NCBI RefSeq assembly: GCF_003148385.1
Contig: NZ_CP029463.1
Span: 1,302,001 to 1,366,000 of the forward strand
Origin: Flavobacterium sediminis
Lineage (GTDB): Bacteria; Bacteroidota; Bacteroidia; Flavobacteriales; Flavobacteriaceae
Reading direction: 5' to 3'
DNA: 64,000 bases
Numbering within the stretch: the first letter of the stretch is position 1; each line of letters starts with the position of its first letter. Of this stretch, positions 1-64,000 are shown piece after piece. The position numbers and the translations under genes are program-made. The notes under the pieces are model-generated. The model saw only the letters and a program-made list of their open reading frames with translations. It was not told the origin of the DNA and did not search any database.

Positions 1-831
1 CTGATTAGTTCCGTGAACCGGAATACAAGTCGGGTGGATTTGTACATAACACGGATTCGCAAAATGAGCTCCTTGTTTATGAATTTTCCATGAAGCCGTT
101 ACATTACTTCCCATTGCATTCGTTGATAAGAAGTATACGTTTCCGTAACCTCCCGAAGCAATTACTACAGCATGCGCCGAATGTCTTTCAATTTCACCTG
201 TAATTAAATTACGAGCAATGATACCACGTGCTTTCCCGTCTACTTTTACCAAGTCTAGCATTTCGTGACGGTTGTACATTTTCACACGTCCTAAACCAAT
301 CTGTCTTGACAAAGCTGAATAAGCCCCTAACAACAACTGTTGTCCGGTTTGCCCTGCAGCATAGAACGTACGTTTTACCTGTACACCACCGAATGAACGG
401 TTGTCTAAAGTTCCGCCGTATTCACGAGCAAAAGGAACACCTTGAGCCACACATTGGTCAATAATATTTCCGGAAACTTCCGCTAAACGATGAACATTTG
501 CCTCGCGTGCACGGTAGTCACCTCCTTTAATTGTATCATAAAACAAACGATAAGTACTATCTCCGTCGTTTTGATAATTTTTTGCTGCATTAATACCTCC
601 CTGTGCCGCAATTGAGTGTGCACGTCTCGGAGAATCCTGAAAACAAAATGCTTTAACATTATATCCCATTTCTCCTAAGGAAGCTGCTGCTGACGCACCA
701 GCTAAACCTGTTCCTACAACAATAATATCAATCTTCGGACGGTTATTAGGAGCAACTAATTTTAAGTGATTTTTATGTTCAGTCCATTTTTGTGCTAATG
801 GTCCTTCAGGTATTTTAGAATCTAACTTCAT
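1..831 (-). CDS. sdhA: Succinate dehydrogenase flavoprotein subunit, N-terminal part (runs off the window)
   Basis: Reading the minus strand from the ATG at 831 gives 277 uninterrupted codons to the window edge. This is the FAD subunit of complex II, which oxidises succinate to fumarate at the inner face of the cytoplasmic membrane. The dinucleotide-binding GTGLAG lies at residues 40-45. It is followed by [15 protein letters not shown], whose His is the usual covalent FAD attachment point, and then by [16 protein letters not shown] and [12 protein letters not shown] of the FAD and capping domains. It starts 15 bases after the sdhC stop, so sdhC-sdhA (and presumably sdhB beyond the window) form one operon. 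The family is about 660-670 residues, so roughly 60 percent is missing. Identification is secure. Confidence 0.96.
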
Positions 832-846
832 AATAATATGTGTTGA

Positions 847-1725
847 TTATTTTGTAAAATGAATATATAAAGGAATAATAGCAAACAATAGCGGAACTAT
901 GATTGCAAAAGCTCTACCGACAAACTTGATTGTTGGCGTGAATTTATTATTTATCCCTAATGATTGGAAAGCACTTTGGAAACCATGCCATAAATGGAAA
1001 GCAAGCGCTAACATAGCAATTACATATCCTAAAGTAGCTAACAATCCAACTTTAGGATCTCTGAAGAAGTCTACTGTTATCTTATGTAAATCTTTATAGA
1101 CATTTCCAACCTTAACATTAGCTGCTGCATTATGAACTTCAGTTCCGTTAACAATTTTTAATTGCTTAGGAGGCATCATTCTATTAGCAGTTGTATCTTT
1201 AACTTCTCCTGCCAAAGCTACCTGATCTACCATATAGTATTGTCCTTCTGCTGTACCAACATAAAACTCTTTCGGTTGTTGTCCTTTAACAGAAATAGTA
1301 GTTTTCATTAATGGCATATTTTTGTCGAAATGCATTCTTGCCCAAAAATTCACCATGTGAGTTACGATGAAAACCAAAATTACCGTTCCCAAGATTGCCA
1401 TGTTACGAGAAGCAAAACCGCTGTTAGCAGCCGGATTTGTCTTAACGTAACGAACCGGACGAGCCGCTTTGTTCTGGAACGTTAATAATATTCCATCTAC
1501 CGCGTGGAATATAATTGAAATATACGTTAAATACGATAAAATTTTTACTGCCGGATTGGTAGTCATAAATAATGCGTATGCATTAAATTTTTCGCTTGCA
1601 TTAGGTAACAACAATTGTAAATTACCTGCCAAGTGACCCGCCAAAAACAAGCATAAAAATAAACCTGTAAGAGCCATCCAGTATTTCTTTGCAATAGATG
1701 ACTTTAAGAGCGCTGATTTTGCCAT
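847..1725 (-). CDS. sdhC: Succinate dehydrogenase cytochrome b subunit
   Basis: Membrane anchor of complex II (b558 type), which holds haem b and passes electrons to menaquinone. The ATG at 1725 (MAKSALLKSS) is chosen over an upstream in-frame start at 1761 because a perfect promoter lies at 1763-1793, so the upstream codon would be at or before the transcription start. The 292 residues hold five hydrophobic segments with the family motifs KKYWMALTG and HLAGNLQLL near the N-terminus and LAFHLWHGFQSAFQS near the C-terminus; their His residues are the likely haem ligands. A hydrophilic stretch of about 70 residues (roughly 135-215) sits between segments three and four, so the protein is longer than the roughly 200-residue Bacillus-type subunit. 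Confidence 0.94.
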   Translation of the reverse strand: MAKSALLKSSIAKKYWMALTGLFLCLFLAGHLAGNLQLLLPNASEKFNAYALFMTTNPAVKILSYLTYISIIFHAVDGILLTFQNKAARPVRYVKTNPAANSGFASRNMAILGTVILVFIVTHMVNFWARMHFDKNMPLMKTTISVKGQQPKEFYVGTAEGQYYMVDQVALAGEVKDTTANRMMPPKQLKIVNGTEVHNAAANVKVGNVYKDLHKITVDFFRDPKVGLLATLGYVIAMLALAFHLWHGFQSAFQSLGINNKFTPTIKFVGRAFAIIVPLLFAIIPLYIHFTK

Positions 1726-1762
1726 AATTTTATTTGATTGTAATAGTTTTATAAAAATCAAA

Positions 1763-1793
1763 CAAAAATACGCTTATTTGAAATTAACTACAA
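1763..1793 (-). promoter_or_regulatory. Promoter of the sdhC-sdhA operon
   Basis: On the minus strand TTG (1793-1791), a 20-base spacer and TATTTTTG (1770-1763) match the Bacteroidota -33/-7 pattern exactly. The implied start is near 1756, leaving a leader of about 30 bases before the ATG at 1725. Confidence 0.75.
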
Positions 1794-1978
1794 CCTTTTC
1801 GAGTTAATTTATAATGAATATAAAATGAATTTTAACATATTGATTAACAATAAAATACAAACACAAACCATTATATAAAAAGAATTAAAATTCGTTTTTT
1901 TTGCTATTTTAATATACATAAAAGGCTTTCGTTTTTATTTTTTTGATTCAATTAACAACAATTCCATAATTATCTTTT

Positions 1979-1986
1979 TACCTTTG
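1979..1986 (+). promoter_or_regulatory. Promoter -7 box for the aminopeptidase P gene
   Basis: TACCTTTG matches TAnnTTTG, 30 bases before the ATG at 2016. No convincing -33 TTG is seen. Confidence 0.5.
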
Positions 1987-2015
1987 ATACATTAAAAATC
2001 TATACTTATATTACT

Positions 2016-3308
2016 ATGAAATATCATGCTATAGACCGTGAATTATTCGTCAAAAATCGTCAAAAATTCACGGCACAGATGAAACCTAACAGTGTCGCTG
2101 TTTTTAACTCTAACGATATTTACCCTGTAAGTGCTGACAGCACTTTACCTTTTGCCCAACATCGCGATATTTTCTATTTGAGTGGTGTTGATCAAGAAGA
2201 AAGTATTCTTTTATTGTTTCCTGATGCTCCTTACGAACACCTGAAAGAAATTTTATTCTTACGGGAAACCAATGAACATATTGCTGTTTGGGAAGGCGAA
2301 AAATTAACTAAAGAAAGAGCTTTTGAGGTTTCAGGTATTAAAACCGTTATCTGGCTTCAAGATTTTCACAAAACCTTAAAAGAGGTCATGAGTTACGCCG
2401 ATACTATATACCTAAATACGAATGAACATTACCGTGCCTCAGTAGACACTCAAACTCGGGAAGATCGTTTTATTAAGTGGTTCAAAGAAATTTATCCGGC
2501 ACATAAAGTTGAAAAATCAAATCCTATTTTACAAAAACTACGTTCAATTAAAGAACCTCAGGAATTAGAACTTATTCAGACTGCCTGCAACATTACTGAA
2601 AAAGGGTTCAGAAGAATCCTGAACTTTGTAAAACCGGGAGTGATGGAATATGAAATTGAAGCAGAGTTTGCCCATGAGTTTTTACGCAACCGCTCTAAAG
2701 GTTTTGCCTATACTCCTATTATTGCAAGTGGTGATAGTGCAAATGTTCTACATTATATTGAAAACAATAAAGAATGTAAAGCAGGAGATTTATTGTTACT
2801 GGATGTAGGAGCAGAATATGCTAATTATTCAAGCGATATGACTCGAACCATACCGGTTTCAGGAAAATTCACAGAGCGTCAAAAAGCGGTTTACAATGCT
2901 GTTCTGAGAGTTAAGAATGAAGCCACTAAAATGTTGGTTCCGGGTACACTTTGGAAACAATACCATATTGAAGTAGGTAAAATCATGACTTCTGAGCTAT
3001 TAGGGTTAGGGCTTTTAGACAAAGCCGATGTTCAAAATGAAAATCCGGACTGGCCGGCTTACAAAAAGTATTTCATGCACGGAACCTCACACCACATGGG
3101 ATTAGACACGCATGACTATGGTTTGTTACATCTACCAATGGAGGCCAACATGGTATTTACCGTTGAACCGGGAATTTATATTCCTGAAGAAGGTTTCGGT
3201 ATTCGAATTGAAGATGATGTTGTTATCCAACCTTCGGGCGAACCATTTAATCTGATGAAAAACATCCCTATTGAAGCTGACGAAATTGAAAGCTTAATGA
3301 ATTCATAA
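2016..3308 (+). CDS. Xaa-Pro aminopeptidase (aminopeptidase P, M24B family)
   Basis: 430 residues with the two-domain layout of aminopeptidase P: an N-terminal creatinase-like domain (about 5-160) and a C-terminal pita-bread metallopeptidase domain (about 180-425). The dinuclear metal ligands are all recognisable: D263 and D274 in LDVGAEYANYSSDMTRT, H359 in HGTSHHMGLDTHD, E384 in VEPGIYIPEEG and E399 in IRIEDDVV. The enzyme removes the N-terminal residue from peptides with proline in position two. No signal peptide is seen, so it is cytoplasmic. It is a single gene with its own promoter and a clear terminator. The length is normal for the family. Confidence 0.93.
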   Translation: MKYHAIDRELFVKNRQKFTAQMKPNSVAVFNSNDIYPVSADSTLPFAQHRDIFYLSGVDQEESILLLFPDAPYEHLKEILFLRETNEHIAVWEGEKLTKERAFEVSGIKTVIWLQDFHKTLKEVMSYADTIYLNTNEHYRASVDTQTREDRFIKWFKEIYPAHKVEKSNPILQKLRSIKEPQELELIQTACNITEKGFRRILNFVKPGVMEYEIEAEFAHEFLRNRSKGFAYTPIIASGDSANVLHYIENNKECKAGDLLLLDVGAEYANYSSDMTRTIPVSGKFTERQKAVYNAVLRVKNEATKMLVPGTLWKQYHIEVGKIMTSELLGLGLLDKADVQNENPDWPAYKKYFMHGTSHHMGLDTHDYGLLHLPMEANMVFTVEPGIYIPEEGFGIRIEDDVVIQPSGEPFNLMKNIPIEADEIESLMNS

Positions 3309-3311
3309 AAT

Positions 3312-3343
3312 AAAAATCGGTTCTTATAGAACCGATTTTTTTA
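3312..3343 (+). terminator. Intrinsic terminator after the aminopeptidase gene
   Basis: Stem AATCGGTTCT / AGAACCGATT followed by a T run, starting 4 bases after the stop codon. Confidence 0.85.
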
Positions 3344-3387
3344 TAATCAGAAAAAGCTACTGACAAACTGTTGTCACATTGTGTTTT

Positions 3388-3395
3388 TAATTTTG
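3388..3395 (+). promoter_or_regulatory. Promoter -7 box for the DinB-like gene
   Basis: TAATTTTG matches TAnnTTTG 27 bases before the ATG at 3423. It rules against the upstream in-frame start at 3381, which would lie before the transcript begins. Confidence 0.5.
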
Positions 3396-3422
3396 TTTCA
3401 TAAACATAAAAAAACAAACAAA

Positions 3423-3908
3423 ATGAACACTAATGCACAAGTAATCAGCCCTGAACACCTGTTAAAACACTGGCAAGGTCACCGTACCCTAACCCGTCGT
3501 GTTATTGAGGTCTTTCCCGAAAAAGATTTCTTTGATTTCTCTATCGGAGGGATGCGTCCTTTTTCTCAATTGATTTCCGAACTTTTAGCTATTGCCGCTC
3601 CCGCATTAAAAGGGATCGTAAACAGAGACGAGCAACCGTATCAAGAAGGACAAAACGCATCATTAACCACAAAAGCACAATATTTACAAAAATGGGATGA
3701 AGCTACAGAGGAGATCAACCAGTATTGGAGTAAACTTTCCATTGAAGATTTTGAAAAAACATTCAATCTTTTCGGGCAATATGAGTTCCCGATCATTGAA
3801 AACATCTTATACTTCATTGATAACGAAATTCATCACAGAGGGCAAGCCTACGTTTATTTAAGAGCACTTGGACAAACACCTCCTCTTTTTTGGGAAAGAG
3901 AATTATAA
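3423..3908 (+). CDS. DinB-family (DinB/YfiT-like) putative metal-dependent protein
   Basis: 161 residues from the ATG at 3423 (MNTNAQVISPEHLL). The four-helix DinB/YfiT fold is suggested by the final block NEIHHRGQAYVYLRALG, whose paired His residues normally help bind a divalent metal, and by the opening block that pairs HWQGHRTLTRRV with a long helix. Members include thiol transferases and stress-induced proteins of unknown reaction. It is not related to DNA polymerase IV, which shares the gene name dinB. It is monocistronic between two terminators and the substrate is not predictable. Confidence 0.8.
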   Translation: MNTNAQVISPEHLLKHWQGHRTLTRRVIEVFPEKDFFDFSIGGMRPFSQLISELLAIAAPALKGIVNRDEQPYQEGQNASLTTKAQYLQKWDEATEEINQYWSKLSIEDFEKTFNLFGQYEFPIIENILYFIDNEIHHRGQAYVYLRALGQTPPLFWEREL

Positions 3909-3917
3909 TAAAGTATG

Positions 3918-3938
3918 ACCCCGAAGCATTTTCGGGGT
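3918..3938. terminator. Bidirectional terminator between the DinB-like and WYL genes
   Basis: ACCCCGAA, a 4-base loop and TTCGGGGT, with T-rich sequence on the right and A-rich on the left. It can serve the plus gene ending at 3908 and the minus gene ending at 3939. Confidence 0.75.
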
Positions 3939-4904
3939 TTATTTTAACAAGCCTGTTTTATAAGTTTCCAACAATTCCAACACCCGTTCTTTTAACCTTT
4001 GTGGCTCGACTATAACGGCAAAATCCATAAACATCAACAACCATCTTGAGAAACCGTTTTCAACGTCACGACTTAAAAAAGTCATCTCTATCTTATCCTC
4101 TACATTTTTCTGAGAAATAAAACCATGGTATTTTTTCTCATTTTCAAGATATTTGGAAATCTTTTTATCTACTAAAAGCACCACTTTTGTAGTAGGATAT
4201 TCTTTTTCTTTGTTCAGGTACATTTCTAAAGCTCCGTGTTCTTTTACAAACGGAAACTTTGTTATTTTGATACCTTGAATCCTGTCTGCCCGAAATTGAC
4301 GATAATCCTTTCTCAGATGACAGAAACCGAACACATACCAGTTATTATTATCGTGAAAGATCCCAACCGGCTCGATAGTTCTTTCCGACACCTCTTCAGC
4401 CTCAAATGACTGATATTGTAATTTCACTTGTGTTTTATCAGCAATGCTTTCAAAAAGAACAGCCATTGCTTCCGGCACAGCATCATTAAACAACTTACTT
4501 CCGGTTCTCTGAACAATAACTTTTGACTCAATGGCCGACAACCAATCCTTATCAGAATTTCTCAAAACAGATTTGATCTTAAACATAGCAGAAGTGTAAT
4601 GTGCTCCTAATTCTTTATCAATGAATGTCTGCATCAATTTTTCAGCCGCAATAAAACTACCGGCTTCTTCACGGGTAAACATTACCGGAGGCAATCGATA
4701 CCCTTCTACCAATGAATAACCGACACCCGGTTCTCCATAGATCGGAACTCCGGAAGCCTCCAAAGAGCGAATATCTCTGTAGATTGTTCGTAAGCTTACC
4801 TCAAAACGATCTGCCAGTTCTTGTGCTTTTACAACTCTTTTTGATTGCAATTGTATGAGTAGGGCAACAATCCGGTCAAACCGCTTCGGAGAATCATCAA
4901 ACAT
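3939..4904 (-). CDS. HTH/WYL-domain transcriptional regulator (YafY type)
   Basis: 321 residues. The N-terminus holds a DeoR/HTH_11-like helix-turn-helix (about 8-65, with KAQELADRFEVSLRTIYRDI and GYSLVEGYRLPPVMFT). This is followed by a WYL ligand-sensing domain (about 140-225, with NNWYVFGFCHLRKDYRQFRADRI) and a C-terminal WCX-like extension. Such proteins are usually one-component regulators that sense a small ligand or nucleic acid. The gene is divergent from the alpha/beta hydrolase at 5090 across about 185 bases, so it may control that gene or itself. The target is not evident from sequence. Confidence 0.88.
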   Translation of the reverse strand: MFDDSPKRFDRIVALLIQLQSKRVVKAQELADRFEVSLRTIYRDIRSLEASGVPIYGEPGVGYSLVEGYRLPPVMFTREEAGSFIAAEKLMQTFIDKELGAHYTSAMFKIKSVLRNSDKDWLSAIESKVIVQRTGSKLFNDAVPEAMAVLFESIADKTQVKLQYQSFEAEEVSERTIEPVGIFHDNNNWYVFGFCHLRKDYRQFRADRIQGIKITKFPFVKEHGALEMYLNKEKEYPTTKVVLLVDKKISKYLENEKKYHGFISQKNVEDKIEMTFLSRDVENGFSRWLLMFMDFAVIVEPQRLKERVLELLETYKTGLLK

Positions 4905-4920
4905 AACTAATTCGTTTTCT

Positions 4921-4928
4921 CAAAAATA
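4921..4928 (-). promoter_or_regulatory. Promoter -7 box for the WYL regulator
   Basis: TATTTTTG on the minus strand, 16 bases upstream of the ATG at 4904. No -33 TTG at the usual distance. Confidence 0.45.
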
Positions 4929-5065
4929 ACCATTTGCTTCGGATTCCTAAGCATAAATAATTACAATCTATTACTTCTTATCACTTCTTTCATTCTTCTA
5001 AACTTTCTTTCTGTACTAATACTTTTTCTTGATCTATAAACACTTCACTATTGCTTTCTAATCCT

Positions 5066-5073
5066 TACTTTTG
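5066..5073 (+). promoter_or_regulatory. Promoter -7 box for the alpha/beta hydrolase
   Basis: TACTTTTG matches TAnnTTTG. It places the transcript start near 5080 and so decides for the TTG start at 5090 over the in-frame TTG at 5051. Confidence 0.55.
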
Positions 5074-5089
5074 CAAAAAATTGATTCTT

Positions 5090-5878
5090 TTGAAAAAAAC
5101 ACATTACAAAAATGCTTCTATAGCATATAGTGATAAAGGCTCCGGAAATGCCGTAGTTCTTCTTCATGGCTTTTTAGAAAATCAAAAAATGTGGCGTCAT
5201 TTAGAGCCGCTTTTAAAAGAACAATATCGTGTTATTAACATTGACCTTTTAGGTCATGGTCAATCTGACTCACTGGGTTATGTACACGCTATGGAAGACA
5301 TGGCAGATGTTGTTTTTCACGTACTACTGGAATCAGGAATTAAAGAAGCCGTTTTTATAGGTCACTCTATGGGCGGATATGCTGCTTTAGCTATTGCCGA
5401 ATTATATCCCGAAGCCGTAAAAGGTATCGTTCTTCTGAATTCGACTTCAAAGGAGGATTCGGAAATAAAAAAGAAAAACAGAGACCGGGCTATTAAAGTT
5501 TTCAAAAAAAACCATATAGCTGCAATTAATATGGCGATTACCAACTTATTCAGCGAGGAAAACCAAACCACTATGCAAGCAGAAATAGAACAAGTGAAAA
5601 AAGATGCTATCAACACTCCGCTTCAAGGCATCATCGCTACCCAGGAAGGGATAAAAAACCGTAAAGACCGGGAATTTATTCTTCACCAGTCTGATTTTCC
5701 TAAACTTCTCATTTTAGGAAACAATGACCCTGTTCTAAATTATGAAGAAAGTCTTAAACAAGCAGAAGGCACAAACACCAAGGTTGTTTCATTGCATGGA
5801 GGACACATGAGCCACTTAGAGAACAAAAAGGAAACTACTCATGAGATTCTTTCTTTTTTAAAAACTTGTTTCAACTAA
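5090..5878 (+). CDS. Alpha/beta-fold hydrolase
   Basis: 262 residues if translation begins at the TTG at 5090 (LKKTHYKNASIAYSDKGSG). No ATG is available near the N-terminus, and the promoter at 5066-5073 excludes the earlier TTG. Family features are the oxyanion-loop motif VVLLHGFLENQKMWRHL, the nucleophile elbow GHSMGGYAALAIAE, the acid-loop region LLILGNNDPVLNY and the terminal His region LHGGHMSHLENK. This is a soluble esterase-like or C-C hydrolase-like enzyme of unknown substrate. Its stop overlaps by 4 bases the stop of the convergent nuclease gene, so neither has room for its own terminator there. Confidence 0.9.
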   Translation: MKKTHYKNASIAYSDKGSGNAVVLLHGFLENQKMWRHLEPLLKEQYRVINIDLLGHGQSDSLGYVHAMEDMADVVFHVLLESGIKEAVFIGHSMGGYAALAIAELYPEAVKGIVLLNSTSKEDSEIKKKNRDRAIKVFKKNHIAAINMAITNLFSEENQTTMQAEIEQVKKDAINTPLQGIIATQEGIKNRKDREFILHQSDFPKLLILGNNDPVLNYEESLKQAEGTNTKVVSLHGGHMSHLENKKETTHEILSFLKTCFN

Positions 5879-8643
5879 ACCCATTGCTCTTCAAAAGCTA
5901 AATCAGGATTTAAGATTTGTGCTATTAAAAATGCTAATTCTTCTTTAAAAAGCTCTACTATTTCCGGAGTAATATAGGTTTCCTTATCGTATGCGAAAGG
6001 CATAAATCCTCCTTTGAGATTCTTAAATGAAATAATTCCGGCTTCAATCTCCTCTTTCGGAAACCCGAATTGTTGAACATACATTAATGCATAACAAAGC
6101 AACTGAATGGATTTTTCATTTTTTAAATCTTCTGTCATGCCCTCAAAAGACTTGATCCTTAAATTTCTTGCTTCTACTTTTCCGGTTTTATAATCCACAA
6201 TGCGCAATTTTCCGTCACATAGCTCTATTCTGTCTACTTTTCCGGAGATCTTTACTGTATAAGGCAATCGAGCATGTTCTAATTCTCCTCTTAATTCTGT
6301 TTCCAACATTAAGATCTTAATTGCTTCACCGGATTCTATCCTATTCTTTTCTAACTGCAAAAAATTGTATACATTTCGTTTAGCTACCTCAAAAGCTAAA
6401 AAATTTTTACCTTTTTTGATCTCACCTTCTTTATAAACTTCTTTAAACTTTTGCAAAACCACATCATCAAGTTGGCTTGTCATTAACGCAATACTTTGAA
6501 GCGATAAAAAATCTCCTACGAATGGCTGATACAATTGTTCCAAACTTTCATGAACTATAGTTCCCAGTGTATTAACAGCAATATTCTCTTCTACTTCATC
6601 CGATTCCCTGATTCCTAAGACTCTCTGAAAATAAAACCGGATCGGATTTCTGATATAAGCCGTTAAAGAAGAAGGTGAAAATCCTTTTCCTGTTGCAATT
6701 TCCTGTAAGCGATCTAAGGCAAGCTCTGATTTTTCAATTCGAATTTTTTCATACGGTTTATCAGGCAGAACAGCATTATAGATCAGATGTTGCATGTGAT
6801 GCTTAGGGAGTTTTTCAATCTCCAACTGAGTAATAAACCTACTTTTTTCTCCTGCGTCGATCCCTTCACTATCCGTATTATACAAAAGAAAAATATTTTT
6901 TGCCCGAAATAGCAAATGATAAAAATGGTAACTATAGATAGCATCCTTTTCTTTATAGGTTGGCAAACCGATCTCTTGCTTTACATCATAAGGAATGAAT
7001 GACTGCTGACTCTTTCCTGAAGGAAACTTCCCTTCGTTAACAGAAGTTATGATTACATTTTCAAAATCTAAAACCCTGCTTTCCAGAACACCCATTACCT
7101 GCAAACCGGTCAAGGGCTCCCCTTCAAAAGACACCTCTGCCAGATCCACAATCTGTTTATACGTTGCCTGAATGTCTTTTACGGAGATCATTTTTTCATA
7201 TTTTTCCTGATAAACAATCATCTTATTAAGCATCTTATAAACGCTATATACGAAAGCCTGCGAAACTTTCTCATCCTCTCCTTCTGACCTAAGAAAGTCG
7301 CGAAGCATAATTGTGATCCCCTTAAGTGATTCCAGAATTTGAATGACGCTCATACCATCCCAACGAGAGAATAATGTTGTGAAAAGAGCTTCATTTACAA
7401 ATGCAACTTCATTCTTTAAACGGAAAAGCGTTTCTAAGGAGAAAAAAGTGAAGTTATTGAAATTAATAATTTGTACCAGTTCGTGAAAATTACCGAATGG
7501 TTCTATAAAGGGATGATTCAGAACTTCTAATACTTCTTTATAATACAACGTGTAATGCTGCTCATTGCGTGTCAGTGCATTTACATGAAGTTTAATGATC
7601 TTCACAATAAGAAGTTGCACCGGATTATTCTTACTGGGATAACCCATAGTGATGTTAAGGCTATCAACCTTTTTCGGCAAACTATTTAAAACCGGAAGTA
7701 ATAAGTTCTCGTCACCCAGAACCAATGCTGTTTTATCTAAAGTATGTCCATCTTCTGTCAAATCACTCACCAGCTTTCCTGCAATTCTGGCCTGACCAAC
7801 TGATTTTGGAGTACCGATTATCTTAATATTCTTTTCCTCTGAAAAATGATTAAAGGCCCAATCAAAAGAATCTGACGCTAAATAAGGTTTCCAGTTCTTC
7901 TTAAAACGTCGGATAAACAAGCCGGCATCATGATGTACATTTTCCAGAAAATAATTATCGATATCCCAATAAACCTTACCTAAACCATTTGTTATGAAAT
8001 GCAGTATGATCTTTTCTTCTGAAGCATTCAAGGCATTGAACCCTGCAAAAACATAATTAGCTTTTTCTGAAGAAAAAGCAGGTAATTTACGAACTGCTTC
8101 TCTGTAAATTAATCCCTGGTAACCAACTCCCCTTTCTTTAAGATGTTTATACAACTGTTCGTAATACTGAGGTAATTTTTTCCAGAAAGCCAGATGCTTA
8201 TCGATCAGCTCTGTAGTATCGTTGTGTTCAAGTTTCCACCGTTTTAAAGCTTCAATATCACTCAAATAAGAAAATATGTAAGTCGGCTCTATTAAATAAC
8301 GGTCGATTTCATTAAAGTCCTGAATTGCTATTTTTGCCCAACCTGAAAACACATCAAAAGACTGCTGATCTTCTTTCTCTGTCATTGAAAGGTAAACATC
8401 ATAAAACTCAAACAAAAGTTCAATACTATCTACACTTCTAATGCCTGATATTTCCTGAATAAGCTCTTCTATACTGGCAATCTTTGGTGCAAAGTTGGTT
8501 TCTGACCATTCTTTCCTGAGAATATCCAATAAAAAAACACGAGCTCTCTTATTAGGCAAAACGATAACCGCTCTGCTCAAATCATCTTCATAGTTAGCTA
8601 ATATCTTACCGGAAAGTGTTTGTAGAAAGGTTTTTGCCATCAT
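5875..8643 (-). CDS. AddB/RexB-like PD-(D/E)XK exonuclease subunit of a double-strand-break repair complex
   Basis: 922 residues. The C-terminal nuclease domain has the core GKVDRIELCDGKLRIVDYKTG, with D817 and K819 in VDYKTG as catalytic residues. The N-terminal two thirds are a degenerate helicase-like scaffold, seen in VIITSVNEGKFPSGKSQQSF (motif V/VI-like) and LYNTDSEGIDAGEKSRFI. With the AddA-like gene at 11446-14601 it should form an AddAB-type helicase-nuclease that resects DNA ends for RecA loading. It starts MMAK, so the second ATG at 8640 is equally possible. Two unrelated genes separate it from its partner. The exact subfamily (AddB versus a Bacteroidota-specific form) is inferred. 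Confidence 0.87.
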   Translation of the reverse strand: MMAKTFLQTLSGKILANYEDDLSRAVIVLPNKRARVFLLDILRKEWSETNFAPKIASIEELIQEISGIRSVDSIELLFEFYDVYLSMTEKEDQQSFDVFSGWAKIAIQDFNEIDRYLIEPTYIFSYLSDIEALKRWKLEHNDTTELIDKHLAFWKKLPQYYEQLYKHLKERGVGYQGLIYREAVRKLPAFSSEKANYVFAGFNALNASEEKIILHFITNGLGKVYWDIDNYFLENVHHDAGLFIRRFKKNWKPYLASDSFDWAFNHFSEEKNIKIIGTPKSVGQARIAGKLVSDLTEDGHTLDKTALVLGDENLLLPVLNSLPKKVDSLNITMGYPSKNNPVQLLIVKIIKLHVNALTRNEQHYTLYYKEVLEVLNHPFIEPFGNFHELVQIINFNNFTFFSLETLFRLKNEVAFVNEALFTTLFSRWDGMSVIQILESLKGITIMLRDFLRSEGEDEKVSQAFVYSVYKMLNKMIVYQEKYEKMISVKDIQATYKQIVDLAEVSFEGEPLTGLQVMGVLESRVLDFENVIITSVNEGKFPSGKSQQSFIPYDVKQEIGLPTYKEKDAIYSYHFYHLLFRAKNIFLLYNTDSEGIDAGEKSRFITQLEIEKLPKHHMQHLIYNAVLPDKPYEKIRIEKSELALDRLQEIATGKGFSPSSLTAYIRNPIRFYFQRVLGIRESDEVEENIAVNTLGTIVHESLEQLYQPFVGDFLSLQSIALMTSQLDDVVLQKFKEVYKEGEIKKGKNFLAFEVAKRNVYNFLQLEKNRIESGEAIKILMLETELRGELEHARLPYTVKISGKVDRIELCDGKLRIVDYKTGKVEARNLRIKSFEGMTEDLKNEKSIQLLCYALMYVQQFGFPKEEIEAGIISFKNLKGGFMPFAYDKETYITPEIVELFKEELAFLIAQILNPDLAFEEQWV

Positions 8644-8658
8644 ATTATAAAAATAAAA

Positions 8659-8683
8659 AAACGTCCCGATTTTAGGGACGTTT
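8659..8683 (-). terminator. Terminator of the OmpA-family gene
   Basis: AAACGTCCC, a 7-base loop and GGGACGTTT followed by a T run on the minus strand, 37 bases after the OmpA-gene stop and 16 bases before the nuclease start. Confidence 0.85.
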
Positions 8684-8719
8684 TCTTTATCTATTTTTTT
8701 AAACTATTTCCGGTAGAAA

Positions 8720-10123
8720 TTATTTTACTAATTTAACTTCAACTCTACGGTTGTTAGCTCTACCTTTAGCAGTTTTATTTGTATCGATTGGTTTAGTTTC
8801 ACCAAAACCAACAGAAGTTAATCTTGAGTCATCGATACCGTTTTCTACTAAATAAGTTTCAACAGCAGAAGCTCTTTCTTCAGATAATTTTTGGTTTAAT
8901 GCATCTGAACCTTGGCTATCAGTATGTCCTTCGATAGAGAATTTAGCAGAAGGATACTCTTTTAAGATAGCTGTAATAGCTTGTAAAACCGGATACGTTT
9001 GTTTTTGGAATGAAGATTTACCAGAGTTAAACAAGATAGTTTTAGCATACTCGTTTAATTTTTTGATAGCTTCATCAGAAACTTCAGGGCATCCGTGGTT
9101 AGCAACTGTACCAGCAACTGTAGGACATTGATCATCTTTATCAGCTACTCCGTCACCGTCTGTATCAGGCCAAGGACAACCAGCGTTTTCTTTAGGACCT
9201 TTAACGTTAGGACAGTTATCATCTTTATCAGCTACTCCGTCACCGTCAGCATCCGGACAACCTTTCATGATTTTAGAACCCGCTACATCCGGACAAGCGT
9301 CTTCTGAATCAATGATTCCGTCACCGTCTGTATCAGGACATCCGTTGAATTCTTTTAAACCAGCTACATCCGGACAAGAATCATCTTTATCAGCAATTCC
9401 GTCACCGTCTGTATCAGGACATCCGTTGAATTCTTTTAAACCAGCTTCTTCCGGACAAGCATCATCTTTATCATAGATACCGTCACCGTCTGTATCTTTA
9501 CCTCCGAATTTGAAAGTAAGACCTGCAAAATGTTGGAAGTGAGTAGGAACATCTAAATCCGGCACTCTATTATCATCAAATGAGTGTTTGTAAGTAGTTT
9601 GTAATTGTAAACCTACTTGTTCTGTGAACCAGAAAGTTAAACCAACACCTCCGTTTACAGTACCTGCAGAAGCATCACCAACGAATTGGTAACCTCCACC
9701 AACTTGTAATGATGGGTCTAACCATTTTGTACCGATTAAATCCATAAAGCTGTATTTAACAGCTGCATCGATACCATAATATGATAAATCACCTGGGTTG
9801 TAAACTAAATCTGTAGATTCAGTACCAGGAACTCTGTCGATCCATTTGTCAATTTTGTTAACAGATCCTGTTAACCCTACTGAAAAACCATCTCCAACGT
9901 ATCTGGATACGTTTAAGTAAGAAACTGATGGCAAGATGTTCCAGTTACTTTTTGCGTTTACTAATTGCACAAATTTCGGACTATCGTTTCCTTCAGCACT
10001 AATTTTAGTATCAACAGCGTTAACACCAAATGATACTGCCCATGGGTTGTTGCTGTCCTGTGCTTGAGTAGCTAAACCTGCAAACATAAAAGCAGCAGCA
10101 AATAATTTGTTTAAATGTTTCAT
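8720..10123 (-). CDS. OmpA-family outer membrane protein with thrombospondin type 3 repeats
   Basis: 467 residues. A signal peptide (about 1-21, ending ATQAQ) is followed by a predicted eight-stranded barrel (about 25-205). Next come five to six acidic calcium-binding TSP3 repeats of the [15 protein letters not shown] type (about 210-345), then a C-terminal OmpA peptidoglycan-binding domain (about 355-467) with [20 protein letters not shown] and NRRVEV. Together these tether the outer membrane to the cell wall; this is a major outer membrane protein type in flavobacteria. The gene has a strong promoter and its own terminator, consistent with high expression. Confidence 0.93.
9130..9500 (-). 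repeat. Internal tandem repeats encoding the TSP3 linker
   Basis: Near-identical units of about 75 bases recur (for example GTCACCGTCTGTATCAGGAC on the plus strand at about 9335, 9407 and 9488). They code for the Asp-rich calcium-binding repeats of the OmpA-family protein. Recombination between units could change linker length. Confidence 0.8.
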
Positions 10124-10160
10124 ACTTTACTATTTTAATTACAATGCGTTATAATTAGAA

Positions 10161-10188
10161 CAAAAGTAATATTTTTTTTTAATTACAA
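10161..10188 (-). promoter_or_regulatory. Promoter of the OmpA-family gene
   Basis: On the minus strand TTG (10188-10186), a 17-base A/T spacer and TACTTTTG (10168-10161). The leader to the ATG at 10123 is about 30 bases. Confidence 0.7.
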
Positions 10189-10223
10189 AAAACTTTGTTA
10201 AAAAAAGTAAATATTAAAATTTC

Positions 10224-11420
10224 TTATCCTATGATATTTAACAACTTACCAACTTCTGTAAAGGCCTGAATAGCTCTATCTAAATGTTCTTTCTCATGTG
10301 CTGCCGATAATTGCACCCTGATTCTCGCCTTATCTTTAGGAACAACCGGATAGAAGAAACCAATCACATATACTCCTTTTTTAAGCAATTCATCAGCCAT
10401 TGTTTGCGATAATTTAGCATCGTACAACATAACCGGGACAATAGCAGAATCTCCGTCTATAATATCAAATCCGGCTGCTTTCATTCCTTGTTTAAAATAA
10501 TTAGTGTTCCACTCTAACTTATCGCGTAATGAAGTGTCTTTTTCTAATAATTCGAAAACTTTCAAAGAAGCTCCGACAATACTTGGTGCCAGCGAATTAG
10601 AAAACAAATACGGACGTGACCGCTGGCGTAAGATCTCTATGATTTCCTTTTTGGCTGTAGTATATCCTCCCATTGCTCCTCCAAGCGCTTTCCCGAGTGT
10701 TCCCGTGATAATATCAACTCTTCCCATCACACCCTTAGCTTCTAAAGTACCTTTACCTGTAGCACCTATAAATCCGGCTGCATGACATTCATCAACCATT
10801 ACCATGGCACCATATTGTTCTGCCAAATCACAGATCTTGTCCAAAGGCGCTACTAAGCCGTCCATAGAAAAGACCCCGTCTGTTACAATCAATTTGAATC
10901 GACGACCTTCAGCATTGGCTTTAATTAATTGCTGCTCCAGATCTGCCATATTATTATTTTCATATCTGTAACGAGCCGCTTTACACAAGCGAACACCGTC
11001 GATAATAGAAGCGTGATTTAAACTATCTGAGATAATAGCATCTTCTTCCCCTAATAACGGTTCGAACACGCCACCATTAGCATCAAAAGCCGCTGCATAT
11101 AAAATTGTATCTTCAGTCCCGTAGAAATCAGCGATCTTTTGTTCCAATTCTTTATGAATATCCTGAGTTCCGCAAATAAAACGAACAGATGACATTCCGA
11201 AACCGTGTGAATCCATCGTGTCTTTTGCTGCCTGAATTACCTCCGGATGTGATGAAAGTCCTAAATAATTATTAGCACAAAAATTCAAAACAGTCTCTCC
11301 CGTTGAAATGGTAATTTCTGCTCCTTGCGGCGAAGTAATGATTCTTTCTTTTTTATATAGACCGTTCTCTTTTATGGTCTCAATCTCATTTTGTAAGTGT
11401 TGTTTAATTTTTCCGTACAT
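10224..11420 (-). CDS. kbl: Glycine C-acetyltransferase (2-amino-3-ketobutyrate CoA ligase)
   Basis: 398 residues, PLP-dependent alpha-oxoamine synthase family (fold type I), full length. The PLP-lysine motif is [17 protein letters not shown], with the substrate-stabilising block [18 protein letters not shown] before it and [16 protein letters not shown] after it. It cleaves 2-amino-3-ketobutyrate with CoA into glycine and acetyl-CoA, the second step of threonine degradation. No threonine dehydrogenase gene is in the window, and related acyltransferases (8-amino-7-oxononanoate or serine palmitoyl types) are close in sequence. The strong match to the Kbl motif set favours Kbl. It lies 25 bases downstream of the AddA-like gene, probably co-transcribed. 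Confidence 0.92.
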
Positions 11421-11445
11421 TTTATTTAGTTTAGTTTTTTGTTGT

Positions 11446-14400
11446 TTACAAAATTACAACTTCTACCTGATCTCCTATTGTGTAGACCAAAACTTTTTTT
11501 ACCACACTAAAACCCATTTTTTCTAAAGCAGATGTATAACTCAATACTTGCCGGATATGCTCTTCTTTTTTATCTCCTGTTTTATAATCCAACAAATAGG
11601 CTTTCCTTTCCTCAACGACTACTCTGTCCGGTTTTATATTCCCTAATTGCTGATCGATAATCGTTCGTTCATTGTAAATTTCGCCTTCGGAATTAAAGAA
11701 CTCGTGAAGTTCAGGATGTGTTACTATTTGTACCAATACTTCTTTTACTTCTTTTTGTTGTCCCATTGTAATCAAGCCGTTTTCTTTTGCCTGCTCCAAG
11801 GCCATTTCAAGATCATCTTTTTTGTGGATATAGGATAAAATTTCATGCAATACGTTTCCGAAATCAATAGCTTTTTGCTGATTACTCCCCCACATCAGAG
11901 CTTCTCTCTGAGCGATCCTGATATTCTGAAAAGGTAATTTTTCAGACACAACTTCAATCTTTCCTTGCGTTCCCCTTGCTTGATAAACAGAAGAAATTCT
12001 TTCAGGACTACCGAAAGTAATTGTTCTTTTTTCTTCCCCAAATCCTTTATACAGCTGTAAAAACTCTATAAAATAGGATGATAAATTATTAGGCAGTCCA
12101 CTTTTATTCACTAAATAATTTGACACAATATGCAACTGTTCTTCGGCTCTTGTAAGTGCCACATAAAGTACATTAATTGCATCTAAAATCTCCTCCTGAC
12201 TTCTTTCCTGATAAATTTCTTTTGCTTTTTGACCATAAGTCTCGACCTCACTTTTTTGATTCACCAAAGCTTTCGGAAAATCGATTTGATCTTCTTCATC
12301 AAAATCAATCCAAAGCTTGTCTTTAATTCTTCTACTGAAATTTTCTTCAGCAAACGGGTAAATGACCACCGGAAATTCTAATCCTTTTGATTTATGAATA
12401 GTCATGATGCGAACGGCATCACTTTCTTCCGGAGAAGGAATACTTTTCTGAAATCCGGTTTTATCCCAATACTCCAGAAAATCTGCAATACCGGATTGTG
12501 TTTTACTGTCACGCTCTAAAACCAAGTCTAAAAAATACTGCACATAAGACGTATTCGCTTTTGGCTGTATAAAAGCTGTCACTAATAATTCTACGGCTTC
12601 ATACAAGGATTTTTTTCTACAATGAGCAAATGACACCTGAACCCCTGCTTTTTGAAGCTCCAGTTCGATTTCTTTTTCGGTCAACCCTTTCAGTTTCACA
12701 ATAAAATCATGTACCGGCAATTCCGTTTGTTTGTATTTAGCCACATAGTATAGCAGAAAAACTTTTGATTCTTCATCTTTACTGTTATTCAAATACCGAA
12801 GCAAAGCAATGAGTAATTTTACTTCCGTTGCATTTTGAATCAATAAAGTCTCTGAGGAAAGGATCGGAATTCCGCTTTCGGTCAAATAATTGGCCAGCAA
12901 TACCCCTTCAGACTTTCTTCTCGTAAGCAACGTGATGTCCTTATAGTCAAATCCGTTTTGTCTCACATTTTCGATGATTTCTTTCGTCTTATCCAGATAA
13001 ATCTTTTCCTTTACAGAATAGTCTGAATCATCATCAAAAGTTTCAGCATTCTCTGTATCCGGAATATCAATAAAAGAAACCGAAACACAACCTCCCGGTT
13101 TGTCGTTCTTTTCCTGAAATGAAAATTCTTTATATAAATTTATATAATCTTCATTTTCAAACTTCCCGGACAAAAAAGCGAAAAACGCATTGTTAAAGTC
13201 AACTACCTCGTCATAACTTCTGTAATTGACCTTGAGCCTTTCCACTTGTTTTGATTTATTAGAAAACGGATTTTGATCTTTACTCAAAGCTATAAACTGT
13301 TCTGCTTTTCCGCCCCGCCAACGGTAAATGGCTTGTTTGGGATCGCCCACGATCATCAAAGAGCCCTGCACACCATTTTCTTCAGAAGCCAAAGCATTAT
13401 CAATCAAGGGAATTAAATTATGCCACTGCAACACGGAAGTATCCTGAAATTCATCAATAAAAAAATGTCGATACTTATCTCCCAGTTTTTCATAAATAAA
13501 AGGCGCCGGCTGATCCTGAATTTCATTTGAAATGATTTTATTAAAATCAGAGATCGACAATACATTTTGCTCTTCCTGTATTTTTTTATACTCCAAATGA
13601 ATAATATTAAGCAATGAAAGCGGATTGATATTTTGCAAAAAGGCTTCATAAAAAGCTATTTTCCCATAGTTAGCATAAACCTGAGCCAGCTTTTTCAATA
13701 TCTCGGGCTTCCAGTGTTCAATACTATCCGCATCTTTGGCTTTGGCTTTCACCTTAATATCTTCTGGCTCCCAGTATTTCTTCTGTGTCGGTTTAAGTTC
13801 ATTTTCCTGAATATTATCGAGATGTCTTATAAAATAAACTTGAAAAGAGTTAATATCAATTCCCTTATCAGCAATAAGATTTTTTATTGCTTTTCCTAAT
13901 TCCATAGTGCTTTCCGTAAGTTCCTGAACTTTTATTTTCAAGACTTTCTTTATATCACTAAAATCACCGAAATTCTTATCTTCAAAAGCAGCTATTTCTG
14001 CTGCATTATTTTCGTTTACCAATAATTTAGCAACCTCAAAAAGTTCGCGTGAAACATCCCAATTCTTATCATCATCTGTTTTCGCTTTCGTAAACTCAAG
14101 CAAGAACTGAGTAATTGTCTCATCTTCTCCTACTTTGGCAATAACTACATCTACCGCTTCCTGTAACAGCGTATCTGTATCTAAAGCAATTTCAAAATTG
14201 GACGGCAAGTTAAGATCTTGCGCAAAAGAACGAATGACCTTATGTGTAAACTTATCAATAGTAGAAATTCCAAAAGCTGTATAATTATGGATAATATGCG
14301 TGATAATTTCCTTCGCTTTTTCTTTTATCGTTGCAATTGACAAACCGGTTTCAACAGAAATATCCTTTAAAAGCGGCTCATATTTTTCTGCAGTATCGCC

Positions 14401-14601
14401 TTTTGAGAATTCATACAAACTATTTACAATTCGATTCTTCATTTCCTCAACAGCCTTGTTTGTGAAAGTAATAGCCAGAATTCTTTTGTAAACATCAGGA
14501 GTTTGCGCCCGAAACAAAATTTTTAAATATTCTCTCGTGAGTGTATACGTTTTCCCGGAACCTGCTGAAGCATCGTAAATTGTAAAAGCGGCTTGTTTCA
14601 A
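11446..14601 (-). CDS. AddA/RecB-like UvrD-family helicase-nuclease
   Basis: 1051 residues. SF1A helicase motifs occur in order: Walker A ASAGSGKT (11-18), [16 protein letters not shown] (Ia), [14 protein letters not shown] (II), [13 protein letters not shown] (III), [14 protein letters not shown] (IV), [17 protein letters not shown] (V) and [15 protein letters not shown] (VI). The C-terminal PD-(D/E)XK nuclease has [20 protein letters not shown] with D1005 and K1007. This is the motor and one nuclease of an AddAB-type recombinational repair complex. The second nuclease is the gene at 5875-8643. It is divergent from superoxide dismutase, with 108 bases between them. Confidence 0.92.
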
Positions 14602-14668
14602 ATTGTTATATTTATCTTAATTATGGTGATATAAAAACTATCTATTTTACAGAACAAAGTTTATTTCG

Positions 14669-14676
14669 TAAATTTG
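14669..14676 (+). promoter_or_regulatory. Promoter -7 box for superoxide dismutase
   Basis: TAAATTTG matches TAnnTTTG, 34 bases before the ATG at 14710. Confidence 0.55.
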
Positions 14677-14709
14677 GGAAAAATATTAATAATCTAAAAA
14701 TATAATATT

Positions 14710-15318
14710 ATGGCATTTGAGTTACCAAAATTACCCTATGCATACGATGCATTGGAACCACATATTGATGCAAGAACCATGGAAATTCACCATACAAAGC
14801 ATCACAACGGATACACTACTAATCTTAATAATGCAATTGCAGGTACAGATTTAGAAGGTAAAACAATCGAAAACATCTTAATTAATCTGGACATGAATAA
14901 CACTGCTGTTAGAAATAACGGAGGTGGTTATTACAATCACAATTTATTTTGGACCATCTTGAGTCCTAATGGTGGTGGCGCTCCAACCGGTGAATTAGCT
15001 GAAGCTATTGACAGAGATTTCGGTTCGTTTGAAGAATTCAAAAATCAGTTTTCAAAAGCGGCTGCTACTCGTTTCGGTAGTGGTTGGGCTTGGCTATGTG
15101 TTCACGAAGGTGGTAAGTTAGAAATTTGCTCTTCTGCTAACCAAGACAATCCTTTAATGCCGGGTATCGGTTGTGGAGGAAACCCAGTCTTAGGATTAGA
15201 CGTTTGGGAACATGCTTACTATTTACATTATCAAAACAGAAGACCGGATTATATTGAAGCTTTCTTCAATGTAATTAACTGGACTGAAGTAGCCAGACGT
15301 TTTGCTACTGAAAAATAA
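14710..15318 (+). CDS. sodA: Superoxide dismutase (Fe/Mn family, Mn-type motifs)
   Basis: 202 residues, full length, cytoplasmic (no signal peptide). Metal ligands are the His in [11 protein letters not shown], the His in [12 protein letters not shown], and the Asp and His of [12 protein letters not shown]. The Gln in [10 protein letters not shown] and the NHxLFW context are typical of manganese or cambialistic enzymes rather than strict iron forms, so sodA is preferred over sodB. Metal use cannot be settled from sequence alone. It disproportionates superoxide to oxygen and hydrogen peroxide. It is a single gene with its own promoter and a strong terminator. Confidence 0.94.
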
Positions 15319-15344
15319 ATTTTATTGATTTTATATTTTTTAGT

Positions 15345-15384
15345 TAAAAAAGGGAGAACATTATGTAATGTTCTCCCTTTTTCT
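15345..15384 (+). terminator. Terminator of superoxide dismutase
   Basis: Long stem AAAGGGAGAACATTA / TAATGTTCTCCCTTT followed by T-rich sequence. Confidence 0.88.
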
Positions 15385-15397
15385 TTCAGTTCCTTTA

Positions 15398-15526
15398 CTA
15401 AGTAAAAATAAAAAAGGTGAAATTTCTTTCACCCTTTTTGCCCCAAATCTACCATAAAACTTAACCTACTAATTTTCTGGTAGTGCTAAGATATGGCGAC
15501 ATCTAAATTATTTCATAAAAAAATTG
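15398..15526 (-). repeat. Repeat family 1, copy 1: conserved block + promoter box + terminator
   Basis: About 129 bases closely matching copy 2 at 15583-15714. Read on the minus strand it holds ATATCTTAGCACTACCAG, AGTAGGTTAAG, then TAGATTTG (15451-15444, a perfect -7 box), and about 25 bases later the hairpin GGGTGAAAGAAATTTCACC with a T run. It has no reading frame. It may be a very short terminated RNA gene or a promoter-terminator cassette. Confidence 0.7.
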
Positions 15527-15582
15527 TTGAACAACACAAAAAACCGATAAACTGCATTTTTAAAACTCTTTTTTTAATATAT

Positions 15583-15714
15583 CTAAGTTAAAAACAAAAA
15601 AAAGGTGAAATTTCTTTCACCTTTTTGCCCCCAAATCTACCATAAAACTTAACCTACTAATTTTCTGGTAGTGCTAAGATATGGCGATAATTAAATTATA
15701 TCCTAAAAAAATTG
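15583..15714 (-). repeat. Repeat family 1, copy 2
   Basis: Same layout as copy 1, in the same orientation 185 bases away. On the minus strand the conserved block begins 36 bases after the stop of the PurF-like gene. TAGATTTG is at 15639-15632, followed by the hairpin GGTGAAAGAAATTTCACC with an 8-T run. It could double as the terminator of the PurF-like gene. The two copies differ by a few substitutions and small indels, mostly in the flanks. Confidence 0.7.
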
Positions 15715-15749
15715 ACAAATGCTTAAAAAAATCGACAAAATACAATAAA

Positions 15750-17648
15750 TTAGTAAGCGCGAGCATCTTTCCCTTCATAAAAATTCATGAACGCTCTATT
15801 CACTACCCGGTTTCCTCCCGCTGTAGGATAATCACCGGTAAAATACCAATCTCCTAAATTTTTCGGACATGCTTTGTGCAAATCTTCTACTTTTTGATAA
15901 ATAACCTTAACAGTAGCACTTGTGTTTGGCGGAGTCAACATTTGAGCAATCTTGTCTGATATTTCCTCATCTGTAAAAGGAGCATAGATCTCCTTTACAT
16001 AATTGACCACTTCTGCATCTGAGAAATTTTCCTGTGCTTTTGATTTTTGGTAAACCTCTTCGATAAGATTGTGCATATTTCTTTCCTTTAAGAGCTCAAG
16101 TGCTGCCTTAAATGCCACCAGCCCTTCTAACTTAGCCATATCAATACCATAACAATCCGGAAAACGTATTTGTGGTGCAGAAGAAACAACTACAATACTT
16201 TTAGGCCTTAGTCTATCCATCATTTTAATAATACTCTGCTTCAAAGTTGTTCCTCTCACAATACTATCATCAATAATTACCAGATGATCTGTATGTTTAA
16301 CCACTCCGTAAGTCACATCATAAACATGCGCTACCAAGTCATCTCTACTGCTATCCTCAGTAATAAAGGTTCTAAGCTTCGCATCTTTTATCGCAATCTT
16401 CTCTGTTCGGATCTTAACATCCAATATTTTATGCAATTGCTCGTCTGTCAGTTGTCCTTTCGCTTCTAAAATGGCTTTTGCTTTCCTTTGGTTTAAAAAA
16501 TCCTGAGCAGCTTCGGACATACCGAAAAAGGAAGTTTCAGCTGTATTAGGTATATATGAGAATACTGTATTGTCTGTATCATTATCAATAGCTTTCAAAA
16601 CCGCCGGAAAAACTCTTTTTCCTAAATCTTTACGTTCCTGATAGATTTCCGCATCACTACCTCTTGAAAAATATATCCGTTCAAAAGAACATGCTTTTTT
16701 AACTAAAGGAGTTCTGATCTCTTTAATTGAAACATCTCCGCTTTTTTTAACGATTATAGCCTTACCGGGATCTAATTCCTGAACTTTATCAAAAGGCACA
16801 TCAAAAACAGTTTGAATTACAGGACGCTCAGAAGCTACAACTACAACCTCATCATCCTGATAATAATATGTAGGACGTATTCCTGCGGGATCACGCATCA
16901 CAAAAGCATCACCATGCCCTAGTAATCCAGCCATTGCATAGCCTCCGTCCCAGTTTCTTGAGGCACGCTCTAATATTCGCTGTATGTTTAATCTTTCAGC
17001 AATAGCCGCTGACGCTTCCATTTTTGAAAGTCCTTCTTTTTTACATTCTTTATACACATCGTTAACCTCATCATCCAGAAAATGACCTATTTTTTCCATT
17101 ACCGTAACGGTATCTGCCATTTCTTTAGGATGTTGCCCCAGATTTACCAAATCCTGAAATAATTCTCTAACATTGGTCATATTGAAATTACCGGCAACAA
17201 TCAGGTTACGGTGCATCCAGTTATTCTGGCGTAAAAAAGGGTGAACGCTTTCGATGTTGTTTTTTCCGAATGTTCCATAACGAACGTGACCTAAGAACAG
17301 TTCACCTATATAAGGAATAGTTTCTTTTTGCAACTGAACATTATCATGAAGTTCCGGATGTTCTTCCAGCTCAAAGTTGATACGGTCATTGATTTGAGTA
17401 AAAACATCTTTTATCGGTTGGGCATCATTGGAGCGCACTCTGCTGATGTATCGTTGGCCGGGTTCCATATCAAATTTTATACTAGCCAGACCGGCTCCGT
17501 CCTGTCCGCGATTGTGCTGCTTTTCCATCAACAGATACATTTTTTGTATTCCGTAGAAAGCTGATCCGTATTTTTCTTTATAATATTCTAATGGTTTTAA
17601 TAATCGAAGTAAAGCAATACCACATTCGTGTTTAATAGCGTCGCTCAT
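15750..17648 (-). CDS. Amidophosphoribosyltransferase-like protein (PurF family)
   Basis: 632 residues. The N-terminal class II glutamine amidotransferase domain has HECGIALLRLL, where Cys9 is the presumed nucleophile, then KQHNRGQDGAGLAS and HVRYGTFGKNN. The C-terminal phosphoribosyltransferase domain has the PRPP-binding loop LVIIDDSIVRGTTLKQSI. PurF makes phosphoribosylamine from PRPP and glutamine, the first step of purine synthesis. It is oddly long (classical PurF is about 470-510 residues), with an insert near residues 60-130 and a C-terminal extension. Cys9 would need removal of eight residues to become N-terminal. A bona fide shorter PurF could exist elsewhere in the genome, so I give no symbol. 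Confidence 0.88.
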   Translation of the reverse strand: MSDAIKHECGIALLRLLKPLEYYKEKYGSAFYGIQKMYLLMEKQHNRGQDGAGLASIKFDMEPGQRYISRVRSNDAQPIKDVFTQINDRINFELEEHPELHDNVQLQKETIPYIGELFLGHVRYGTFGKNNIESVHPFLRQNNWMHRNLIVAGNFNMTNVRELFQDLVNLGQHPKEMADTVTVMEKIGHFLDDEVNDVYKECKKEGLSKMEASAAIAERLNIQRILERASRNWDGGYAMAGLLGHGDAFVMRDPAGIRPTYYYQDDEVVVVASERPVIQTVFDVPFDKVQELDPGKAIIVKKSGDVSIKEIRTPLVKKACSFERIYFSRGSDAEIYQERKDLGKRVFPAVLKAIDNDTDNTVFSYIPNTAETSFFGMSEAAQDFLNQRKAKAILEAKGQLTDEQLHKILDVKIRTEKIAIKDAKLRTFITEDSSRDDLVAHVYDVTYGVVKHTDHLVIIDDSIVRGTTLKQSIIKMMDRLRPKSIVVVSSAPQIRFPDCYGIDMAKLEGLVAFKAALELLKERNMHNLIEEVYQKSKAQENFSDAEVVNYVKEIYAPFTDEEISDKIAQMLTPPNTSATVKVIYQKVEDLHKACPKNLGDWYFTGDYPTAGGNRVVNRAFMNFYEGKDARAY

Positions 17649-17698
17649 GAGTTGTTGTGTTGTTTGTTATTGGTTTGTTTTTAAAATCTAAATTAAAA

Positions 17699-17720
17699 AT
17701 GCCCCGAAAAATCGGGGCAT
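17699..17720 (-). terminator. Terminator of the PfkB-family kinase gene
   Basis: ATGCCCCGA, a short A-rich loop and TCGGGGCAT directly after the PfkB stop on the minus strand, followed by T-rich sequence. Confidence 0.8.
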
Positions 17721-17724
17721 AATC

Positions 17725-18654
17725 TTACTCGTCTAATTCTATTTCAAATTGAGTCAATGCTTTAAACTGTTTTAAACGGGTATTAACATCTTCTCTTTTT
17801 AAATCTTCCATTCGTTTGGTTCCGAATTGTTCTACACAAAAGGAAGCCAGATTGGATCCATAAATAATCCCGTTTTTCATATTGTGAAATGAAATATTCT
17901 CACTTTGGGCAATGTATCCGGCAAAACCACCGGCAAATGTATCTCCCGCACCTGTGGGGTCAAAAACTTCTTCCAACGGAAGTGCCGGCGCGAAGAATAC
18001 TTCTTTTTTGTGGAACAATAATGCACCGTGTTCTCCTTTTTTGATCACAACGTATTTCGGCCCCATTTCATGAATTTTTTCAGCAGCTTTAACTAAAGAA
18101 TATTCTCCAGAAAGTTGGCGAGCCTCTTCATCATTAATGGTTATCACGTCTACACGCTTAATCACTTCCATCAATTCATCCCATGTATTATCCATCCAAA
18201 AGTTCATTGTATCTAATACAATTAACTTTGGTTTTTCAGTCAACTGATTTAAAACAGCTGTTTGAACCAAAGGATGTAAGTTACCTAACAGAACTACATC
18301 CGCATTTTTATAGGCTTCCGGAACTACAGGATTAAAATCAGCCAAAACATTTAGCTCCGTTACCAGAGTATCACGAGAGTTCAGATCGTTGTGGTATTTT
18401 CCGCTCCAAAAGAATGTTTTTCCCCCTTTAACCACTTCTACACCTTCGATATTTACGTCTTTATTCTCTAATAAATCTAAATATTCTTTTGGAAAATCTT
18501 CCCCTACAACGGATACAATTCCTGCATCGACATTAAAAAAAGAAGAAGCTAAACCAATGTACGTTGCCGCACCTCCTAAAATTTTATCTGTTTTCCCGAA
18601 AGGAGTTTCGATAGCATCAAAAGCTACCGTTCCTACAATCAATAATTTGTTCAT
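17725..18654 (-). CDS. PfkB-family carbohydrate or nucleoside kinase
   Basis: 309 residues from the ATG at 18654 (MNKLLIVGTVAFDAIETPFG). The in-frame start at 18681 overlaps the promoter -7 box and is rejected. Ribokinase-fold features are the N-terminal GTVAFDAIETPFGKTDKILG with GGAATYIG, and the anion-hole signature DPTGAGDTFAGGFAGYIA with the catalytic Asp. The enzyme transfers the ATP gamma-phosphate to a sugar or nucleoside hydroxyl. Substrate is unassigned. It lies just upstream of the PurF-like gene, suggesting a nucleoside-related role, but it has its own promoter and terminator. Confidence 0.88.
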   Translation of the reverse strand: MNKLLIVGTVAFDAIETPFGKTDKILGGAATYIGLASSFFNVDAGIVSVVGEDFPKEYLDLLENKDVNIEGVEVVKGGKTFFWSGKYHNDLNSRDTLVTELNVLADFNPVVPEAYKNADVVLLGNLHPLVQTAVLNQLTEKPKLIVLDTMNFWMDNTWDELMEVIKRVDVITINDEEARQLSGEYSLVKAAEKIHEMGPKYVVIKKGEHGALLFHKKEVFFAPALPLEEVFDPTGAGDTFAGGFAGYIAQSENISFHNMKNGIIYGSNLASFCVEQFGTKRMEDLKREDVNTRLKQFKALTQFEIELDE

Positions 18655-18678
18655 TGAATTTCTATAAAAAATAAGGTG

Positions 18679-18709
18679 CAAAGATAATCTTTTCTCAGCA
18701 GAGTTGCAA
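18679..18709 (-). promoter_or_regulatory. Promoter of the PfkB-family kinase gene
   Basis: On the minus strand TTG (18709-18707), a 20-base spacer and TATCTTTG (18686-18679), a full match. The start of the kinase is 25 bases downstream. Confidence 0.75.
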
Positions 18710-18967
18710 AAGTTAAATTTTACGAAAACAACTTAAAAAGTAAACAAAAACTGTTCTGAAACAAGGTTTCGTTTCCTTAATTCTTAAAAGTAAATCTGTT
18801 AGTTTTTTTATACTTTTGAAAAACTATAAAACCAAGTTAATCAAGTCTTCAGATCATTAATTCCTATTTGGGCTATGGTCTTTATCCCCTCCCCTGAGGG
18901 GTGTTTCCTTCAATTTCAAATCATGCAATTCATAAAAAATGTGATTGCATTCTAGTTCTTCATCTTG

Positions 18968-19174
18968 TTAAAAGTACCTAATAAAGTCTCGCACTGCATT
19001 TAAGGCAGTGAGTTCAGTAAAAGTTGCCATTGCACTACTTAGCATTTCACTCTCATAAGTTATTCCATCAAAAGTGATTTTATAAAACGACACATCACCT
19101 GATCCCGTACCTGAAGAATCGCAATTATTTAAACAGAAAGCACTTGTAAATAAAAGCGTGTAAATAATTTACAT
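18968..19174 (-). pseudogene. Remnant of a small lipoprotein gene
   Basis: On the minus strand an ATG at 19174 is followed at once by TAA. The same frame then reads IIYTLLFTSAFCLNNCDSS, a near-perfect lipoprotein signal peptide with a lipobox-like Cys, and continues through GSGDVSFYKITFDGITYESE to a stop at 18968. A single A-to-T change in an expected ATGAAA would explain the break. After the second stop the frame stays open for about 35 more codons, so the original may have been longer. No homologue is recognised. It fills most of the roughly 600-base gap between the PfkB and RNase H genes; the rest of that gap shows nothing coding. Confidence 0.5.
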
Positions 19175-19266
19175 GGCAAAATTGCCCAAATGTTTTAGGG
19201 ATTTTTTAAGGGTAATTGTCGAATTTTAATCTAAGGGTTTCCCTTGATTAAACTTTAAAAGTCTGG

Positions 19267-19905
19267 TTATTTTCTCCCGAAATCAGCCGGAATTTCTCCC
19301 CAGGCTTTAGTTTCCCATTTAACTATTGGCGTAGTATAGGTGTTTTTCTCTAACCAGATTTCTGCCCGTCGTATGAGCTCAAAAAGAGATTTGTTCTTTG
19401 CTGTAGGTTCTAATTTTGTATTGCATTTCTTTTTTTTTACCCAGCTCATTGCTGTTCTGGAGTCCGTATAAATAATACGATTACTTTGGTGCTTTTTTAA
19501 AAATGCTAATCCGTGTACAATGGCCAAAAATTCACCGATGTTATTGGTCCCCTCTTCAAACGGTCCTTGAATGAAAATTTGTTTTTTCGTTTTAGTATCC
19601 ACTCCTCTATATTCCATTATTCCCGGATTACCACTGGACGCAGCATCCACTGAAATAGAGTTATAGTTCGGCAAACCGATCTTTTGAAGTTGAGCTTTAT
19701 CAAGCTCGCTTTTAAACGTCTTTGGTTTACCTATATAATTTTTGTAGTCGTCTTTATAAGCTTTTTTAGCTTCTTCAAAAGTAGGAAATGATTTATATTG
19801 TGCCCCCAGATAATTTTTAATCTGAGCCTGACAATCTTCCCATGTTTCAAAAACTCCGGTATGGTGTCCTCTCCAAACAGTATAATATTTTTTCTTTTTT
19901 CCCAC
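19267..19905 (-). CDS. Ribonuclease H with N-terminal viroplasmin (hybrid-binding) domain
   Basis: 212 residues. Residues about 4-50 form the caulimovirus viroplasmin-like RNA:DNA hybrid-binding domain (YYTVWRGHHTGVFETWEDCQ, then FPTFEEAKKAY). Residues about 75-212 form the RNase H domain with acidic residues in ISVDAASSGNPG (D), NNIGEFLAIVHG (E), IIYTDSRTAMSWV (D) and the final IPADFGRK (D). It cuts the RNA strand of RNA:DNA hybrids. The start is 20 bases after the purN stop, so purN and this gene are probably one transcript. Confidence 0.92.
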   Translation of the reverse strand: MGKKKKYYTVWRGHHTGVFETWEDCQAQIKNYLGAQYKSFPTFEEAKKAYKDDYKNYIGKPKTFKSELDKAQLQKIGLPNYNSISVDAASSGNPGIMEYRGVDTKTKKQIFIQGPFEEGTNNIGEFLAIVHGLAFLKKHQSNRIIYTDSRTAMSWVKKKKCNTKLEPTAKNKSLFELIRRAEIWLEKNTYTTPIVKWETKAWGEIPADFGRK

Positions 19906-19925
19906 TATAATATCGGATAAGCCTT

Positions 19926-20486
19926 TTATTGTAACAACTTCTCAATAATTTTCGGAAAATGCTCATGTTCCAGTTCATGAACCTTTTGTGCAATTTCTTC
20001 CGATGAAGTGCATTGTTCTATATTAACTACTTTTTGAAAAATATATTCTCCTTCGTCATAATGTTCATTCACATAATGCACTGTGATCCCCGTTTCTTTT
20101 TCCTTATTATGAAGAACCGCTTCGTGAACATATTTTCCATACATTCCTTTTCCTCCGTATTTCGGAAGCAATGCCGGATGAATATTTATAATTTTATCAG
20201 GATACAAGGCTATAATATCAGCAGGAAATTTCCATAAAAAACCGGCCAAGACGATCAAATCCGGTTTAATTTCCTCAATTTGTCGTGTAACGCCACCATT
20301 TTCAAACTCCTCTCTATCAAAAACAATACTTTTTATACCGTTTTTTCTTGCAATTTCTAAAACTCCTGCATTAACTTTATTGGAAAAAACAGCAAAAATC
20401 TTTGCAAAAGTAGAATTTTTAAAATGCAAAATAATCTTTTCGGTATTAGAACCTGCTCCGGAAGCAAAGATTACTATTCTTCTCAT
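19926..20486 (-). CDS. purN: Phosphoribosylglycinamide formyltransferase
   Basis: 186 residues from the ATG at 20486 (MRRIVIFASGAGSNTEKII). An upstream non-ATG in-frame start exists but would add residues unlike the family. The folate-dependent GAR transformylase signature is clear: SGAGSN near the N-terminus, LAGFLWKFPADIIALYPDK, and the catalytic block INIHPALLPKYGGKGMYG with Asn and His, then ETGITVHYVNEHYDEG. It transfers a formyl group from 10-formyltetrahydrofolate in the third step of purine synthesis. Divergent from acpP. Confidence 0.95.
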   Translation of the reverse strand: MRRIVIFASGAGSNTEKIILHFKNSTFAKIFAVFSNKVNAGVLEIARKNGIKSIVFDREEFENGGVTRQIEEIKPDLIVLAGFLWKFPADIIALYPDKIINIHPALLPKYGGKGMYGKYVHEAVLHNKEKETGITVHYVNEHYDEGEYIFQKVVNIEQCTSSEEIAQKVHELEHEHFPKIIEKLLQ

Positions 20487-20600
20487 AACCCCTTGATTTA
20501 ACAGCACAAAAAAAAGAATAATAATTGGTAAAAAACAGAAAAAAAATCACTTTGTGAATTATTTTTTTTAATTTCGTAAACACATTTAACGTCAAAAATG

Positions 20601-20629
20601 TTGTTTTAAAATAAAGTTTTTTATTTTTG
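20601..20629 (+). promoter_or_regulatory. Promoter of acpP
   Basis: TTG (20601-20603), an 18-base spacer and TATTTTTG (20622-20629). The leader to the ATG at 20661 is about 25 bases. Confidence 0.75.
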
Positions 20630-20660
20630 CCAACAAATTAAATTAAAAAATTGAAAGATT

Positions 20661-20897
20661 ATGTCAGACATTGCATCAAGAGTAAAAGCGATCATCGTGG
20701 ACAAATTAGGTGTTGACGAAAACGAAGTTGTAGCTGAAGCAAGCTTCACTAACGATTTAGGAGCTGATTCATTAGACACTGTTGAGCTAATCATGGAATT
20801 CGAAAAAGAATTTGACATTCAAATTCCAGATGACCAAGCTGAAAACATTGCTACTGTTGGTCAAGCTATTTCTTACATCGAGGAAGCTAAGAAATAA
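20661..20897 (+). CDS. acpP: Acyl carrier protein
   Basis: 78 residues, strongly acidic. The phosphopantetheine attachment serine is S37 in [16 protein letters not shown], and the flanking helices are standard. It carries growing acyl chains in type II fatty acid synthesis. It is followed by a hairpin and a separate promoter, so acpP can be transcribed alone as well as with fabF and rnc. This order (acpP-fabF-rnc) is common in Bacteroidota. Confidence 0.97.
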
Positions 20898-20906
20898 TAT
20901 TAATAC

Positions 20907-20934
20907 ACACCCGTAATAAGCTTATTGCGGGTGT
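20907..20934 (+). terminator. Hairpin after acpP, probable partial terminator
   Basis: ACACCCG and CGGGTGT flank an inner AATAAGCTTATT palindrome. The tail is only moderately T-rich, so read-through to fabF is plausible. Confidence 0.6.
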
Positions 20935-21013
20935 TATTATTTAATCAGTTGATTATAACCCAAAAAGCAACTGATTTTCTAAGCTTTCGCTAATATTTTT
21001 TCAATGTAATTAC

Positions 21014-21021
21014 TACATTTG
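21014..21021 (+). promoter_or_regulatory. Promoter -7 box for fabF
   Basis: TACATTTG matches TAnnTTTG. It implies a leader of about 130 bases before the ATG at 21158, which is long for this genome. Confidence 0.5.
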
Positions 21022-21051
21022 CATTTGAAATTTTATTCATTTTAAAAACAT

Positions 21052-21068
21052 TGATTGTATTACAATCA
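21052..21068 (+). promoter_or_regulatory. Operator-like dyad in the fabF leader
   Basis: Perfect inverted repeat TGATTGTA, one base, TACAATCA, about 25 bases after the predicted transcript start. The 1-base centre rules out an RNA hairpin of that size and favours a dimeric DNA-binding regulator. Confidence 0.5.
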
Positions 21069-21157
21069 TTAAATAAAGCATTATGTAATACCCATTGTTT
21101 CTTTTAGTTACCTTAAAAGCACTTTGGGTTTTTTTATATAACATAAAAATCTAGTTT

Positions 21158-22411
21158 ATGCAATTAAAGCGTGTTGTAGTTACAGGTCTTGGGGCTTTAA
21201 CTCCTATAGGGAATACCCTTCAAGAATACTGGGATGGCTTAATAAACGGTAAAAGTGGTGCTGCACCTATTACTTATTATGACACCGAGAAACATAAAAC
21301 AAAATTTGCCTGCGAAGTTAAAAACTTCAACGTTGAAGATTTTATAGACCGTAAGGAAGTACGAAGACTGGATAAATTTTCGCAGTATGCTATAGTTGCC
21401 AGTGATGAAGCTATAAAAGATGCCGGAATAACACCGGAAAATGTAGATAAAAAAAGAGTTGGTGTCATCTGGGGTGCCGGTATCGGAGGTTTACAAACTT
21501 TCCAAGATGAAGTAATGAGCTATGCTCAAGGAGACGGAACGCCACGTTTCAGTCCGTTCTTTATCCCTAAAATGATCGCAGACATTGCTCCTGCACACAT
21601 TTCTATGCGAAATGGGTTTATGGGACCTAACTACACTACCGTTTCTGCTTGTGCTTCTTCAGCTAATGCTCTTGTAGATGCCTTAAATTACATTCGTTTA
21701 GGAATGTGTGATGTTATTGTGTCCGGAGGGTCTGAAGCAGCCGTAACTATTGCAGGAATGGGCGGATTTAACTCTATGCAGGCTCTTTCTACAAGAAATG
21801 AATCACCCGAAACGGCTTCAAGACCTTTTGATGCTACTCGTGACGGTTTTGTTTTAGGAGAAGGTGCCGGTGCATTAGTATTGGAAGAGTACGAACATGC
21901 TAAAGCTCGTGGTGCAAAAATATATTGTGAAGTAGGCGGTGGTGGTTTATCATCAGATGCTTATCACTTAACGGCTCCACATCCGGAAGGAATCGGGGTT
22001 ATAGCTGTAATGGAAAATTGTTTGAGAGACGCCGGTATAAATCCCGAAGATGTTGACCATATCAACACTCACGGTACGTCTACTCCTCTTGGAGACGTGG
22101 CTGAATTAAAAGCTATTTCGGCTGTTTTCGGTGACCATGCCAAAGACATCAATATCAACTCAACTAAATCCATGACAGGTCACTTACTGGGAGCTGCCGG
22201 TGCTATTGAAGCTATTGCTTCTATTATGGCCATCAAACACGGTATTGTTCCTCCTACGATCAATCATACAACTTATGATGAAAAGATCGATCCTTCTTTG
22301 AACCTGACTTTAAACAAAGCACAGGAAAGAGAAGTCAAAGTAGCCATGAGTAATACTTTTGGATTCGGAGGTCATAATGCGTGTGTGTTATTCAAAAAAT
22401 TTGAAGATTAA
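21158..22411 (+). CDS. fabF: 3-oxoacyl-ACP synthase II
   Basis: 417 residues, full-length condensing enzyme of type II fatty acid synthesis. It elongates acyl-ACP with malonyl-ACP. The catalytic triad is visible: C165 in TVSACASSANALVDAL, H305 in HINTHGTSTPLGD and H342 in NSTKSMTGHLLGAAG, with K337 nearby. The GFGGHNACVLFKKF end is typical. The rnc start lies 4 bases after the fabF stop, so the two are translated from one mRNA. The long leader with a dyad suggests regulation separate from acpP. Confidence 0.96.
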   Translation: MQLKRVVVTGLGALTPIGNTLQEYWDGLINGKSGAAPITYYDTEKHKTKFACEVKNFNVEDFIDRKEVRRLDKFSQYAIVASDEAIKDAGITPENVDKKRVGVIWGAGIGGLQTFQDEVMSYAQGDGTPRFSPFFIPKMIADIAPAHISMRNGFMGPNYTTVSACASSANALVDALNYIRLGMCDVIVSGGSEAAVTIAGMGGFNSMQALSTRNESPETASRPFDATRDGFVLGEGAGALVLEEYEHAKARGAKIYCEVGGGGLSSDAYHLTAPHPEGIGVIAVMENCLRDAGINPEDVDHINTHGTSTPLGDVAELKAISAVFGDHAKDININSTKSMTGHLLGAAGAIEAIASIMAIKHGIVPPTINHTTYDEKIDPSLNLTLNKAQEREVKVAMSNTFGFGGHNACVLFKKFED

Positions 22412-22415
22412 TTCC

Positions 22416-23162
22416 ATGCGTAAACTTTTCAAAAAAATATACAAAAATTCCCGTTCTCCTGAAGACGGGATTTTTTTTGATCAACTTTACGAAATTCTGG
22501 GTTTTAAACCTAACAATCTTACCTATTACAAAAAAGCTTTTACACATCGATCGACTAATAAAGTAGATGCTAAAGGCAACCCATTCAACTATGAACGCCT
22601 CGAATTTCTTGGCGATGCAATGTTAGGCAGTGTGATCGCCGCTCACCTTTACAACAAAGTCCCTACCGGAAATGAAGGTTATCTAACTAAAATGCGTTCT
22701 AAAATAGTAAGCAGGGAACACCTTAACGAACTGGGACGTGATTTTAAATTAATCGATTTTGTTGAAAGCAAAGTAAATCCTCAGTATTTCGGAGAAAACA
22801 TTCACGGAAATATTTTTGAAGCTTTTATCGGCGCTATTTATCTCGATAAAGGATTCATTTATTGTGAAAAATTTATCCAAAAGAAAATTATTGAACCTTA
22901 TGTAGACATTGCTCAATTAGAAGGCAAAATCATTAGCTATAAGAGTTTAATTATAGAATGGTGCCAAAAAGAGAAGAAAACGTTCCATTATGACGCTGTT
23001 GATGACACCACTAAAAATGAAGAGCAACGTTACTTTAGTGTTAAGTTACTAATCGATGATAAAGTAATGGGCAAAGCACGGGCTACTTCAAAGAAAAAAG
23101 CAGAAGAAAAAGCGTCCCAACGTGCTTTTTTTGCGCTACAGGAAAAAATACAAAAGAAATAA
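22416..23162 (+). CDS. rnc: Ribonuclease III
   Basis: 248 residues from the ATG at 22416 (MRKLFKKIYKN); an earlier in-frame ATG at 22359 lies inside fabF and is unlikely. The RNase III catalytic signature is ERLEFLGDAMLGSVIAA (residues about 58-74), and the second acidic patch is GNIFEAFIGAIYLD. The C-terminal double-stranded RNA-binding domain runs from about 175 to 245 (KSLIIEWCQKEKKTFHYD to KKKAEEKASQRAF). It processes rRNA precursors and structured mRNAs. It is coupled to fabF. Confidence 0.95.
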   Translation: MRKLFKKIYKNSRSPEDGIFFDQLYEILGFKPNNLTYYKKAFTHRSTNKVDAKGNPFNYERLEFLGDAMLGSVIAAHLYNKVPTGNEGYLTKMRSKIVSREHLNELGRDFKLIDFVESKVNPQYFGENIHGNIFEAFIGAIYLDKGFIYCEKFIQKKIIEPYVDIAQLEGKIISYKSLIIEWCQKEKKTFHYDAVDDTTKNEEQRYFSVKLLIDDKVMGKARATSKKKAEEKASQRAFFALQEKIQKK

Positions 23163-23264
23163 CCGAGACTATATCGATTTCGTTTATAAAAAATCGTTAA
23201 CTCTTACCAAAAGTAGCATTTTTGTACCTAATTAATAGTATATTTACGGAGCAAATTTGGACTA

Positions 23265-23735
23265 ATGGCTATTCATAAAATTCAAATAAACGATTTTATT
23301 TCAACTGATTATGAATTAATCGCCATTCATTCTAATTTGGAAGATTACAGATTGGCTTATTTTATTAATCAGTTACTCAATATTAAACTTCAGAAAAATT
23401 CGAATGCAATTGAAGTAAGTGTTTTAGATAGCAAAAGCTCTTTTGAGCATTTTATCTTTGATGATGAAATACAGGATATCTGCTGGCATTTAGTTGAAAA
23501 CAAAAGTGTACTGACAACCAAACAGCAAACTGCAAGTTTGTTTGATAACGTTGATGCCACTATTCATTTAGTACCTGAATTTAAAAAAGCCGATTACATC
23601 TTAAAAGTTGACAATACTGATTCTTTTTTTGACTCAGATATTGTTCTTAAACAATTAAGCCGGATTAAATTTATTACTATGGCTTATACCATAAACCAAG
23701 ACAAACTAAAATCAAAAAATAATTTAATTTTTTAA
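23265..23735 (+). CDS. IPExxxVDY-family protein
   Basis: 156 residues, acidic, no signal peptide. The family-naming motif appears as VPEFKKADYILKVD around residues 101-115, with Val for the first Ile and Ala for the Val. This small family is confined to Bacteroidota, where it often lies next to pyruvate kinase. Its function is unknown. It ends 6 bases before the pyk start, so the two are almost certainly co-transcribed. Confidence 0.85.
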   Translation: MAIHKIQINDFISTDYELIAIHSNLEDYRLAYFINQLLNIKLQKNSNAIEVSVLDSKSSFEHFIFDDEIQDICWHLVENKSVLTTKQQTASLFDNVDATIHLVPEFKKADYILKVDNTDSFFDSDIVLKQLSRIKFITMAYTINQDKLKSKNNLIF

Positions 23736-23741
23736 TTAAAA

Positions 23742-25172
23742 ATGCCAACAACTAAAAAAACTAAAATTGTAGCAACATTAGGACCTGCCTGTAGTGAAAA
23801 ACACATTTTAAAAGACATGATCGAAGCAGGTGTTAACGTTTTCAGAATTAACTTTTCACATGCTGATTATACAGATGTAAGGGAACGAATTGATATGATT
23901 CGTGAGCTAAATGATGAAATGGGACATACTACATCGATCCTGGCTGACTTACAGGGACCTAAACTTCGTGTAGGTGTAATGAAAGAAGATGTTGTTGTAA
24001 ACAAAGGAGACAAAATCACCTTTACTACTGCAGAAGATATTTTAGGAACAGCAGAACGCGTTTACATGAACTATAAAACCTTTCCTAATGATGTAAACCC
24101 GGGCGAACGCATTTTACTTGATGACGGAAAGTTGATCTTTGAAGTCACTAAAACGGATAAAAAGACAGAAGTAGAAGCTGTTGTAATTCAAGGAGGACCT
24201 TTGAAATCTAAAAAAGGGGTTAACCTGCCTAATACTAAAGTTTCGCTACCGGCACTTACCGAAAAGGACATTCGCGATGCTATTTTTGCTATTGAATGTA
24301 ATGTTGACTGGATTGCTCTTTCATTTGTAAGAACTCCGAAAGATTTAGAGGACTTACAAGACCTTATTGCTAAACACTCTGATCATAAGATTCCGATCGT
24401 AGCAAAAATCGAAAAGCCGGAAGCAGTTGAAAATATCGACAAAATCGTAGCTTTCTGCGACGGTTTAATGGTTGCCCGAGGGGATCTTGGTGTAGAAGTA
24501 CCTGCTCAGGAAGTACCATTGATTCAGAAAAAACTGATAAACCGAGCTAAAACAGCCCGTATCCCTGTAATTGTAGCTACTCAGATGATGGAAACTATGA
24601 TCACAAGTTTAACGCCTACAAGAGCTGAAGTCAATGATGTTGCCAATTCAGTTATGGATGGTGCTGATGCCGTTATGCTTTCGGGAGAAACCTCAGTAGG
24701 AAACTATCCGGTTCAGGTTATTGAAACGATGACAAAAATTATTGAGAGCGTTGAAGATTCGCCGTTGATCAAAGTACCTTTAAACCCACCTCATATCCGC
24801 ACAAAGCGTTTCATTACAAAATCAATCTGTTATCATGCCGCTATTATGGCAGATGACATCAATGCTAAAGCAATTACAACATTAACGAATTCAGGTTATA
24901 CGGCTTTCCAGATTTCTGCTTGGAGACCTAAATCCCATATTTTAGTTTTTACCTCTAACAAGCGTATTTTAACACAGTTAAACCTTTTATGGGGCGTAAG
25001 AGCTTATTATTATGATAAATTTGTCAGTACTGACGACACTATTGACGATCTGAATCATATTTGTAAAGAAAGAGGTTATCTAAATATTGGCGACATGGTA
25101 ATTAATCTTGCTGCTATGCCAATCATGAAAAAAGGGATGGTAAATACCTTAAGAGTTTCTGAAATCGAATAA
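23742..25172 (+). CDS. pyk: Pyruvate kinase
   Basis: 476 residues. The TIM barrel begins TKIVATLGPACS. The B domain spans about 70-165, with the active-site DLQGPKLRVG just before it and LPNTKVSLPALTEKD after it. The catalytic lysine motif is IPIVAKIEKPEAVENID, followed by MVARGDLGVEVPAQEVP and VMDGADAVMLSGETSVGNYP. It makes ATP and pyruvate from phosphoenolpyruvate and ADP. The C-terminal domain is present, so allosteric control is possible. Terminator 25 bases downstream. Confidence 0.96.
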   Translation: MPTTKKTKIVATLGPACSEKHILKDMIEAGVNVFRINFSHADYTDVRERIDMIRELNDEMGHTTSILADLQGPKLRVGVMKEDVVVNKGDKITFTTAEDILGTAERVYMNYKTFPNDVNPGERILLDDGKLIFEVTKTDKKTEVEAVVIQGGPLKSKKGVNLPNTKVSLPALTEKDIRDAIFAIECNVDWIALSFVRTPKDLEDLQDLIAKHSDHKIPIVAKIEKPEAVENIDKIVAFCDGLMVARGDLGVEVPAQEVPLIQKKLINRAKTARIPVIVATQMMETMITSLTPTRAEVNDVANSVMDGADAVMLSGETSVGNYPVQVIETMTKIIESVEDSPLIKVPLNPPHIRTKRFITKSICYHAAIMADDINAKAITTLTNSGYTAFQISAWRPKSHILVFTSNKRILTQLNLLWGVRAYYYDKFVSTDDTIDDLNHICKERGYLNIGDMVINLAAMPIMKKGMVNTLRVSEIE

Positions 25173-25198
25173 AAATCTCTTATAATTTTTGATTACTT

Positions 25199-25228
25199 AA
25201 AAAGCAGGCTTTTGCCTGCTTTTTATTT
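25199..25228 (+). terminator. Terminator of pyk
   Basis: AAAAGCAGGC and GCCTGCTTTT with a short T-rich loop and T tail. Confidence 0.85.
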
Positions 25229-25475
25229 TTTTCTATTACCTCGTTTACTAAACTTAATGATTTTTATCGAGACAACAAGCAAGAAAAAAAGCATCCCCCA
25301 TTCAGAAATATTAGATTTTTTTTCAAAACATCTAACATTGTTGTTGACTTTAAAAATAACTAAACAGGTTATACAATAAATATAAAGAGTTTTTGCAAAT
25401 TCATTGAAAAAAGTAGCATTATTGCTTTATTAAACTATATTTTGTTGAAATTTTATTTTTTACAATTTTAAAAAT

Positions 25476-25619
25476 CTATAAAAACAAAAAGTCCCGAAAG
25501 GATTTCGGGACTAAATGTTCTTGATAAGAAATAAAATTACTGCTATTAACCATCACAAATATACGACAGCCTGAACCTATCTCGGATACAGAAAAAATGT
25601 ATATTTTGTTAAAGTTTTA
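25476..25619 (-). repeat. Repeat family 2, copy A: putative small RNA gene
   Basis: 144 bases, identical to copy B (47355-47500) except for two substitutions and a 2-base A-run difference. Read on the minus strand: CTGTATCCGAGATAGGTTCA, then TATATTTG (25563-25556, perfect -7 box), then about 45 bases without a reading frame. A strong terminator follows, GTCCCGAAATCCTTTCGGGAC plus TTTTTG (25511-25486). A transcript of about 65 bases (roughly 25549-25484) is implied. It lies in the 510-base gap between pyk and the M13 peptidase; 25229-25475 shows nothing else. Confidence 0.7.
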
Positions 25620-25627
25620 GAAGAACA

Positions 25628-25665
25628 AAAAAAGCCAGCTTCAATAATAAAGTTGGCTTTTTACT
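25628..25665 (-). terminator. Terminator of the M13 peptidase gene
   Basis: AAAAGCCAACTT, a loop and AAGCTGGCTTTTTTT on the minus strand, just after the stop at 25684. Confidence 0.8.
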
Positions 25666-25683
25666 TTAATTGTAGGGTCTATA

Positions 25684-27774
25684 TTACCAAATTTTAACTC
25701 TGCTTTCAGGTGCTACATACATTCCGTTACCTTCTTGTACATTAAACGTATTATAAAATGCGTCAACGTTTTGCAAAGGCACTGATGCACGATACATTCC
25801 CGGTGAATGCGGATCTGTTTTTACTTGGTTCTTAATCGCTTCGTCACGCATCTTAGTTCTCCAGATGGTCGCCCATGAAATAAAGAAACGTTGTTCCGGA
25901 GTAAATCCGTCGATCAATCCTGGGTTTCCGTTTTCTTTCAAATAAATTTGTAAACCGTCAAATGCAGCATTTACACCTCCTAAATCTCCGATATTTTCGC
26001 CTAAAGTAAACTTACCGTCAACATAGATTCCCGGTAGCGGTTGTAAAGCTGAATATTGGTCTGCCAAAGCTCCTCCAAGTCCTGTAAATTGTTTCAGATC
26101 TTCATCGCTCCACCAGTTCACTAAGTTACCGTTAGAATCATAGCGGGAACCTGAATCATCAAATCCATGTGAAATTTCATGACCAATTACGGCTCCGATT
26201 CCTCCGTAATTTACGGCTTCATCTGCTTTATAATCATAAAACGGCGGCTGCAAAATAGCCGCTGGAAATACAATTTCATTATTAGAAGGGTTGAAATAAG
26301 CATTAACTGTTTGAGGAGACATTCCCCACTCTGTTTTATCAACCGGTTTTCCTAATTTTTCAATATTCTTTTGGTGTGACCAATGTCTGTAGCGGATTGT
26401 ATTTTCAAAATAAGTTCCTCCTTTTTCAGGGCTGGTCACTGTTAATTTTGAATAATCTTTCCATTTGTCAGGATAACCGATCTTTACTGTCAGTTTATTT
26501 AATTTTAACTTGGCATTTTCTTTTGTTTCTTTAGTCATCCAAGGCAAGCGGTCGATTCTGTTCTCAAAAGCCTTCATCACGTTAGCAATCATTGCTTGTG
26601 CTTTTGTCTTTGCTTCCGGCGGGAACTTTTTAGCTACATATAATTTACCTAATGCTTCCCCTAATCTTCCGTTAACAGTCGCTAAAGCTCTTTCGTCGGC
26701 CGGCCGTTGTTTTACGGCTCCTTTTAATGTTTTCCCGTAAAACTCCCAATTTGCATCGGCAACTTCTGTCGACAATACTCCGGCATTATCATTTAATAAA
26801 GTCCAACGTAAATAAGCTTTCCACGAATCGATATCGGCTTCCTGAAAAATAGTTTCTACTTCTTCCATGTATTTCGGTTGCGAAACTACTACTGAATCAA
26901 TGGCTCCAATTCCTGTGGATTCAAAATAATTATTCCAATCTACAGTCGGAACAATTTTTTGCAGATCGGAAACTTTCATCGGATTATATGTATTTCTTCT
27001 GTCTCTTCTAGCAACTCTGTCTAAAGAAGCTGTTGCCATCTTTGTTTCCAATGCTAATACTTTTTCTGCTGCATTTTTTGCAGAGGCTTCACTATCTCCT
27101 AAATATTGCAACATACGTGTAATATGTGCAACATATTTCTCTCTCTTTTCTTTTGTGTCAGCCGCGTCGGAGACATAATAGTCTCTATCCGGTAAACCTA
27201 AACTTCCGGTTCCGACATATACTACATTTCGGTTACTATCTTTAGCATCTGTATACACGTAACTACCAAAAAATCCGATTCCTCCTTCTGATTCCATTTC
27301 CGTAATCAAAGCAACTAGATCTTTCACATTTTTAACCTCATCAATTTTAGCCAAATAGGGTTTTAAAGGAGCAACCCCCATTTTGTTTCGGGTAATTGTA
27401 TCCAATACGGATTTATAAAGGCTCAACGCTTTTCCTTGATCCGAATCAGGAGTAATAGACTTATCTGCTAAGGCCTCTTTCAGAATTGCCATTACATCAT
27501 CATCCGTATTTTTACGCAATTCATCAAAACTTCCCCAACGTGTTCTATCAGCAGGTATTTCTGTTTTATCTAACCATTTGCCATTTACATAGCGAAAGAA
27601 ATCATCAGCCGGACTTACCGAAGTGTCCATATAATCGGTATTAATACCAATCTTCGCTTGAACCGGCTTCTCTGATGCTGCCACCGATACTGATTCCTGC
27701 GATGATTTACAAGAATTTAAGAATGAAGCTAAAAAAAGGAAGCCTAAGCTTCCTTTAATAATATAATTTTTCAT
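25684..27774 (-). CDS. M13-family (neprilysin-like) metallopeptidase, lipoprotein
   Basis: 696 residues. A lipoprotein signal peptide ends in FLNSCKSSQ, so the protein is anchored to a membrane on the periplasmic or outer side. The N-terminal M13 domain starts at about 50 (DDFFRYVNGKWLDKTEIPAD). The zinc site is VIGHEISHGFDD with H532, E533 and H536, and the third ligand is E593 in GENIGDLGG. NAYFNPSNNEIVFPAAI is the substrate-binding strand. Such enzymes cut peptides up to about 40 residues long. The gene follows the M4 peptidase with 65 bases between and has its own -7 box. Confidence 0.94.
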   Translation of the reverse strand: MKNYIIKGSLGFLFLASFLNSCKSSQESVSVAASEKPVQAKIGINTDYMDTSVSPADDFFRYVNGKWLDKTEIPADRTRWGSFDELRKNTDDDVMAILKEALADKSITPDSDQGKALSLYKSVLDTITRNKMGVAPLKPYLAKIDEVKNVKDLVALITEMESEGGIGFFGSYVYTDAKDSNRNVVYVGTGSLGLPDRDYYVSDAADTKEKREKYVAHITRMLQYLGDSEASAKNAAEKVLALETKMATASLDRVARRDRRNTYNPMKVSDLQKIVPTVDWNNYFESTGIGAIDSVVVSQPKYMEEVETIFQEADIDSWKAYLRWTLLNDNAGVLSTEVADANWEFYGKTLKGAVKQRPADERALATVNGRLGEALGKLYVAKKFPPEAKTKAQAMIANVMKAFENRIDRLPWMTKETKENAKLKLNKLTVKIGYPDKWKDYSKLTVTSPEKGGTYFENTIRYRHWSHQKNIEKLGKPVDKTEWGMSPQTVNAYFNPSNNEIVFPAAILQPPFYDYKADEAVNYGGIGAVIGHEISHGFDDSGSRYDSNGNLVNWWSDEDLKQFTGLGGALADQYSALQPLPGIYVDGKFTLGENIGDLGGVNAAFDGLQIYLKENGNPGLIDGFTPEQRFFISWATIWRTKMRDEAIKNQVKTDPHSPGMYRASVPLQNVDAFYNTFNVQEGNGMYVAPESRVKIW

Positions 27775-27801
27775 TTATTTGAATTAAAGAAAGTTAAAAA
27801 G

Positions 27802-27809
27802 CAAATATA
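27802..27809 (-). promoter_or_regulatory. Promoter -7 box for the M13 peptidase
   Basis: TATATTTG on the minus strand, 27 bases upstream of the ATG at 27774. No -33 element at the normal distance. Confidence 0.5.
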
Positions 27810-27839
27810 AGTTTTTGTTTTTTAACTCTCTAAAATCAA

Positions 27840-30662
27840 CTATTCTTTAACAATTCGTTTTACAACTGCTTGCGAATCCGAATTGATTTTTACAAAATAA
27901 ATTCCCTGAGCTGCTGCTGTTAGGTCTAAATTGGTTTCAACTGCGGAAATGTTTTCTTTTACTAATACTTTCTTTCCGGAAATATCATATACTTCAATGT
28001 TCTCTGCTTCCAGCGTCCCCAAGTTTACGGTAAACATCCCTTTTGAAGGGTTCGGATAAACAACAATTTCGTTATTTAACATAAAACTATCTGCCGCTAA
28101 AGTTCCGTTGATCACAAAATTATCAATATTTACTCCTAACTGATTAACAGCTTCATCTGAATGGAATACAATTCTGAATATTACATTTGTTTCATTGTTT
28201 AATGCTGTTAACGGATAAGAGTAATTGGTATTTGTAGTATTAGTTCCTGTCCATTGTGCACCCGGACAGTTGTAACAGTCATTACCCCCTGATGATGCTA
28301 AGGTTCTGTCGCTATTATACCAACCGGAAGTTTTTGTTCCCAATACATTCCAGGTAGCTCCGAAATCGGTAGTATATTCTATATACACTATGTCCCAGTT
28401 TTCTTCCAGATCATATTTCATATCAAAATTAATCGTGGGTCCGCTAACATTGGCTAAATTATAACATTGTGACACCAAATATTTTTTTGTCATATCAGTA
28501 TAATTGCCACTTAAGTTTGTACTGTAAATATAATTATTGAATCCTCCCGAAAGGCTACCTCCGGTTCTGATTCCTCTAACCCATGGTGTTGCAGAATTGT
28601 CTTCGTTATATGTAACTAAAGCATCTGTAGCTGCTGTAAAAGGATTAACTACCCCTATTGTACCCTGATCGTCTACCAATAAAATTGCCGAACGTGTATT
28701 GTTCTCGCTTCTACCGTCATTTATTATTGTCGTTGTAACTTCAATTTCATGAGCTCCTCTTGTTAAGCCGCTTACAGGGAATGAATAATTCTCTTCTCCA
28801 CAAGGTGAGATCAACCCGTTCCATGTTAAATTTGTCGCTGTTCCTCCATCAATACTATATGAAATAGCAACAGATGTAATATCATTTGTTCCGTGATTTT
28901 TCATTGTAATTTCAGGATTTACGGCTACTGTTCCGTCACAACTCACTAAGTTCGTGTTTTGAATTGCATGTAATGCCACGTCATCCGGTGCATTAACATA
29001 AGTTTCGCCTACATTTACTGCATACCATGAATCAGTAACCGCCATAACTTCCGGACTGTTTCCGCAATACAAACTACTTGCTAATTCAATTGATGCTGCT
29101 CTCGCATCAGCATAAGTAGCATTAGAAGTCAGATAGTCTCTCTCCATAAAATAGGCAATCTCAGCAGCTTTCAACAAACCGATACCTGTTACATTATAGG
29201 TGTCAGGAGTCGGAGCGTTATTTGTTCCGGATTCTCCCGCTGCTAAAATATAGAACCAATGGTTCAATACTCCTGAATTTGTATGTACTCCTCCGTTATC
29301 AGCAGTTCCGGAATACCAATACGTTCCTAAATAAGTATCCGGATCACCTTTAATATTAGGGTTTTGCATTGAACGCAAATAAGTAGAACTAATATCTTCT
29401 CCTATAAGCCAAACGTCACTACTTACTGTTCCTGACATAGTTCCTGTTCTTCCGTAATGTTCAATACAAGCTCCCCATATATCCGAAAACCCTTCATTCA
29501 TTGCGCCGGATTCATCCTGATATGCCAGATCAGCTGTATAAGAACAAATGGCATGACCAATTTCATGACCACAAACATCAATGGCTGTAAAAATATCCAT
29601 TCCGCTTCCGTCACCATACGTCATTACTGAACCGTTCCAAAAAGCATTGTTAAATCCGGAATCATAATGAACATAACTTCTGATAGCAGCACCGTTGCCG
29701 TCAAAACTGTTTCTTCCGAAAACATTCCCCCAAAAATCAAAGGTCATTTCTGCTCCCCAATGTGCATCTAATGCTCCGTCATCTTTAGCTGAATTGTTGT
29801 ATTCAACTGCTGTCCAGTTATTGTCATCATCGGTAAAATCAACATTCTGATAGTTTGTTGTCGTTTGACAATTGTATGTTAAAATCCCATTTCCTCTGGA
29901 ATAATCTCTTAATCTATATTCTGTTCCTGTGAAGTCTGTTTCAATATTTCTGGACCCACTATAACGTGTAGCTGCTGTTCCGGCTATAAGTGCATTGGTC
30001 TCTTTTTTTCCAAAACTTTCTTTTGAACCGTGTGCATGTTCATGTAAATGCTTAATAACGGCATCCTTAAAAAGGATTTTCCCATTATTTGCATCAACAT
30101 AAATGATTTGTCTTGAGATTGGTTGTATTGCATATACATCTAATTTATATGCTAAATGTACCGTATTATCTTTCAGATCCGGAAACACAACCAACTCTCC
30201 TTCCGGTTTTTTATACCCCATCAATTGAGCCTGTTCAGAATCTTCCCATAAATAACGGGAGGCATTAACATCTTGTTTCGCTTTTTCTAAAGCTTCTTGC
30301 CCTGTTAACTGAGGAGAAGTGTTTAAATTTTGTGCATTATACAACTCTCCGTTAACAAGAATAATACTTCCATCTTGGCTATGAGTAATAGCAACTCCAT
30401 ATTCAACTTTAAAGTTGTTATAATATTGCTGAAACCTTTGATGTAAATTTCCTTTACTATCTCTGGAAGTCGAGATCAGCCTGAACTGATTTTGATCATT
30501 TAATTCGTATGCTTTTGAAAATTGGTTCAATGCCTGTTGAGCAGACACATTTGACCGACTGATCTTTACAAATTTTTGATGCGTAACAGGCTTATCTTTT
30601 TGCTGAGCATGACCTACAGAGAAAAGCAGTGCTGTTATTACAATTATCATTGAGGTTTTCAT
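27840..30662 (-). CDS. M4-family (thermolysin-like) metallopeptidase with type IX secretion tail
   Basis: 940 residues. Order: signal peptide (1-19), FTP/PepSY propeptide (about 25-220), M4 catalytic domain (about 230-550), a spacer with CARDB-like and discoidin/MAM-like beta domains (about 555-860), and a C-terminal sorting domain (VVYPNPSKGMFTVNLG to the end). Zinc and catalytic residues are H366, E367 and H370 in CGHEIGHAICSY and E390 in NEGFSDIWG. The late HTNSGVLNHWFY carries the active-site His. It is exported across the outer membrane by the type IX system and self-activated, probably as an extracellular protease. Confidence 0.94.
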   Translation of the reverse strand: MKTSMIIVITALLFSVGHAQQKDKPVTHQKFVKISRSNVSAQQALNQFSKAYELNDQNQFRLISTSRDSKGNLHQRFQQYYNNFKVEYGVAITHSQDGSIILVNGELYNAQNLNTSPQLTGQEALEKAKQDVNASRYLWEDSEQAQLMGYKKPEGELVVFPDLKDNTVHLAYKLDVYAIQPISRQIIYVDANNGKILFKDAVIKHLHEHAHGSKESFGKKETNALIAGTAATRYSGSRNIETDFTGTEYRLRDYSRGNGILTYNCQTTTNYQNVDFTDDDNNWTAVEYNNSAKDDGALDAHWGAEMTFDFWGNVFGRNSFDGNGAAIRSYVHYDSGFNNAFWNGSVMTYGDGSGMDIFTAIDVCGHEIGHAICSYTADLAYQDESGAMNEGFSDIWGACIEHYGRTGTMSGTVSSDVWLIGEDISSTYLRSMQNPNIKGDPDTYLGTYWYSGTADNGGVHTNSGVLNHWFYILAAGESGTNNAPTPDTYNVTGIGLLKAAEIAYFMERDYLTSNATYADARAASIELASSLYCGNSPEVMAVTDSWYAVNVGETYVNAPDDVALHAIQNTNLVSCDGTVAVNPEITMKNHGTNDITSVAISYSIDGGTATNLTWNGLISPCGEENYSFPVSGLTRGAHEIEVTTTIINDGRSENNTRSAILLVDDQGTIGVVNPFTAATDALVTYNEDNSATPWVRGIRTGGSLSGGFNNYIYSTNLSGNYTDMTKKYLVSQCYNLANVSGPTINFDMKYDLEENWDIVYIEYTTDFGATWNVLGTKTSGWYNSDRTLASSGGNDCYNCPGAQWTGTNTTNTNYSYPLTALNNETNVIFRIVFHSDEAVNQLGVNIDNFVINGTLAADSFMLNNEIVVYPNPSKGMFTVNLGTLEAENIEVYDISGKKVLVKENISAVETNLDLTAAAQGIYFVKINSDSQAVVKRIVKE

Positions 30663-30713
30663 ATAGTTAGGGTTATTTAAGTTTTGTTGTTGAAATTCTA
30701 TTTATTTAATCTG

Positions 30714-30744
30714 CAAATTTATTTATTTTCAATTTTTAATTCAA
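30714..30744 (-). promoter_or_regulatory. Promoter of the M4 peptidase
   Basis: TTG (30744-30742), a 20-base spacer and TAAATTTG (30721-30714) on the minus strand. Confidence 0.7.
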
Positions 30745-30857
30745 AAACCAATACACTTTTAAATTTTTTTAACAAAAATATGCAAATATGCAATATTTAC
30801 AACTATTCATTCTTTGTTTAATCTCTAAAATAATTTTAATCTACTATTCTTCCTTTG

Positions 30858-30865
30858 TACTTTTG
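30858..30865 (+). promoter_or_regulatory. Promoter -7 box for the SCO-family gene
   Basis: TACTTTTG matches TAnnTTTG 10 bases before the ATG at 30876. It argues against the in-frame start at 30855. Confidence 0.55.
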
Positions 30866-30875
30866 CAAAAAAAAG

Positions 30876-31541
30876 ATGATAACAGGCTTCAGAAAATACA
30901 GAAACTTCATTATTCTTTTCGGTCTACTTTCTATAATCATATTCATCGGAATATATGAACTTTCTATTCCTAAAAAGACTCTCCCGGTCTTTACTCCCAG
31001 AGATGTAAATCCGGAACTGGTAGATTCTACCGTACAACATGTTGGTTACAATCATGTCATTGCTGATTTTGCTTTTACTAATCAAAATGGTAAAACCATT
31101 ACTCAGAAAGATTATGAAAACAACGTTTATGTAGCCGATTTTTTCTTTACCACTTGTCAAACTATCTGTCCGAAAATGACCGATAACATGGTGTGGTTAC
31201 AGGATAAAATTAAAGATAATTCAAAAGTAAAATTACTCTCATTCTCGGTTACACCGGATATTGACAGCGTTCCTGTCTTAAAACAATATGCTTTAGAAAA
31301 AGGAGTGATTGATGAAAAATGGAACTTAGTAACCGGTAATAAGAAAGACATTTATTATCTGGCAAGAAAGTCTTATTTAGTCGTTAAAACGGGAAAACCT
31401 GAAGATCTATATGACATGGTTCATACAGAAAATTTTGTTCTGGTAGATCAGAAGAAAAGGATCAGAGGTTTTTATGACGGTACAAACAAAGAGGACATGG
31501 AAAAGCTCTTAGAAGATATTAACTTCTTATGCAACGAATAA
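30876..31541 (+). CDS. SCO1/SenC-family thioredoxin-like protein
   Basis: 221 residues from the ATG at 30876 (MITGFRKYRNFI). One N-terminal membrane segment (about 9-29) anchors a periplasmic thioredoxin fold. The copper/redox site is FFFTTCQTICPKMTDN with the CxxxC motif. The partner His is in MVHTENFVLVDQ. SCO proteins deliver copper to cytochrome oxidase or act as thiol reductants. No oxidase genes are in the window, and the next genes are iron uptake, so the role here is inferred only from the family. Confidence 0.92.
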   Translation: MITGFRKYRNFIILFGLLSIIIFIGIYELSIPKKTLPVFTPRDVNPELVDSTVQHVGYNHVIADFAFTNQNGKTITQKDYENNVYVADFFFTTCQTICPKMTDNMVWLQDKIKDNSKVKLLSFSVTPDIDSVPVLKQYALEKGVIDEKWNLVTGNKKDIYYLARKSYLVVKTGKPEDLYDMVHTENFVLVDQKKRIRGFYDGTNKEDMEKLLEDINFLCNE

Positions 31542-31582
31542 ATTTTAATGATAAATATCATTTCGATTTATTAAATATAGCG

Positions 31583-31590
31583 TATATTTG
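31583..31590 (+). promoter_or_regulatory. Promoter -7 box for the feo operon
   Basis: TATATTTG matches TAnnTTTG, 25 bases before feoA. I see no obvious iron-regulator box beside it. Confidence 0.5.
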
Positions 31591-31614
31591 TATTTTAATT
31601 CAATCTAAATAAGG

Positions 31615-31866
31615 ATGTCGGTCTCTCTTTCAGAATTAAAAATTGGTGAAAAGGCTATAATTATTGATGTAAATATTGATGAAATCCCACTAAAACTTTT
31701 AGAGATGGGATGTTTGCCCGGAAATGAAGTTGCCTTGGTACAGATCGCACCTTTAGGCGATCCATATTATTTTAACATCAATGATTCTCATGTAGCTATC
31801 AGGAAGGAAATCGCTCATGAAGTAACCGTCGTTCTGGAAAATTCGCTAAATGTAGATGCAAAATAA
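31615..31866 (+). CDS. feoA: Ferrous iron transport protein A
   Basis: 83 residues, an SH3-like small barrel of the FeoA family. Typical motifs are LKIGEKAIIIDV, LKLLEMGCLPGNEVAL and the end HVAIRKEIAHEVTV. It is thought to bind and modulate FeoB. It overlaps feoB by 11 bases, which implies translational coupling. Confidence 0.94.
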   Translation: MSVSLSELKIGEKAIIIDVNIDEIPLKLLEMGCLPGNEVALVQIAPLGDPYYFNINDSHVAIRKEIAHEVTVVLENSLNVDAK

Positions 31867-33952
31867 AATTTTAAAAGTTGCCCTGATTGGTAATCCGAAT
31901 GTAGGTAAAACTTCTGTATTTAATCAGCTAACCGGGTTAAACCAACAAGTAGGCAACTATCCGGGAATTACCGTTGAAAAGAAACAAGGGTACAGCAAAT
32001 TATCTGAGAATGTAAAAGCTAAAATCATTGACCTTCCCGGGACTTATAGTTTAAATGCCAGCTCTATTGATGAAAATGTGGTTATTGAGTTGCTTTTGAA
32101 TAAAAATGACGAAGATTTTCCGGATGTTGCGGTGGTTGTTTCTGAAGTTGAAAACCTGAAACGAAACCTTCTTTTATTTACTCAAATTAAAGATTTGGAA
32201 ATTCCTACTATTTTGGTCATCAACATGGCGGATCGAATGCAGTTAAAGGGAATTGAATTAGACATTCCGGTTTTGGAACAACAACTGAAAACCAAAATAG
32301 CCTTAATTAGTTCCCGAAAAAAAACAGGGATTGATACTCTAAAAGAGTTAATCTTAAATTACGAAGATCTACCCACAGAACCTTGTTTAAATGCTTCCGG
32401 CATTGATCCGGAATATTTTGATAAACTTCGAAAAGCTTTTCCAAATCAATTATTATATAAACTCTGGCTGGTCATTACGCAAGATGTAAACTTTTTAAAT
32501 TTAGAACGAAATGAGATCAAAAGTTCATTTACAAAATCGCATTCTGAATTAAAACGTTTACAGCAGAAAGAAACCATAAAACGCTATCAGTTTATTAATG
32601 ACACCCTTAAATTAGGGCAAAAGATTGATCTTACAAAAGCTACCGATCTGAGAGCTCGGCTAGATCGTATATTAACCCATAAAATTTTTGGTTATGTAAT
32701 TTTCTTTGGTATTCTGCTTTTGATCTTTCAGTCTATTTTTGACTGGAGTAGCGTTCCTATGGATTTTATAGACGAGCTCTTTGCTAATTTGAGTTCGTTT
32801 GCTAAGACCCATTTGCCACCTGGTGAATTTACCGATTTAATTAGTGAAGGATTGATTCCGGGTATAGGAGGAATCGTCATCTTTATTCCGCAAATTGCCT
32901 TTTTATTTCTATTCATTTCTATTCTGGAAGAAAGCGGTTATATGAGTCGTGTTGTATTCCTTATGGATAAAATCATGAGGAAATTCGGTTTATCAGGAAA
33001 GAGTATTGTTCCTTTAATTTCAGGAACTGCCTGCGCTATTCCTGCCATTATGGGAACCCGAAATATAGAAAACTGGAAAGAACGTCTGATCACAATATTA
33101 GTCACTCCTTTCACCACTTGCTCTGCAAGACTTCCCGTTTACGCTATTTTAATTGCTTTAATAATACCTGAAAAAAGAGTATTGGGGTTCTTAAATCTTC
33201 AAGGGTTAACCTTAATGGGATTGTATCTTGCCGGATTCGGGATGGCAATCTTATCAGCATACATTTTAAATAAAATCCTGAAATTAAATTGCAAGTCTTA
33301 TTTTGTTGTGGAGATGCCTTCATACAAAATTCCATTGTTTCGTAATGTAGCCATCAACGTTGTTGAAAAGACGAAATCCTTTGTTACAGGTGCCGGAAAA
33401 ATCATTCTGGCGCTGTCTGTGATCCTTTGGTTTTTAGGGTCTCATGGTCCAAAAGAAAGTTTTGACAATGCTGAAGCAATTGTAAATGCTAAACATCAGG
33501 ACAAATCGAGCTCTGAATTAGAAGATGAAATTAATTCTTATAAGTTAGAGAATTCTTATATTGGTATTGCCGGGAAAATGATAGAACCTGTAATCAGACC
33601 TTTAGGATATGACTGGAAAATAGGTGTAGCAGTTGTAAGCTCCTTTGCGGCTCGTGAAGTCTTTGTCGGGACTCTGGCAACCATTTACAGTGTAGGAAGT
33701 CATAGTGACGAAGAAGTAACGATCAAAAACAGAATGGCAGCAGAAGTCAACCCCGTTACAGGAAACAAGATTTTCAATTTTGCATCAGGAATTTCTTTAC
33801 TGTTATTTTATGCATTTGCTATGCAGTGTATCTCAACCTTAGCTATTGTTAAAAAAGAGACAAACTCATGGAAATGGCCGGTTATACAATTAGTTTTTAT
33901 GAGTGGATTTGCTTATGTGATTGCTTTAATTGCTTATCAAGCTCTGAAATAA
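31856..33952 (+). CDS. feoB: Ferrous iron transporter B
   Basis: 698 residues. The N-terminal G domain has G1 GNPNVGKT (12-19), G3 DLPGTYSL and G4 NMAD (VINMADRM). It is followed by a helical guanine-dissociation-inhibitor-like segment and two Gate motif blocks in the membrane domain (RVVFLMDKIMRKFGLSGKS with the conserved GxxC-like GTACAIPAIMGTRNIE, then TPFTTCSARLPVY). It imports Fe(II) across the inner membrane in a GTP-dependent way. The length is somewhat shorter than the E. coli protein (773) but normal for Bacteroidota. Confidence 0.96.
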   Translation: MQNKILKVALIGNPNVGKTSVFNQLTGLNQQVGNYPGITVEKKQGYSKLSENVKAKIIDLPGTYSLNASSIDENVVIELLLNKNDEDFPDVAVVVSEVENLKRNLLLFTQIKDLEIPTILVINMADRMQLKGIELDIPVLEQQLKTKIALISSRKKTGIDTLKELILNYEDLPTEPCLNASGIDPEYFDKLRKAFPNQLLYKLWLVITQDVNFLNLERNEIKSSFTKSHSELKRLQQKETIKRYQFINDTLKLGQKIDLTKATDLRARLDRILTHKIFGYVIFFGILLLIFQSIFDWSSVPMDFIDELFANLSSFAKTHLPPGEFTDLISEGLIPGIGGIVIFIPQIAFLFLFISILEESGYMSRVVFLMDKIMRKFGLSGKSIVPLISGTACAIPAIMGTRNIENWKERLITILVTPFTTCSARLPVYAILIALIIPEKRVLGFLNLQGLTLMGLYLAGFGMAILSAYILNKILKLNCKSYFVVEMPSYKIPLFRNVAINVVEKTKSFVTGAGKIILALSVILWFLGSHGPKESFDNAEAIVNAKHQDKSSSELEDEINSYKLENSYIGIAGKMIEPVIRPLGYDWKIGVAVVSSFAAREVFVGTLATIYSVGSHSDEEVTIKNRMAAEVNPVTGNKIFNFASGISLLLFYAFAMQCISTLAIVKKETNSWKWPVIQLVFMSGFAYVIALIAYQALK

Positions 33953-33955
33953 CTT

Positions 33956-34762
33956 ATGAAAAAAGTTTTTCTCATTTTCCTCCTACTGCTTTTTCTGTCA
34001 TTTCAAGTAAGCCTGAGTCAAAACAAAATTGACCGATCAAAAAAAGAATTAAAAGCAGCAAAAGAAGAACCCGAGACAAAAAAGAGAACTACTGCTGACG
34101 ATCGCAAAGAAATGCCCTTAGTCGGTAAAGTTTTTATGTATATGACTTGGGGTGTTTTTAAATATGTCGTTATAGGTAACTATAACAGTGAAGAACATCT
34201 TGGAAATTATGTTAACCGACATCCTTTTCAAGAGCAAACACTCGGCAATTATACAGCTTTAAAAAAAGAACGCAACTTCCAATTTCTCGTAAGTGAAAAC
34301 CTTTTGTACAGCAATTCAAATTTGTTTGCCAATCGTCTTACATTGAAATACAGACCTTTCAGTCATTTTTATTTTAAAACCGATTTTCATCAGTTATTTG
34401 AGCGAAACCCTATTTCCCATACCCAGGATCAGTTGTCATTATTTCAGTTTAACTTGATGTATGACCGAATACGTTTTCAGGAATTTAATTTCGGTTGGAA
34501 TATCGGCCTGACCTATATTGGCAATGACATCAAACAGGCGGGATTGAATTTAGGCATTCATTTTGATACATTTCTAATAAAAAACATCAGTTTTTCAGGA
34601 GATCTGAACTGGAGTTCTATGAATAGCATTCCTGTAAACACATACACTTTTAAAGGAAATTATCATTTTAGAAAAAACGTCTGTTCATTTGGCTTTGAGC
34701 ATCTTAAAATTGGGACACCTCAATATAATTTTGTAACTTTAGGTATCGGACATTATTTTTAA
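33956..34762 (+). CDS. Uncharacterised outer-membrane-like protein of the feo operon
   Basis: 268 residues, no family recognised. A signal peptide (1-21, ending VSLSQ) is followed by a basic, charged linker (about 22-55). A C-terminal region (about 95-268) has alternating hydrophobic strands ending in FVTLGIGHYF, a typical beta-barrel terminal strand with a final aromatic residue. It starts 3 bases after feoB and is followed 11 bases later by the Cys-rich feo protein, so it belongs to the feo transcript. Passage of iron or a chelate across the outer membrane is a reasonable guess but not shown. Confidence 0.7.
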   Translation: MKKVFLIFLLLLFLSFQVSLSQNKIDRSKKELKAAKEEPETKKRTTADDRKEMPLVGKVFMYMTWGVFKYVVIGNYNSEEHLGNYVNRHPFQEQTLGNYTALKKERNFQFLVSENLLYSNSNLFANRLTLKYRPFSHFYFKTDFHQLFERNPISHTQDQLSLFQFNLMYDRIRFQEFNFGWNIGLTYIGNDIKQAGLNLGIHFDTFLIKNISFSGDLNWSSMNSIPVNTYTFKGNYHFRKNVCSFGFEHLKIGTPQYNFVTLGIGHYF

Positions 34763-34773
34763 TCTTTCAGAAA

Positions 34774-34896
34774 ATGCAACAAATTTTAGTTTATATAACA
34801 GTCGCTTTTGCCCTGATCTTTCTGATTCGTAAATTCTTTTGGCGAAAAAAAACAAAGAAATCCAATTCCTGCGGAGAAGATTGTAATTGTCATTAA
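34774..34896 (+). CDS. FeoB-associated Cys-rich membrane protein
   Basis: 40 residues. One membrane helix (about 3-21, ILVYITVAFALIFLIRKFF) is followed by a basic stretch (WRKKTKK) and a Cys-rich tail SNSCGEDCNCH. This fits the small FeoB-associated Cys-rich protein family, which accompanies feoAB in many Bacteroidota and is suggested to act in iron handling. The last codons overlap the convergent lipoprotein gene by 4 bases. The match is to family architecture, since the protein is too short for strong homology. Confidence 0.82.
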   Translation: MQQILVYITVAFALIFLIRKFFWRKKTKKSNSCGEDCNCH

Positions 34897-35309
34897 TTCT
34901 TCTTTTCCAAAATGATCTTCAACCAATAATCTTTCAGAACTATTGTCTGTCCTGCTACTTTTTCAGGATAAACATGTATAGCTGAAATTGTCTGATCATT
35001 TAACTTGATACGGCTTTCTAAAAATTTTTTATTCGTTTCAAAATTAAGAGGATCCAATGTTAGTAAGACTTCCGAATGGTCTGTTTCATCATAAACACCT
35101 AAAATCAGTTTTACTTCTCCGGCTCTAACACAAGCAACTCCTTTCGGACAACGACTATCCGAAACTATCTTTTCTATTTTCAGAAATGTTGTTTCACTAA
35201 CTTGTACTTTCTTCTGGCTGGAAATTTCCAGTATCCCATCCTTTGTAAAATCTTTAACGCTATTGCAACTTACTAAAATAAGCGTTGCTATTATCATGAG
35301 CTTTTTCAT
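34893..35309 (-). CDS. Putative lipoprotein
   Basis: 138 residues. The signal peptide ends in a lipobox (TLILVSCNS), so the mature protein is lipid-anchored. The only other recognisable block is SDSRCPKGVACVRAGEVKL, a two-Cys motif seen in small Bacteroidota lipoproteins of unknown role; a disulfide is likely. It starts 2 bases after the Nramp-Usp gene stop, so it is the third gene of the mntR operon and may have a metal-related job. Function unknown. Confidence 0.75.
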   Translation of the reverse strand: MKKLMIIATLILVSCNSVKDFTKDGILEISSQKKVQVSETTFLKIEKIVSDSRCPKGVACVRAGEVKLILGVYDETDHSEVLLTLDPLNFETNKKFLESRIKLNDQTISAIHVYPEKVAGQTIVLKDYWLKIILEKKN

Positions 35310-35311
35310 TT

Positions 35312-37186
35312 TTAAACTGTAATTAAAACCGGAATATTTATTTTATGACGTACAGCCCCCACGGTTGTTCCGAAAAGCAAATCTTTGACCCAATTATGGC
35401 CATGAGCTCCCATAATTAAAATATCAAAATCGGCTCCGTTTACTACTTCCGGTATACCTGTTTTAGGATTTCCGAAGCCCAATCTAACCTCTACTTTATA
35501 ACCGAAAGCTTCCATTTTCTTTTTATATTCATCTAAGTACCTGGCATCGCTCATAGTTTCAAAATCATGCGCTTTGTCTCCATAAACAAACGCTCCAACA
35601 GTTTCTACAATATGAATCAAAACATATTTCGCTTCTTTTCCTCCAAGCTGAAAAGCACTCTCTAAACTTTTCTTATCAATTTCAGAGAAATCTAATGCAA
35701 TTGCAATATTAGCATACGTAATAGAACGATTATTCTCTGACACGATTATTTTATCGATATGCGGTACTAATTTGGCTTGCCCTCGTGCTTTTTCTAAGAC
35801 CGGTTTAATTGTAATATAGACCAGTAAGAATAAGAAAAAAACAGCTAAAGGTATTACAAATACCCAGATATAAACCGGATTTTCAGAAGACATAAGCCAT
35901 GAGTGGATCTCATCATACACCAATTTAATGTTTAATGAAACGATCACCAAAGTTACTAACCAGGAAACTATTTTAGTTGGCAAAGAAATTTCAAAGCCTT
36001 GCATTTTCTGTTTATTACTCACAAAATGAATCAATGGAATAATCGCGAATCCTAATTGCAAGCTCAGGATAACCTGACTTAAGATCAATAATTCTCCTGT
36101 TGACCTCTCTCCAAAATAATAAATAGCCAAAAAAGCCGGTACTATAGCCACCAAACGGGTTAAAATTCTTCTAACCCACGGTTGAATTCTCAAATTCAGA
36201 TAGCCTTCCATTACAATTTGTCCGGCTAATGTCCCTGTGATTGTTGAGCTTTGTCCTGCGGCGATCAAAGCCAGTGCAAATAAAATAGCAGCCCATTTTG
36301 TTCCTAAAAGCGGTTGTAACAATTTATGAGCGTCCTGAATTTCAGCTATTTCAAACATTCCGTTTCTGTAAAAAGTGGCTGCAGCAAGAATCAAAATTGC
36401 CGCATTAACGAAAAAAGCTAAATTCAGAGCAATTACTGAATCCCAGAAATTGTATTTGATCGCCTGCTTAATTCCTTTTTTGGTTCGGTCAAACTTTCGG
36501 GTTTGTACTAATGAAGAATGCAGGTACAAGTTATGCGGCATTACAGTTGCTCCTATAATTCCGATAGCAATGTAAAGCGCTTCACCTCCGGGAATAGAAG
36601 GAATCAATCCTTTTGCCATTTCACTCATTTCCGGTTCAGCAAGGAATATTTCTATAATAAAGGAGAGACCAATAATTGCAATTAACGAAATAATAAAGGC
36701 TTCCATCTTTTTGATGCCTTTGTTCATCAGAAACAATAAAAGAAACGTATCTAAAAGCGTAATGCTAACGCCCCATAATAATGGAATATCAAATAAAAGT
36801 TCAAGTCCTATTGCCATTCCCAGAACTTCAGCCAGATCACAAGCCGCAATTGCAATCTCTGCTAAAAAATACAATATAAAATTAACAGGTCTCGAATAAG
36901 TATCTCTGGAGGCCTGAGCTAAATCTCTTTGCCGTACAATTCCTAATCTGGCACTCAAACTTTGTAAAAGCAAGGCCATTAAATTAGACATCAAGAGAAC
37001 CCATAACAAAGTATAGCCAAATCGGCTTCCTCCCGCAAGGTCTGTGGCCCAATTCCCGGGATCCATGTACCCGACACTTACCATATAAGCTGGGCCAAAA
37101 AAAGCTAATATCCTTTTAAAAACAGATGTTTTTGCTCCTGTATCTATCGAATTATGAACTTCTTCCAATGAGTTATTCTTCTTCAT
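35312..37186 (-). CDS. Nramp-family Mn2+/divalent metal transporter fused to a universal stress protein domain
   Basis: 624 residues. Residues about 25-455 are an Nramp (MntH-type) transporter with eleven or so membrane segments. The metal-site motif MDPGNWATDLAGGSRFGY lies in helix 1 and MPHNLYLHSSLVQTR in helix 6. Residues about 480-624 form a UspA-like cytoplasmic domain (ANIAIALDFSEIDKKS, then ILIMGAHGHNWVKDLLFGTT, an ATP-binding-like GxGxxG variant). It should import Mn2+ (or Fe2+) with protons. The Usp domain may sense nucleotides. It starts 3 bases after mntR, which implies control by MntR. Confidence 0.93.
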   Translation of the reverse strand: MKKNNSLEEVHNSIDTGAKTSVFKRILAFFGPAYMVSVGYMDPGNWATDLAGGSRFGYTLLWVLLMSNLMALLLQSLSARLGIVRQRDLAQASRDTYSRPVNFILYFLAEIAIAACDLAEVLGMAIGLELLFDIPLLWGVSITLLDTFLLLFLMNKGIKKMEAFIISLIAIIGLSFIIEIFLAEPEMSEMAKGLIPSIPGGEALYIAIGIIGATVMPHNLYLHSSLVQTRKFDRTKKGIKQAIKYNFWDSVIALNLAFFVNAAILILAAATFYRNGMFEIAEIQDAHKLLQPLLGTKWAAILFALALIAAGQSSTITGTLAGQIVMEGYLNLRIQPWVRRILTRLVAIVPAFLAIYYFGERSTGELLILSQVILSLQLGFAIIPLIHFVSNKQKMQGFEISLPTKIVSWLVTLVIVSLNIKLVYDEIHSWLMSSENPVYIWVFVIPLAVFFLFLLVYITIKPVLEKARGQAKLVPHIDKIIVSENNRSITYANIAIALDFSEIDKKSLESAFQLGGKEAKYVLIHIVETVGAFVYGDKAHDFETMSDARYLDEYKKKMEAFGYKVEVRLGFGNPKTGIPEVVNGADFDILIMGAHGHNWVKDLLFGTTVGAVRHKINIPVLITV

Positions 37187-37189
37187 AAA

Positions 37190-37843
37190 CTACTGTTTTT
37201 TAATATATAAATTTCCGGCAATCTTCGTTGAAATCACAGATCTGACCCCATTCACTTCAATTTTCAGCAAATCATCAAAATCATCTTTCTCTAAAATAGT
37301 AATTACAGAACCTAATGCTATTTTTTGTTTGTCTAAATATCGTAAAAAATCTGATGATGTATCTTTCACCCCTATACAAACGTAAGGTGTTTGCAACATC
37401 CCTTCTAATAATAGTAGTTTGTTTATTTTCTTAATTTCACCGTTTGTATTCGGAATCGGGTCTCCGTGCGGATCAAAATCCGGAAAACCTAAAAATTCAT
37501 CCAAACGATTGATTAGTTTTTCAGACTTTATGTGTTCGAGTTCTTCCGCGATCTCGTGTACTTCATCCCAAGAAAATCGCAATTTTTCTACTAAAAAGAC
37601 TTCCCATAAACGGTGCTTTCTCACAATCATCTTAGCTGAGTAAGAGCCTTTTTCAGTTAAAGAAACACCTTGATACTTAATATAGCTCACTAATTCTTTA
37701 TCTGCCAGTTTTTTAATCATATCCGTTACCGATGAAGCTTTGGCATCCATCATTCCTGCAATAGCATTCGTATTAACCCCTTTTGGTGAAACTAAAGACA
37801 AGTGATAAATTACTTTTAAATAGTTTTCTTCTGAAATAGTCAT
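37190..37843 (-). CDS. mntR: DtxR/MntR-family metal-dependent transcriptional repressor
   Basis: 217 residues from the ATG at 37843 (MTISEENYLKVIYHLS). The in-frame start at 37891 is inside the promoter and is rejected. N-terminal winged helix (about 1-65, GMMDAKASSVTDMIKKLADK). The dimerisation and metal-binding domain (about 65-140) has RKHRLWEVFLVEKL and HEIAEELEHIKSEKL. A C-terminal FeoA/SH3-like domain (about 150-217) is present. Metal-loaded repressors of this type shut off metal import. Its operon partner is the Nramp-Usp gene. The symbol rests on that context; an iron-responsive DtxR is possible. Confidence 0.9.
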   Translation of the reverse strand: MTISEENYLKVIYHLSLVSPKGVNTNAIAGMMDAKASSVTDMIKKLADKELVSYIKYQGVSLTEKGSYSAKMIVRKHRLWEVFLVEKLRFSWDEVHEIAEELEHIKSEKLINRLDEFLGFPDFDPHGDPIPNTNGEIKKINKLLLLEGMLQTPYVCIGVKDTSSDFLRYLDKQKIALGSVITILEKDDFDDLLKIEVNGVRSVISTKIAGNLYIKKQ

Positions 37844-37861
37844 GATAATCAAATTGTTTAG

Positions 37862-37892
37862 CAAATTTAAAAACATATTTTGTATAACCAAA
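37862..37892 (-). promoter_or_regulatory. Promoter of mntR and the Nramp operon
   Basis: TTTG (37892-37889), a 19-base spacer and TAAATTTG (37869-37862) on the minus strand. The leader to the ATG is about 12 bases. Confidence 0.75.
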
Positions 37893-37909
37893 TTTAATTT
37901 TTAGGTTTG
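37879..37909 (+). promoter_or_regulatory. Promoter of the transporter-like gene at 37930
   Basis: TTTG (37879-37882), a 19-base spacer and TAGGTTTG (37902-37909). It overlaps the divergent mntR promoter, and its -7 box lies inside the palindrome at 37898-37917. Confidence 0.7.
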
Positions 37910-37917
37910 TCTAAAAA
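37898..37917. promoter_or_regulatory. DtxR/MntR-type operator
   Basis: TTTTTAG, 6 bases, CTAAAAA: a 7-base inverted repeat resembling DtxR/IdeR boxes (TTAGGnnnnnCCTAA). It covers the -7 box of the rightward gene and lies 6 bases from the -33 box of mntR. Confidence 0.65.
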
Positions 37918-37929
37918 TAAATTTAAAAC

Positions 37930-38676
37930 ATGATTAAAAAACACATCTATTTAATTCTTTTCGGTAGTTTTTTACAGGCACAGGAATCCGCAGTAACAGC
38001 TATTAATACGGACAGACCCGACCAGACAGAAACAGCCTTTTTGGTTCCTAAAGGGAGATTTCAAATGGAAAATGGTTTTAGTTACACGAAGCATACTAGC
38101 AAAAGTTATAACATCAATTTTATCGAAAACTTATGGAAATATGGTTTTTCAGAAAAAATCGAATTCAGAATGATAACCGAATTAACAAAAGAAAAAGATG
38201 AAACTCAGGAAGTAAGCGGCTTCCGTCCGATAGCATTCGGAACTAAAATAAAACTTACTGAAGAAAACGGAATCTTCCCTAAGATTTCTCTCATTGCCCA
38301 TGCTCACTTAGTTAAAAGTGCTTCAAAAGCATTTCGCAATGAAAAATGGGCACCTGAATTCCGACTTACATTTTTACACAATCTACACCACAATCAAACA
38401 TTCAGCTATAATTTAGGAACAGAATGGGATACTAACGATTTATTTCCGGTTTATATTTATACTGTTTCTTATGGCTATTCAATTACTGGCAGATTAGGGG
38501 TTTATGCAGAAGTTTTTGGTAATCTTACGAAAAAAGAACCAGCCCAACATCTTTTTGATGGCGGATTTACCTATTTGATTTCATCCGATTTTATGGTTGA
38601 TTGTTCGGCCGGTTTAGGCTTAAATTCAGCTGCTCCGAAATATTATTGGGCTACAGGCTTTTCATTTCGTCTTTAA
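37930..38676 (+). CDS. Transporter-like outer membrane protein (phenol-degradation MetA-like family)
   Basis: 248 residues. A signal peptide (about 1-17) is followed by INTDRPDQTETAFLVPKGRFQ, the opening typical of the MetA-like 'transporter' family, and then amphipathic strands to a final SFRL. A closed beta-barrel in the outer membrane is likely. It is divergent from mntR and shares a DtxR-type box with it, so a metal-regulated outer-membrane channel is a fair inference. The family name says little about its substrate. Confidence 0.75.
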   Translation: MIKKHIYLILFGSFLQAQESAVTAINTDRPDQTETAFLVPKGRFQMENGFSYTKHTSKSYNINFIENLWKYGFSEKIEFRMITELTKEKDETQEVSGFRPIAFGTKIKLTEENGIFPKISLIAHAHLVKSASKAFRNEKWAPEFRLTFLHNLHHNQTFSYNLGTEWDTNDLFPVYIYTVSYGYSITGRLGVYAEVFGNLTKKEPAQHLFDGGFTYLISSDFMVDCSAGLGLNSAAPKYYWATGFSFRL

Positions 38677-38720
38677 GAAGACTTTAATATTTTTATTGAT
38701 TCTCAATAAACTTTTATTCG

Positions 38721-38728
38721 TAAATTTG
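38721..38728 (+). promoter_or_regulatory. Promoter -7 box for the bacilliredoxin gene
   Basis: TAAATTTG; a TTG lies at 38696-38698 with a 22-base spacer, slightly long. Confidence 0.5.
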
Positions 38729-38750
38729 CGTATAATTTAAAAAAAAGACT

Positions 38751-39161
38751 ATGTATCCAGAAGAAATGGTAAGACCTATGAAAGCGGAGTTAACAGATGC
38801 CGGTTTTGTGGAATTATATACAGAACAAGATGTAGAAAATGCTTTAGCTAAAGAAGGAACTACTTTAGTAGTGATAAACTCCGTTTGTGGCTGTGCTGCC
38901 CGAAACGCAAGACCGGGTGCAAAAATGAGTTTAGACAACGCTAAAAAACCAGCTCATTTAGTAACCGCTTTTGCAGGGGTTGATAAAGATGCTGTGACAA
39001 AAGCCAGAGAACACATGTTCCCCTTTCCTCCTTCATCACCAAGTATTGCTTTGTTTAAAGACGGAGAATTGGTACACATGTTAGAGAGACACCATATTGA
39101 AGGGCGTCCGGCAGAATTAATTGCAGAAAATCTAAAAGACGCTTTCGACGAGTTTTGTTAA
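38751..39161 (+). CDS. Bacilliredoxin (BrxA/BrxB family)
   Basis: 136 residues, thioredoxin-like fold. The active site is SVCGCAARNARPGA, the CGC motif of the YphP/YqiW group. The C-terminal LERHHIEGRPAELIAENL is also typical. Bacilliredoxins remove bacillithiol (or a similar low-molecular-weight thiol) from mixed disulfides. No thiol synthesis genes are in the window. It is a single gene with its own promoter and terminator. Confidence 0.93.
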   Translation: MYPEEMVRPMKAELTDAGFVELYTEQDVENALAKEGTTLVVINSVCGCAARNARPGAKMSLDNAKKPAHLVTAFAGVDKDAVTKAREHMFPFPPSSPSIALFKDGELVHMLERHHIEGRPAELIAENLKDAFDEFC

Positions 39162-39191
39162 ATTAAAACTTACAGTATATAGCATTCTAGC

Positions 39192-39221
39192 AAAAAACCA
39201 TCAAAAAAACGATGGTTTTTT
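39192..39221 (+). terminator. Terminator of the bacilliredoxin gene
   Basis: AAAAAACCATC, an A-rich loop and GATGGTTTTTT with a T tail. Confidence 0.85.
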
Positions 39222-39232
39222 GTTTTTAAAGT

Positions 39233-39240
39233 TACTTTTG
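39233..39240 (+). promoter_or_regulatory. Promoter -7 box for the acyltransferase-desaturase genes
   Basis: TACTTTTG matches TAnnTTTG, 18 bases before the ATG at 39259. Confidence 0.5.
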
Positions 39241-39258
39241 TAATACAAACTAAATCTG

Positions 39259-39990
39259 ATGCAAAAGATTATCTCTATACCGTTGTCTATTATTTTTTAC
39301 GTGCTGTTTTTTTTATGGCTCGTACTATTTGAACCGATCCAACGTATATGTCTTAACGTTTTCGGCTATAATGCTCATCGCCGGAGCGTGGCCATCTTAA
39401 ATTTATTTCTAGTTCGGACTACTCATATCTTAGGAACGACCTATTCAATTACAGGAAGAGATCAGCTTCCGAAAAATGCACCTTTGATCATCATCGCAAA
39501 TCATCAAAGCTTATATGACATACCACCGATCATCTGGTTCATGCGTCATTGGCATCCGAAATTCATCAGTAAAAAAGAATTAGGAAAAGGAATTCCTAGT
39601 ATTTCATATAATTTAAAACATGGCGGTTCGGCACTTATTGACCGGAAAGATCCGAAACAAGCTTTACCGGCCATAAAAAAAGTGGGAGAATATATCAATA
39701 AAAACAACTATTCTGTCGTTATATTTCCGGAAGGGACCCGTAGTAAAACCGGAAAACCTAAAGCTTTTTCTGTTAACGGGTTAAAAATGCTCTACAAGTT
39801 TGCACCGGATGCTTATTTTGTTCCTATCAGCATCAGTAATTCTTGGAAAATGACTCGATTCGGACAATTCCCGTTAGGGCTTGGAAATCGTTTATATTTT
39901 AATATCCATGAACCTTTAAAAATTTCGGATTATTCTTTTGAAGAGATATTCGAAAAGACCGAAAATGTTATTATAAATAATCTTAAATAA
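39259..39990 (+). CDS. Lysophospholipid acyltransferase (PlsC-like 1-acylglycerol-3-phosphate acyltransferase)
   Basis: 243 residues. An N-terminal membrane helix (about 5-25) precedes the acyltransferase motifs ANHQSLYD (HxxxxD catalytic pair), KFISKKELGKGIPSISY, and VIFPEGTRSKTGKPKAFS for substrate binding. It adds the second acyl chain to lysophosphatidate at the inner membrane, or acylates a related lysolipid. It starts a run of three closely spaced genes with the acyl-ACP desaturase 7 bases on, so chain unsaturation and lipid assembly are co-expressed. Confidence 0.9.
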   Translation: MQKIISIPLSIIFYVLFFLWLVLFEPIQRICLNVFGYNAHRRSVAILNLFLVRTTHILGTTYSITGRDQLPKNAPLIIIANHQSLYDIPPIIWFMRHWHPKFISKKELGKGIPSISYNLKHGGSALIDRKDPKQALPAIKKVGEYINKNNYSVVIFPEGTRSKTGKPKAFSVNGLKMLYKFAPDAYFVPISISNSWKMTRFGQFPLGLGNRLYFNIHEPLKISDYSFEEIFEKTENVIINNLK

Positions 39991-39997
39991 AAAAATA

Positions 39998-40984
39998 ATG
40001 TCTATACACAACATCCGATTAGAAGTGATGCAATTTTTAGAGAAAAAAATTGACAGCTTCGTGGAAGAATTTTTAATTCCGGTTGAAAAAATCTGGCAAC
40101 CATCTGACTTACTTCCGGATTCTGAAAACGAAAACTTTTTAGAAAACGTTAAAGAATTACGGGAAATAGCAAAAGATCTTCCTTATGATTTTTGGGTAGT
40201 ATTAGTAGGAGATACTATCACTGAAGAAGCTTTACCTACCTATGAATCTTGGTTAATGAATGTTGAAGGCGTCGATCAGGAAGGAAGAAATGGTTGGAGC
40301 AAATGGATTCGTCAATGGACCGGAGAAGAAAACCGACATGGTGATGTTCTGAACAAATATTTGTATTTGTCAGGACGAGTAAATATGAAAGAAGTAGAAC
40401 AAACTACTCACCATTTAATCAATGACGGTTTTGATATCGGTACAGGAACTGACCCTTATAAAAACTTTGTATACACAAGTTTTCAAGAGTTAGCAACATA
40501 TATTTCACATAACAGAGTAGCCTTATTAGCTAAAAAATACGGAGACATTAAGTTGTCCAAAATGTGTAAACTCATTGCCGGAGATGAAATGCGTCACCAC
40601 ATGGCTTACAGCACTTTCGTAAAAAATATTTTTGAAGTTGATCCGAGTCAGATGATGTTGGCTTTCCAACACATGATGAAACATAAAATTACCATGCCAG
40701 CTCATTTTCTGAGAGAATCAGGTCAAAAAATCAGTACCGCTTTTGAACAATTTTCAGATTCAGCCCAACGCATCGGTGTATATACCGCTCAGGATTATGT
40801 TGAAATCCTTCAAAAGTTGATTGACAAATGGGAAATTGACAAAATGACCAATTTAACTGATGAAGCCGAGAAAGCAAGGGATTTTCTAATGAAATTACCG
40901 CAAAGAATGGCAAAAATATCAGAACGTTTGGTAATTCCGGAAACAAGCCATATCTTTAAATGGGTTCAACCGGCAACTGTTTAA
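39998..40984 (+). CDS. Acyl-ACP desaturase (soluble diiron, stearoyl-ACP 9-desaturase family)
   Basis: 328 residues with the ferritin-like diiron signature: the two ExxH motifs are TGEENRHGDVLNKY and AGDEMRHHMAYSTF, about 90 residues apart. It introduces a cis double bond into acyl-ACP, using oxygen and reduced ferredoxin. The soluble acyl-ACP form is typical of plant plastids and of some bacteria including Bacteroidota. It follows the PlsC-like gene closely, and the next start is 7 bases after its stop. Confidence 0.92.
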   Translation: MSIHNIRLEVMQFLEKKIDSFVEEFLIPVEKIWQPSDLLPDSENENFLENVKELREIAKDLPYDFWVVLVGDTITEEALPTYESWLMNVEGVDQEGRNGWSKWIRQWTGEENRHGDVLNKYLYLSGRVNMKEVEQTTHHLINDGFDIGTGTDPYKNFVYTSFQELATYISHNRVALLAKKYGDIKLSKMCKLIAGDEMRHHMAYSTFVKNIFEVDPSQMMLAFQHMMKHKITMPAHFLRESGQKISTAFEQFSDSAQRIGVYTAQDYVEILQKLIDKWEIDKMTNLTDEAEKARDFLMKLPQRMAKISERLVIPETSHIFKWVQPATV

Positions 40985-40991
40985 GTTTACT

Positions 40992-41645
40992 ATGGGTAAA
41001 GCTATCATCGACAACACTATAGGTTTTGTAAAAAAACAATTGGCAAATGCCGAAGGTGGCCACGATTGGTTTCACATTCAACGGGTATTTCAAAATTCTG
41101 TTCAAATTGCAGAGCATGAAACTGATTGTAATATAGAAATTGTCCAATTAGCAGCTTTACTCCATGACATAGCTGATTCAAAGTTTCACAACGGAGATGA
41201 AACCGTCGGACCTAAGACCGCTCGTGAATTTCTTTTACAACAAGAGGTTGACGAAGAGATTGTTCGTCACGTTGTCTCCATAATAGAGAATATTTCGTTC
41301 AAGGGAGGGAATTTCAATCCTGATTTTTCTTCTCTTGAACTTCAAATAGTTCAGGATGCAGATCGTTTAGACGCTATAGGAGCCATAGGCATAGCCCGAA
41401 CTTTTAATTATGGTGGCTTTAAAAACCGTCCGATGTACGATCCTGCAATTGCACCTAAAATGAATATGACTAAAGAAGAGTATAAGAAAAGTAATGCTCC
41501 TACTCTAAATCACTTTTACGAAAAACTTTTGATTCTTCAAGATAAAATGAATACGGAAACGGGTAAAAAGATGGCAAAAGAAAGACATCGGTTCATGGAG
41601 CTTTTTTTAGCTCAATTTTACTCGGAATGGGACGGACTGCTTTAA
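40992..41645 (+). CDS. HD-domain phosphohydrolase (YpgQ-like)
   Basis: 217 residues, a complete HD domain. The first metal His is in GGHDWFHIQRVFQNSV, the HD doublet is LAALLHDIADSKF, and the last Asp is VQDADRLDAIGAIGIART. Related proteins hydrolyse nucleoside or inorganic pyrophosphates. It is the last gene of the acyltransferase-desaturase cluster; a link to lipid metabolism is not shown. No clear terminator is visible before the next gene, 147 bases on. Confidence 0.9.
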   Translation: MGKAIIDNTIGFVKKQLANAEGGHDWFHIQRVFQNSVQIAEHETDCNIEIVQLAALLHDIADSKFHNGDETVGPKTAREFLLQQEVDEEIVRHVVSIIENISFKGGNFNPDFSSLELQIVQDADRLDAIGAIGIARTFNYGGFKNRPMYDPAIAPKMNMTKEEYKKSNAPTLNHFYEKLLILQDKMNTETGKKMAKERHRFMELFLAQFYSEWDGLL

Positions 41646-41792
41646 AACATTTTTTACGTAAAGTTTTACAAAATGTTAACAAGAGGAACAATTTATAGCG
41701 TTCTTTCTTTTTCCTTAATAAAGTTTTAATACTGCCTTTAAGGCTTTTAAAAAATAGAATTGGAATTTTGATTCATTCAAAAAAATAAAAAA

Positions 41793-43514
41793 ATGAATCA
41801 AGACTCTCTTTCCAGAAGACGCTTTTTAATCAATTCTGTTCTTACAACAGGTGGTTTATTATTAGCTCCTAATTTTATCAGTTGTAGTGACGACGACACT
41901 GTCTATGCTATTCCCAGAGATTATACCTCAGATAAATTTCCTCATGGCGTAGCTAGTTTTGATCCCACTCATGACCAAGTCATTATATGGACCCGCTACA
42001 ATACAACAGAGTCTTCTGTTTCCATCATTTGGCAAGTAGCTTATGATCCTGATTTTGAAACAGTTTTCAGATCCGGTGAAGTTACAACTGATGCTTCAAG
42101 AGACTATACTGTTGCTATTGAGTTGCAAAATCTGGAGTCAAATAAAAAATTATACTACCGCTTTTTTAATATGACAGAAAGAAATGCCTCTGTTGTAGGA
42201 GAAACAATCACTTTACCTTTAGATGTTAATGAAATAAAACTGGCTGTTTGCTCCTGTTCTAATTATCCGGCCGGTTTATTTAATGTCTACAATGCTATGG
42301 CTAACTCAGATGCAGATATTATTGTTCATTTAGGTGATTACATCTACGAATACGGTCAAGATCAATATGGAACAAACGATTACACCAATACACTAGGAAG
42401 AACGCACCACCCGGCTAATGAAATTATAACTTTAAACGACTATAGAACACGCTATAAACAATACCGATCTGATAAGAACTTACAACTGGCTCATCAGAAA
42501 AAACCATTTATTTGTGTATGGGACGATCATGAAATAGCGAATGATGCTTATAAAGACGGAGCTGAAAACCATCAGGCAAGCGAAGGTAGTTTTGAAGCCC
42601 GAAAAGAGGCTGCTATCAAAGCTTACAGCGAATTTTTACCGATGAAAACCAACGATATCAATTTAATATACAGAAGTTTTAAAATCGGAAATCTTGTTAA
42701 CTTAATCATGTTAGACACCCGTATCATAGGACGAGATCAACAATTGGATTATGCAAATTATTACGACACATCCGGAAACTTTGATGCGGTTTCATTCCAG
42801 ACAGATTGGCTGAACCCTAACCGCTCTATTTTAGGTTCCACACAAAGAAACTGGTTGATCTCCGAAGTAACCGGAAGCCCTGCACATTGGCAGGTTCTGG
42901 GACAACAAGTTTTAATGGGTAAAATGATGATTCCGGCTGAATTATTAGGAACTTTAGCCGCCATTCAGTCTGAAGGATCTGCTTCGCCAGCCACATTACA
43001 ATATTTTCAACAGCAAATCACGGAATTAGTTACAATCAAATTGCGTTTTGCAAATGGAGATCCTACACTTACTCCGGCAGAACTAACCAGAATAAACACT
43101 GTTCTACCTTATAATTTAGATGCATGGGATGGCTATCCAATGGAACGGGAAATGTTATATGCCGGTTTTGCCGGAAAAAAAGTTATCTCCCTTGCCGGAG
43201 ACACACACAATGCCTGGTACAATAAATTGACTGATAATTCCAATAATGAGAAAGGTAAAGAGTTTGCCACCTCGTCTGTGAGTTCTCCCGGACTGGAAGT
43301 TTATCTGGGAATAGATCCTACCGGTATTTCCGGTTTTGAAGATGCCCTACAACTCTTAATTGATGATATGGATTATCTGAATGCTTCTGACAGGGGTTAT
43401 GTAACTGTAAAATTTACACCAAGTACTGTTAATGCTGAATGGAACTTCGTTTCTTCTGTATTCACTGAAAATTATACCGAAACTACTGAAAGAACAGAAT
43501 CTTATTCTTTGTAG
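41793..43514 (+). CDS. PhoD-family alkaline phosphatase, Tat-exported lipoprotein
   Basis: 573 residues. The N-terminus has a twin-arginine signal (LSRRRFLINS) followed by a lipobox-like FISCSDDD, suggesting Tat export and lipid anchoring. The PhoD domain follows: KLAVCSCSNYPAGLFN, VHLGDYIYEYG, FICVWDDHEIANDAY (metal ligands), NLIMLDTRIIGRDQ and ISLAGDTHNAWYN. It hydrolyses phosphomonoesters or diesters using Fe/Ca. The family length is about 500-580, so it is complete. It has a terminator just downstream; no Pho-box is recognised. Confidence 0.93.
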   Translation: MNQDSLSRRRFLINSVLTTGGLLLAPNFISCSDDDTVYAIPRDYTSDKFPHGVASFDPTHDQVIIWTRYNTTESSVSIIWQVAYDPDFETVFRSGEVTTDASRDYTVAIELQNLESNKKLYYRFFNMTERNASVVGETITLPLDVNEIKLAVCSCSNYPAGLFNVYNAMANSDADIIVHLGDYIYEYGQDQYGTNDYTNTLGRTHHPANEIITLNDYRTRYKQYRSDKNLQLAHQKKPFICVWDDHEIANDAYKDGAENHQASEGSFEARKEAAIKAYSEFLPMKTNDINLIYRSFKIGNLVNLIMLDTRIIGRDQQLDYANYYDTSGNFDAVSFQTDWLNPNRSILGSTQRNWLISEVTGSPAHWQVLGQQVLMGKMMIPAELLGTLAAIQSEGSASPATLQYFQQQITELVTIKLRFANGDPTLTPAELTRINTVLPYNLDAWDGYPMEREMLYAGFAGKKVISLAGDTHNAWYNKLTDNSNNEKGKEFATSSVSSPGLEVYLGIDPTGISGFEDALQLLIDDMDYLNASDRGYVTVKFTPSTVNAEWNFVSSVFTENYTETTERTESYSL

Positions 43515-43528
43515 GAACCAAATAAAAA

Positions 43529-43567
43529 CAAACAGAGGCGGTTAATTAAAATAACTGCCTCTGTTTT
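43529..43567. terminator. Bidirectional terminator between phoD and ppc
   Basis: AAACAGAGGCGGTTA and TAACTGCCTCTGTTT, a 15-base stem with one mismatch, flanked by T-rich and A-rich sequence. Confidence 0.85.
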
Positions 43568-43586
43568 ACTGTATCTTATCAATCAA

Positions 43587-46160
43587 CTATGCTGAGTTTC
43601 TACTCGCATTGATATTTCCGAAGAGTGACCGTGTTACAATTTTTTCATATATCGCTATCTTATCAGCATTTTCTTCCGGAGACTCTTTTAATTCCTTGAT
43701 TTTTAATAAGGCAAACTGTTGGATCGTTAGTAATGGCAATACAATTTTTTCCCGCATAGCAACAGAAGCTTTACTGTCCGGATAATTCTCCATTAATTCC
43801 TTAAAGCCTGACAATTTTAACAATAAGCGCTGCGTTTCTAAGAACTCATCATATATCAATTGCCAAAATGCTCCAAACTCAGGATCTTTTTTCATATAAG
43901 CCGTTAGTGGAAAGAAAGATTTACTTAAAGCCATCATACTATTCTCGATCAAAGTTCTGAAAAACAAGGAAGAATGATACAACTGCTGTACTTCTTCCCA
44001 TCGATTGCTATTCTCAAAATGAGCTAAAGCAGTTCCCACTCCGAAGAAACCGGGAACATTTTGTTTCAATTGGCTCCAGGAACCTACAAAAGGAATTGCT
44101 CTCAGATCATCTAAATTCAACTGAGCAGATTGTTTCCTTTTTGACGGACGGCTTCCGATATTAGTTTTAGCATAATAATTCAATGTACTCATTTGCTCCA
44201 GATAAGGAACAAATTTAGGGTGCTTTTTAAAATCAATATATTTTTGATAGCTCACTTCAGAAAGTTCCTGAAGTACATTTTCTTCCTTGGCTGTCAATTC
44301 ATTTTCATCACTATGGAATACTTGATTATTGGCTCCGGCACTCAAAAGATTTTCCATGTTATAACGACTGGAATCCAGAGTCCCGAAATTAGCGCTTATG
44401 GTTTGCCCCTGAACTGTAAGCTGGATTTGCTTGTTCTCAATTTTCGGACCTAAAGAAGCATAGAATTGATGTGTTTTTCCTCCTCCGCGTGCAGGTGGTC
44501 CTCCTCGCCCGTCAAAGAAAACGACTTTTATATTATATTTTCTGGAAATAGCCGTCAATGCCATTTTAGCTTTATAGATACTCCAGTTAGCCATTAAATA
44601 CCCGCCATCTTTTGTACCGTCAGAAAAGCCAAGCATAATACTCTGTTGGCCTCCTCTTTTTGCTAAATGTTTCGAATACACAGAATTCGTATACAAACGT
44701 TCCATTACTTTATCTGCATTCATCAGATCTTCTACCGATTCAAATAAAGGCACTATATCAACTGTAGGATTTTCCCACCCTGTCAAATGAAACATCGCCA
44801 GAGTTTCCATTACATTCAAAGCGCTTTCATTATTACTGATAATGTAACGATTACATCCTAATTCTCCGTTTTTGTCCTGAATAACTTTAACAGCTTTTAT
44901 CGAGCTGATTGTTGCTTTGGTCATTTCATTATCAAAATCATATTCCTGAAGGTTTGCTTTTACATTGGACAGAATTTCAATTTTTTCAACTTCATCCAGT
45001 TCGTCATAATCTTCAGGAAAGATTGCAGGAACATGGGAAATAATATCCTGAAAAACCTGCTTATGAATTTTACTGTTCTGACGAATATCTAAGGTTGCGA
45101 AGTGGAATCCGAATACATTATACCTATTGATTAACAAATCGATTTCATCCACATAAAGCGATTGATGTTTTTCTACCACCAATTTTCTGATTTGCTGTAA
45201 TGACTCTAAAAATTCATCTTTTGTAATATAAATGTTTCCACTCGAGTAGAATACCGAACGGTATAATTTATTTTCCAGTTCAGCTACTAAAACATCAACA
45301 CCGGAAAAAGTTAATTTTCTTTTCAGTTTTCTAACATCTAAATAATAGCACTTCAAAATAGAGGTTCGCAATCGGTCTGCTACTTTTAATGTGATCTCAG
45401 TAGTAACAAACGGATTCCCGTCCCGATCTCCTCCGGGCCAAAACCCTAAGTTTAAGAGGTCATTGGACAGACCTTTCCCTTTTGTAATATTCTTTTGAAT
45501 ATATTGCATCATTTCACCGATTGTATGGTAAAATACATTTTCTAAATACCAGATCAAACTTACCGCTTCATCAAAAGGTGTCGGTTTTTCTTTTTTGATA
45601 AAAGGAGTTTTACCTAACTGAGCCAACAATTCTTTTATTTTATTGAGGTCATTGACTTTAACAGCTTCTGTCAAATCTGTTATGATACCCAAAACCGAAC
45701 CCGGATAAAACTGTGTAGGGTGGGCTGTCAGTACAACTCTCACTTTGAAATCTTCCAGAAAATCATTTAGCTCCTGAAGTTTAGAACGCTGGTCAGCATT
45801 CTCTTTCATATCACGAAGTGATCCTCTTCCTTCAAGGTTGTTCACTACTGAAAAAGCAGCATCTTCAATTGCATCAAACAACACTACCTGTCGTTCAACA
45901 TATTGAATAAATCGCAACATCAGGCTTATTTTTTGGCCCTCAGTAGGGTTATCCAAATACTTGCTTACAAACGCATTAAAAATTTCATCAGGGCTCATAT
46001 TGCTTTTAAACCCCTGCTCGCAGACTTCAGAAAATAGCGGCAATAAAACTCCGGTATTATTGATCTCATCGAATGGGAGTGTAATGAATATGCTGTTGTA
46101 AATATTGTATTTTGAGGCGACGTTTTGATTAAAACGTTCTAATTTAGGTAAAGAATACAT
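43587..46160 (-). CDS. ppc: Phosphoenolpyruvate carboxylase
   Basis: 857 residues, full-length. Catalytic motifs occur in order: VLTAHPTQFYPGS (active His), NLGFWPGGDRDGNPFVT, the loop MLGFSDGTKDGGYLMANW, and the glycine-rich FFDGRGGPPARGGGKTH near residue 580. It fixes bicarbonate onto phosphoenolpyruvate to make oxaloacetate and refill the TCA cycle. With sdhC/A, pyk and pgi in the same window it belongs to central carbon metabolism, though it is not in an operon with them. Confidence 0.95.
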   Translation of the reverse strand: MYSLPKLERFNQNVASKYNIYNSIFITLPFDEINNTGVLLPLFSEVCEQGFKSNMSPDEIFNAFVSKYLDNPTEGQKISLMLRFIQYVERQVVLFDAIEDAAFSVVNNLEGRGSLRDMKENADQRSKLQELNDFLEDFKVRVVLTAHPTQFYPGSVLGIITDLTEAVKVNDLNKIKELLAQLGKTPFIKKEKPTPFDEAVSLIWYLENVFYHTIGEMMQYIQKNITKGKGLSNDLLNLGFWPGGDRDGNPFVTTEITLKVADRLRTSILKCYYLDVRKLKRKLTFSGVDVLVAELENKLYRSVFYSSGNIYITKDEFLESLQQIRKLVVEKHQSLYVDEIDLLINRYNVFGFHFATLDIRQNSKIHKQVFQDIISHVPAIFPEDYDELDEVEKIEILSNVKANLQEYDFDNEMTKATISSIKAVKVIQDKNGELGCNRYIISNNESALNVMETLAMFHLTGWENPTVDIVPLFESVEDLMNADKVMERLYTNSVYSKHLAKRGGQQSIMLGFSDGTKDGGYLMANWSIYKAKMALTAISRKYNIKVVFFDGRGGPPARGGGKTHQFYASLGPKIENKQIQLTVQGQTISANFGTLDSSRYNMENLLSAGANNQVFHSDENELTAKEENVLQELSEVSYQKYIDFKKHPKFVPYLEQMSTLNYYAKTNIGSRPSKRKQSAQLNLDDLRAIPFVGSWSQLKQNVPGFFGVGTALAHFENSNRWEEVQQLYHSSLFFRTLIENSMMALSKSFFPLTAYMKKDPEFGAFWQLIYDEFLETQRLLLKLSGFKELMENYPDSKASVAMREKIVLPLLTIQQFALLKIKELKESPEENADKIAIYEKIVTRSLFGNINASRNSA

Positions 46161-46199
46161 AGCTTTCTTTTTGAAAAAACATTTAAAGGTAACGATTTT

Positions 46200-47303
46200 T
46201 TAAATGGCTTCAAAAGATTTTCCGGGCAAAGGCTTTACGACTCCTTTCAATTCCATATTCAATAAGATTCCTGACAATTTAAAAACAGGTATGCCACATA
46301 TTTGAGAAAGACTATCCAAGTGCTCCCTCCCGTTACGAAACAAGAAATCATATACTTTTTGTTCCTCAGGCGTCAGAGAAACAAATAATTGTTTTTGAAC
46401 AGGTTTAGGTTCTTTCTTTTTAACTTCCCAATTAAGCATGTAGACCAAATCTGCTGCCGATGTTAACAATTGTGCTCTTTGTGTTTTAATAAGATGATTA
46501 CACCCTTGACTATACTTATCTCCCGCTCTTCCCGGAACAGCAAATACTTCTCTGTTATAATCATTGGCTATCTGAGCCGTAATGAGTGAACCTCCTTTTT
46601 CTGCGCTTTCAATTACAATAATGGCCTCGCTTATTCCGGCTACAATACGATTTCTTTTAACAAAATTCTCTCTGTCCGGTTTTGTATGTGTCCAAAACTC
46701 CGTTAGAAAACCTCCTTTCTGTTCCATTTTTACCATATATCTTTTGTGATTTTTAGGATATATCTGATTTAAACCGTGTGCCAGAACACCTATAGTTTGT
46801 AAACCATGATCCATCGCCATCTGATGTGAAAGGATGTCTACTCCATAGGCAAATCCACTAATGATTGTGGGATTTAACGGTGCTAAATCTTCAATAAATC
46901 TTCTGGTAAAATCAGAACCATAAGTTGTCATTTTTCGCGTACCGACAATACTTATCAGTTTTTGCTGTTTCATTTCTACATTTCCGGATTGGAACAAGAT
47001 AACCGGAGCATCAAAGCAATGTTTCAATCGTTCCGGATAGATATCATCTTTGTAAAACAGAACTTTTATTTTTTCCTGCTCCAGAAAAAATAATTCCTTT
47101 TCTGCTTTTTGAAAAACTGAGGGGTTCTTTAAATTTTCGATAAGTAGTTTCCCTACCCCGTCTATTTTTGCCAATGTTGTCTTTTTGGCTTTAAAAACTT
47201 CTTCAGCAGTATCGAAGTTTTGTAATAATCTTTTTGAGATCACATCTCCTATTCCTTCCACTTGCAATAAAGCAAGTGTAAAGAACAAATCGTTCTGTTG
47301 CAT
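46200..47303 (-). CDS. dprA: DNA-processing protein DprA/Smf
   Basis: 367 residues. N-terminal helix-hairpin-helix-like region (about 1-70, VEGIGDVISKRLLQNF). The Rossmann-like DprA domain (about 85-290) has SIVGTRKMTTYG, SGFAYGVDILSHQMA and GVLAHGLNQIYPKNHK, then EKGGSLITAQIANDYNREVF. A C-terminal winged helix (about 305-365) is present. DprA loads RecA onto incoming single-stranded DNA during transformation. It is preceded on the minus strand by repeat copy B, whose terminator ends about 20 bases upstream of its promoter. Confidence 0.94.
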   Translation of the reverse strand: MQQNDLFFTLALLQVEGIGDVISKRLLQNFDTAEEVFKAKKTTLAKIDGVGKLLIENLKNPSVFQKAEKELFFLEQEKIKVLFYKDDIYPERLKHCFDAPVILFQSGNVEMKQQKLISIVGTRKMTTYGSDFTRRFIEDLAPLNPTIISGFAYGVDILSHQMAMDHGLQTIGVLAHGLNQIYPKNHKRYMVKMEQKGGFLTEFWTHTKPDRENFVKRNRIVAGISEAIIVIESAEKGGSLITAQIANDYNREVFAVPGRAGDKYSQGCNHLIKTQRAQLLTSAADLVYMLNWEVKKKEPKPVQKQLFVSLTPEEQKVYDFLFRNGREHLDSLSQICGIPVFKLSGILLNMELKGVVKPLPGKSFEAI

Positions 47304-47335
47304 GGCGTATATGAATTAATTGGCTTATAATGATA

Positions 47336-47343
47336 CAAATATA
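47336..47343 (-). promoter_or_regulatory. Promoter -7 box for dprA
   Basis: TATATTTG on the minus strand, 32 bases upstream of the dprA ATG. The only TTG near the -33 position is in the T-run of the repeat B terminator (spacer 22). Confidence 0.5.
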
Positions 47344-47354
47344 GAATTAAAATT

Positions 47355-47500
47355 CTATAAAAAAACAAAAAGTCCCGAAAGGATTTCGGGACTAGATGTT
47401 CTTGATAAGAAATAAAATTACTGCTATTAACCATCACAAATATACGACAGCCTGAACCTAACTCGGATACAGAAAAAATGTATATTTTGTTAAAGTTTTA
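47355..47500 (-). repeat. Repeat family 2, copy B: putative small RNA gene
   Basis: 146 bases, nearly identical to copy A at 25476-25619. On the minus strand it starts within the dinB stop codon, continues through CTGTATCCGAGTTAGGTTCA to TATATTTG (47444-47437). It ends with GTCCCGAAATCCTTTCGGGAC and a T run (47392-47364). It sits exactly between dinB and dprA, so it may also terminate dinB. Confidence 0.7.
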
Positions 47501-48610
47501 ATCCTTAAAATTAAACTGCAACTGAATAGAGATACTTTTTTGTTTAGGTTCAGTGTCTTTTGAAAACTGATTATTCAGATTGTGAAGAGAGATTCCCAGA
47601 AGCCGTACAGAATTTTTCAGTCGCTCCTGATACAATAGCTCTTTTGCCACATCAATGATTAAATTTTTATCAGATATAAAATAAGGTAATGTCTTACTTC
47701 TTGTTTGTAGTGAAAAATCAGAGTATTTCAATTTTAGCGTGATCGTTTTACCGGCTATTTTACTGCGTTGCAAACGTTTTTCCAATTCATCGGCGATGTT
47801 TATAATCTTATCTTCCAGGAAAATTTCAGATGAGAGATTCTCAAAGAATGTGCGCTCGGCTCCTACCGATTTAATCGTGCGATTCGGTTTTACGGCACTG
47901 TGGTGTATCCCTCTTGAGATCTGATAATAATAAGTTCCGCTGTTACTAAAGTGTTTTTCTAGAAACTCCCGGCTTTTTTGTTTTAGATCCAGTCCCGTAA
48001 ATATTCCTAACTGATACATTTTTTCTGCTGTAACTTTACCGATCCCATAGAACTTTTTAATATCTAATTGTTCCAGAAAGGCTTCTACTTCTTCAGGATT
48101 AACTGTTTTTTGTCCGTCTGGTTTATTGTAGTCGGAAGCCACTTTTGCGACAAATTTATTAATTGAAATCCCTGCCGAAGCGGTCAAACCTGTTTCTGTA
48201 AGGATTCTTTTTCTTATCTCCTGAGCAATTAATGTGGCACTGGGCATCCCTTTTTTATTAACTGTAACATCTAAATAAGCTTCATCTAGTGATAAGGGTT
48301 CTACCAGATCAGTATACTCCAGGAATATCTTCCGGATTTTTTTAGATATTTCTTTATAGCGGTCAAATCTGGGTCTTACAAAAATAAGTTCCGGACATAA
48401 TCTTTTGGCATGAATACTGCTCATTGCACTGCGCACACCGAATTTTCTTGCCTCATAACTAGCTGCACTTACTACTCCTCGCTGTTCGCTTCCTCCGACA
48501 GCGATCGGTAAGCCTTTTAATTCAGGATTATCCATTTGTTCTACAGAGGCATAAAAGGCATCCATATCAATGTGGATTATTTTTCGATTGGCAAACAAAT
48601 TGGAATCCAT
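47498..48610 (-). CDS. dinB: DNA polymerase IV (Y-family)
   Basis: 370 residues. Y-family palm and finger motifs: IIHIDMDAFYASVEQMDNPE at the N-terminus (catalytic Asp), and PLSLDEAYLDVTVNKKG with the second Asp-Glu pair. HhH region KKFYGIGKVTAEKMYQLGI at about 180-200. The little-finger domain fills the C-terminal third. It bypasses DNA lesions with low fidelity. The stop codon TAA forms the edge of repeat copy B. Confidence 0.95.
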   Translation of the reverse strand: MDSNLFANRKIIHIDMDAFYASVEQMDNPELKGLPIAVGGSEQRGVVSAASYEARKFGVRSAMSSIHAKRLCPELIFVRPRFDRYKEISKKIRKIFLEYTDLVEPLSLDEAYLDVTVNKKGMPSATLIAQEIRKRILTETGLTASAGISINKFVAKVASDYNKPDGQKTVNPEEVEAFLEQLDIKKFYGIGKVTAEKMYQLGIFTGLDLKQKSREFLEKHFSNSGTYYYQISRGIHHSAVKPNRTIKSVGAERTFFENLSSEIFLEDKIINIADELEKRLQRSKIAGKTITLKLKYSDFSLQTRSKTLPYFISDKNLIIDVAKELLYQERLKNSVRLLGISLHNLNNQFSKDTEPKQKSISIQLQFNFKD

Positions 48611-48624
48611 AACAAAAATGATTT

Positions 48625-50675
48625 CTATTTAGCTTCGGCATCATTTATCTTTGCCGGAAAGAAAAAACGCAATGGTTTTTTTCTGAAATATCTCCAAACT
48701 GCTCTGCTGATCGATCTCAATTCCTGAAACGGTATGTTTCTGGATTTAAAGGCCAATGCTAATGACAAACCGAAGCTCACTATAAAGTTAATAAATCCGA
48801 TCAGAACCAATCCTACGGATCCCATGCGATCTGTGAAATGGTCAATTGATACTGCGAACCATACATCGCTAATGCAAAATTCCCCGCGGAAAATGTAACG
48901 TGACGGATATCCAGATTAAGCCCTATAAAAGCACCTATAGAGGCTGTTGTTCCCATGAATACTCCAAACCAGAAATTAGATATTATTCCGGCCCATTTCC
49001 TTTCATACCATTCTGAAATTCTTTTCGCCATACCCTTTCCAAAGTTCCGTTTCAACCAAGGATGTTCCTGGATACGGTAATATACCTGAAAATGCTTATC
49101 TCTGTTTGATACACTTCCGGATATGATCCCGGAAAGAAAAAGAAATATCCCGGCAATAGCGGCATGTAAAACAGCTGGAGATTTCACCGGGCTTAAATGA
49201 TTTATGAGTCTTAGCCATTTTTGCTCTGCGATATTATAACTAAAAGCGGTATCTATCAGCCAAATCCCTAACCATGCAATTGGGAAGGCCATGATAATAT
49301 TGCCTAAAAAGGCAATAAATTGTGAGCGAAAGATATGCGAAAATAAAACTGCAAATTCATGATGTTTTTCTTCCGGAAGGGCTTTCTTTTTTTTCATGCC
49401 CTCCTGAATGGCTCTGACAAGTGCCGAAGCGGTCATTGCGGGTTGTTTTGTAGCCAATGTAAATCCCATTAAATAAATCGCTATAAATCCGAAAGCATAA
49501 TTCATACTATAGAGTACTGCATGACCGAAATCGCTCACCGGAAGTTTAGAGAACAATACTTTAATAATACAAAGTATTCCCACGATAAAACCTCCTCCTA
49601 AAGCCGCTTTAAACATTTTAAAATATTCTTTGCGGGTTTCTGTAATATATTTTTCTCCGGTTTTGGCCGTATGCTGTGTAATTTCATAGGAAAGCACCTG
49701 AACGCTATCGCTTACTAAAGTTTCAATATTATTTTTCTGGGAATTGTGTCTGATAAGCAGCAGAACTAATTGAATGGTCTTAGGTGTCTTGTCTTCTTCG
49801 TTATCAATGACCAGAAAAGGCATTAGCTCTCCCAAGCGTTTTAATTGCTGACGAATGCGCAGCAGGTTTTGGTTTACCCGTAAAGATATCCCGTATTTTG
49901 AGGCATTATGAAATGCTTTGTCTACAAAATCATTACACTGCCGGAACATAATGTTCAACTGCTTGTAAATAATATCTTCTGAGCTAACATAACAGGGTGT
50001 ATTCTCTTCTTTCAGAATATCTTCTAAAAGATATAGTTCTTTTTCAAAACCGGAAAAAGGACTTCTGTGTTCATGATATTCCGGAACCATTTGTACCACA
50101 TCTGTTTCTAGTGCTTTACCGCTGGAACGTTGCAATAACAGATTCATCGATTGTATTACTTCAGCCAAAAACAAATCCGGTTGATTCTCTTCGTAAATAT
50201 TGGTGAATTCTAACAGATAAAAAAGTTCCGTTAGCTGGATCATTGGAATTTTTTCCAGCCATTCCGGATCTGAAGCGTCATAAAATACCTGATTCAGAAC
50301 AAATTCTAAAGTATTCTTAGGAGCCTGATAAGGTATTATCTTAGCGAAAATGCGTTTTCTTACCTCATAGAAAAAATCGGTTTCCTGTAAAATTCCGGCA
50401 TCTGAAAAAATGGTATTAATTCGTTTATAAACTAATATTTCTTTTAAAAAAGCTATAAAATTTTGGCGTTCTACCTCATTCTCCTTAAAAAAATCAATTA
50501 TAGGATCGATATTGAAGAACTTCAGGTTTGTTGTTTTCTTAGGGCGAATGGTATCTATCAGGCCTGCTAAAATCTCTACTTTGTTCTCTGTATCTTTCCA
50601 GACGTGTAATTCATTAAAATAAGATTTCGTTAGGATTTCAAAGGTGTCGTTGGTATTTCTTCTAAAAATTTTCAT
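48625..50675 (-). pseudogene. 'Site-specific recombinase' (Gcr-family) membrane protein, frameshifted
   Basis: The reading frame from 50675 runs 620 residues to a stop at 48813. The lost end continues in another frame (48825-48625, starting MGSVGLVLIGFINFIVS). One extra G in the GGG at 48821-48823 would join them as AWGSVGLVLIGFINF and give about 685 residues. N-terminal half soluble and helical; C-terminal half has about six membrane segments (FGHAVLYSMNYAFGFIAIYL, TLSQ-type ends). Despite the family name there is no integrase catalytic motif; it is a membrane protein of unknown role. It could be real decay or a base-calling error. Reading frame otherwise intact. Confidence 0.8.
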
Positions 50676-50749
50676 AGGTAAAAATCTCCCGTAAATATAG
50701 CAAATACTGGTATTTTTTAATACTTTCGTGACATAAAAAAGAAGAAACT

Positions 50750-51217
50750 TTGAAAGAGATTGAACGTAAATTTTTGGTCAAATCAGACGATTTCGTCAAA
50801 GAAAGTACTTGTATAAACCGAATTGTTCAAGGGTACTTAAACTCAGCTCCCGAACGTACGGTTAGGGTTCGCATCAAATCGAACAAAGGGTACATTACGG
50901 TTAAGGGAAAAAGTAGTGCAAACGGAATCAGCCGGTTTGAATGGGAAAAGGAAATCGATGTTCATGAGGCTGACGCTTTATTAGTACTTTGTGAAGAAGG
51001 AATGATCGATAAAACCCGTTATGAGGTAATGGTCGGGATTCATGTTTTTGAAGTAGATGTTTTTGAAGGAGAAAACAAAGGCTTGGTTTTAGCTGAATTG
51101 GAATTAAAATCAGAAGACGAGGAGTTTGAAAAACCGGAATGGTTAGGTGAAGAAGTCACACAGGATCCTCGCTATTACAACTCTTATTTAAGCCAACATC
51201 CTTACGCCACTTGGTAA
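50750..51217 (+). CDS. CYTH-domain protein
   Basis: 155 residues starting from TTG at 50750 (LKEIERKFLVKSDD); no ATG lies upstream in frame. The ExExK signature EIERK opens the tunnel fold, and basic residues (RTVRVRIKSNKGYITVKGK, then ARYEV-type strands) line the phosphate pocket. CYTH proteins hydrolyse triphosphate-containing substrates such as inorganic triphosphate or thiamine triphosphate. Divergent from the frameshifted membrane protein gene and convergent with the TetR gene, 11 bases away. Confidence 0.9.
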   Translation: MKEIERKFLVKSDDFVKESTCINRIVQGYLNSAPERTVRVRIKSNKGYITVKGKSSANGISRFEWEKEIDVHEADALLVLCEEGMIDKTRYEVMVGIHVFEVDVFEGENKGLVLAELELKSEDEEFEKPEWLGEEVTQDPRYYNSYLSQHPYATW

Positions 51218-51227
51218 AAAATAAAAA

Positions 51228-51815
51228 TTAAGAGAATAAAAACAAATCCAGATAGTCTACTTTCACAATGCCTTTAAGTTTCTGGATCACAAAATATTCC
51301 AGTGCCATTTTATTGGAATATTCTTCAAAGAATTTTAATTGCCACAATCGCTCTCCGATATCATCAAAGTTTACTTGGTAAAACAGCTCCAGTAATACCT
51401 CAGTATCGATCTTACCTTCCTCCTGAGCTTGTTTAAGCAATGGTAATACAATGTGATCTCTGAAATATACTTTATAGAGATCGTAATCCTCAAATGACTC
51501 TTTGTGATACTTTTTTAAAGAGAAAACAAACACAGGTCTTATTGAACTAATATGCTCTATTACTTTTTGATAGATCAGAATAATTTTTCTGATCGGATCT
51601 TTCACTTCAATTTTATCTAACTCTTCAAGAAATCTTTCCCACAAAAATTGGGTACAGTCACGAACGAGTTCTTCCTTATTTTTAAAGCAGGAATAGATCG
51701 TCTTTTTGGAAACACCAAACTCAGAAGCGATATCATCCATAGTAACATTTTTACTTCCGTATTTCAGGAAATAATCCAATGTTCGCTGAATCAACTCGTG
51801 TTTCTTTGTTTCCAT
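51228..51815 (-). CDS. TetR-family transcriptional regulator
   Basis: 195 residues. N-terminal helix-turn-helix (about 8-55, NVTMDDIASEFGVSKKTIYSCF) and a helical ligand-binding C-terminal part. It lies downstream of tolC on the same strand, but a long terminator-like inverted repeat separates them. It may regulate the neighbouring efflux operon, although that operon already carries a GbsR/MarR-type regulator in front. Confidence 0.9.
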   Translation of the reverse strand: METKKHELIQRTLDYFLKYGSKNVTMDDIASEFGVSKKTIYSCFKNKEELVRDCTQFLWERFLEELDKIEVKDPIRKIILIYQKVIEHISSIRPVFVFSLKKYHKESFEDYDLYKVYFRDHIVLPLLKQAQEEGKIDTEVLLELFYQVNFDDIGERLWQLKFFEEYSNKMALEYFVIQKLKGIVKVDYLDLFLFS

Positions 51816-51828
51816 ATCTAATAAAAAA

Positions 51829-51916
51829 GCTGTCTGAAATCATTTTACCTCCTAAGAAATAATCAACCCTTTCTCTCAGAAAACCAAATATTCAGTAAAA
51901 TGGATTTTCAGACAGC
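51829..51916 (-). terminator. Long-stem terminator of the efflux operon
   Basis: Arms GCTGTCTGAAATCATTTTAC (51829-51848) and GTAAAATGGATTTTCAGACAGC-type sequence (51895-51916) form a 20-plus-base stem with a 46-base loop. On the minus strand it ends in TTTTTT. It is unusually long for a simple terminator. Confidence 0.65.
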
Positions 51917-51924
51917 ATTATTTT

Positions 51925-53304
51925 TTAATTTGCTCCGCCACCCAGTGCTTTGTATAAGCTGATCACAGCATTCAACTGTTGGTATTTATTATCAATATAA
52001 TTTATCTCAGTACTTAACGCATTATCTTTAGCCGTTAATACTTCTAAATAGTTTACCATACCATATTGAAGCAATTCATCTGAATAATTTGCTGCTGCTT
52101 TTAATGCATCTAATTGCTTTTTTCGAGACACCAGCTTATCTGTTTCATTTGTATAGCTTGCTAAAGCATCTGACACTTCTTTTCCGGCGGTTAAAAGCGA
52201 TTTTTCGAACTGTAAATAAGCTACTTGTTGATTTGCTTTAGCAACTTCATATTGTGTTCTTATTTTTCTTTGGTTGAAGATCGGTTGTGTTAAACCTGTT
52301 ACAATATTTGCAAATAATGATTTCGCACTAAACCATTCTTTCAACTCTAGACTTTGAAAACCTCCCGTAGCTGTTACTGTTAATGAAGGATAGAAATTAC
52401 TACGAGCCACATTGGTTTGTTCAAAAGTATTTCTGAAATTTAATTCGGCTGAAACCACATCAGGACGATTGCTCAACAACATTGCCGGCACTCCTGTTTT
52501 GATATCAACCGTTATATTCTGTTCATTAAAATTACCCTTTTCAACAGAACCCGGTTTTTTGTTTAACAACACATTAAATGAGTTTTCCAGTACTCTCAGA
52601 TTGTACTTTAAATCACTAAGCGTTACTTCGGTAGCATATTGTTGCGCTTCCGTTTGCTTAACTCCTACTTCATTAACATTTCCGGCATCTTTCAGAGCAT
52701 GGATGACTTCAACACTTTTTTTACGATTCTCTAACGTTTGTGTTACCACTTTGATTTGCTCTTCTGTTGCCAACATCTGGTAATATAAAGAGGCTATTTG
52801 GGCAACTAGTTCTGACTGAACTGTTCTTTTAGCAGCTTCTGTTTGAAGATAAGCCGCTAAAGCACCTCTCTTTGTACTTCTGATTTTACCCCAAATATCT
52901 GCTTCCCAACTTAACACGCCCGATAGTTCATACTGATCGATACTACTGAAAAGTCGCCCAAACTGACTATTTGAGGATGTTTCCTGATGTGTCCAAGTTG
53001 CATTACCAGTCAAAGAAGGTATGTAGCCTGCTTTTCCCTGCTTTAACACTGCTTCCGCTGAAGCCATGTTTTGCAAAGCAATCTGAAGATCTAAATTATT
53101 TTGGATCCCTTCGTTAATGTACTCTTGCAATTTAACATCCGTAAAAAGCTCTTTCCAAGATAAGGTTCCTATGGAAGTGCTGTCTAAGACTTCTTCTGTT
53201 CTATATAAATTAGTTGTATCTACTTCGGGTTTTTTATAATTTTTGGCAACAAAACACGATTGCATTGTCAACCCTACAACTATTAAAAGAATGATTTTTT
53301 TCAT
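51925..53304 (-). CDS. Outer membrane efflux protein (TolC/OprM family)
   Basis: 459 residues. The lipoprotein signal ends GLTMQSCFVAK, giving an N-terminal lipid anchor as in OprM/NodT. The two OEP repeats have long coiled helices typical of the periplasmic tunnel (VEVIHALKDAGNVNEVGVKQTEAQ and YSDELLQYGMVNYLEVLTAKD). It forms the outer-membrane duct of the RND pump. It is separated from the pump gene by 243 bases holding only a short open frame. Confidence 0.93.
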   Translation of the reverse strand: MKKIILLIVVGLTMQSCFVAKNYKKPEVDTTNLYRTEEVLDSTSIGTLSWKELFTDVKLQEYINEGIQNNLDLQIALQNMASAEAVLKQGKAGYIPSLTGNATWTHQETSSNSQFGRLFSSIDQYELSGVLSWEADIWGKIRSTKRGALAAYLQTEAAKRTVQSELVAQIASLYYQMLATEEQIKVVTQTLENRKKSVEVIHALKDAGNVNEVGVKQTEAQQYATEVTLSDLKYNLRVLENSFNVLLNKKPGSVEKGNFNEQNITVDIKTGVPAMLLSNRPDVVSAELNFRNTFEQTNVARSNFYPSLTVTATGGFQSLELKEWFSAKSLFANIVTGLTQPIFNQRKIRTQYEVAKANQQVAYLQFEKSLLTAGKEVSDALASYTNETDKLVSRKKQLDALKAAANYSDELLQYGMVNYLEVLTAKDNALSTEINYIDNKYQQLNAVISLYKALGGGAN

Positions 53305-53350
53305 TTTATGACTATTTTACCCGTTATGTGGTATCTTTTTCTCTTTACGG

Positions 53351-53473
53351 CTAATTTTTTCCTTTCAGTTTTCCCATAAATGCTCTGAAAGTCGGTGCAA
53401 ATTCTTCAAACCTGTCTGATTCTTTAGTTTGCTCTGTCAGGTTGAAAATATCATCGTGATTATCAAATTTCAA
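53351..53473 (-). CDS. Short open frame between pump and TolC genes, possibly a gene remnant
   Basis: 40 codons from a TTG (LKFDNHDDIFNLTEQTKES) to a stop, ending RAFMGKLKGKN. The composition looks protein-like and the frame stays open for several codons upstream before a stop, so it may be the tail of a lost gene or a real small protein. No homologue is recognised. The remaining 53474-53547 shows nothing. Confidence 0.3.
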   Translation of the reverse strand: MKFDNHDDIFNLTEQTKESDRFEEFAPTFRAFMGKLKGKN

Positions 53474-53547
53474 TGACTTTCCCCGTCTTTCAATTCTATT
53501 TCATATCACTGAATTTTATATTTATTACTCTTTTTGGCCGCCCTTAT

Positions 53548-56500
53548 TTATGCATTTTTTGAACTTACTTTTTCCTGTAAACTTTGGAATACAACAAACA
53601 GCACCGGAATAATCAAAACACCAAAAATAGTTCCTATCAACATCCCTCCGATTGCTCCTGTACCGATCGACTGGTTTCCGACGGCTCCGGCTCCTTGTGC
53701 CAACATCAACGGAACTAACCCCAGAATAAAAGCAAATGAGGTCATCAAAATCGGACGAAGACGAGCTACAGCACCCTGAACGGCTGCTTGGGAAATACTC
53801 ATTCCCTTTCTTCTCGCATCAGCAGCAAATTCTACAATCAAAATGGCGTTTTTCGCTAACAGACCGATCAGCATGATCAATGTAATTTGCAGGTAAATAT
53901 TATTGCTCACATTAAACAAATAAGCAAAGATAAAGGCTCCTGCCAAACCAACCGGCAAGGATAGCAATACTGCAAACGGCAACATATAACTTTCATACTG
54001 TGCAGATAACAAGAAATAAACAAAGATCAAACACAACAAGAAAATAAAGACTGTTTGACCACCGGCATTGATCTCTTCACGAGTCATCCCAGAATATTCA
54101 TAACCATATCCGATCGGTAAAGTTTGCTGAGCTACTTCTTCAATAGCGTTAATAGCATCTCCTGAACTGAATCCGTCAGCAGGCGCTCCATTAATATTTA
54201 CGGAAGTAAACAAGTTAAAACGATTGATTACCTGTGGTCCGAATACTTTTTTCAGATCTATAAACTGTGATATCGGTGCCATAACGCCACTAGCCGTACG
54301 AACCATTACTTTGTTCAACGATTCCGGATCACTTCTGTATTCCGGTTCAGCCTGATACATTACACGGTATTGTTTTCCAAACTTATTAAAATTAGAGGCA
54401 TAAACCCCACCGTAATATCCTTGCATAGTACCCAACACATCCGATACTGTTAAACCTGATTTCTTAATTGCCGGAACATTCAAATCAATTTGATATTGCG
54501 GATAGTTAGGTGAGAATGAAGTCGTTGCATACTTAATCTCAGGACGACTGTTCAATGCTCCCAAAAACTTATCTTTAATGGTATTCAGTTCCTGAATAGT
54601 TCCTCCTTTTTGATCCTGTAACTGAAATTCAAATCCACTACTGAAACCGAAACCGGTTAAAGTAGGGCGGGCAAAGAAAATTACTCTAGCATCTTTAATC
54701 GTAGCTGTTCTTTTAAACAATTCGCCCACAACTGCATTAATTTCCTGATTCACTTCTTTACGTTCAGCCCATGGCTTTAAGTTTACGATGATCATTCCGT
54801 AATTACTTCCTGTACCACTGATCAAACTTCGCCCTGAAATACGCAAAACTCTTTCAATTTCAGGGATGTCTTTTACGGCATTTTCAATTTGTAACAGTAC
54901 AGCTTCCGTACGCTCTAAAGAAGTACTCGGCGGCAATGACACGTCAGACATAATTGTTCCGGTATCTTCATTCGGCACGAAAGACTTTGGTGTAATATTC
55001 ATTAAGAAAACGAAGATTCCTGCAAAAACAATGATGCCGAAGAATGCTAACCATTTACGATTCAAGAAAAACTCAACTGATCTTTTGTATTTACTGGTTG
55101 TAGAATCAAAAGCAACATTAAATGCTGTGTAAAAACGTTTTAAAAGTCCTTTCTTACTGTTTTCATGTTCATCATGCGGTTTTAAGAAAATAGCACACAA
55201 TGCAGGTGATAAAGTAAGTGCATTAATCGCTGATAAAACAATCGAAACGGCTAATGTTAAACCAAACTGCTTATAAAATACTCCGGCTGATCCACTAATA
55301 AACGAAACAGGGATAAATACGGCCGACATTACTAAGGTAATGGAAATAATAGCCCCACTGATCTCATCCATTGCACTGTGAGCTGCCTTTTTAGGATTGT
55401 GCTCGCCGGCTTCCATTTTAGCATGGACCGCTTCTACTACCACAATAGCATCATCCACAACAATACCTACTGCCAACACTAACGCAAACAAGGTTAACAT
55501 GTTTATCGTAAATCCGAATAAGTTCAGGAAAAAAAATGTACCTACAATAGCTACCGGTACTGAAATTGCCGGAATCAATGTAGATCTCCAGTCCTGTAAG
55601 AATACAAATACCACGATAAACACTAATATAAAGGCTTCAATTAAGGTATGAAGTACTTTTGAAATGGATTCTTCCAGGAAATCATTTGCGTTAACCAAAG
55701 ATGCGTATTCAACTCCTTTAGGGAAACTTACTTCTGATTGTTCTAAAACTTTCAAACAACCTTCAATAACTTCCTGTGCATTTGAACCGGCAGTCTGTGC
55801 AATGGCTACTGCCACTGCCTGATGTCCGTTGATCAAAGTATTACTTGCATAATTTTGAGCCCCTAGTTCCACACGGGCAATATCTCCTAAACGTAAAACT
55901 TCTCCATTCTCTGTTGACTTCACTACTATTTGCTCAAACTCTTTGATACTTTGTAAACGTCCTTTATATTTTAGAGTATATTGAAAAGATTGGTCACTAT
56001 CCTCACCGAATTGTCCTGGAGCCGCTTCAATATTCTGTTCCGACAATAAATTCATTACATCAGCCGGAACCAAACTATGTGAAGCCATTACATCCGGTTT
56101 TAACCAAATACGCATCGAATAATCTTTCTGTCCGAAAACCATAGCCTCACCAACACCTGTTACCCTTTTTAATTTAGGGATAATATTGATATTAGCATAG
56201 TTTTGGAGAAATGTCATATCATAGGTTTCATTGGCACTATACAAACCAAAGATCAAAATGTTATCACTTTGACGCTTAGCTGTTGTAACACCTGCCCGGG
56301 TAACTTCCTGTGGTAATAACGGAGTGGCTCTTGACACTCGATTCTGAACGTTTACCGCAGCCATATCCGGATTTGTACCCAGCTTAAAATAAATATTAAT
56401 CGTTGCCGAACCGTCATTACTTGAAGTAGAAGTCATATAGGTCATATCTTCTACCCCGTTGATTTGCTCTTCTAACGGAATAACTACCGAGTTCATCACT

Positions 56501-56667
56501 ACTTCGGCACTGGCTCCCTGATAACTAGCCGATACCGTAACTGTTGGCGGTGCAATTTCCGGATATTGAGATACCGGAAGAGTGATAAGCCCCAGGATTC
56601 CCAAAATCACGATGATAATAGAAATCACCGTTGACAACACGGGTCTGTCAATAAATTTTCTTAACAT
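53548..56667 (-). CDS. RND multidrug efflux permease (AcrB/HAE1 family)
   Basis: 1039 residues, full length. Twelve predicted membrane segments with two large periplasmic loops. Proton-relay Asp residues lie in VGIVVDDAIVVVEAV (helix 4), and the helix-10 region is IFVYFLLSAQYES. Family motifs GQKDYSMRIWLKPD, FISGSAGVFYKQFGLT and IGLLAKNAILIVEFA are clear. It exports hydrophobic compounds with proton antiport as the inner-membrane part of a tripartite pump. The adaptor gene ends 31 bases upstream. Confidence 0.95.
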   Translation of the reverse strand: MLRKFIDRPVLSTVISIIIVILGILGLITLPVSQYPEIAPPTVTVSASYQGASAEVVMNSVVIPLEEQINGVEDMTYMTSTSSNDGSATINIYFKLGTNPDMAAVNVQNRVSRATPLLPQEVTRAGVTTAKRQSDNILIFGLYSANETYDMTFLQNYANINIIPKLKRVTGVGEAMVFGQKDYSMRIWLKPDVMASHSLVPADVMNLLSEQNIEAAPGQFGEDSDQSFQYTLKYKGRLQSIKEFEQIVVKSTENGEVLRLGDIARVELGAQNYASNTLINGHQAVAVAIAQTAGSNAQEVIEGCLKVLEQSEVSFPKGVEYASLVNANDFLEESISKVLHTLIEAFILVFIVVFVFLQDWRSTLIPAISVPVAIVGTFFFLNLFGFTINMLTLFALVLAVGIVVDDAIVVVEAVHAKMEAGEHNPKKAAHSAMDEISGAIISITLVMSAVFIPVSFISGSAGVFYKQFGLTLAVSIVLSAINALTLSPALCAIFLKPHDEHENSKKGLLKRFYTAFNVAFDSTTSKYKRSVEFFLNRKWLAFFGIIVFAGIFVFLMNITPKSFVPNEDTGTIMSDVSLPPSTSLERTEAVLLQIENAVKDIPEIERVLRISGRSLISGTGSNYGMIIVNLKPWAERKEVNQEINAVVGELFKRTATIKDARVIFFARPTLTGFGFSSGFEFQLQDQKGGTIQELNTIKDKFLGALNSRPEIKYATTSFSPNYPQYQIDLNVPAIKKSGLTVSDVLGTMQGYYGGVYASNFNKFGKQYRVMYQAEPEYRSDPESLNKVMVRTASGVMAPISQFIDLKKVFGPQVINRFNLFTSVNINGAPADGFSSGDAINAIEEVAQQTLPIGYGYEYSGMTREEINAGGQTVFIFLLCLIFVYFLLSAQYESYMLPFAVLLSLPVGLAGAFIFAYLFNVSNNIYLQITLIMLIGLLAKNAILIVEFAADARRKGMSISQAAVQGAVARLRPILMTSFAFILGLVPLMLAQGAGAVGNQSIGTGAIGGMLIGTIFGVLIIPVLFVVFQSLQEKVSSKNA

Positions 56668-56698
56668 AAAATAATATTTTCAAATATTGATTAGTCGA

Positions 56699-57805
56699 TT
56701 ATTTTTCAGTCGGATTTAATATGTCGTTCAATGGAACTACTTCCGGTTTAATAGGTGTCCCTTCTGTAATTAGTCCTACTCCTTCGATAAGAACTTTATC
56801 GTTTACATTTAAGCCTTTGTCTACTACAAAGAATTTTCCTCCGGGAACCGGACGCACTTCAACCGGTACCATTTTCACTTTGTTTTCCTTATCAACTACT
56901 AAAGCAATTGTTTTATCTTGCATTTCCATAGTAGCGCTTTGAGGAATAAGAATTACATCTTTTAAATCTGTCGGAATTGTTACAGTTCCTGTTCCTCCTG
57001 AACGTAATATCTTTTCCGGATTAGGAAAACCGGCTCTCACATTAAACGAACCTGTTTCCGGGTTAGCTAAACCACTAAAAGTTTCTACTTTTCCTTTTTG
57101 ACTGTATTCTATCCCATTACTTAAGATCAGGCTTACAGCCGGCATTTTAGCAATTTTATCCTGAAATGTTTTTCCTTCGGAATTCATTACCATATCCAAT
57201 TGCTGCTTTTCACTTACTGAGAAATAAGCATATACTTTAGTGATATCAGAAACACGGGTTAGCGGTTGATCTGTCTGACTGTTTACATACGTTCCTAATC
57301 GATACGGGATTGTACCTACAACTCCGTTAACCGGACTTGTTATAGTAGCATATCCGATATTTGCAATTACACTTTGATAAGTGCTTTTTGCGCTTGCAAG
57401 ATTTGCTTTAGCTGTTTCTAATTGTACTTTACTAATGATGTTTCTTTCCACTAACGGAACTAAACGATCCACTTCAACCTGAGCAGCATCTACTTTTGCT
57501 TTTGCTGCTGCTGCGTCTTGGGATACAGATTGGGTTTCTAATTTAAAAAGAACTTGTCCTTTTTTTACTTCCTGTCCTTCATCAACAAAGATTTTTTGAA
57601 TATAACCGTCAACCTTAGGACGGATGTCAATATCCATGACCCCTTCAAGGGTAGCCGGATATTCTGCCTGCAATGTTGTATTGGTTTTAGCAATTTGCAC
57701 AACTTTATAAGGCATTACTGGTTTCGCTTGTTGCTGTTGTTCTTTTTTACACGAAACAAAAAGAACACTAACAAACACTACGGCTGAAACAAACTTCTTT
57801 TTCAT
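56699..57805 (-). CDS. Efflux RND periplasmic adaptor (AcrA/MexA family)
   Basis: 368 residues from the ATG at 57805 (MKKKFVSAVVFVSV); the earlier in-frame TTG at 57814 is less likely. Lipoprotein signal ends SCKKEQ. The lipoyl/hairpin part (about 45-175, IQKIFVDEGQEVKKGQVLFK to SPVNGVVGTIPYRLGT), the beta-barrel (about 180-265) and the membrane-proximal domain follow. It bridges the permease and the TolC channel. First structural gene of the operon after its regulator. Confidence 0.94.
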   Translation of the reverse strand: MKKKFVSAVVFVSVLFVSCKKEQQQQAKPVMPYKVVQIAKTNTTLQAEYPATLEGVMDIDIRPKVDGYIQKIFVDEGQEVKKGQVLFKLETQSVSQDAAAAKAKVDAAQVEVDRLVPLVERNIISKVQLETAKANLASAKSTYQSVIANIGYATITSPVNGVVGTIPYRLGTYVNSQTDQPLTRVSDITKVYAYFSVSEKQQLDMVMNSEGKTFQDKIAKMPAVSLILSNGIEYSQKGKVETFSGLANPETGSFNVRAGFPNPEKILRSGGTGTVTIPTDLKDVILIPQSATMEMQDKTIALVVDKENKVKMVPVEVRPVPGGKFFVVDKGLNVNDKVLIEGVGLITEGTPIKPEVVPLNDILNPTEK

Positions 57806-57830
57806 AAAATTCAACTATAAAATAAATGGG

Positions 57831-58316
57831 TTATTTGGTTTCTAATTCTTCTATTTTCTTGATGGAATCCTGAAGCAGCACTTCAAAATTATTGACGTAT
57901 TCACGATAGATCTCCAGACTTTTCTCTTCCATAACCGTCAAAGGTTTTCTTTTGTACTTTTCTTCGTAACTACTGATTCTTTTTATTATATTTTGTTCTG
58001 ACTTTATAAAAACCAGATGGTTTTTAATTCTATCGGCTAGGCTGGCAGGTTTAAAAAACTTTTTACGATCTCCGCAAATTGTATAATAGATGATTTTTTC
58101 TAGTTTAAGTAACAGATTAATGTTTGTTGAGACCGAACTTTTACTTGCCCCTGTAATACACACCAAATCTTCAAAACTCAGGTCTTTTTCTCTGGAGTTC
58201 AGAATTAAAGTAGCCAAGATTCTGGCTGCTAAAGGTGGCAACATGTGAAATTTTTCAAAATGTACCCCAAACATTTCTATTAATTCTTCTTTTTCCTTTT
58301 CTGCATTATTATCCAT
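57831..58316 (-). CDS. GbsR/MarR-family transcriptional regulator
   Basis: 161 residues. Winged helix-turn-helix in the middle (about 35-100, LSFEDLVCITGASKSSVSTNINLLLKLEKI), flanked by helices that would form the dimer. It heads the efflux operon, 25 bases from the adaptor gene, so it is the likely local repressor. The 20-base palindrome at 58356-58375 in its own promoter is the obvious binding site. Confidence 0.88.
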   Translation of the reverse strand: MDNNAEKEKEELIEMFGVHFEKFHMLPPLAARILATLILNSREKDLSFEDLVCITGASKSSVSTNINLLLKLEKIIYYTICGDRKKFFKPASLADRIKNHLVFIKSEQNIIKRISSYEEKYKRKPLTVMEEKSLEIYREYVNNFEVLLQDSIKKIEELETK

Positions 58317-58332
58317 AATTACAATTTTGACG

Positions 58333-58340
58333 CAAAAATA
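58333..58340 (-). promoter_or_regulatory. Promoter -7 box for the efflux operon
   Basis: TATTTTTG on the minus strand, 17 bases upstream of the regulator ATG. The usual -33 region is occupied by the palindrome. Confidence 0.55.
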
Positions 58341-58355
58341 ATTAATAGTTCGGTT

Positions 58356-58375
58356 AGTTCGGTTGCAACCGAACT
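58356..58375. promoter_or_regulatory. Palindromic operator of the efflux operon
   Basis: AGTTCGGTTGCAACCGAACT is a perfect 20-base palindrome, preceded by an extra half-site (GTTCGGTTA, about 58348-58356). It sits 16-35 bases upstream of the -7 box, so a bound regulator would block RNA polymerase. Confidence 0.75.
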
Positions 58376-58426
58376 TAAAGTTTTGTTAAATTTACTTAAA
58401 GAAAAAAGTCAGGCAAAATACCTGAC

Positions 58427-58884
58427 TTACTCTATGATCTCTAGGTTTACAATTAAGAAACCTGCTCTTTTACTATCTGCTATTACACTAAAGGCTTTTT
58501 TGGTGAGGTCTATTTCCCTACCCGAAACAAACGGCCCTCTGTCATTAATTACCACGATCACTGATTTATCGGTATCGGGATTAATCACTTTAACTTTTGT
58601 CCCGAATTTCAGTGTTCTATGTGCTGCAGTATATAATTTATTATCAAATAGTTGTCCGCTTGCTGTCTTTCTGCCATTGAATTTATCATGATAATAAGAC
58701 GCATGGACATTTGTTTTGTAGAATTTATTTCTTTTTAGTGAATCCTGTTGTACTGAATCACGCTTTATTTTATTAGAATCATCTGTTTCAGACGCTTTGA
58801 ATCCCAAACTCAATAAGCCCCTACTAACAGGAGAGCTATCAGGGAAAACCTAAAAAATCTATTATTCCATGAAAACAGATGCAT
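58427..58884 (-). pseudogene. RlpA-like double-psi beta-barrel protein, frameshifted in the signal peptide
   Basis: The main frame (TTG at 58813 onward) encodes 128 residues with the RlpA domain: ASYYHDKFNGRKTASGQLFD, LKFGTKVKVINPDT and VVINDRGPFVSGREIDLT. Its natural start is in another frame: an ATG at 58884 begins MHLFSWNNRFFRFSLIALLLVGAY and stops at 58812. Adding one base, most simply one G in the GGGG at 58818-58821, joins signal peptide to domain. RlpA proteins bind or cut denuded peptidoglycan at septa. It begins 6 bases after the preceding gene's stop. The break may be a sequencing error. Confidence 0.75.
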
Positions 58885-58890
58885 ACTATT

Positions 58891-59316
58891 TTAGCCTAAC
58901 CAGTTTGACCAAGGAATTCTTGATAGAATCAACAAGAACCCAATAGAATAAAACAGGGCTATTTTTTTAAACTTCCCGTTGTTGCTTTCTTCTCTTTTGT
59001 GCTTAGACCAACCGATTGTAACGAATGCTATAGCAATAACATTAATTAGCGGATGTTCTAAAGATGTAAGTCGCAAAGCAGAGTTTGACATTTGTCCGAA
59101 TGCGGATAATCCTAACGGAGAGATAAAATAAACAACAATTCCCAATACTAATTGTAAATGGGTAACAATAAGTGCAAATAAGGACAAACGCAGATCCTTA
59201 TCTTTAAAAAGTCTCTTACTTGCCAAACCTGCAATGGCGTTTATACTAGCTAAAAACAATAGTGCTAATACTACATAAGCAAAAATAGAATGGGCAGTTT
59301 GAACGGCTGTATACAT
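58891..59316 (-). CDS. Four-helix membrane protein
   Basis: 141 residues. Four predicted membrane segments (about 5-30, 43-68, 88-105, 116-137) with conserved-looking His in three of them (AHSIFAYVV, VTHLQLVLGIVV, LEHPLINVI). That pattern resembles small b-type cytochromes, but no family signature is certain and similar proteins carry unhelpful names. It has its own promoter and sits just upstream of the RlpA-like gene. Function unknown. Confidence 0.7.
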   Translation of the reverse strand: MYTAVQTAHSIFAYVVLALLFLASINAIAGLASKRLFKDKDLRLSLFALIVTHLQLVLGIVVYFISPLGLSAFGQMSNSALRLTSLEHPLINVIAIAFVTIGWSKHKREESNNGKFKKIALFYSIGFLLILSRIPWSNWLG

Positions 59317-59342
59317 ACTGATTAGTTTTATTTGTGTTTTTA

Positions 59343-59350
59343 CAAAGATA
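59343..59350 (-). promoter_or_regulatory. Promoter -7 box for the four-helix membrane protein gene
   Basis: TATCTTTG on the minus strand, 26 bases upstream of the ATG at 59316; a TTG lies 22 bases further up, inside the TonB-receptor terminator. Confidence 0.5.
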
Positions 59351-59358
59351 TAAAATTT

Positions 59359-59397
59359 AAAAAGCCCTTTAACAAAATTGCTAAAGGGCTTTTTTAT
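59359..59397 (-). terminator. Terminator of the TonB receptor gene
   Basis: AAAAGCCCTTTA and TAAAGGGCTTTTTT with a 10-base loop, 20 bases after the TonB receptor stop. Confidence 0.85.
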
Positions 59398-59416
59398 AAT
59401 TAAAACTAAACAGTCA

Positions 59417-62065
59417 TTAGAAATTGTAACGGATTGAGAAATTCCATGTTCTTCCTAAACCGAAATATCCTGCATTTGAAACATTAATTCCATTCCAAGT
59501 TTCATCTCCGGCTTGAACTTTGTTTGCTGTAGTTAATTCAGATAAATAAACTTCATTGAAAACGTTATTCATATTGAATCTGAAACCAACAGAGTTCTTT
59601 TTATCTTTCCCTACTAACATTTTATATGAAATACCTGCATCTACTAAATCATAAGACGGTAACTCTATATTTTCTTTTCTTGCAGAAACATTTGCATACA
59701 ATTTATCGTAATTTCTCCAATCAGCGTCAATTGAGAAACGTTCAAAGATTTCATATTTAGCACCTAACCCCAAGTTGTTTGAGCAGCATCACCTACTTTA
59801 CCTCCTTCAATATCAACTTTTGATTCATCTAATACATCTAAGCCTTCATTATATTTTCTTTGAACAGCATTTCCCCTGTACTCCCAGTTTCCAACTGATG
59901 CAAAACCTTTAACACTTAATGTTTTTATTGGTTTTAATGTGAAATCTACCTCAGCCCCTGTATGTAACTGCTCATCGTTTTGACTGGTTGTATAGATCAA
60001 ATCGCCTGTTGATACCGGTGTGGTTCCAATTGTTCCATCTGCCGTTAATACAGTAGAAGTTGTAGTTACACGATCTTTCCAAGATGTTCTGTAAACATTT
60101 AAATTAGCCGTAAAAATTGATGAAGTAAATGTATATCCTGCTTCTAACCCTAATATTTTTTCGTTTTCTGTTAAAGGATTAACTGCATTTGTATAGTTCA
60201 AATAGATATTATCATGATACGGTTGACGAGAATAATATCCTGCATTAACAAAAACTGTGTGTTGCCCTGTAATATTATAAGCTACACCACCTTTAGTATT
60301 GAAACCAAAGTTGTCTACTTTCTTAGCATCTTTATATTCCGGCAAATAATCATAACGGTCAAATCTTTGGTGCATTTGTTCAGATACTGATCCTTGGAAA
60401 AAGGCTGATACCTTTTCTGTAGCATACTCTACTTGTCCGAACACTCCTCCGTAAGAAATTCTCTCACTATAATCGTAATCAATTCTTTGGCTTTCCCTAC
60501 AGTATTAAACATTGCTTCCCATGGTCTTGCGATACCGTAATCTGTAACTGTATTTGAAACAATAGTACCGGTAGGTAAATCATTCTGTCCTTTTAAGTTT
60601 CTACTTTCGGTCCATGAATTTAAGCCTAAGAAATTTGCAACTTGTCTATAGTGTGTACCATAATAGGTTCTTAAGTCCATCCCTGCATTAAAAGAAAGGT
60701 TTTCATTAATTTTCTTTTTCAAATTAGTAACCATTCCGTACCACGCATGGTTGTTCATTGAAGCTCTGATAAGATAGTTTCCGTTTGAATACGATCCTTC
60801 TCCGTTTGCTGTAGCTAGGTTATTAGCATACATTGTGTCAAAATCAACTAAACCATCAGCTGTTCTTAATCTGGTTCCGTAATTACCGGTTCCACCACCT
60901 CTACCCCAAGAAGCATATAATACAGTTGATAACTGTGTTGTTTCATTAATATTGAAATCCCAGTTTAAATTAGCTACCGGTTTGTGGTAAAAGTTTGTTC
61001 TTTCAGATAAATACTGACCATTTAGGTATCCGTAGTTATTATTGTATTTTCTACCGTATTGTAAATATGTACTAATTGATTTAGTAAAATTCTGATCGTG
61101 GTATTGTGGTGCACCTGTCAATAAGAAGTTGAAATTGTGTTTATCACTTGGCTTATATCCTAAAGAGATAAAATAATTTTGTCCTTCCCCTCTGGTTCCC
61201 ATATTGTAACCGTCACCTTGCCAGTGAGACATCATTACACTGAATCCCCAACCTTTTTTAGACATTCCTGTGTTGTACCCTACAGTTGATTTGAAATAAT
61301 CACTATTTGCTACACCCATTGAAGCAAAACCACCTTGTTTCTTTTCGGTTGCTTTAGTAACAAAGTTTACTGTACCCCAACAGATGAAATAGCTAATTTT
61401 GAAGATCCTAAACCTCTTTGAATCTGGATTACATTAGCAATATCAGACATACCTGACCAGTTAGACCAGTACATTTTACCGTCTTCCATACCATTGATCG
61501 GTTGACCATTCAATAAGAAAGCTGTATTGTCTTGTTGAAATCCACGAACAGTCATTCTTGAATCACCATAACCACCTGATTGTCCTGCTACATATACCGA
61601 AGGTGTATTCACTAATGCCTGCGTTACGTCTGCAGTACCGATCTTAGCTTGAATTTCAGCTGCTTTAATTGTTGAAACGGCAATAGGTGTCTTTCTATCT
61701 TTAGCTAAGTCAATTACTCCGCTACCTACTACTACAACTCCTTCTAGTTGATTTTCATCAGGAGTTAAAGTAACGTTTCCTAAGTTAACTGTGTTTCCTG
61801 AAACTGTAAAAGAAATAACTTTAGACTCAAAACCTAAATAAGACACTACAATCTGTCCTGATTTTTCTGAAGTTGTAAATTCAAACTTACCATCAAAATC
61901 GGTAGTTGCACCATCTGTAGTTCCTTTAACTACAACATTAGCTCCTGCTAAAGGCTCGTTCAAATCGGCATCAACAATTACTCCGGTAACTGTTGCCTGA
62001 GAAAAAACCGTTAAGGAAGTCAAAAAGACAAATCCAAAAAGTAATTTTTTTGCAAAATCTCTCAT
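59417..62065 (-). pseudogene. TonB-dependent receptor with carboxypeptidase-like N-terminal domain, three frameshifts
   Basis: One gene split into four frames: 62065-61367, 61365-60429, about 60480-59764 and 59773-59417. Signal peptide (MRDFAKKLLFGFVFLTS, cleaved after FSQ), CarboxypepD_reg-like domain (about 25-105, GVIVDADLNEPLAGANVVVK), plug (about 115-230, ending SSKLAISSVGG once repaired) and beta-barrel to a C-terminal NFSIRYNF. Restoring one base near 61375-61378, 60480-60497 and 59768-59771 yields about 885 residues. The receptor would import a siderophore, cofactor or glycan with TonB energy; no SusD partner is nearby. Start at 62065 chosen because the upstream in-frame codon is not ATG. 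Confidence 0.85.
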
Positions 62066-62233
62066 TTCTTGTGTTTTATGTTTTTTTTTGCAAATTTCAA
62101 ACAACAGATTTTAACTAAGGTTAAGAAATTGTTAACAATAAAACACTTATAACAATCTTTCTAAAAACGAACTTTTTAACGTTTTTTTTAACAGATCACC
62201 GATAAAAATTCAAGCTTTTTTTAAAGTTCTTAT

Positions 62234-63874
62234 TTATTCCGACAGAAAATTGCGTAACAAGAACTCCGTTGACGGATCATGTGCATTAATTTTTTCTTGA
62301 TTTATCTCTTCTAAAATTGAATTTGCCAATTGTTTACCCAGTTCAACTCCCCATTGATCATAACTAAAAATATTCCAAATTACTCCTTGAACAAAGATCT
62401 TATGTTCGTATAGAGCAATTAATGACCCTAAGGTTTCCGGTGTTAAGGAATCAATTAAAATCGTATTGGTCGGTTTATTCCCGTCAAATACTTTAAAAGG
62501 TAATAAATAATCCGCAAAATCTCCGGTAATTCCCTGCTTTTCAAACTCTGCTTTCACCTGTTTCTCTGTTTTACCCATCAACAAAGCTTCTGTTTGTGCA
62601 AAAAAGTTGGACATCAATTTGTTGTGATGATCTGTATCTCCGTAAAGCGATTTTTTAAAACCGATAAAATCAGTCGGGATCAGTTTCGTACCTTGATGGA
62701 TCAATTGAAAGAAAGCATGTTGAGAATTAGTTCCCGGTTCGCCCCAAATGATAGTTCCGGTCTGATAATTTACCGGATTTCCATCTCTTCCGATGCTTTT
62801 TCCGTTACTTTCCATAATCCCCTGTTGAAGATAAGGTGCTAATTTTTGTAAATATTGGGTGTAAGGAATCAAAGCTTCCGTTTCAGCTCCGAAGAAATTA
62901 TTATACCAAACGCTTAATAAGGCTAAAACTACCGGTATATTTTGTGAAAACTCAGCCGTTTTAAAATGAGTGTCCATTTTATTAGCTCCTTTTAACAGTG
63001 TATCAAAATTATCATATCCTACACCTAAAGCTATGGATAGTCCCACCGCACTCCAAAGCGAAAATCTTCCTCCGACCCAGTCCCACATCGGAAAAATATT
63101 ATCTTCAGCAATACCAAAATCTGTTACTTTTTGAATATTGGTCGAAACGGCTACGAAATGTTTGGCAACATCTTCTTGTTTGGCAGATTGCAAGAACCAA
63201 CTTCTTATTGTCTCAGCATTAGACAATGTTTCCTGAGTCGTGAATGTTTTAGAAACAATAACAAAAAGAGTTGTTTCCGGATTGACTTTCTTTAAAACTT
63301 CCTGAACATGATCACCATCAACATTAGATACAAAATGAACATTTAAGTGATTTTTATAATATTGTAAAGCTTCAACCACCATAGCCGGTCCTAAATCAGA
63401 TCCGCCTATCCCTATATTCACTATATCCGTAAATGCTTTACCCGTAAAACCTTTTATACCTCCCGTTATCACTTTGTCGGAAAAAGTTTTAATTTTCTCT
63501 TTAACTGCAAAAACTTCCGGCATTACATTTACGCCATCAACTAAAACAACATCTTCTTTATTAGCTCGTAAAGCTGTATGAAGAACAGCTCTTTTTTCGG
63601 TCCGGTTAATTTTTTCACCTCCGAAATAGCTTTCAACAGCCTCTTTTAAACCTACTTCATTTGCCAAATCTAAAAGCAATGCCAATGTTTTTTCATTGAT
63701 CTTATTTTTAGAATAATCCACTAAAAACTTTTCCCATTTGATATGGAATTTTTCGGCACGTTTTGAATCTTCCTGAAACATTTCCTGCATAGAAACATTA
63801 TACATTTCAGTAAAATGTTCTCTGATGTTTTGCCATGCAACCGTACCTGACGGATTAATAGATTGTAAGCTCAT
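62234..63874 (-). CDS. pgi: Glucose-6-phosphate isomerase
   Basis: 546 residues, full length. SIS-fold enzyme with signatures [38 protein letters not shown] and the catalytic region [14 protein letters not shown], then [18 protein letters not shown]. It interconverts glucose-6-phosphate and fructose-6-phosphate. Its ATG overlaps the TAA of the preceding gene (TAATG), so it is translationally coupled to it. Confidence 0.96.
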
Positions 63875-64000
63875 TATTCTTTAAATTTAACTTTTAAAAT
63901 GCTGTCTAATTCTTTTCTGAACGGTTTAATATATTCTATATATTTCAACCTGTCTTTTTCTGCCATAGGTTCTGCACTTGGCAATTGTACTTTAAAAGGA
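63874..64000 (-). CDS. C-terminal end of an unidentified protein upstream of pgi
   Basis: 42 codons from the window edge to the TAA at 63876-63874, ending [15 protein letters not shown]. Too little is present to name a family. Context suggests an envelope peptidase of the kind often found upstream of pgi in flavobacteria, but that is only an inference. It shares the TAATG junction with pgi. Confidence 0.6.

Follow-up and report, generated by a model that had tools for sequence, protein, structure and literature searches.

Two nearly identical intergenic elements lie in the window, that is, the whole 64,000-nucleotide stretch of the Flavobacterium sediminis genome analysed here (contig NZ_CP029463.1, positions 1,302,001 to 1,366,000), and they raise the question of whether each is a small RNA gene and what might control it. 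Both copies occur where the original prediction had placed them (25476-25619 and 47355-47500), and both are oriented along the minus strand; by Pfam, copy 1 follows an M13 peptidase gene and copy 2 is flanked by a dinB-like gene and dprA. They differ, as had been described, by two substitutions and an A-run change, and a search of the own genome with copy 1 and its flanks returns copy 2 at 97% identity (E 4.8e-68). Read on the minus strand, copy 1 carries the box CTTTAACAAAATATACATTTTTTCTGTATCC, a putative response-regulator site (25584..25614; match of the promoter model R2 at 25557-25619, one-mismatch match to the box pattern), which is followed by the -7 element TATATTTG (25556..25563; visible in the sequence and in promoter alignment A3) and by a predicted small RNA of about 66 nt with an inferred 5' end (25486..25551; match of the family covariance model R1, E 1.3e-8). 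The RNA closes with a terminator hairpin (25491..25511), seen in the fold and in the covariation of the family stem, and then a T-run. In copy 2, also on the minus strand, the box CTTTAACAAAATATACATTTTTTCTGTATCC occupies 47465..47495 (R2 match 47438-47501, zero-mismatch pattern match) and begins 2 nt past the dinB-like stop codon (47498-47500); the -7 element TATATTTG is read from the sequence at 47437..47444, and the predicted small RNA spans 47367..47432 (R1 match, E 1.9e-8). Hairpin and T-run, like the -7 element, are present in both copies, and by eye no TTG -33 element is visible. The CTGTATCCGAG motif assigned to the conserved block is also present, but it overlaps the end of the ~31-bp upstream box and falls outside the predicted RNA.

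The element had been taken for a two-copy gene, and this count has to be corrected. In the 3.44-Mb genome (G000), the search with copy 1 gives nine full copies and a tenth, partial match, and R1 counts 10 RNA genes, two in the window and eight elsewhere. Nine of these share the same layout of ~31-bp box, -7 element, 5' end, short body and terminator, while the tenth, at genome position 1698566, lacks the upstream box but has a -7 element. At up to three mismatches the box pattern has 14 sites in the genome, and its reversed control has 0.

Four copies, at 224, 1629, 1694 and 2963 kb of the genome, form a type A, in each of which a second promoter with the same box lies about 40 nt past the RNA and leads into a lipoprotein gene and one to three small exported-protein genes. 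A type B copy closes three of the four type A operons, and the window copies belong to type B but have no operon. Over about the first 250 residues the four lipoproteins are nearly identical, and they diverge afterwards; their HxH...SxxD pattern is JAMM-like by eye and is not reported by Pfam. All seven small proteins tested from these operons match DUF6705 at E<=0.001, four of them above the Pfam cut-off, and a literature search found no paper on DUF6705. The box-driven operons (L031:3646-5186, L032:4864-8309, L033:4268-7713 and L034:1045-4082), in which lipoproteins with a common N-terminus and a variable C-terminus accompany DUF6705-like proteins, resemble a polymorphic effector with partners; the lipoprotein copy in L031 is split into two ORFs.

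Outside this genome, R1 finds the family in few relatives. True members occur in 10 of 398 genomes of the genus, F. sediminis included, with 1-10 copies each and often in tandem, such as seven in F. profundi (G277) and six in Flavobacterium sp. 9AF (G314); F. jejuense, J27, NRK F7 and an F. haoranii MAG are further carriers. Twelve of the 398 pass R1 at E 0.001 under strict filters that lose weak matches, and two of them, G276 and G289, were rejected because only their terminators match. From 59 raw family matches, five chance matches and one cut by Ns were removed, leaving 53 rows; alignment A2 holds 48 of them with duplicates excluded, A3 holds 52 promoters with one boxless copy excluded, and A4, from which R2 was built, is a selection of 35 of the 52, cut at a fixed offset. 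In the 48 sequences the first 15 nt of the RNA are almost invariant, the 5' end reading GGTTAATAGCAGTAA and the start being predicted near GGTTAATAG. In the terminator stem, 95.8% of cells are paired versus 73.5% in shuffles, with double changes in six of six pairs, and across the 52 promoters the distance from box to -7 element is constant within about 1 nt by eye. The element is non-coding by inspection, since the T inserted in two copies and the differing lengths among species would disrupt any frame; a small ORF was rejected because the one-base insertion changes its frame. A first hairpin in the RNA body, with stems of 7-10 bp in 30 of 48 rows, is not proposed for the window copies, since the stem in their lineage has 5 bp, which is at chance level.

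An M23 peptidase gene ends just upstream of the array at eight loci (G314, G277, G061, G231, G149, G387, J27 and F. jejuense), and a homolog precedes one copy in F. sediminis as well; the gene was not found in the fetched stretches of G257, G122 and G134. The Rfam scan proposed with the original prediction, over 4227 families, gave 0 matches in the window, and in the stretches L001, L054 and L055 none reached its gathering score (top 31.1 bits versus 90; lowest E 0.0011, for anti-hemB, at 29.4 versus 49.5 bits), leaving the family unmatched. The literature matches listed include no paper on the RNA family or on the peptide-kinase locus described below. Family conservation, the near-invariant 5' end and the terminator double changes support the small RNA gene reading, and the element is very probably a member of a small RNA gene family.

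The upstream box leads to a possible regulator. R2, a sequence-only promoter model, was run on the 10 member genomes and on the two false ones, where its best E is 0.07-0.1, and it places the box at one syntenic kinase locus in nine of the 10 sRNA genomes. The order of this locus is a calcineurin-like phosphoesterase gene (a Pfam call for the F. sediminis copy), two to eight small exported peptides, a TPR sensor kinase of 670-677 residues (Pfam for two) and a response regulator of 223-225 residues, which matches Response_reg and aligns with RcsB over residues 6-214 of 225. In G000 and its sister genome G257 a box precedes the peptides and another follows the response-regulator gene, the R2 matches at the peptide promoters being weak (E 0.0025 and 0.016, respectively); in G122 and G134 the R2 box lies after the response-regulator gene; and in G231, G387, G061, G277 and G314 it precedes both the peptides and a neighbouring DUF3103 gene (Pfam in five of five). 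In G149 the response regulator is on a 3.3-kb contig with a fragmentary locus, and no box was seen there. When the 348 genomes with a response-regulator homolog are ranked by it, the 10 sRNA genomes take places 1-8, 10 and 11.

At the loci inspected, those of nine sRNA genomes, two to eight small peptide ORFs with a conserved C-terminus come before the kinase; their export was judged by eye. Across 25 aligned peptides, the only invariant residues are an initial M-K and a P, a K and a D close to the end, and the tail follows the pattern P-x(4-5)-K-(K/R/N)-D. A profile search found 98 relatives between 41 and 88 residues long, the tool restricting this length range, and those with an organism name are uncharacterised Flavobacterium proteins; PADLOC on seven proteins gave one match, at E 0.009. 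In five genomes (L172, L177-L180; by eye) the peptide operon has a long inverted repeat, TTTGTAACACCTTATTTTTG ... CAAAAATAAGGTGTTACAAA, which extends into its -7 region and may be a second operator or a 5' hairpin.

An activator in place of the -33 element, one of two options originally suggested, is supported by the near-constant spacing of box and -7 element and by the recurrence of the box at a two-component locus. Each boxed copy would then be a complete gene for a ~66-nt trans-acting sRNA, in which a NarL/RcsB-type response regulator would read the box beside a -7 element of the housekeeping type that lacks a -33 partner, the conserved 5' end would be the likely pairing region and an intrinsic terminator would end the RNA. 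The regulator would most likely come from the peptide-kinase-response regulator locus, which has the same box at its operon promoter and/or beside the response-regulator gene. The active kinase, perhaps via the exported peptides, would turn on the peptide operon, the exported-protein genes and all the sRNA genes, whose multiple copies would raise the RNA dose. From these sequence relationships, we consider it fairly likely that the sRNA gene family is controlled by the linked two-component system.

A comparison of the box with the regulator is consistent with this assignment. The half-site is TACA in 12 of 12 distinct boxed sRNA rows and at six of six kinase-locus sites of G000, G257, G122 and G134; it is of GG type in 40 of 41 sRNA rows of G314, G277, G061, G231, G149, G387, F. 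jejuense and J27, and the kinase-locus sites read in five of these genomes are GG-type in 10 of 10 cases. Among the GG-group boxes read outside sRNA genes and kinase loci, two of eight are of GG type. The recognition helix begins with AQSS in all six aligned GG-group response regulators and with G/S/T-I/L/M-S-A in the seven others (six from TACA-locus genomes and one, G067, with TGCA), three of the four helix-start residues differing between the two sets; the P value of 0.004 belongs to a contrast picked after viewing the alignment, in which 25 of 226 columns separate the groups. The half-site and helix shifts may represent one event on one branch. The concerted shift would be the pattern expected if the response regulator reads the box, with the reservation that it is one phylogenetic contrast noticed post hoc.

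The same contrast, in which helix and half-site differ between the same groups, and the fact that the box abuts the response-regulator gene or the operon promoter in many genomes both speak against the strongest rival, namely that the sRNA family is real but another factor reads the box and the two-component operon is merely one more target. This rival draws on the points that adjacency does not identify the binder, that 348 of 398 genomes have a response-regulator homolog, the sRNA being absent from almost all of these, and that five genomes with homologs of 56-68% (G239, G012, G284, G204 and G194) have no R2 match at E<=0.01; we regard it as rather unlikely.

The box also occurs in genomes without the sRNA. 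Twenty further genomes were scanned with R2, and the sites inspected are a chosen part of the matches listed. In G067, G380, G023, G366, G187 and G310, all without the sRNA, an R2 match lies directly after the response-regulator gene, and the box is degenerate, with the half-site TGCA and an altered second half. G164, also without the sRNA, has an R2 match at its peptide promoter and, by script, a further box after the response-regulator gene; in G032 the script finds it at both places, and at the response-regulator locus of G198 neither the listed R2 match nor the script gives a box. Judged by eye, the 21 boxed genes or families inspected outside sRNA genes and kinase loci comprise 12 that are exported, 2 with a GG-like leader and 7 that are neither or unclear; among them are, in G000, a reprolysin-type protease of 1229 residues bearing a type IX secretion tail and, in G164, an M43-type lipoprotein. 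The two boxed short peptides with GG-like leaders, L183:4642-4893 (-) with KTVEGAG and L189:5587-5742 (+) with KTVKGGE, recall the leaders of bacteriocin or pheromone precursors. Two boxed mRNA leaders of G164 (L224 and L225) carry AGTTAGCAGTAAT and AGTTGGCAGTAAT, which are like the sRNA 5' end.

R2 matches at E<=0.01 number 81 in G290 and 92 in G360. In the seven G290 stretches inspected, a conserved hairpin (GTAGGGGATACC...CCCTTCCCTAC-like) comes after the box, in most of them accompanied by a second, inverted copy, and the box repeats of G290 and G360 (e.g. L230-L240) look like a family of REP or MITE type that incorporates the box. Because the stretches inspected in these two genomes are repeats, the box alone is no proof of control by the response regulator.

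The promoter box of the RNAs matches that of the peptide-signalling locus, and for this reason the RNAs may be an output of cell signalling. To our knowledge, little is known about peptide signalling in the phylum Bacteroidota, and the proposal offers a concrete, testable chain of peptide, kinase, regulator and multicopy sRNA. That the peptide is the signal of the kinase is a tentative suggestion, which we hold with less than even confidence. Slightly more tentatively, the locus could represent a Bacteroidota form of peptide quorum sensing, in which exported, often tandem pheromone precursors bearing tails like TDPIIIPKKD would act back on a TPR kinase and an RcsB-like regulator; just as tentatively, its output would jointly comprise up to ten near-identical sRNAs, exported proteases and variable-ended lipoproteins.

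The Qrr RNAs of Vibrio and RNAIII of agr are regulatory RNA outputs of cell-density signalling. Their logic would be the same if the Flavobacterium peptides are indeed sensed, while promoter type and RNA length differ from those of the present family. In Firmicutes, the csRNAs under CiaRH and the LhrC RNAs under LisRK are sets of several paralogous short sRNAs under one two-component regulator, an arrangement like that proposed here; we know of no peptide genes at the CiaRH or LisRK kinase loci, and the two cases are set apart by description only. According to the excerpted text on FopS of Bacteroides thetaiotaomicron (PMC11697453), this multicopy sRNA, deposited in Rfam, has 14 copies, each with a conserved single-stranded 5' seed then a terminator, behind sigma-A-type promoters. 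As far as that excerpt describes it, FopS is alike in being a Bacteroidota multicopy sRNA with a 5' seed and terminator, a likeness by description only; unlike it, the Flavobacterium family has tandem arrays and a long box common to a two-component locus. Rfp18 of F. psychrophilum, a Flavobacterium sRNA that affects protease mRNA levels, is described with a pairing region in a third stem-loop, and the excerpt of its report makes no mention of a multicopy family (PMC9723704); this comparison, too, is by description only.

Regulation by base pairing would call for complementary targets. In G000 perfect matches to the 13-mer complement are confined to the 10 sRNA genes, and with up to one mismatch there are 30 matches (ten being the sRNA genes) versus 13 in the reversed control. 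The complement sites outside sRNA genes in G231, G277 and G387, at least seven, have no target in common among the matches listed. Duplex energies over 20 own-genome start regions gave uncorrected values of 0.045-0.07 for the four box-driven lipoprotein genes. No convincing mRNA target was found in this shallow search, and because it was shallow the absence of targets means little. That point weakens the reading of the family as a decoy, in which an RNA-binding protein is titrated by the RNA, or the regulator by the numerous boxes: extreme conservation of a short 5' motif without a convincing complementary target and the many boxes per genome would fit a decoy, but a DNA decoy needs neither a conserved RNA part nor a terminator, and we think this explanation improbable.

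A mobile or recombinational repeat (MITE or IS end) without RNA function is very unlikely, for although the copies are near-identical and sit at rearrangement junctions, and G290 and G360 hold large families of box-like repeats, the terminator covaries, the box keeps its distance from the -7 element, the arrays of eight other genomes all come directly after the same M23 peptidase gene, and nine aligned copies with their flanks show by eye neither inverted ends nor target duplications; the IS or MITE end named as a possible refutation gains no support.

The copies also mark recombination junctions, since the 22-kb segment between them (25620..47354, from the M13 peptidase gene to dprA) lies elsewhere in G257, again between copies. 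It is collinear there at 84.6-86.8% (blastn), with hemB and a 272-residue ORF, SDR-like by eye and without a Pfam match at 1e-5, as its outer neighbours. In G000 the outer neighbours are the pyruvate kinase and dinB-like genes, and hemB and the 272-residue ORF stand about 280 kb off, on either side of an A-operon-B unit. Of 12 genus relatives, M13 was detected in 10, with homologs of the 272-residue ORF (43-51%) within 1.5 kb in four and hemB in two, and pyruvate kinase within that distance in 0 of the 10; dprA was found in all 12, with neither dinB nor hemB within 1.5 kb. Because relatives place other neighbours beside M13 and dprA, the window junctions are probably derived, and homologous recombination between copies is the simple explanation for them.
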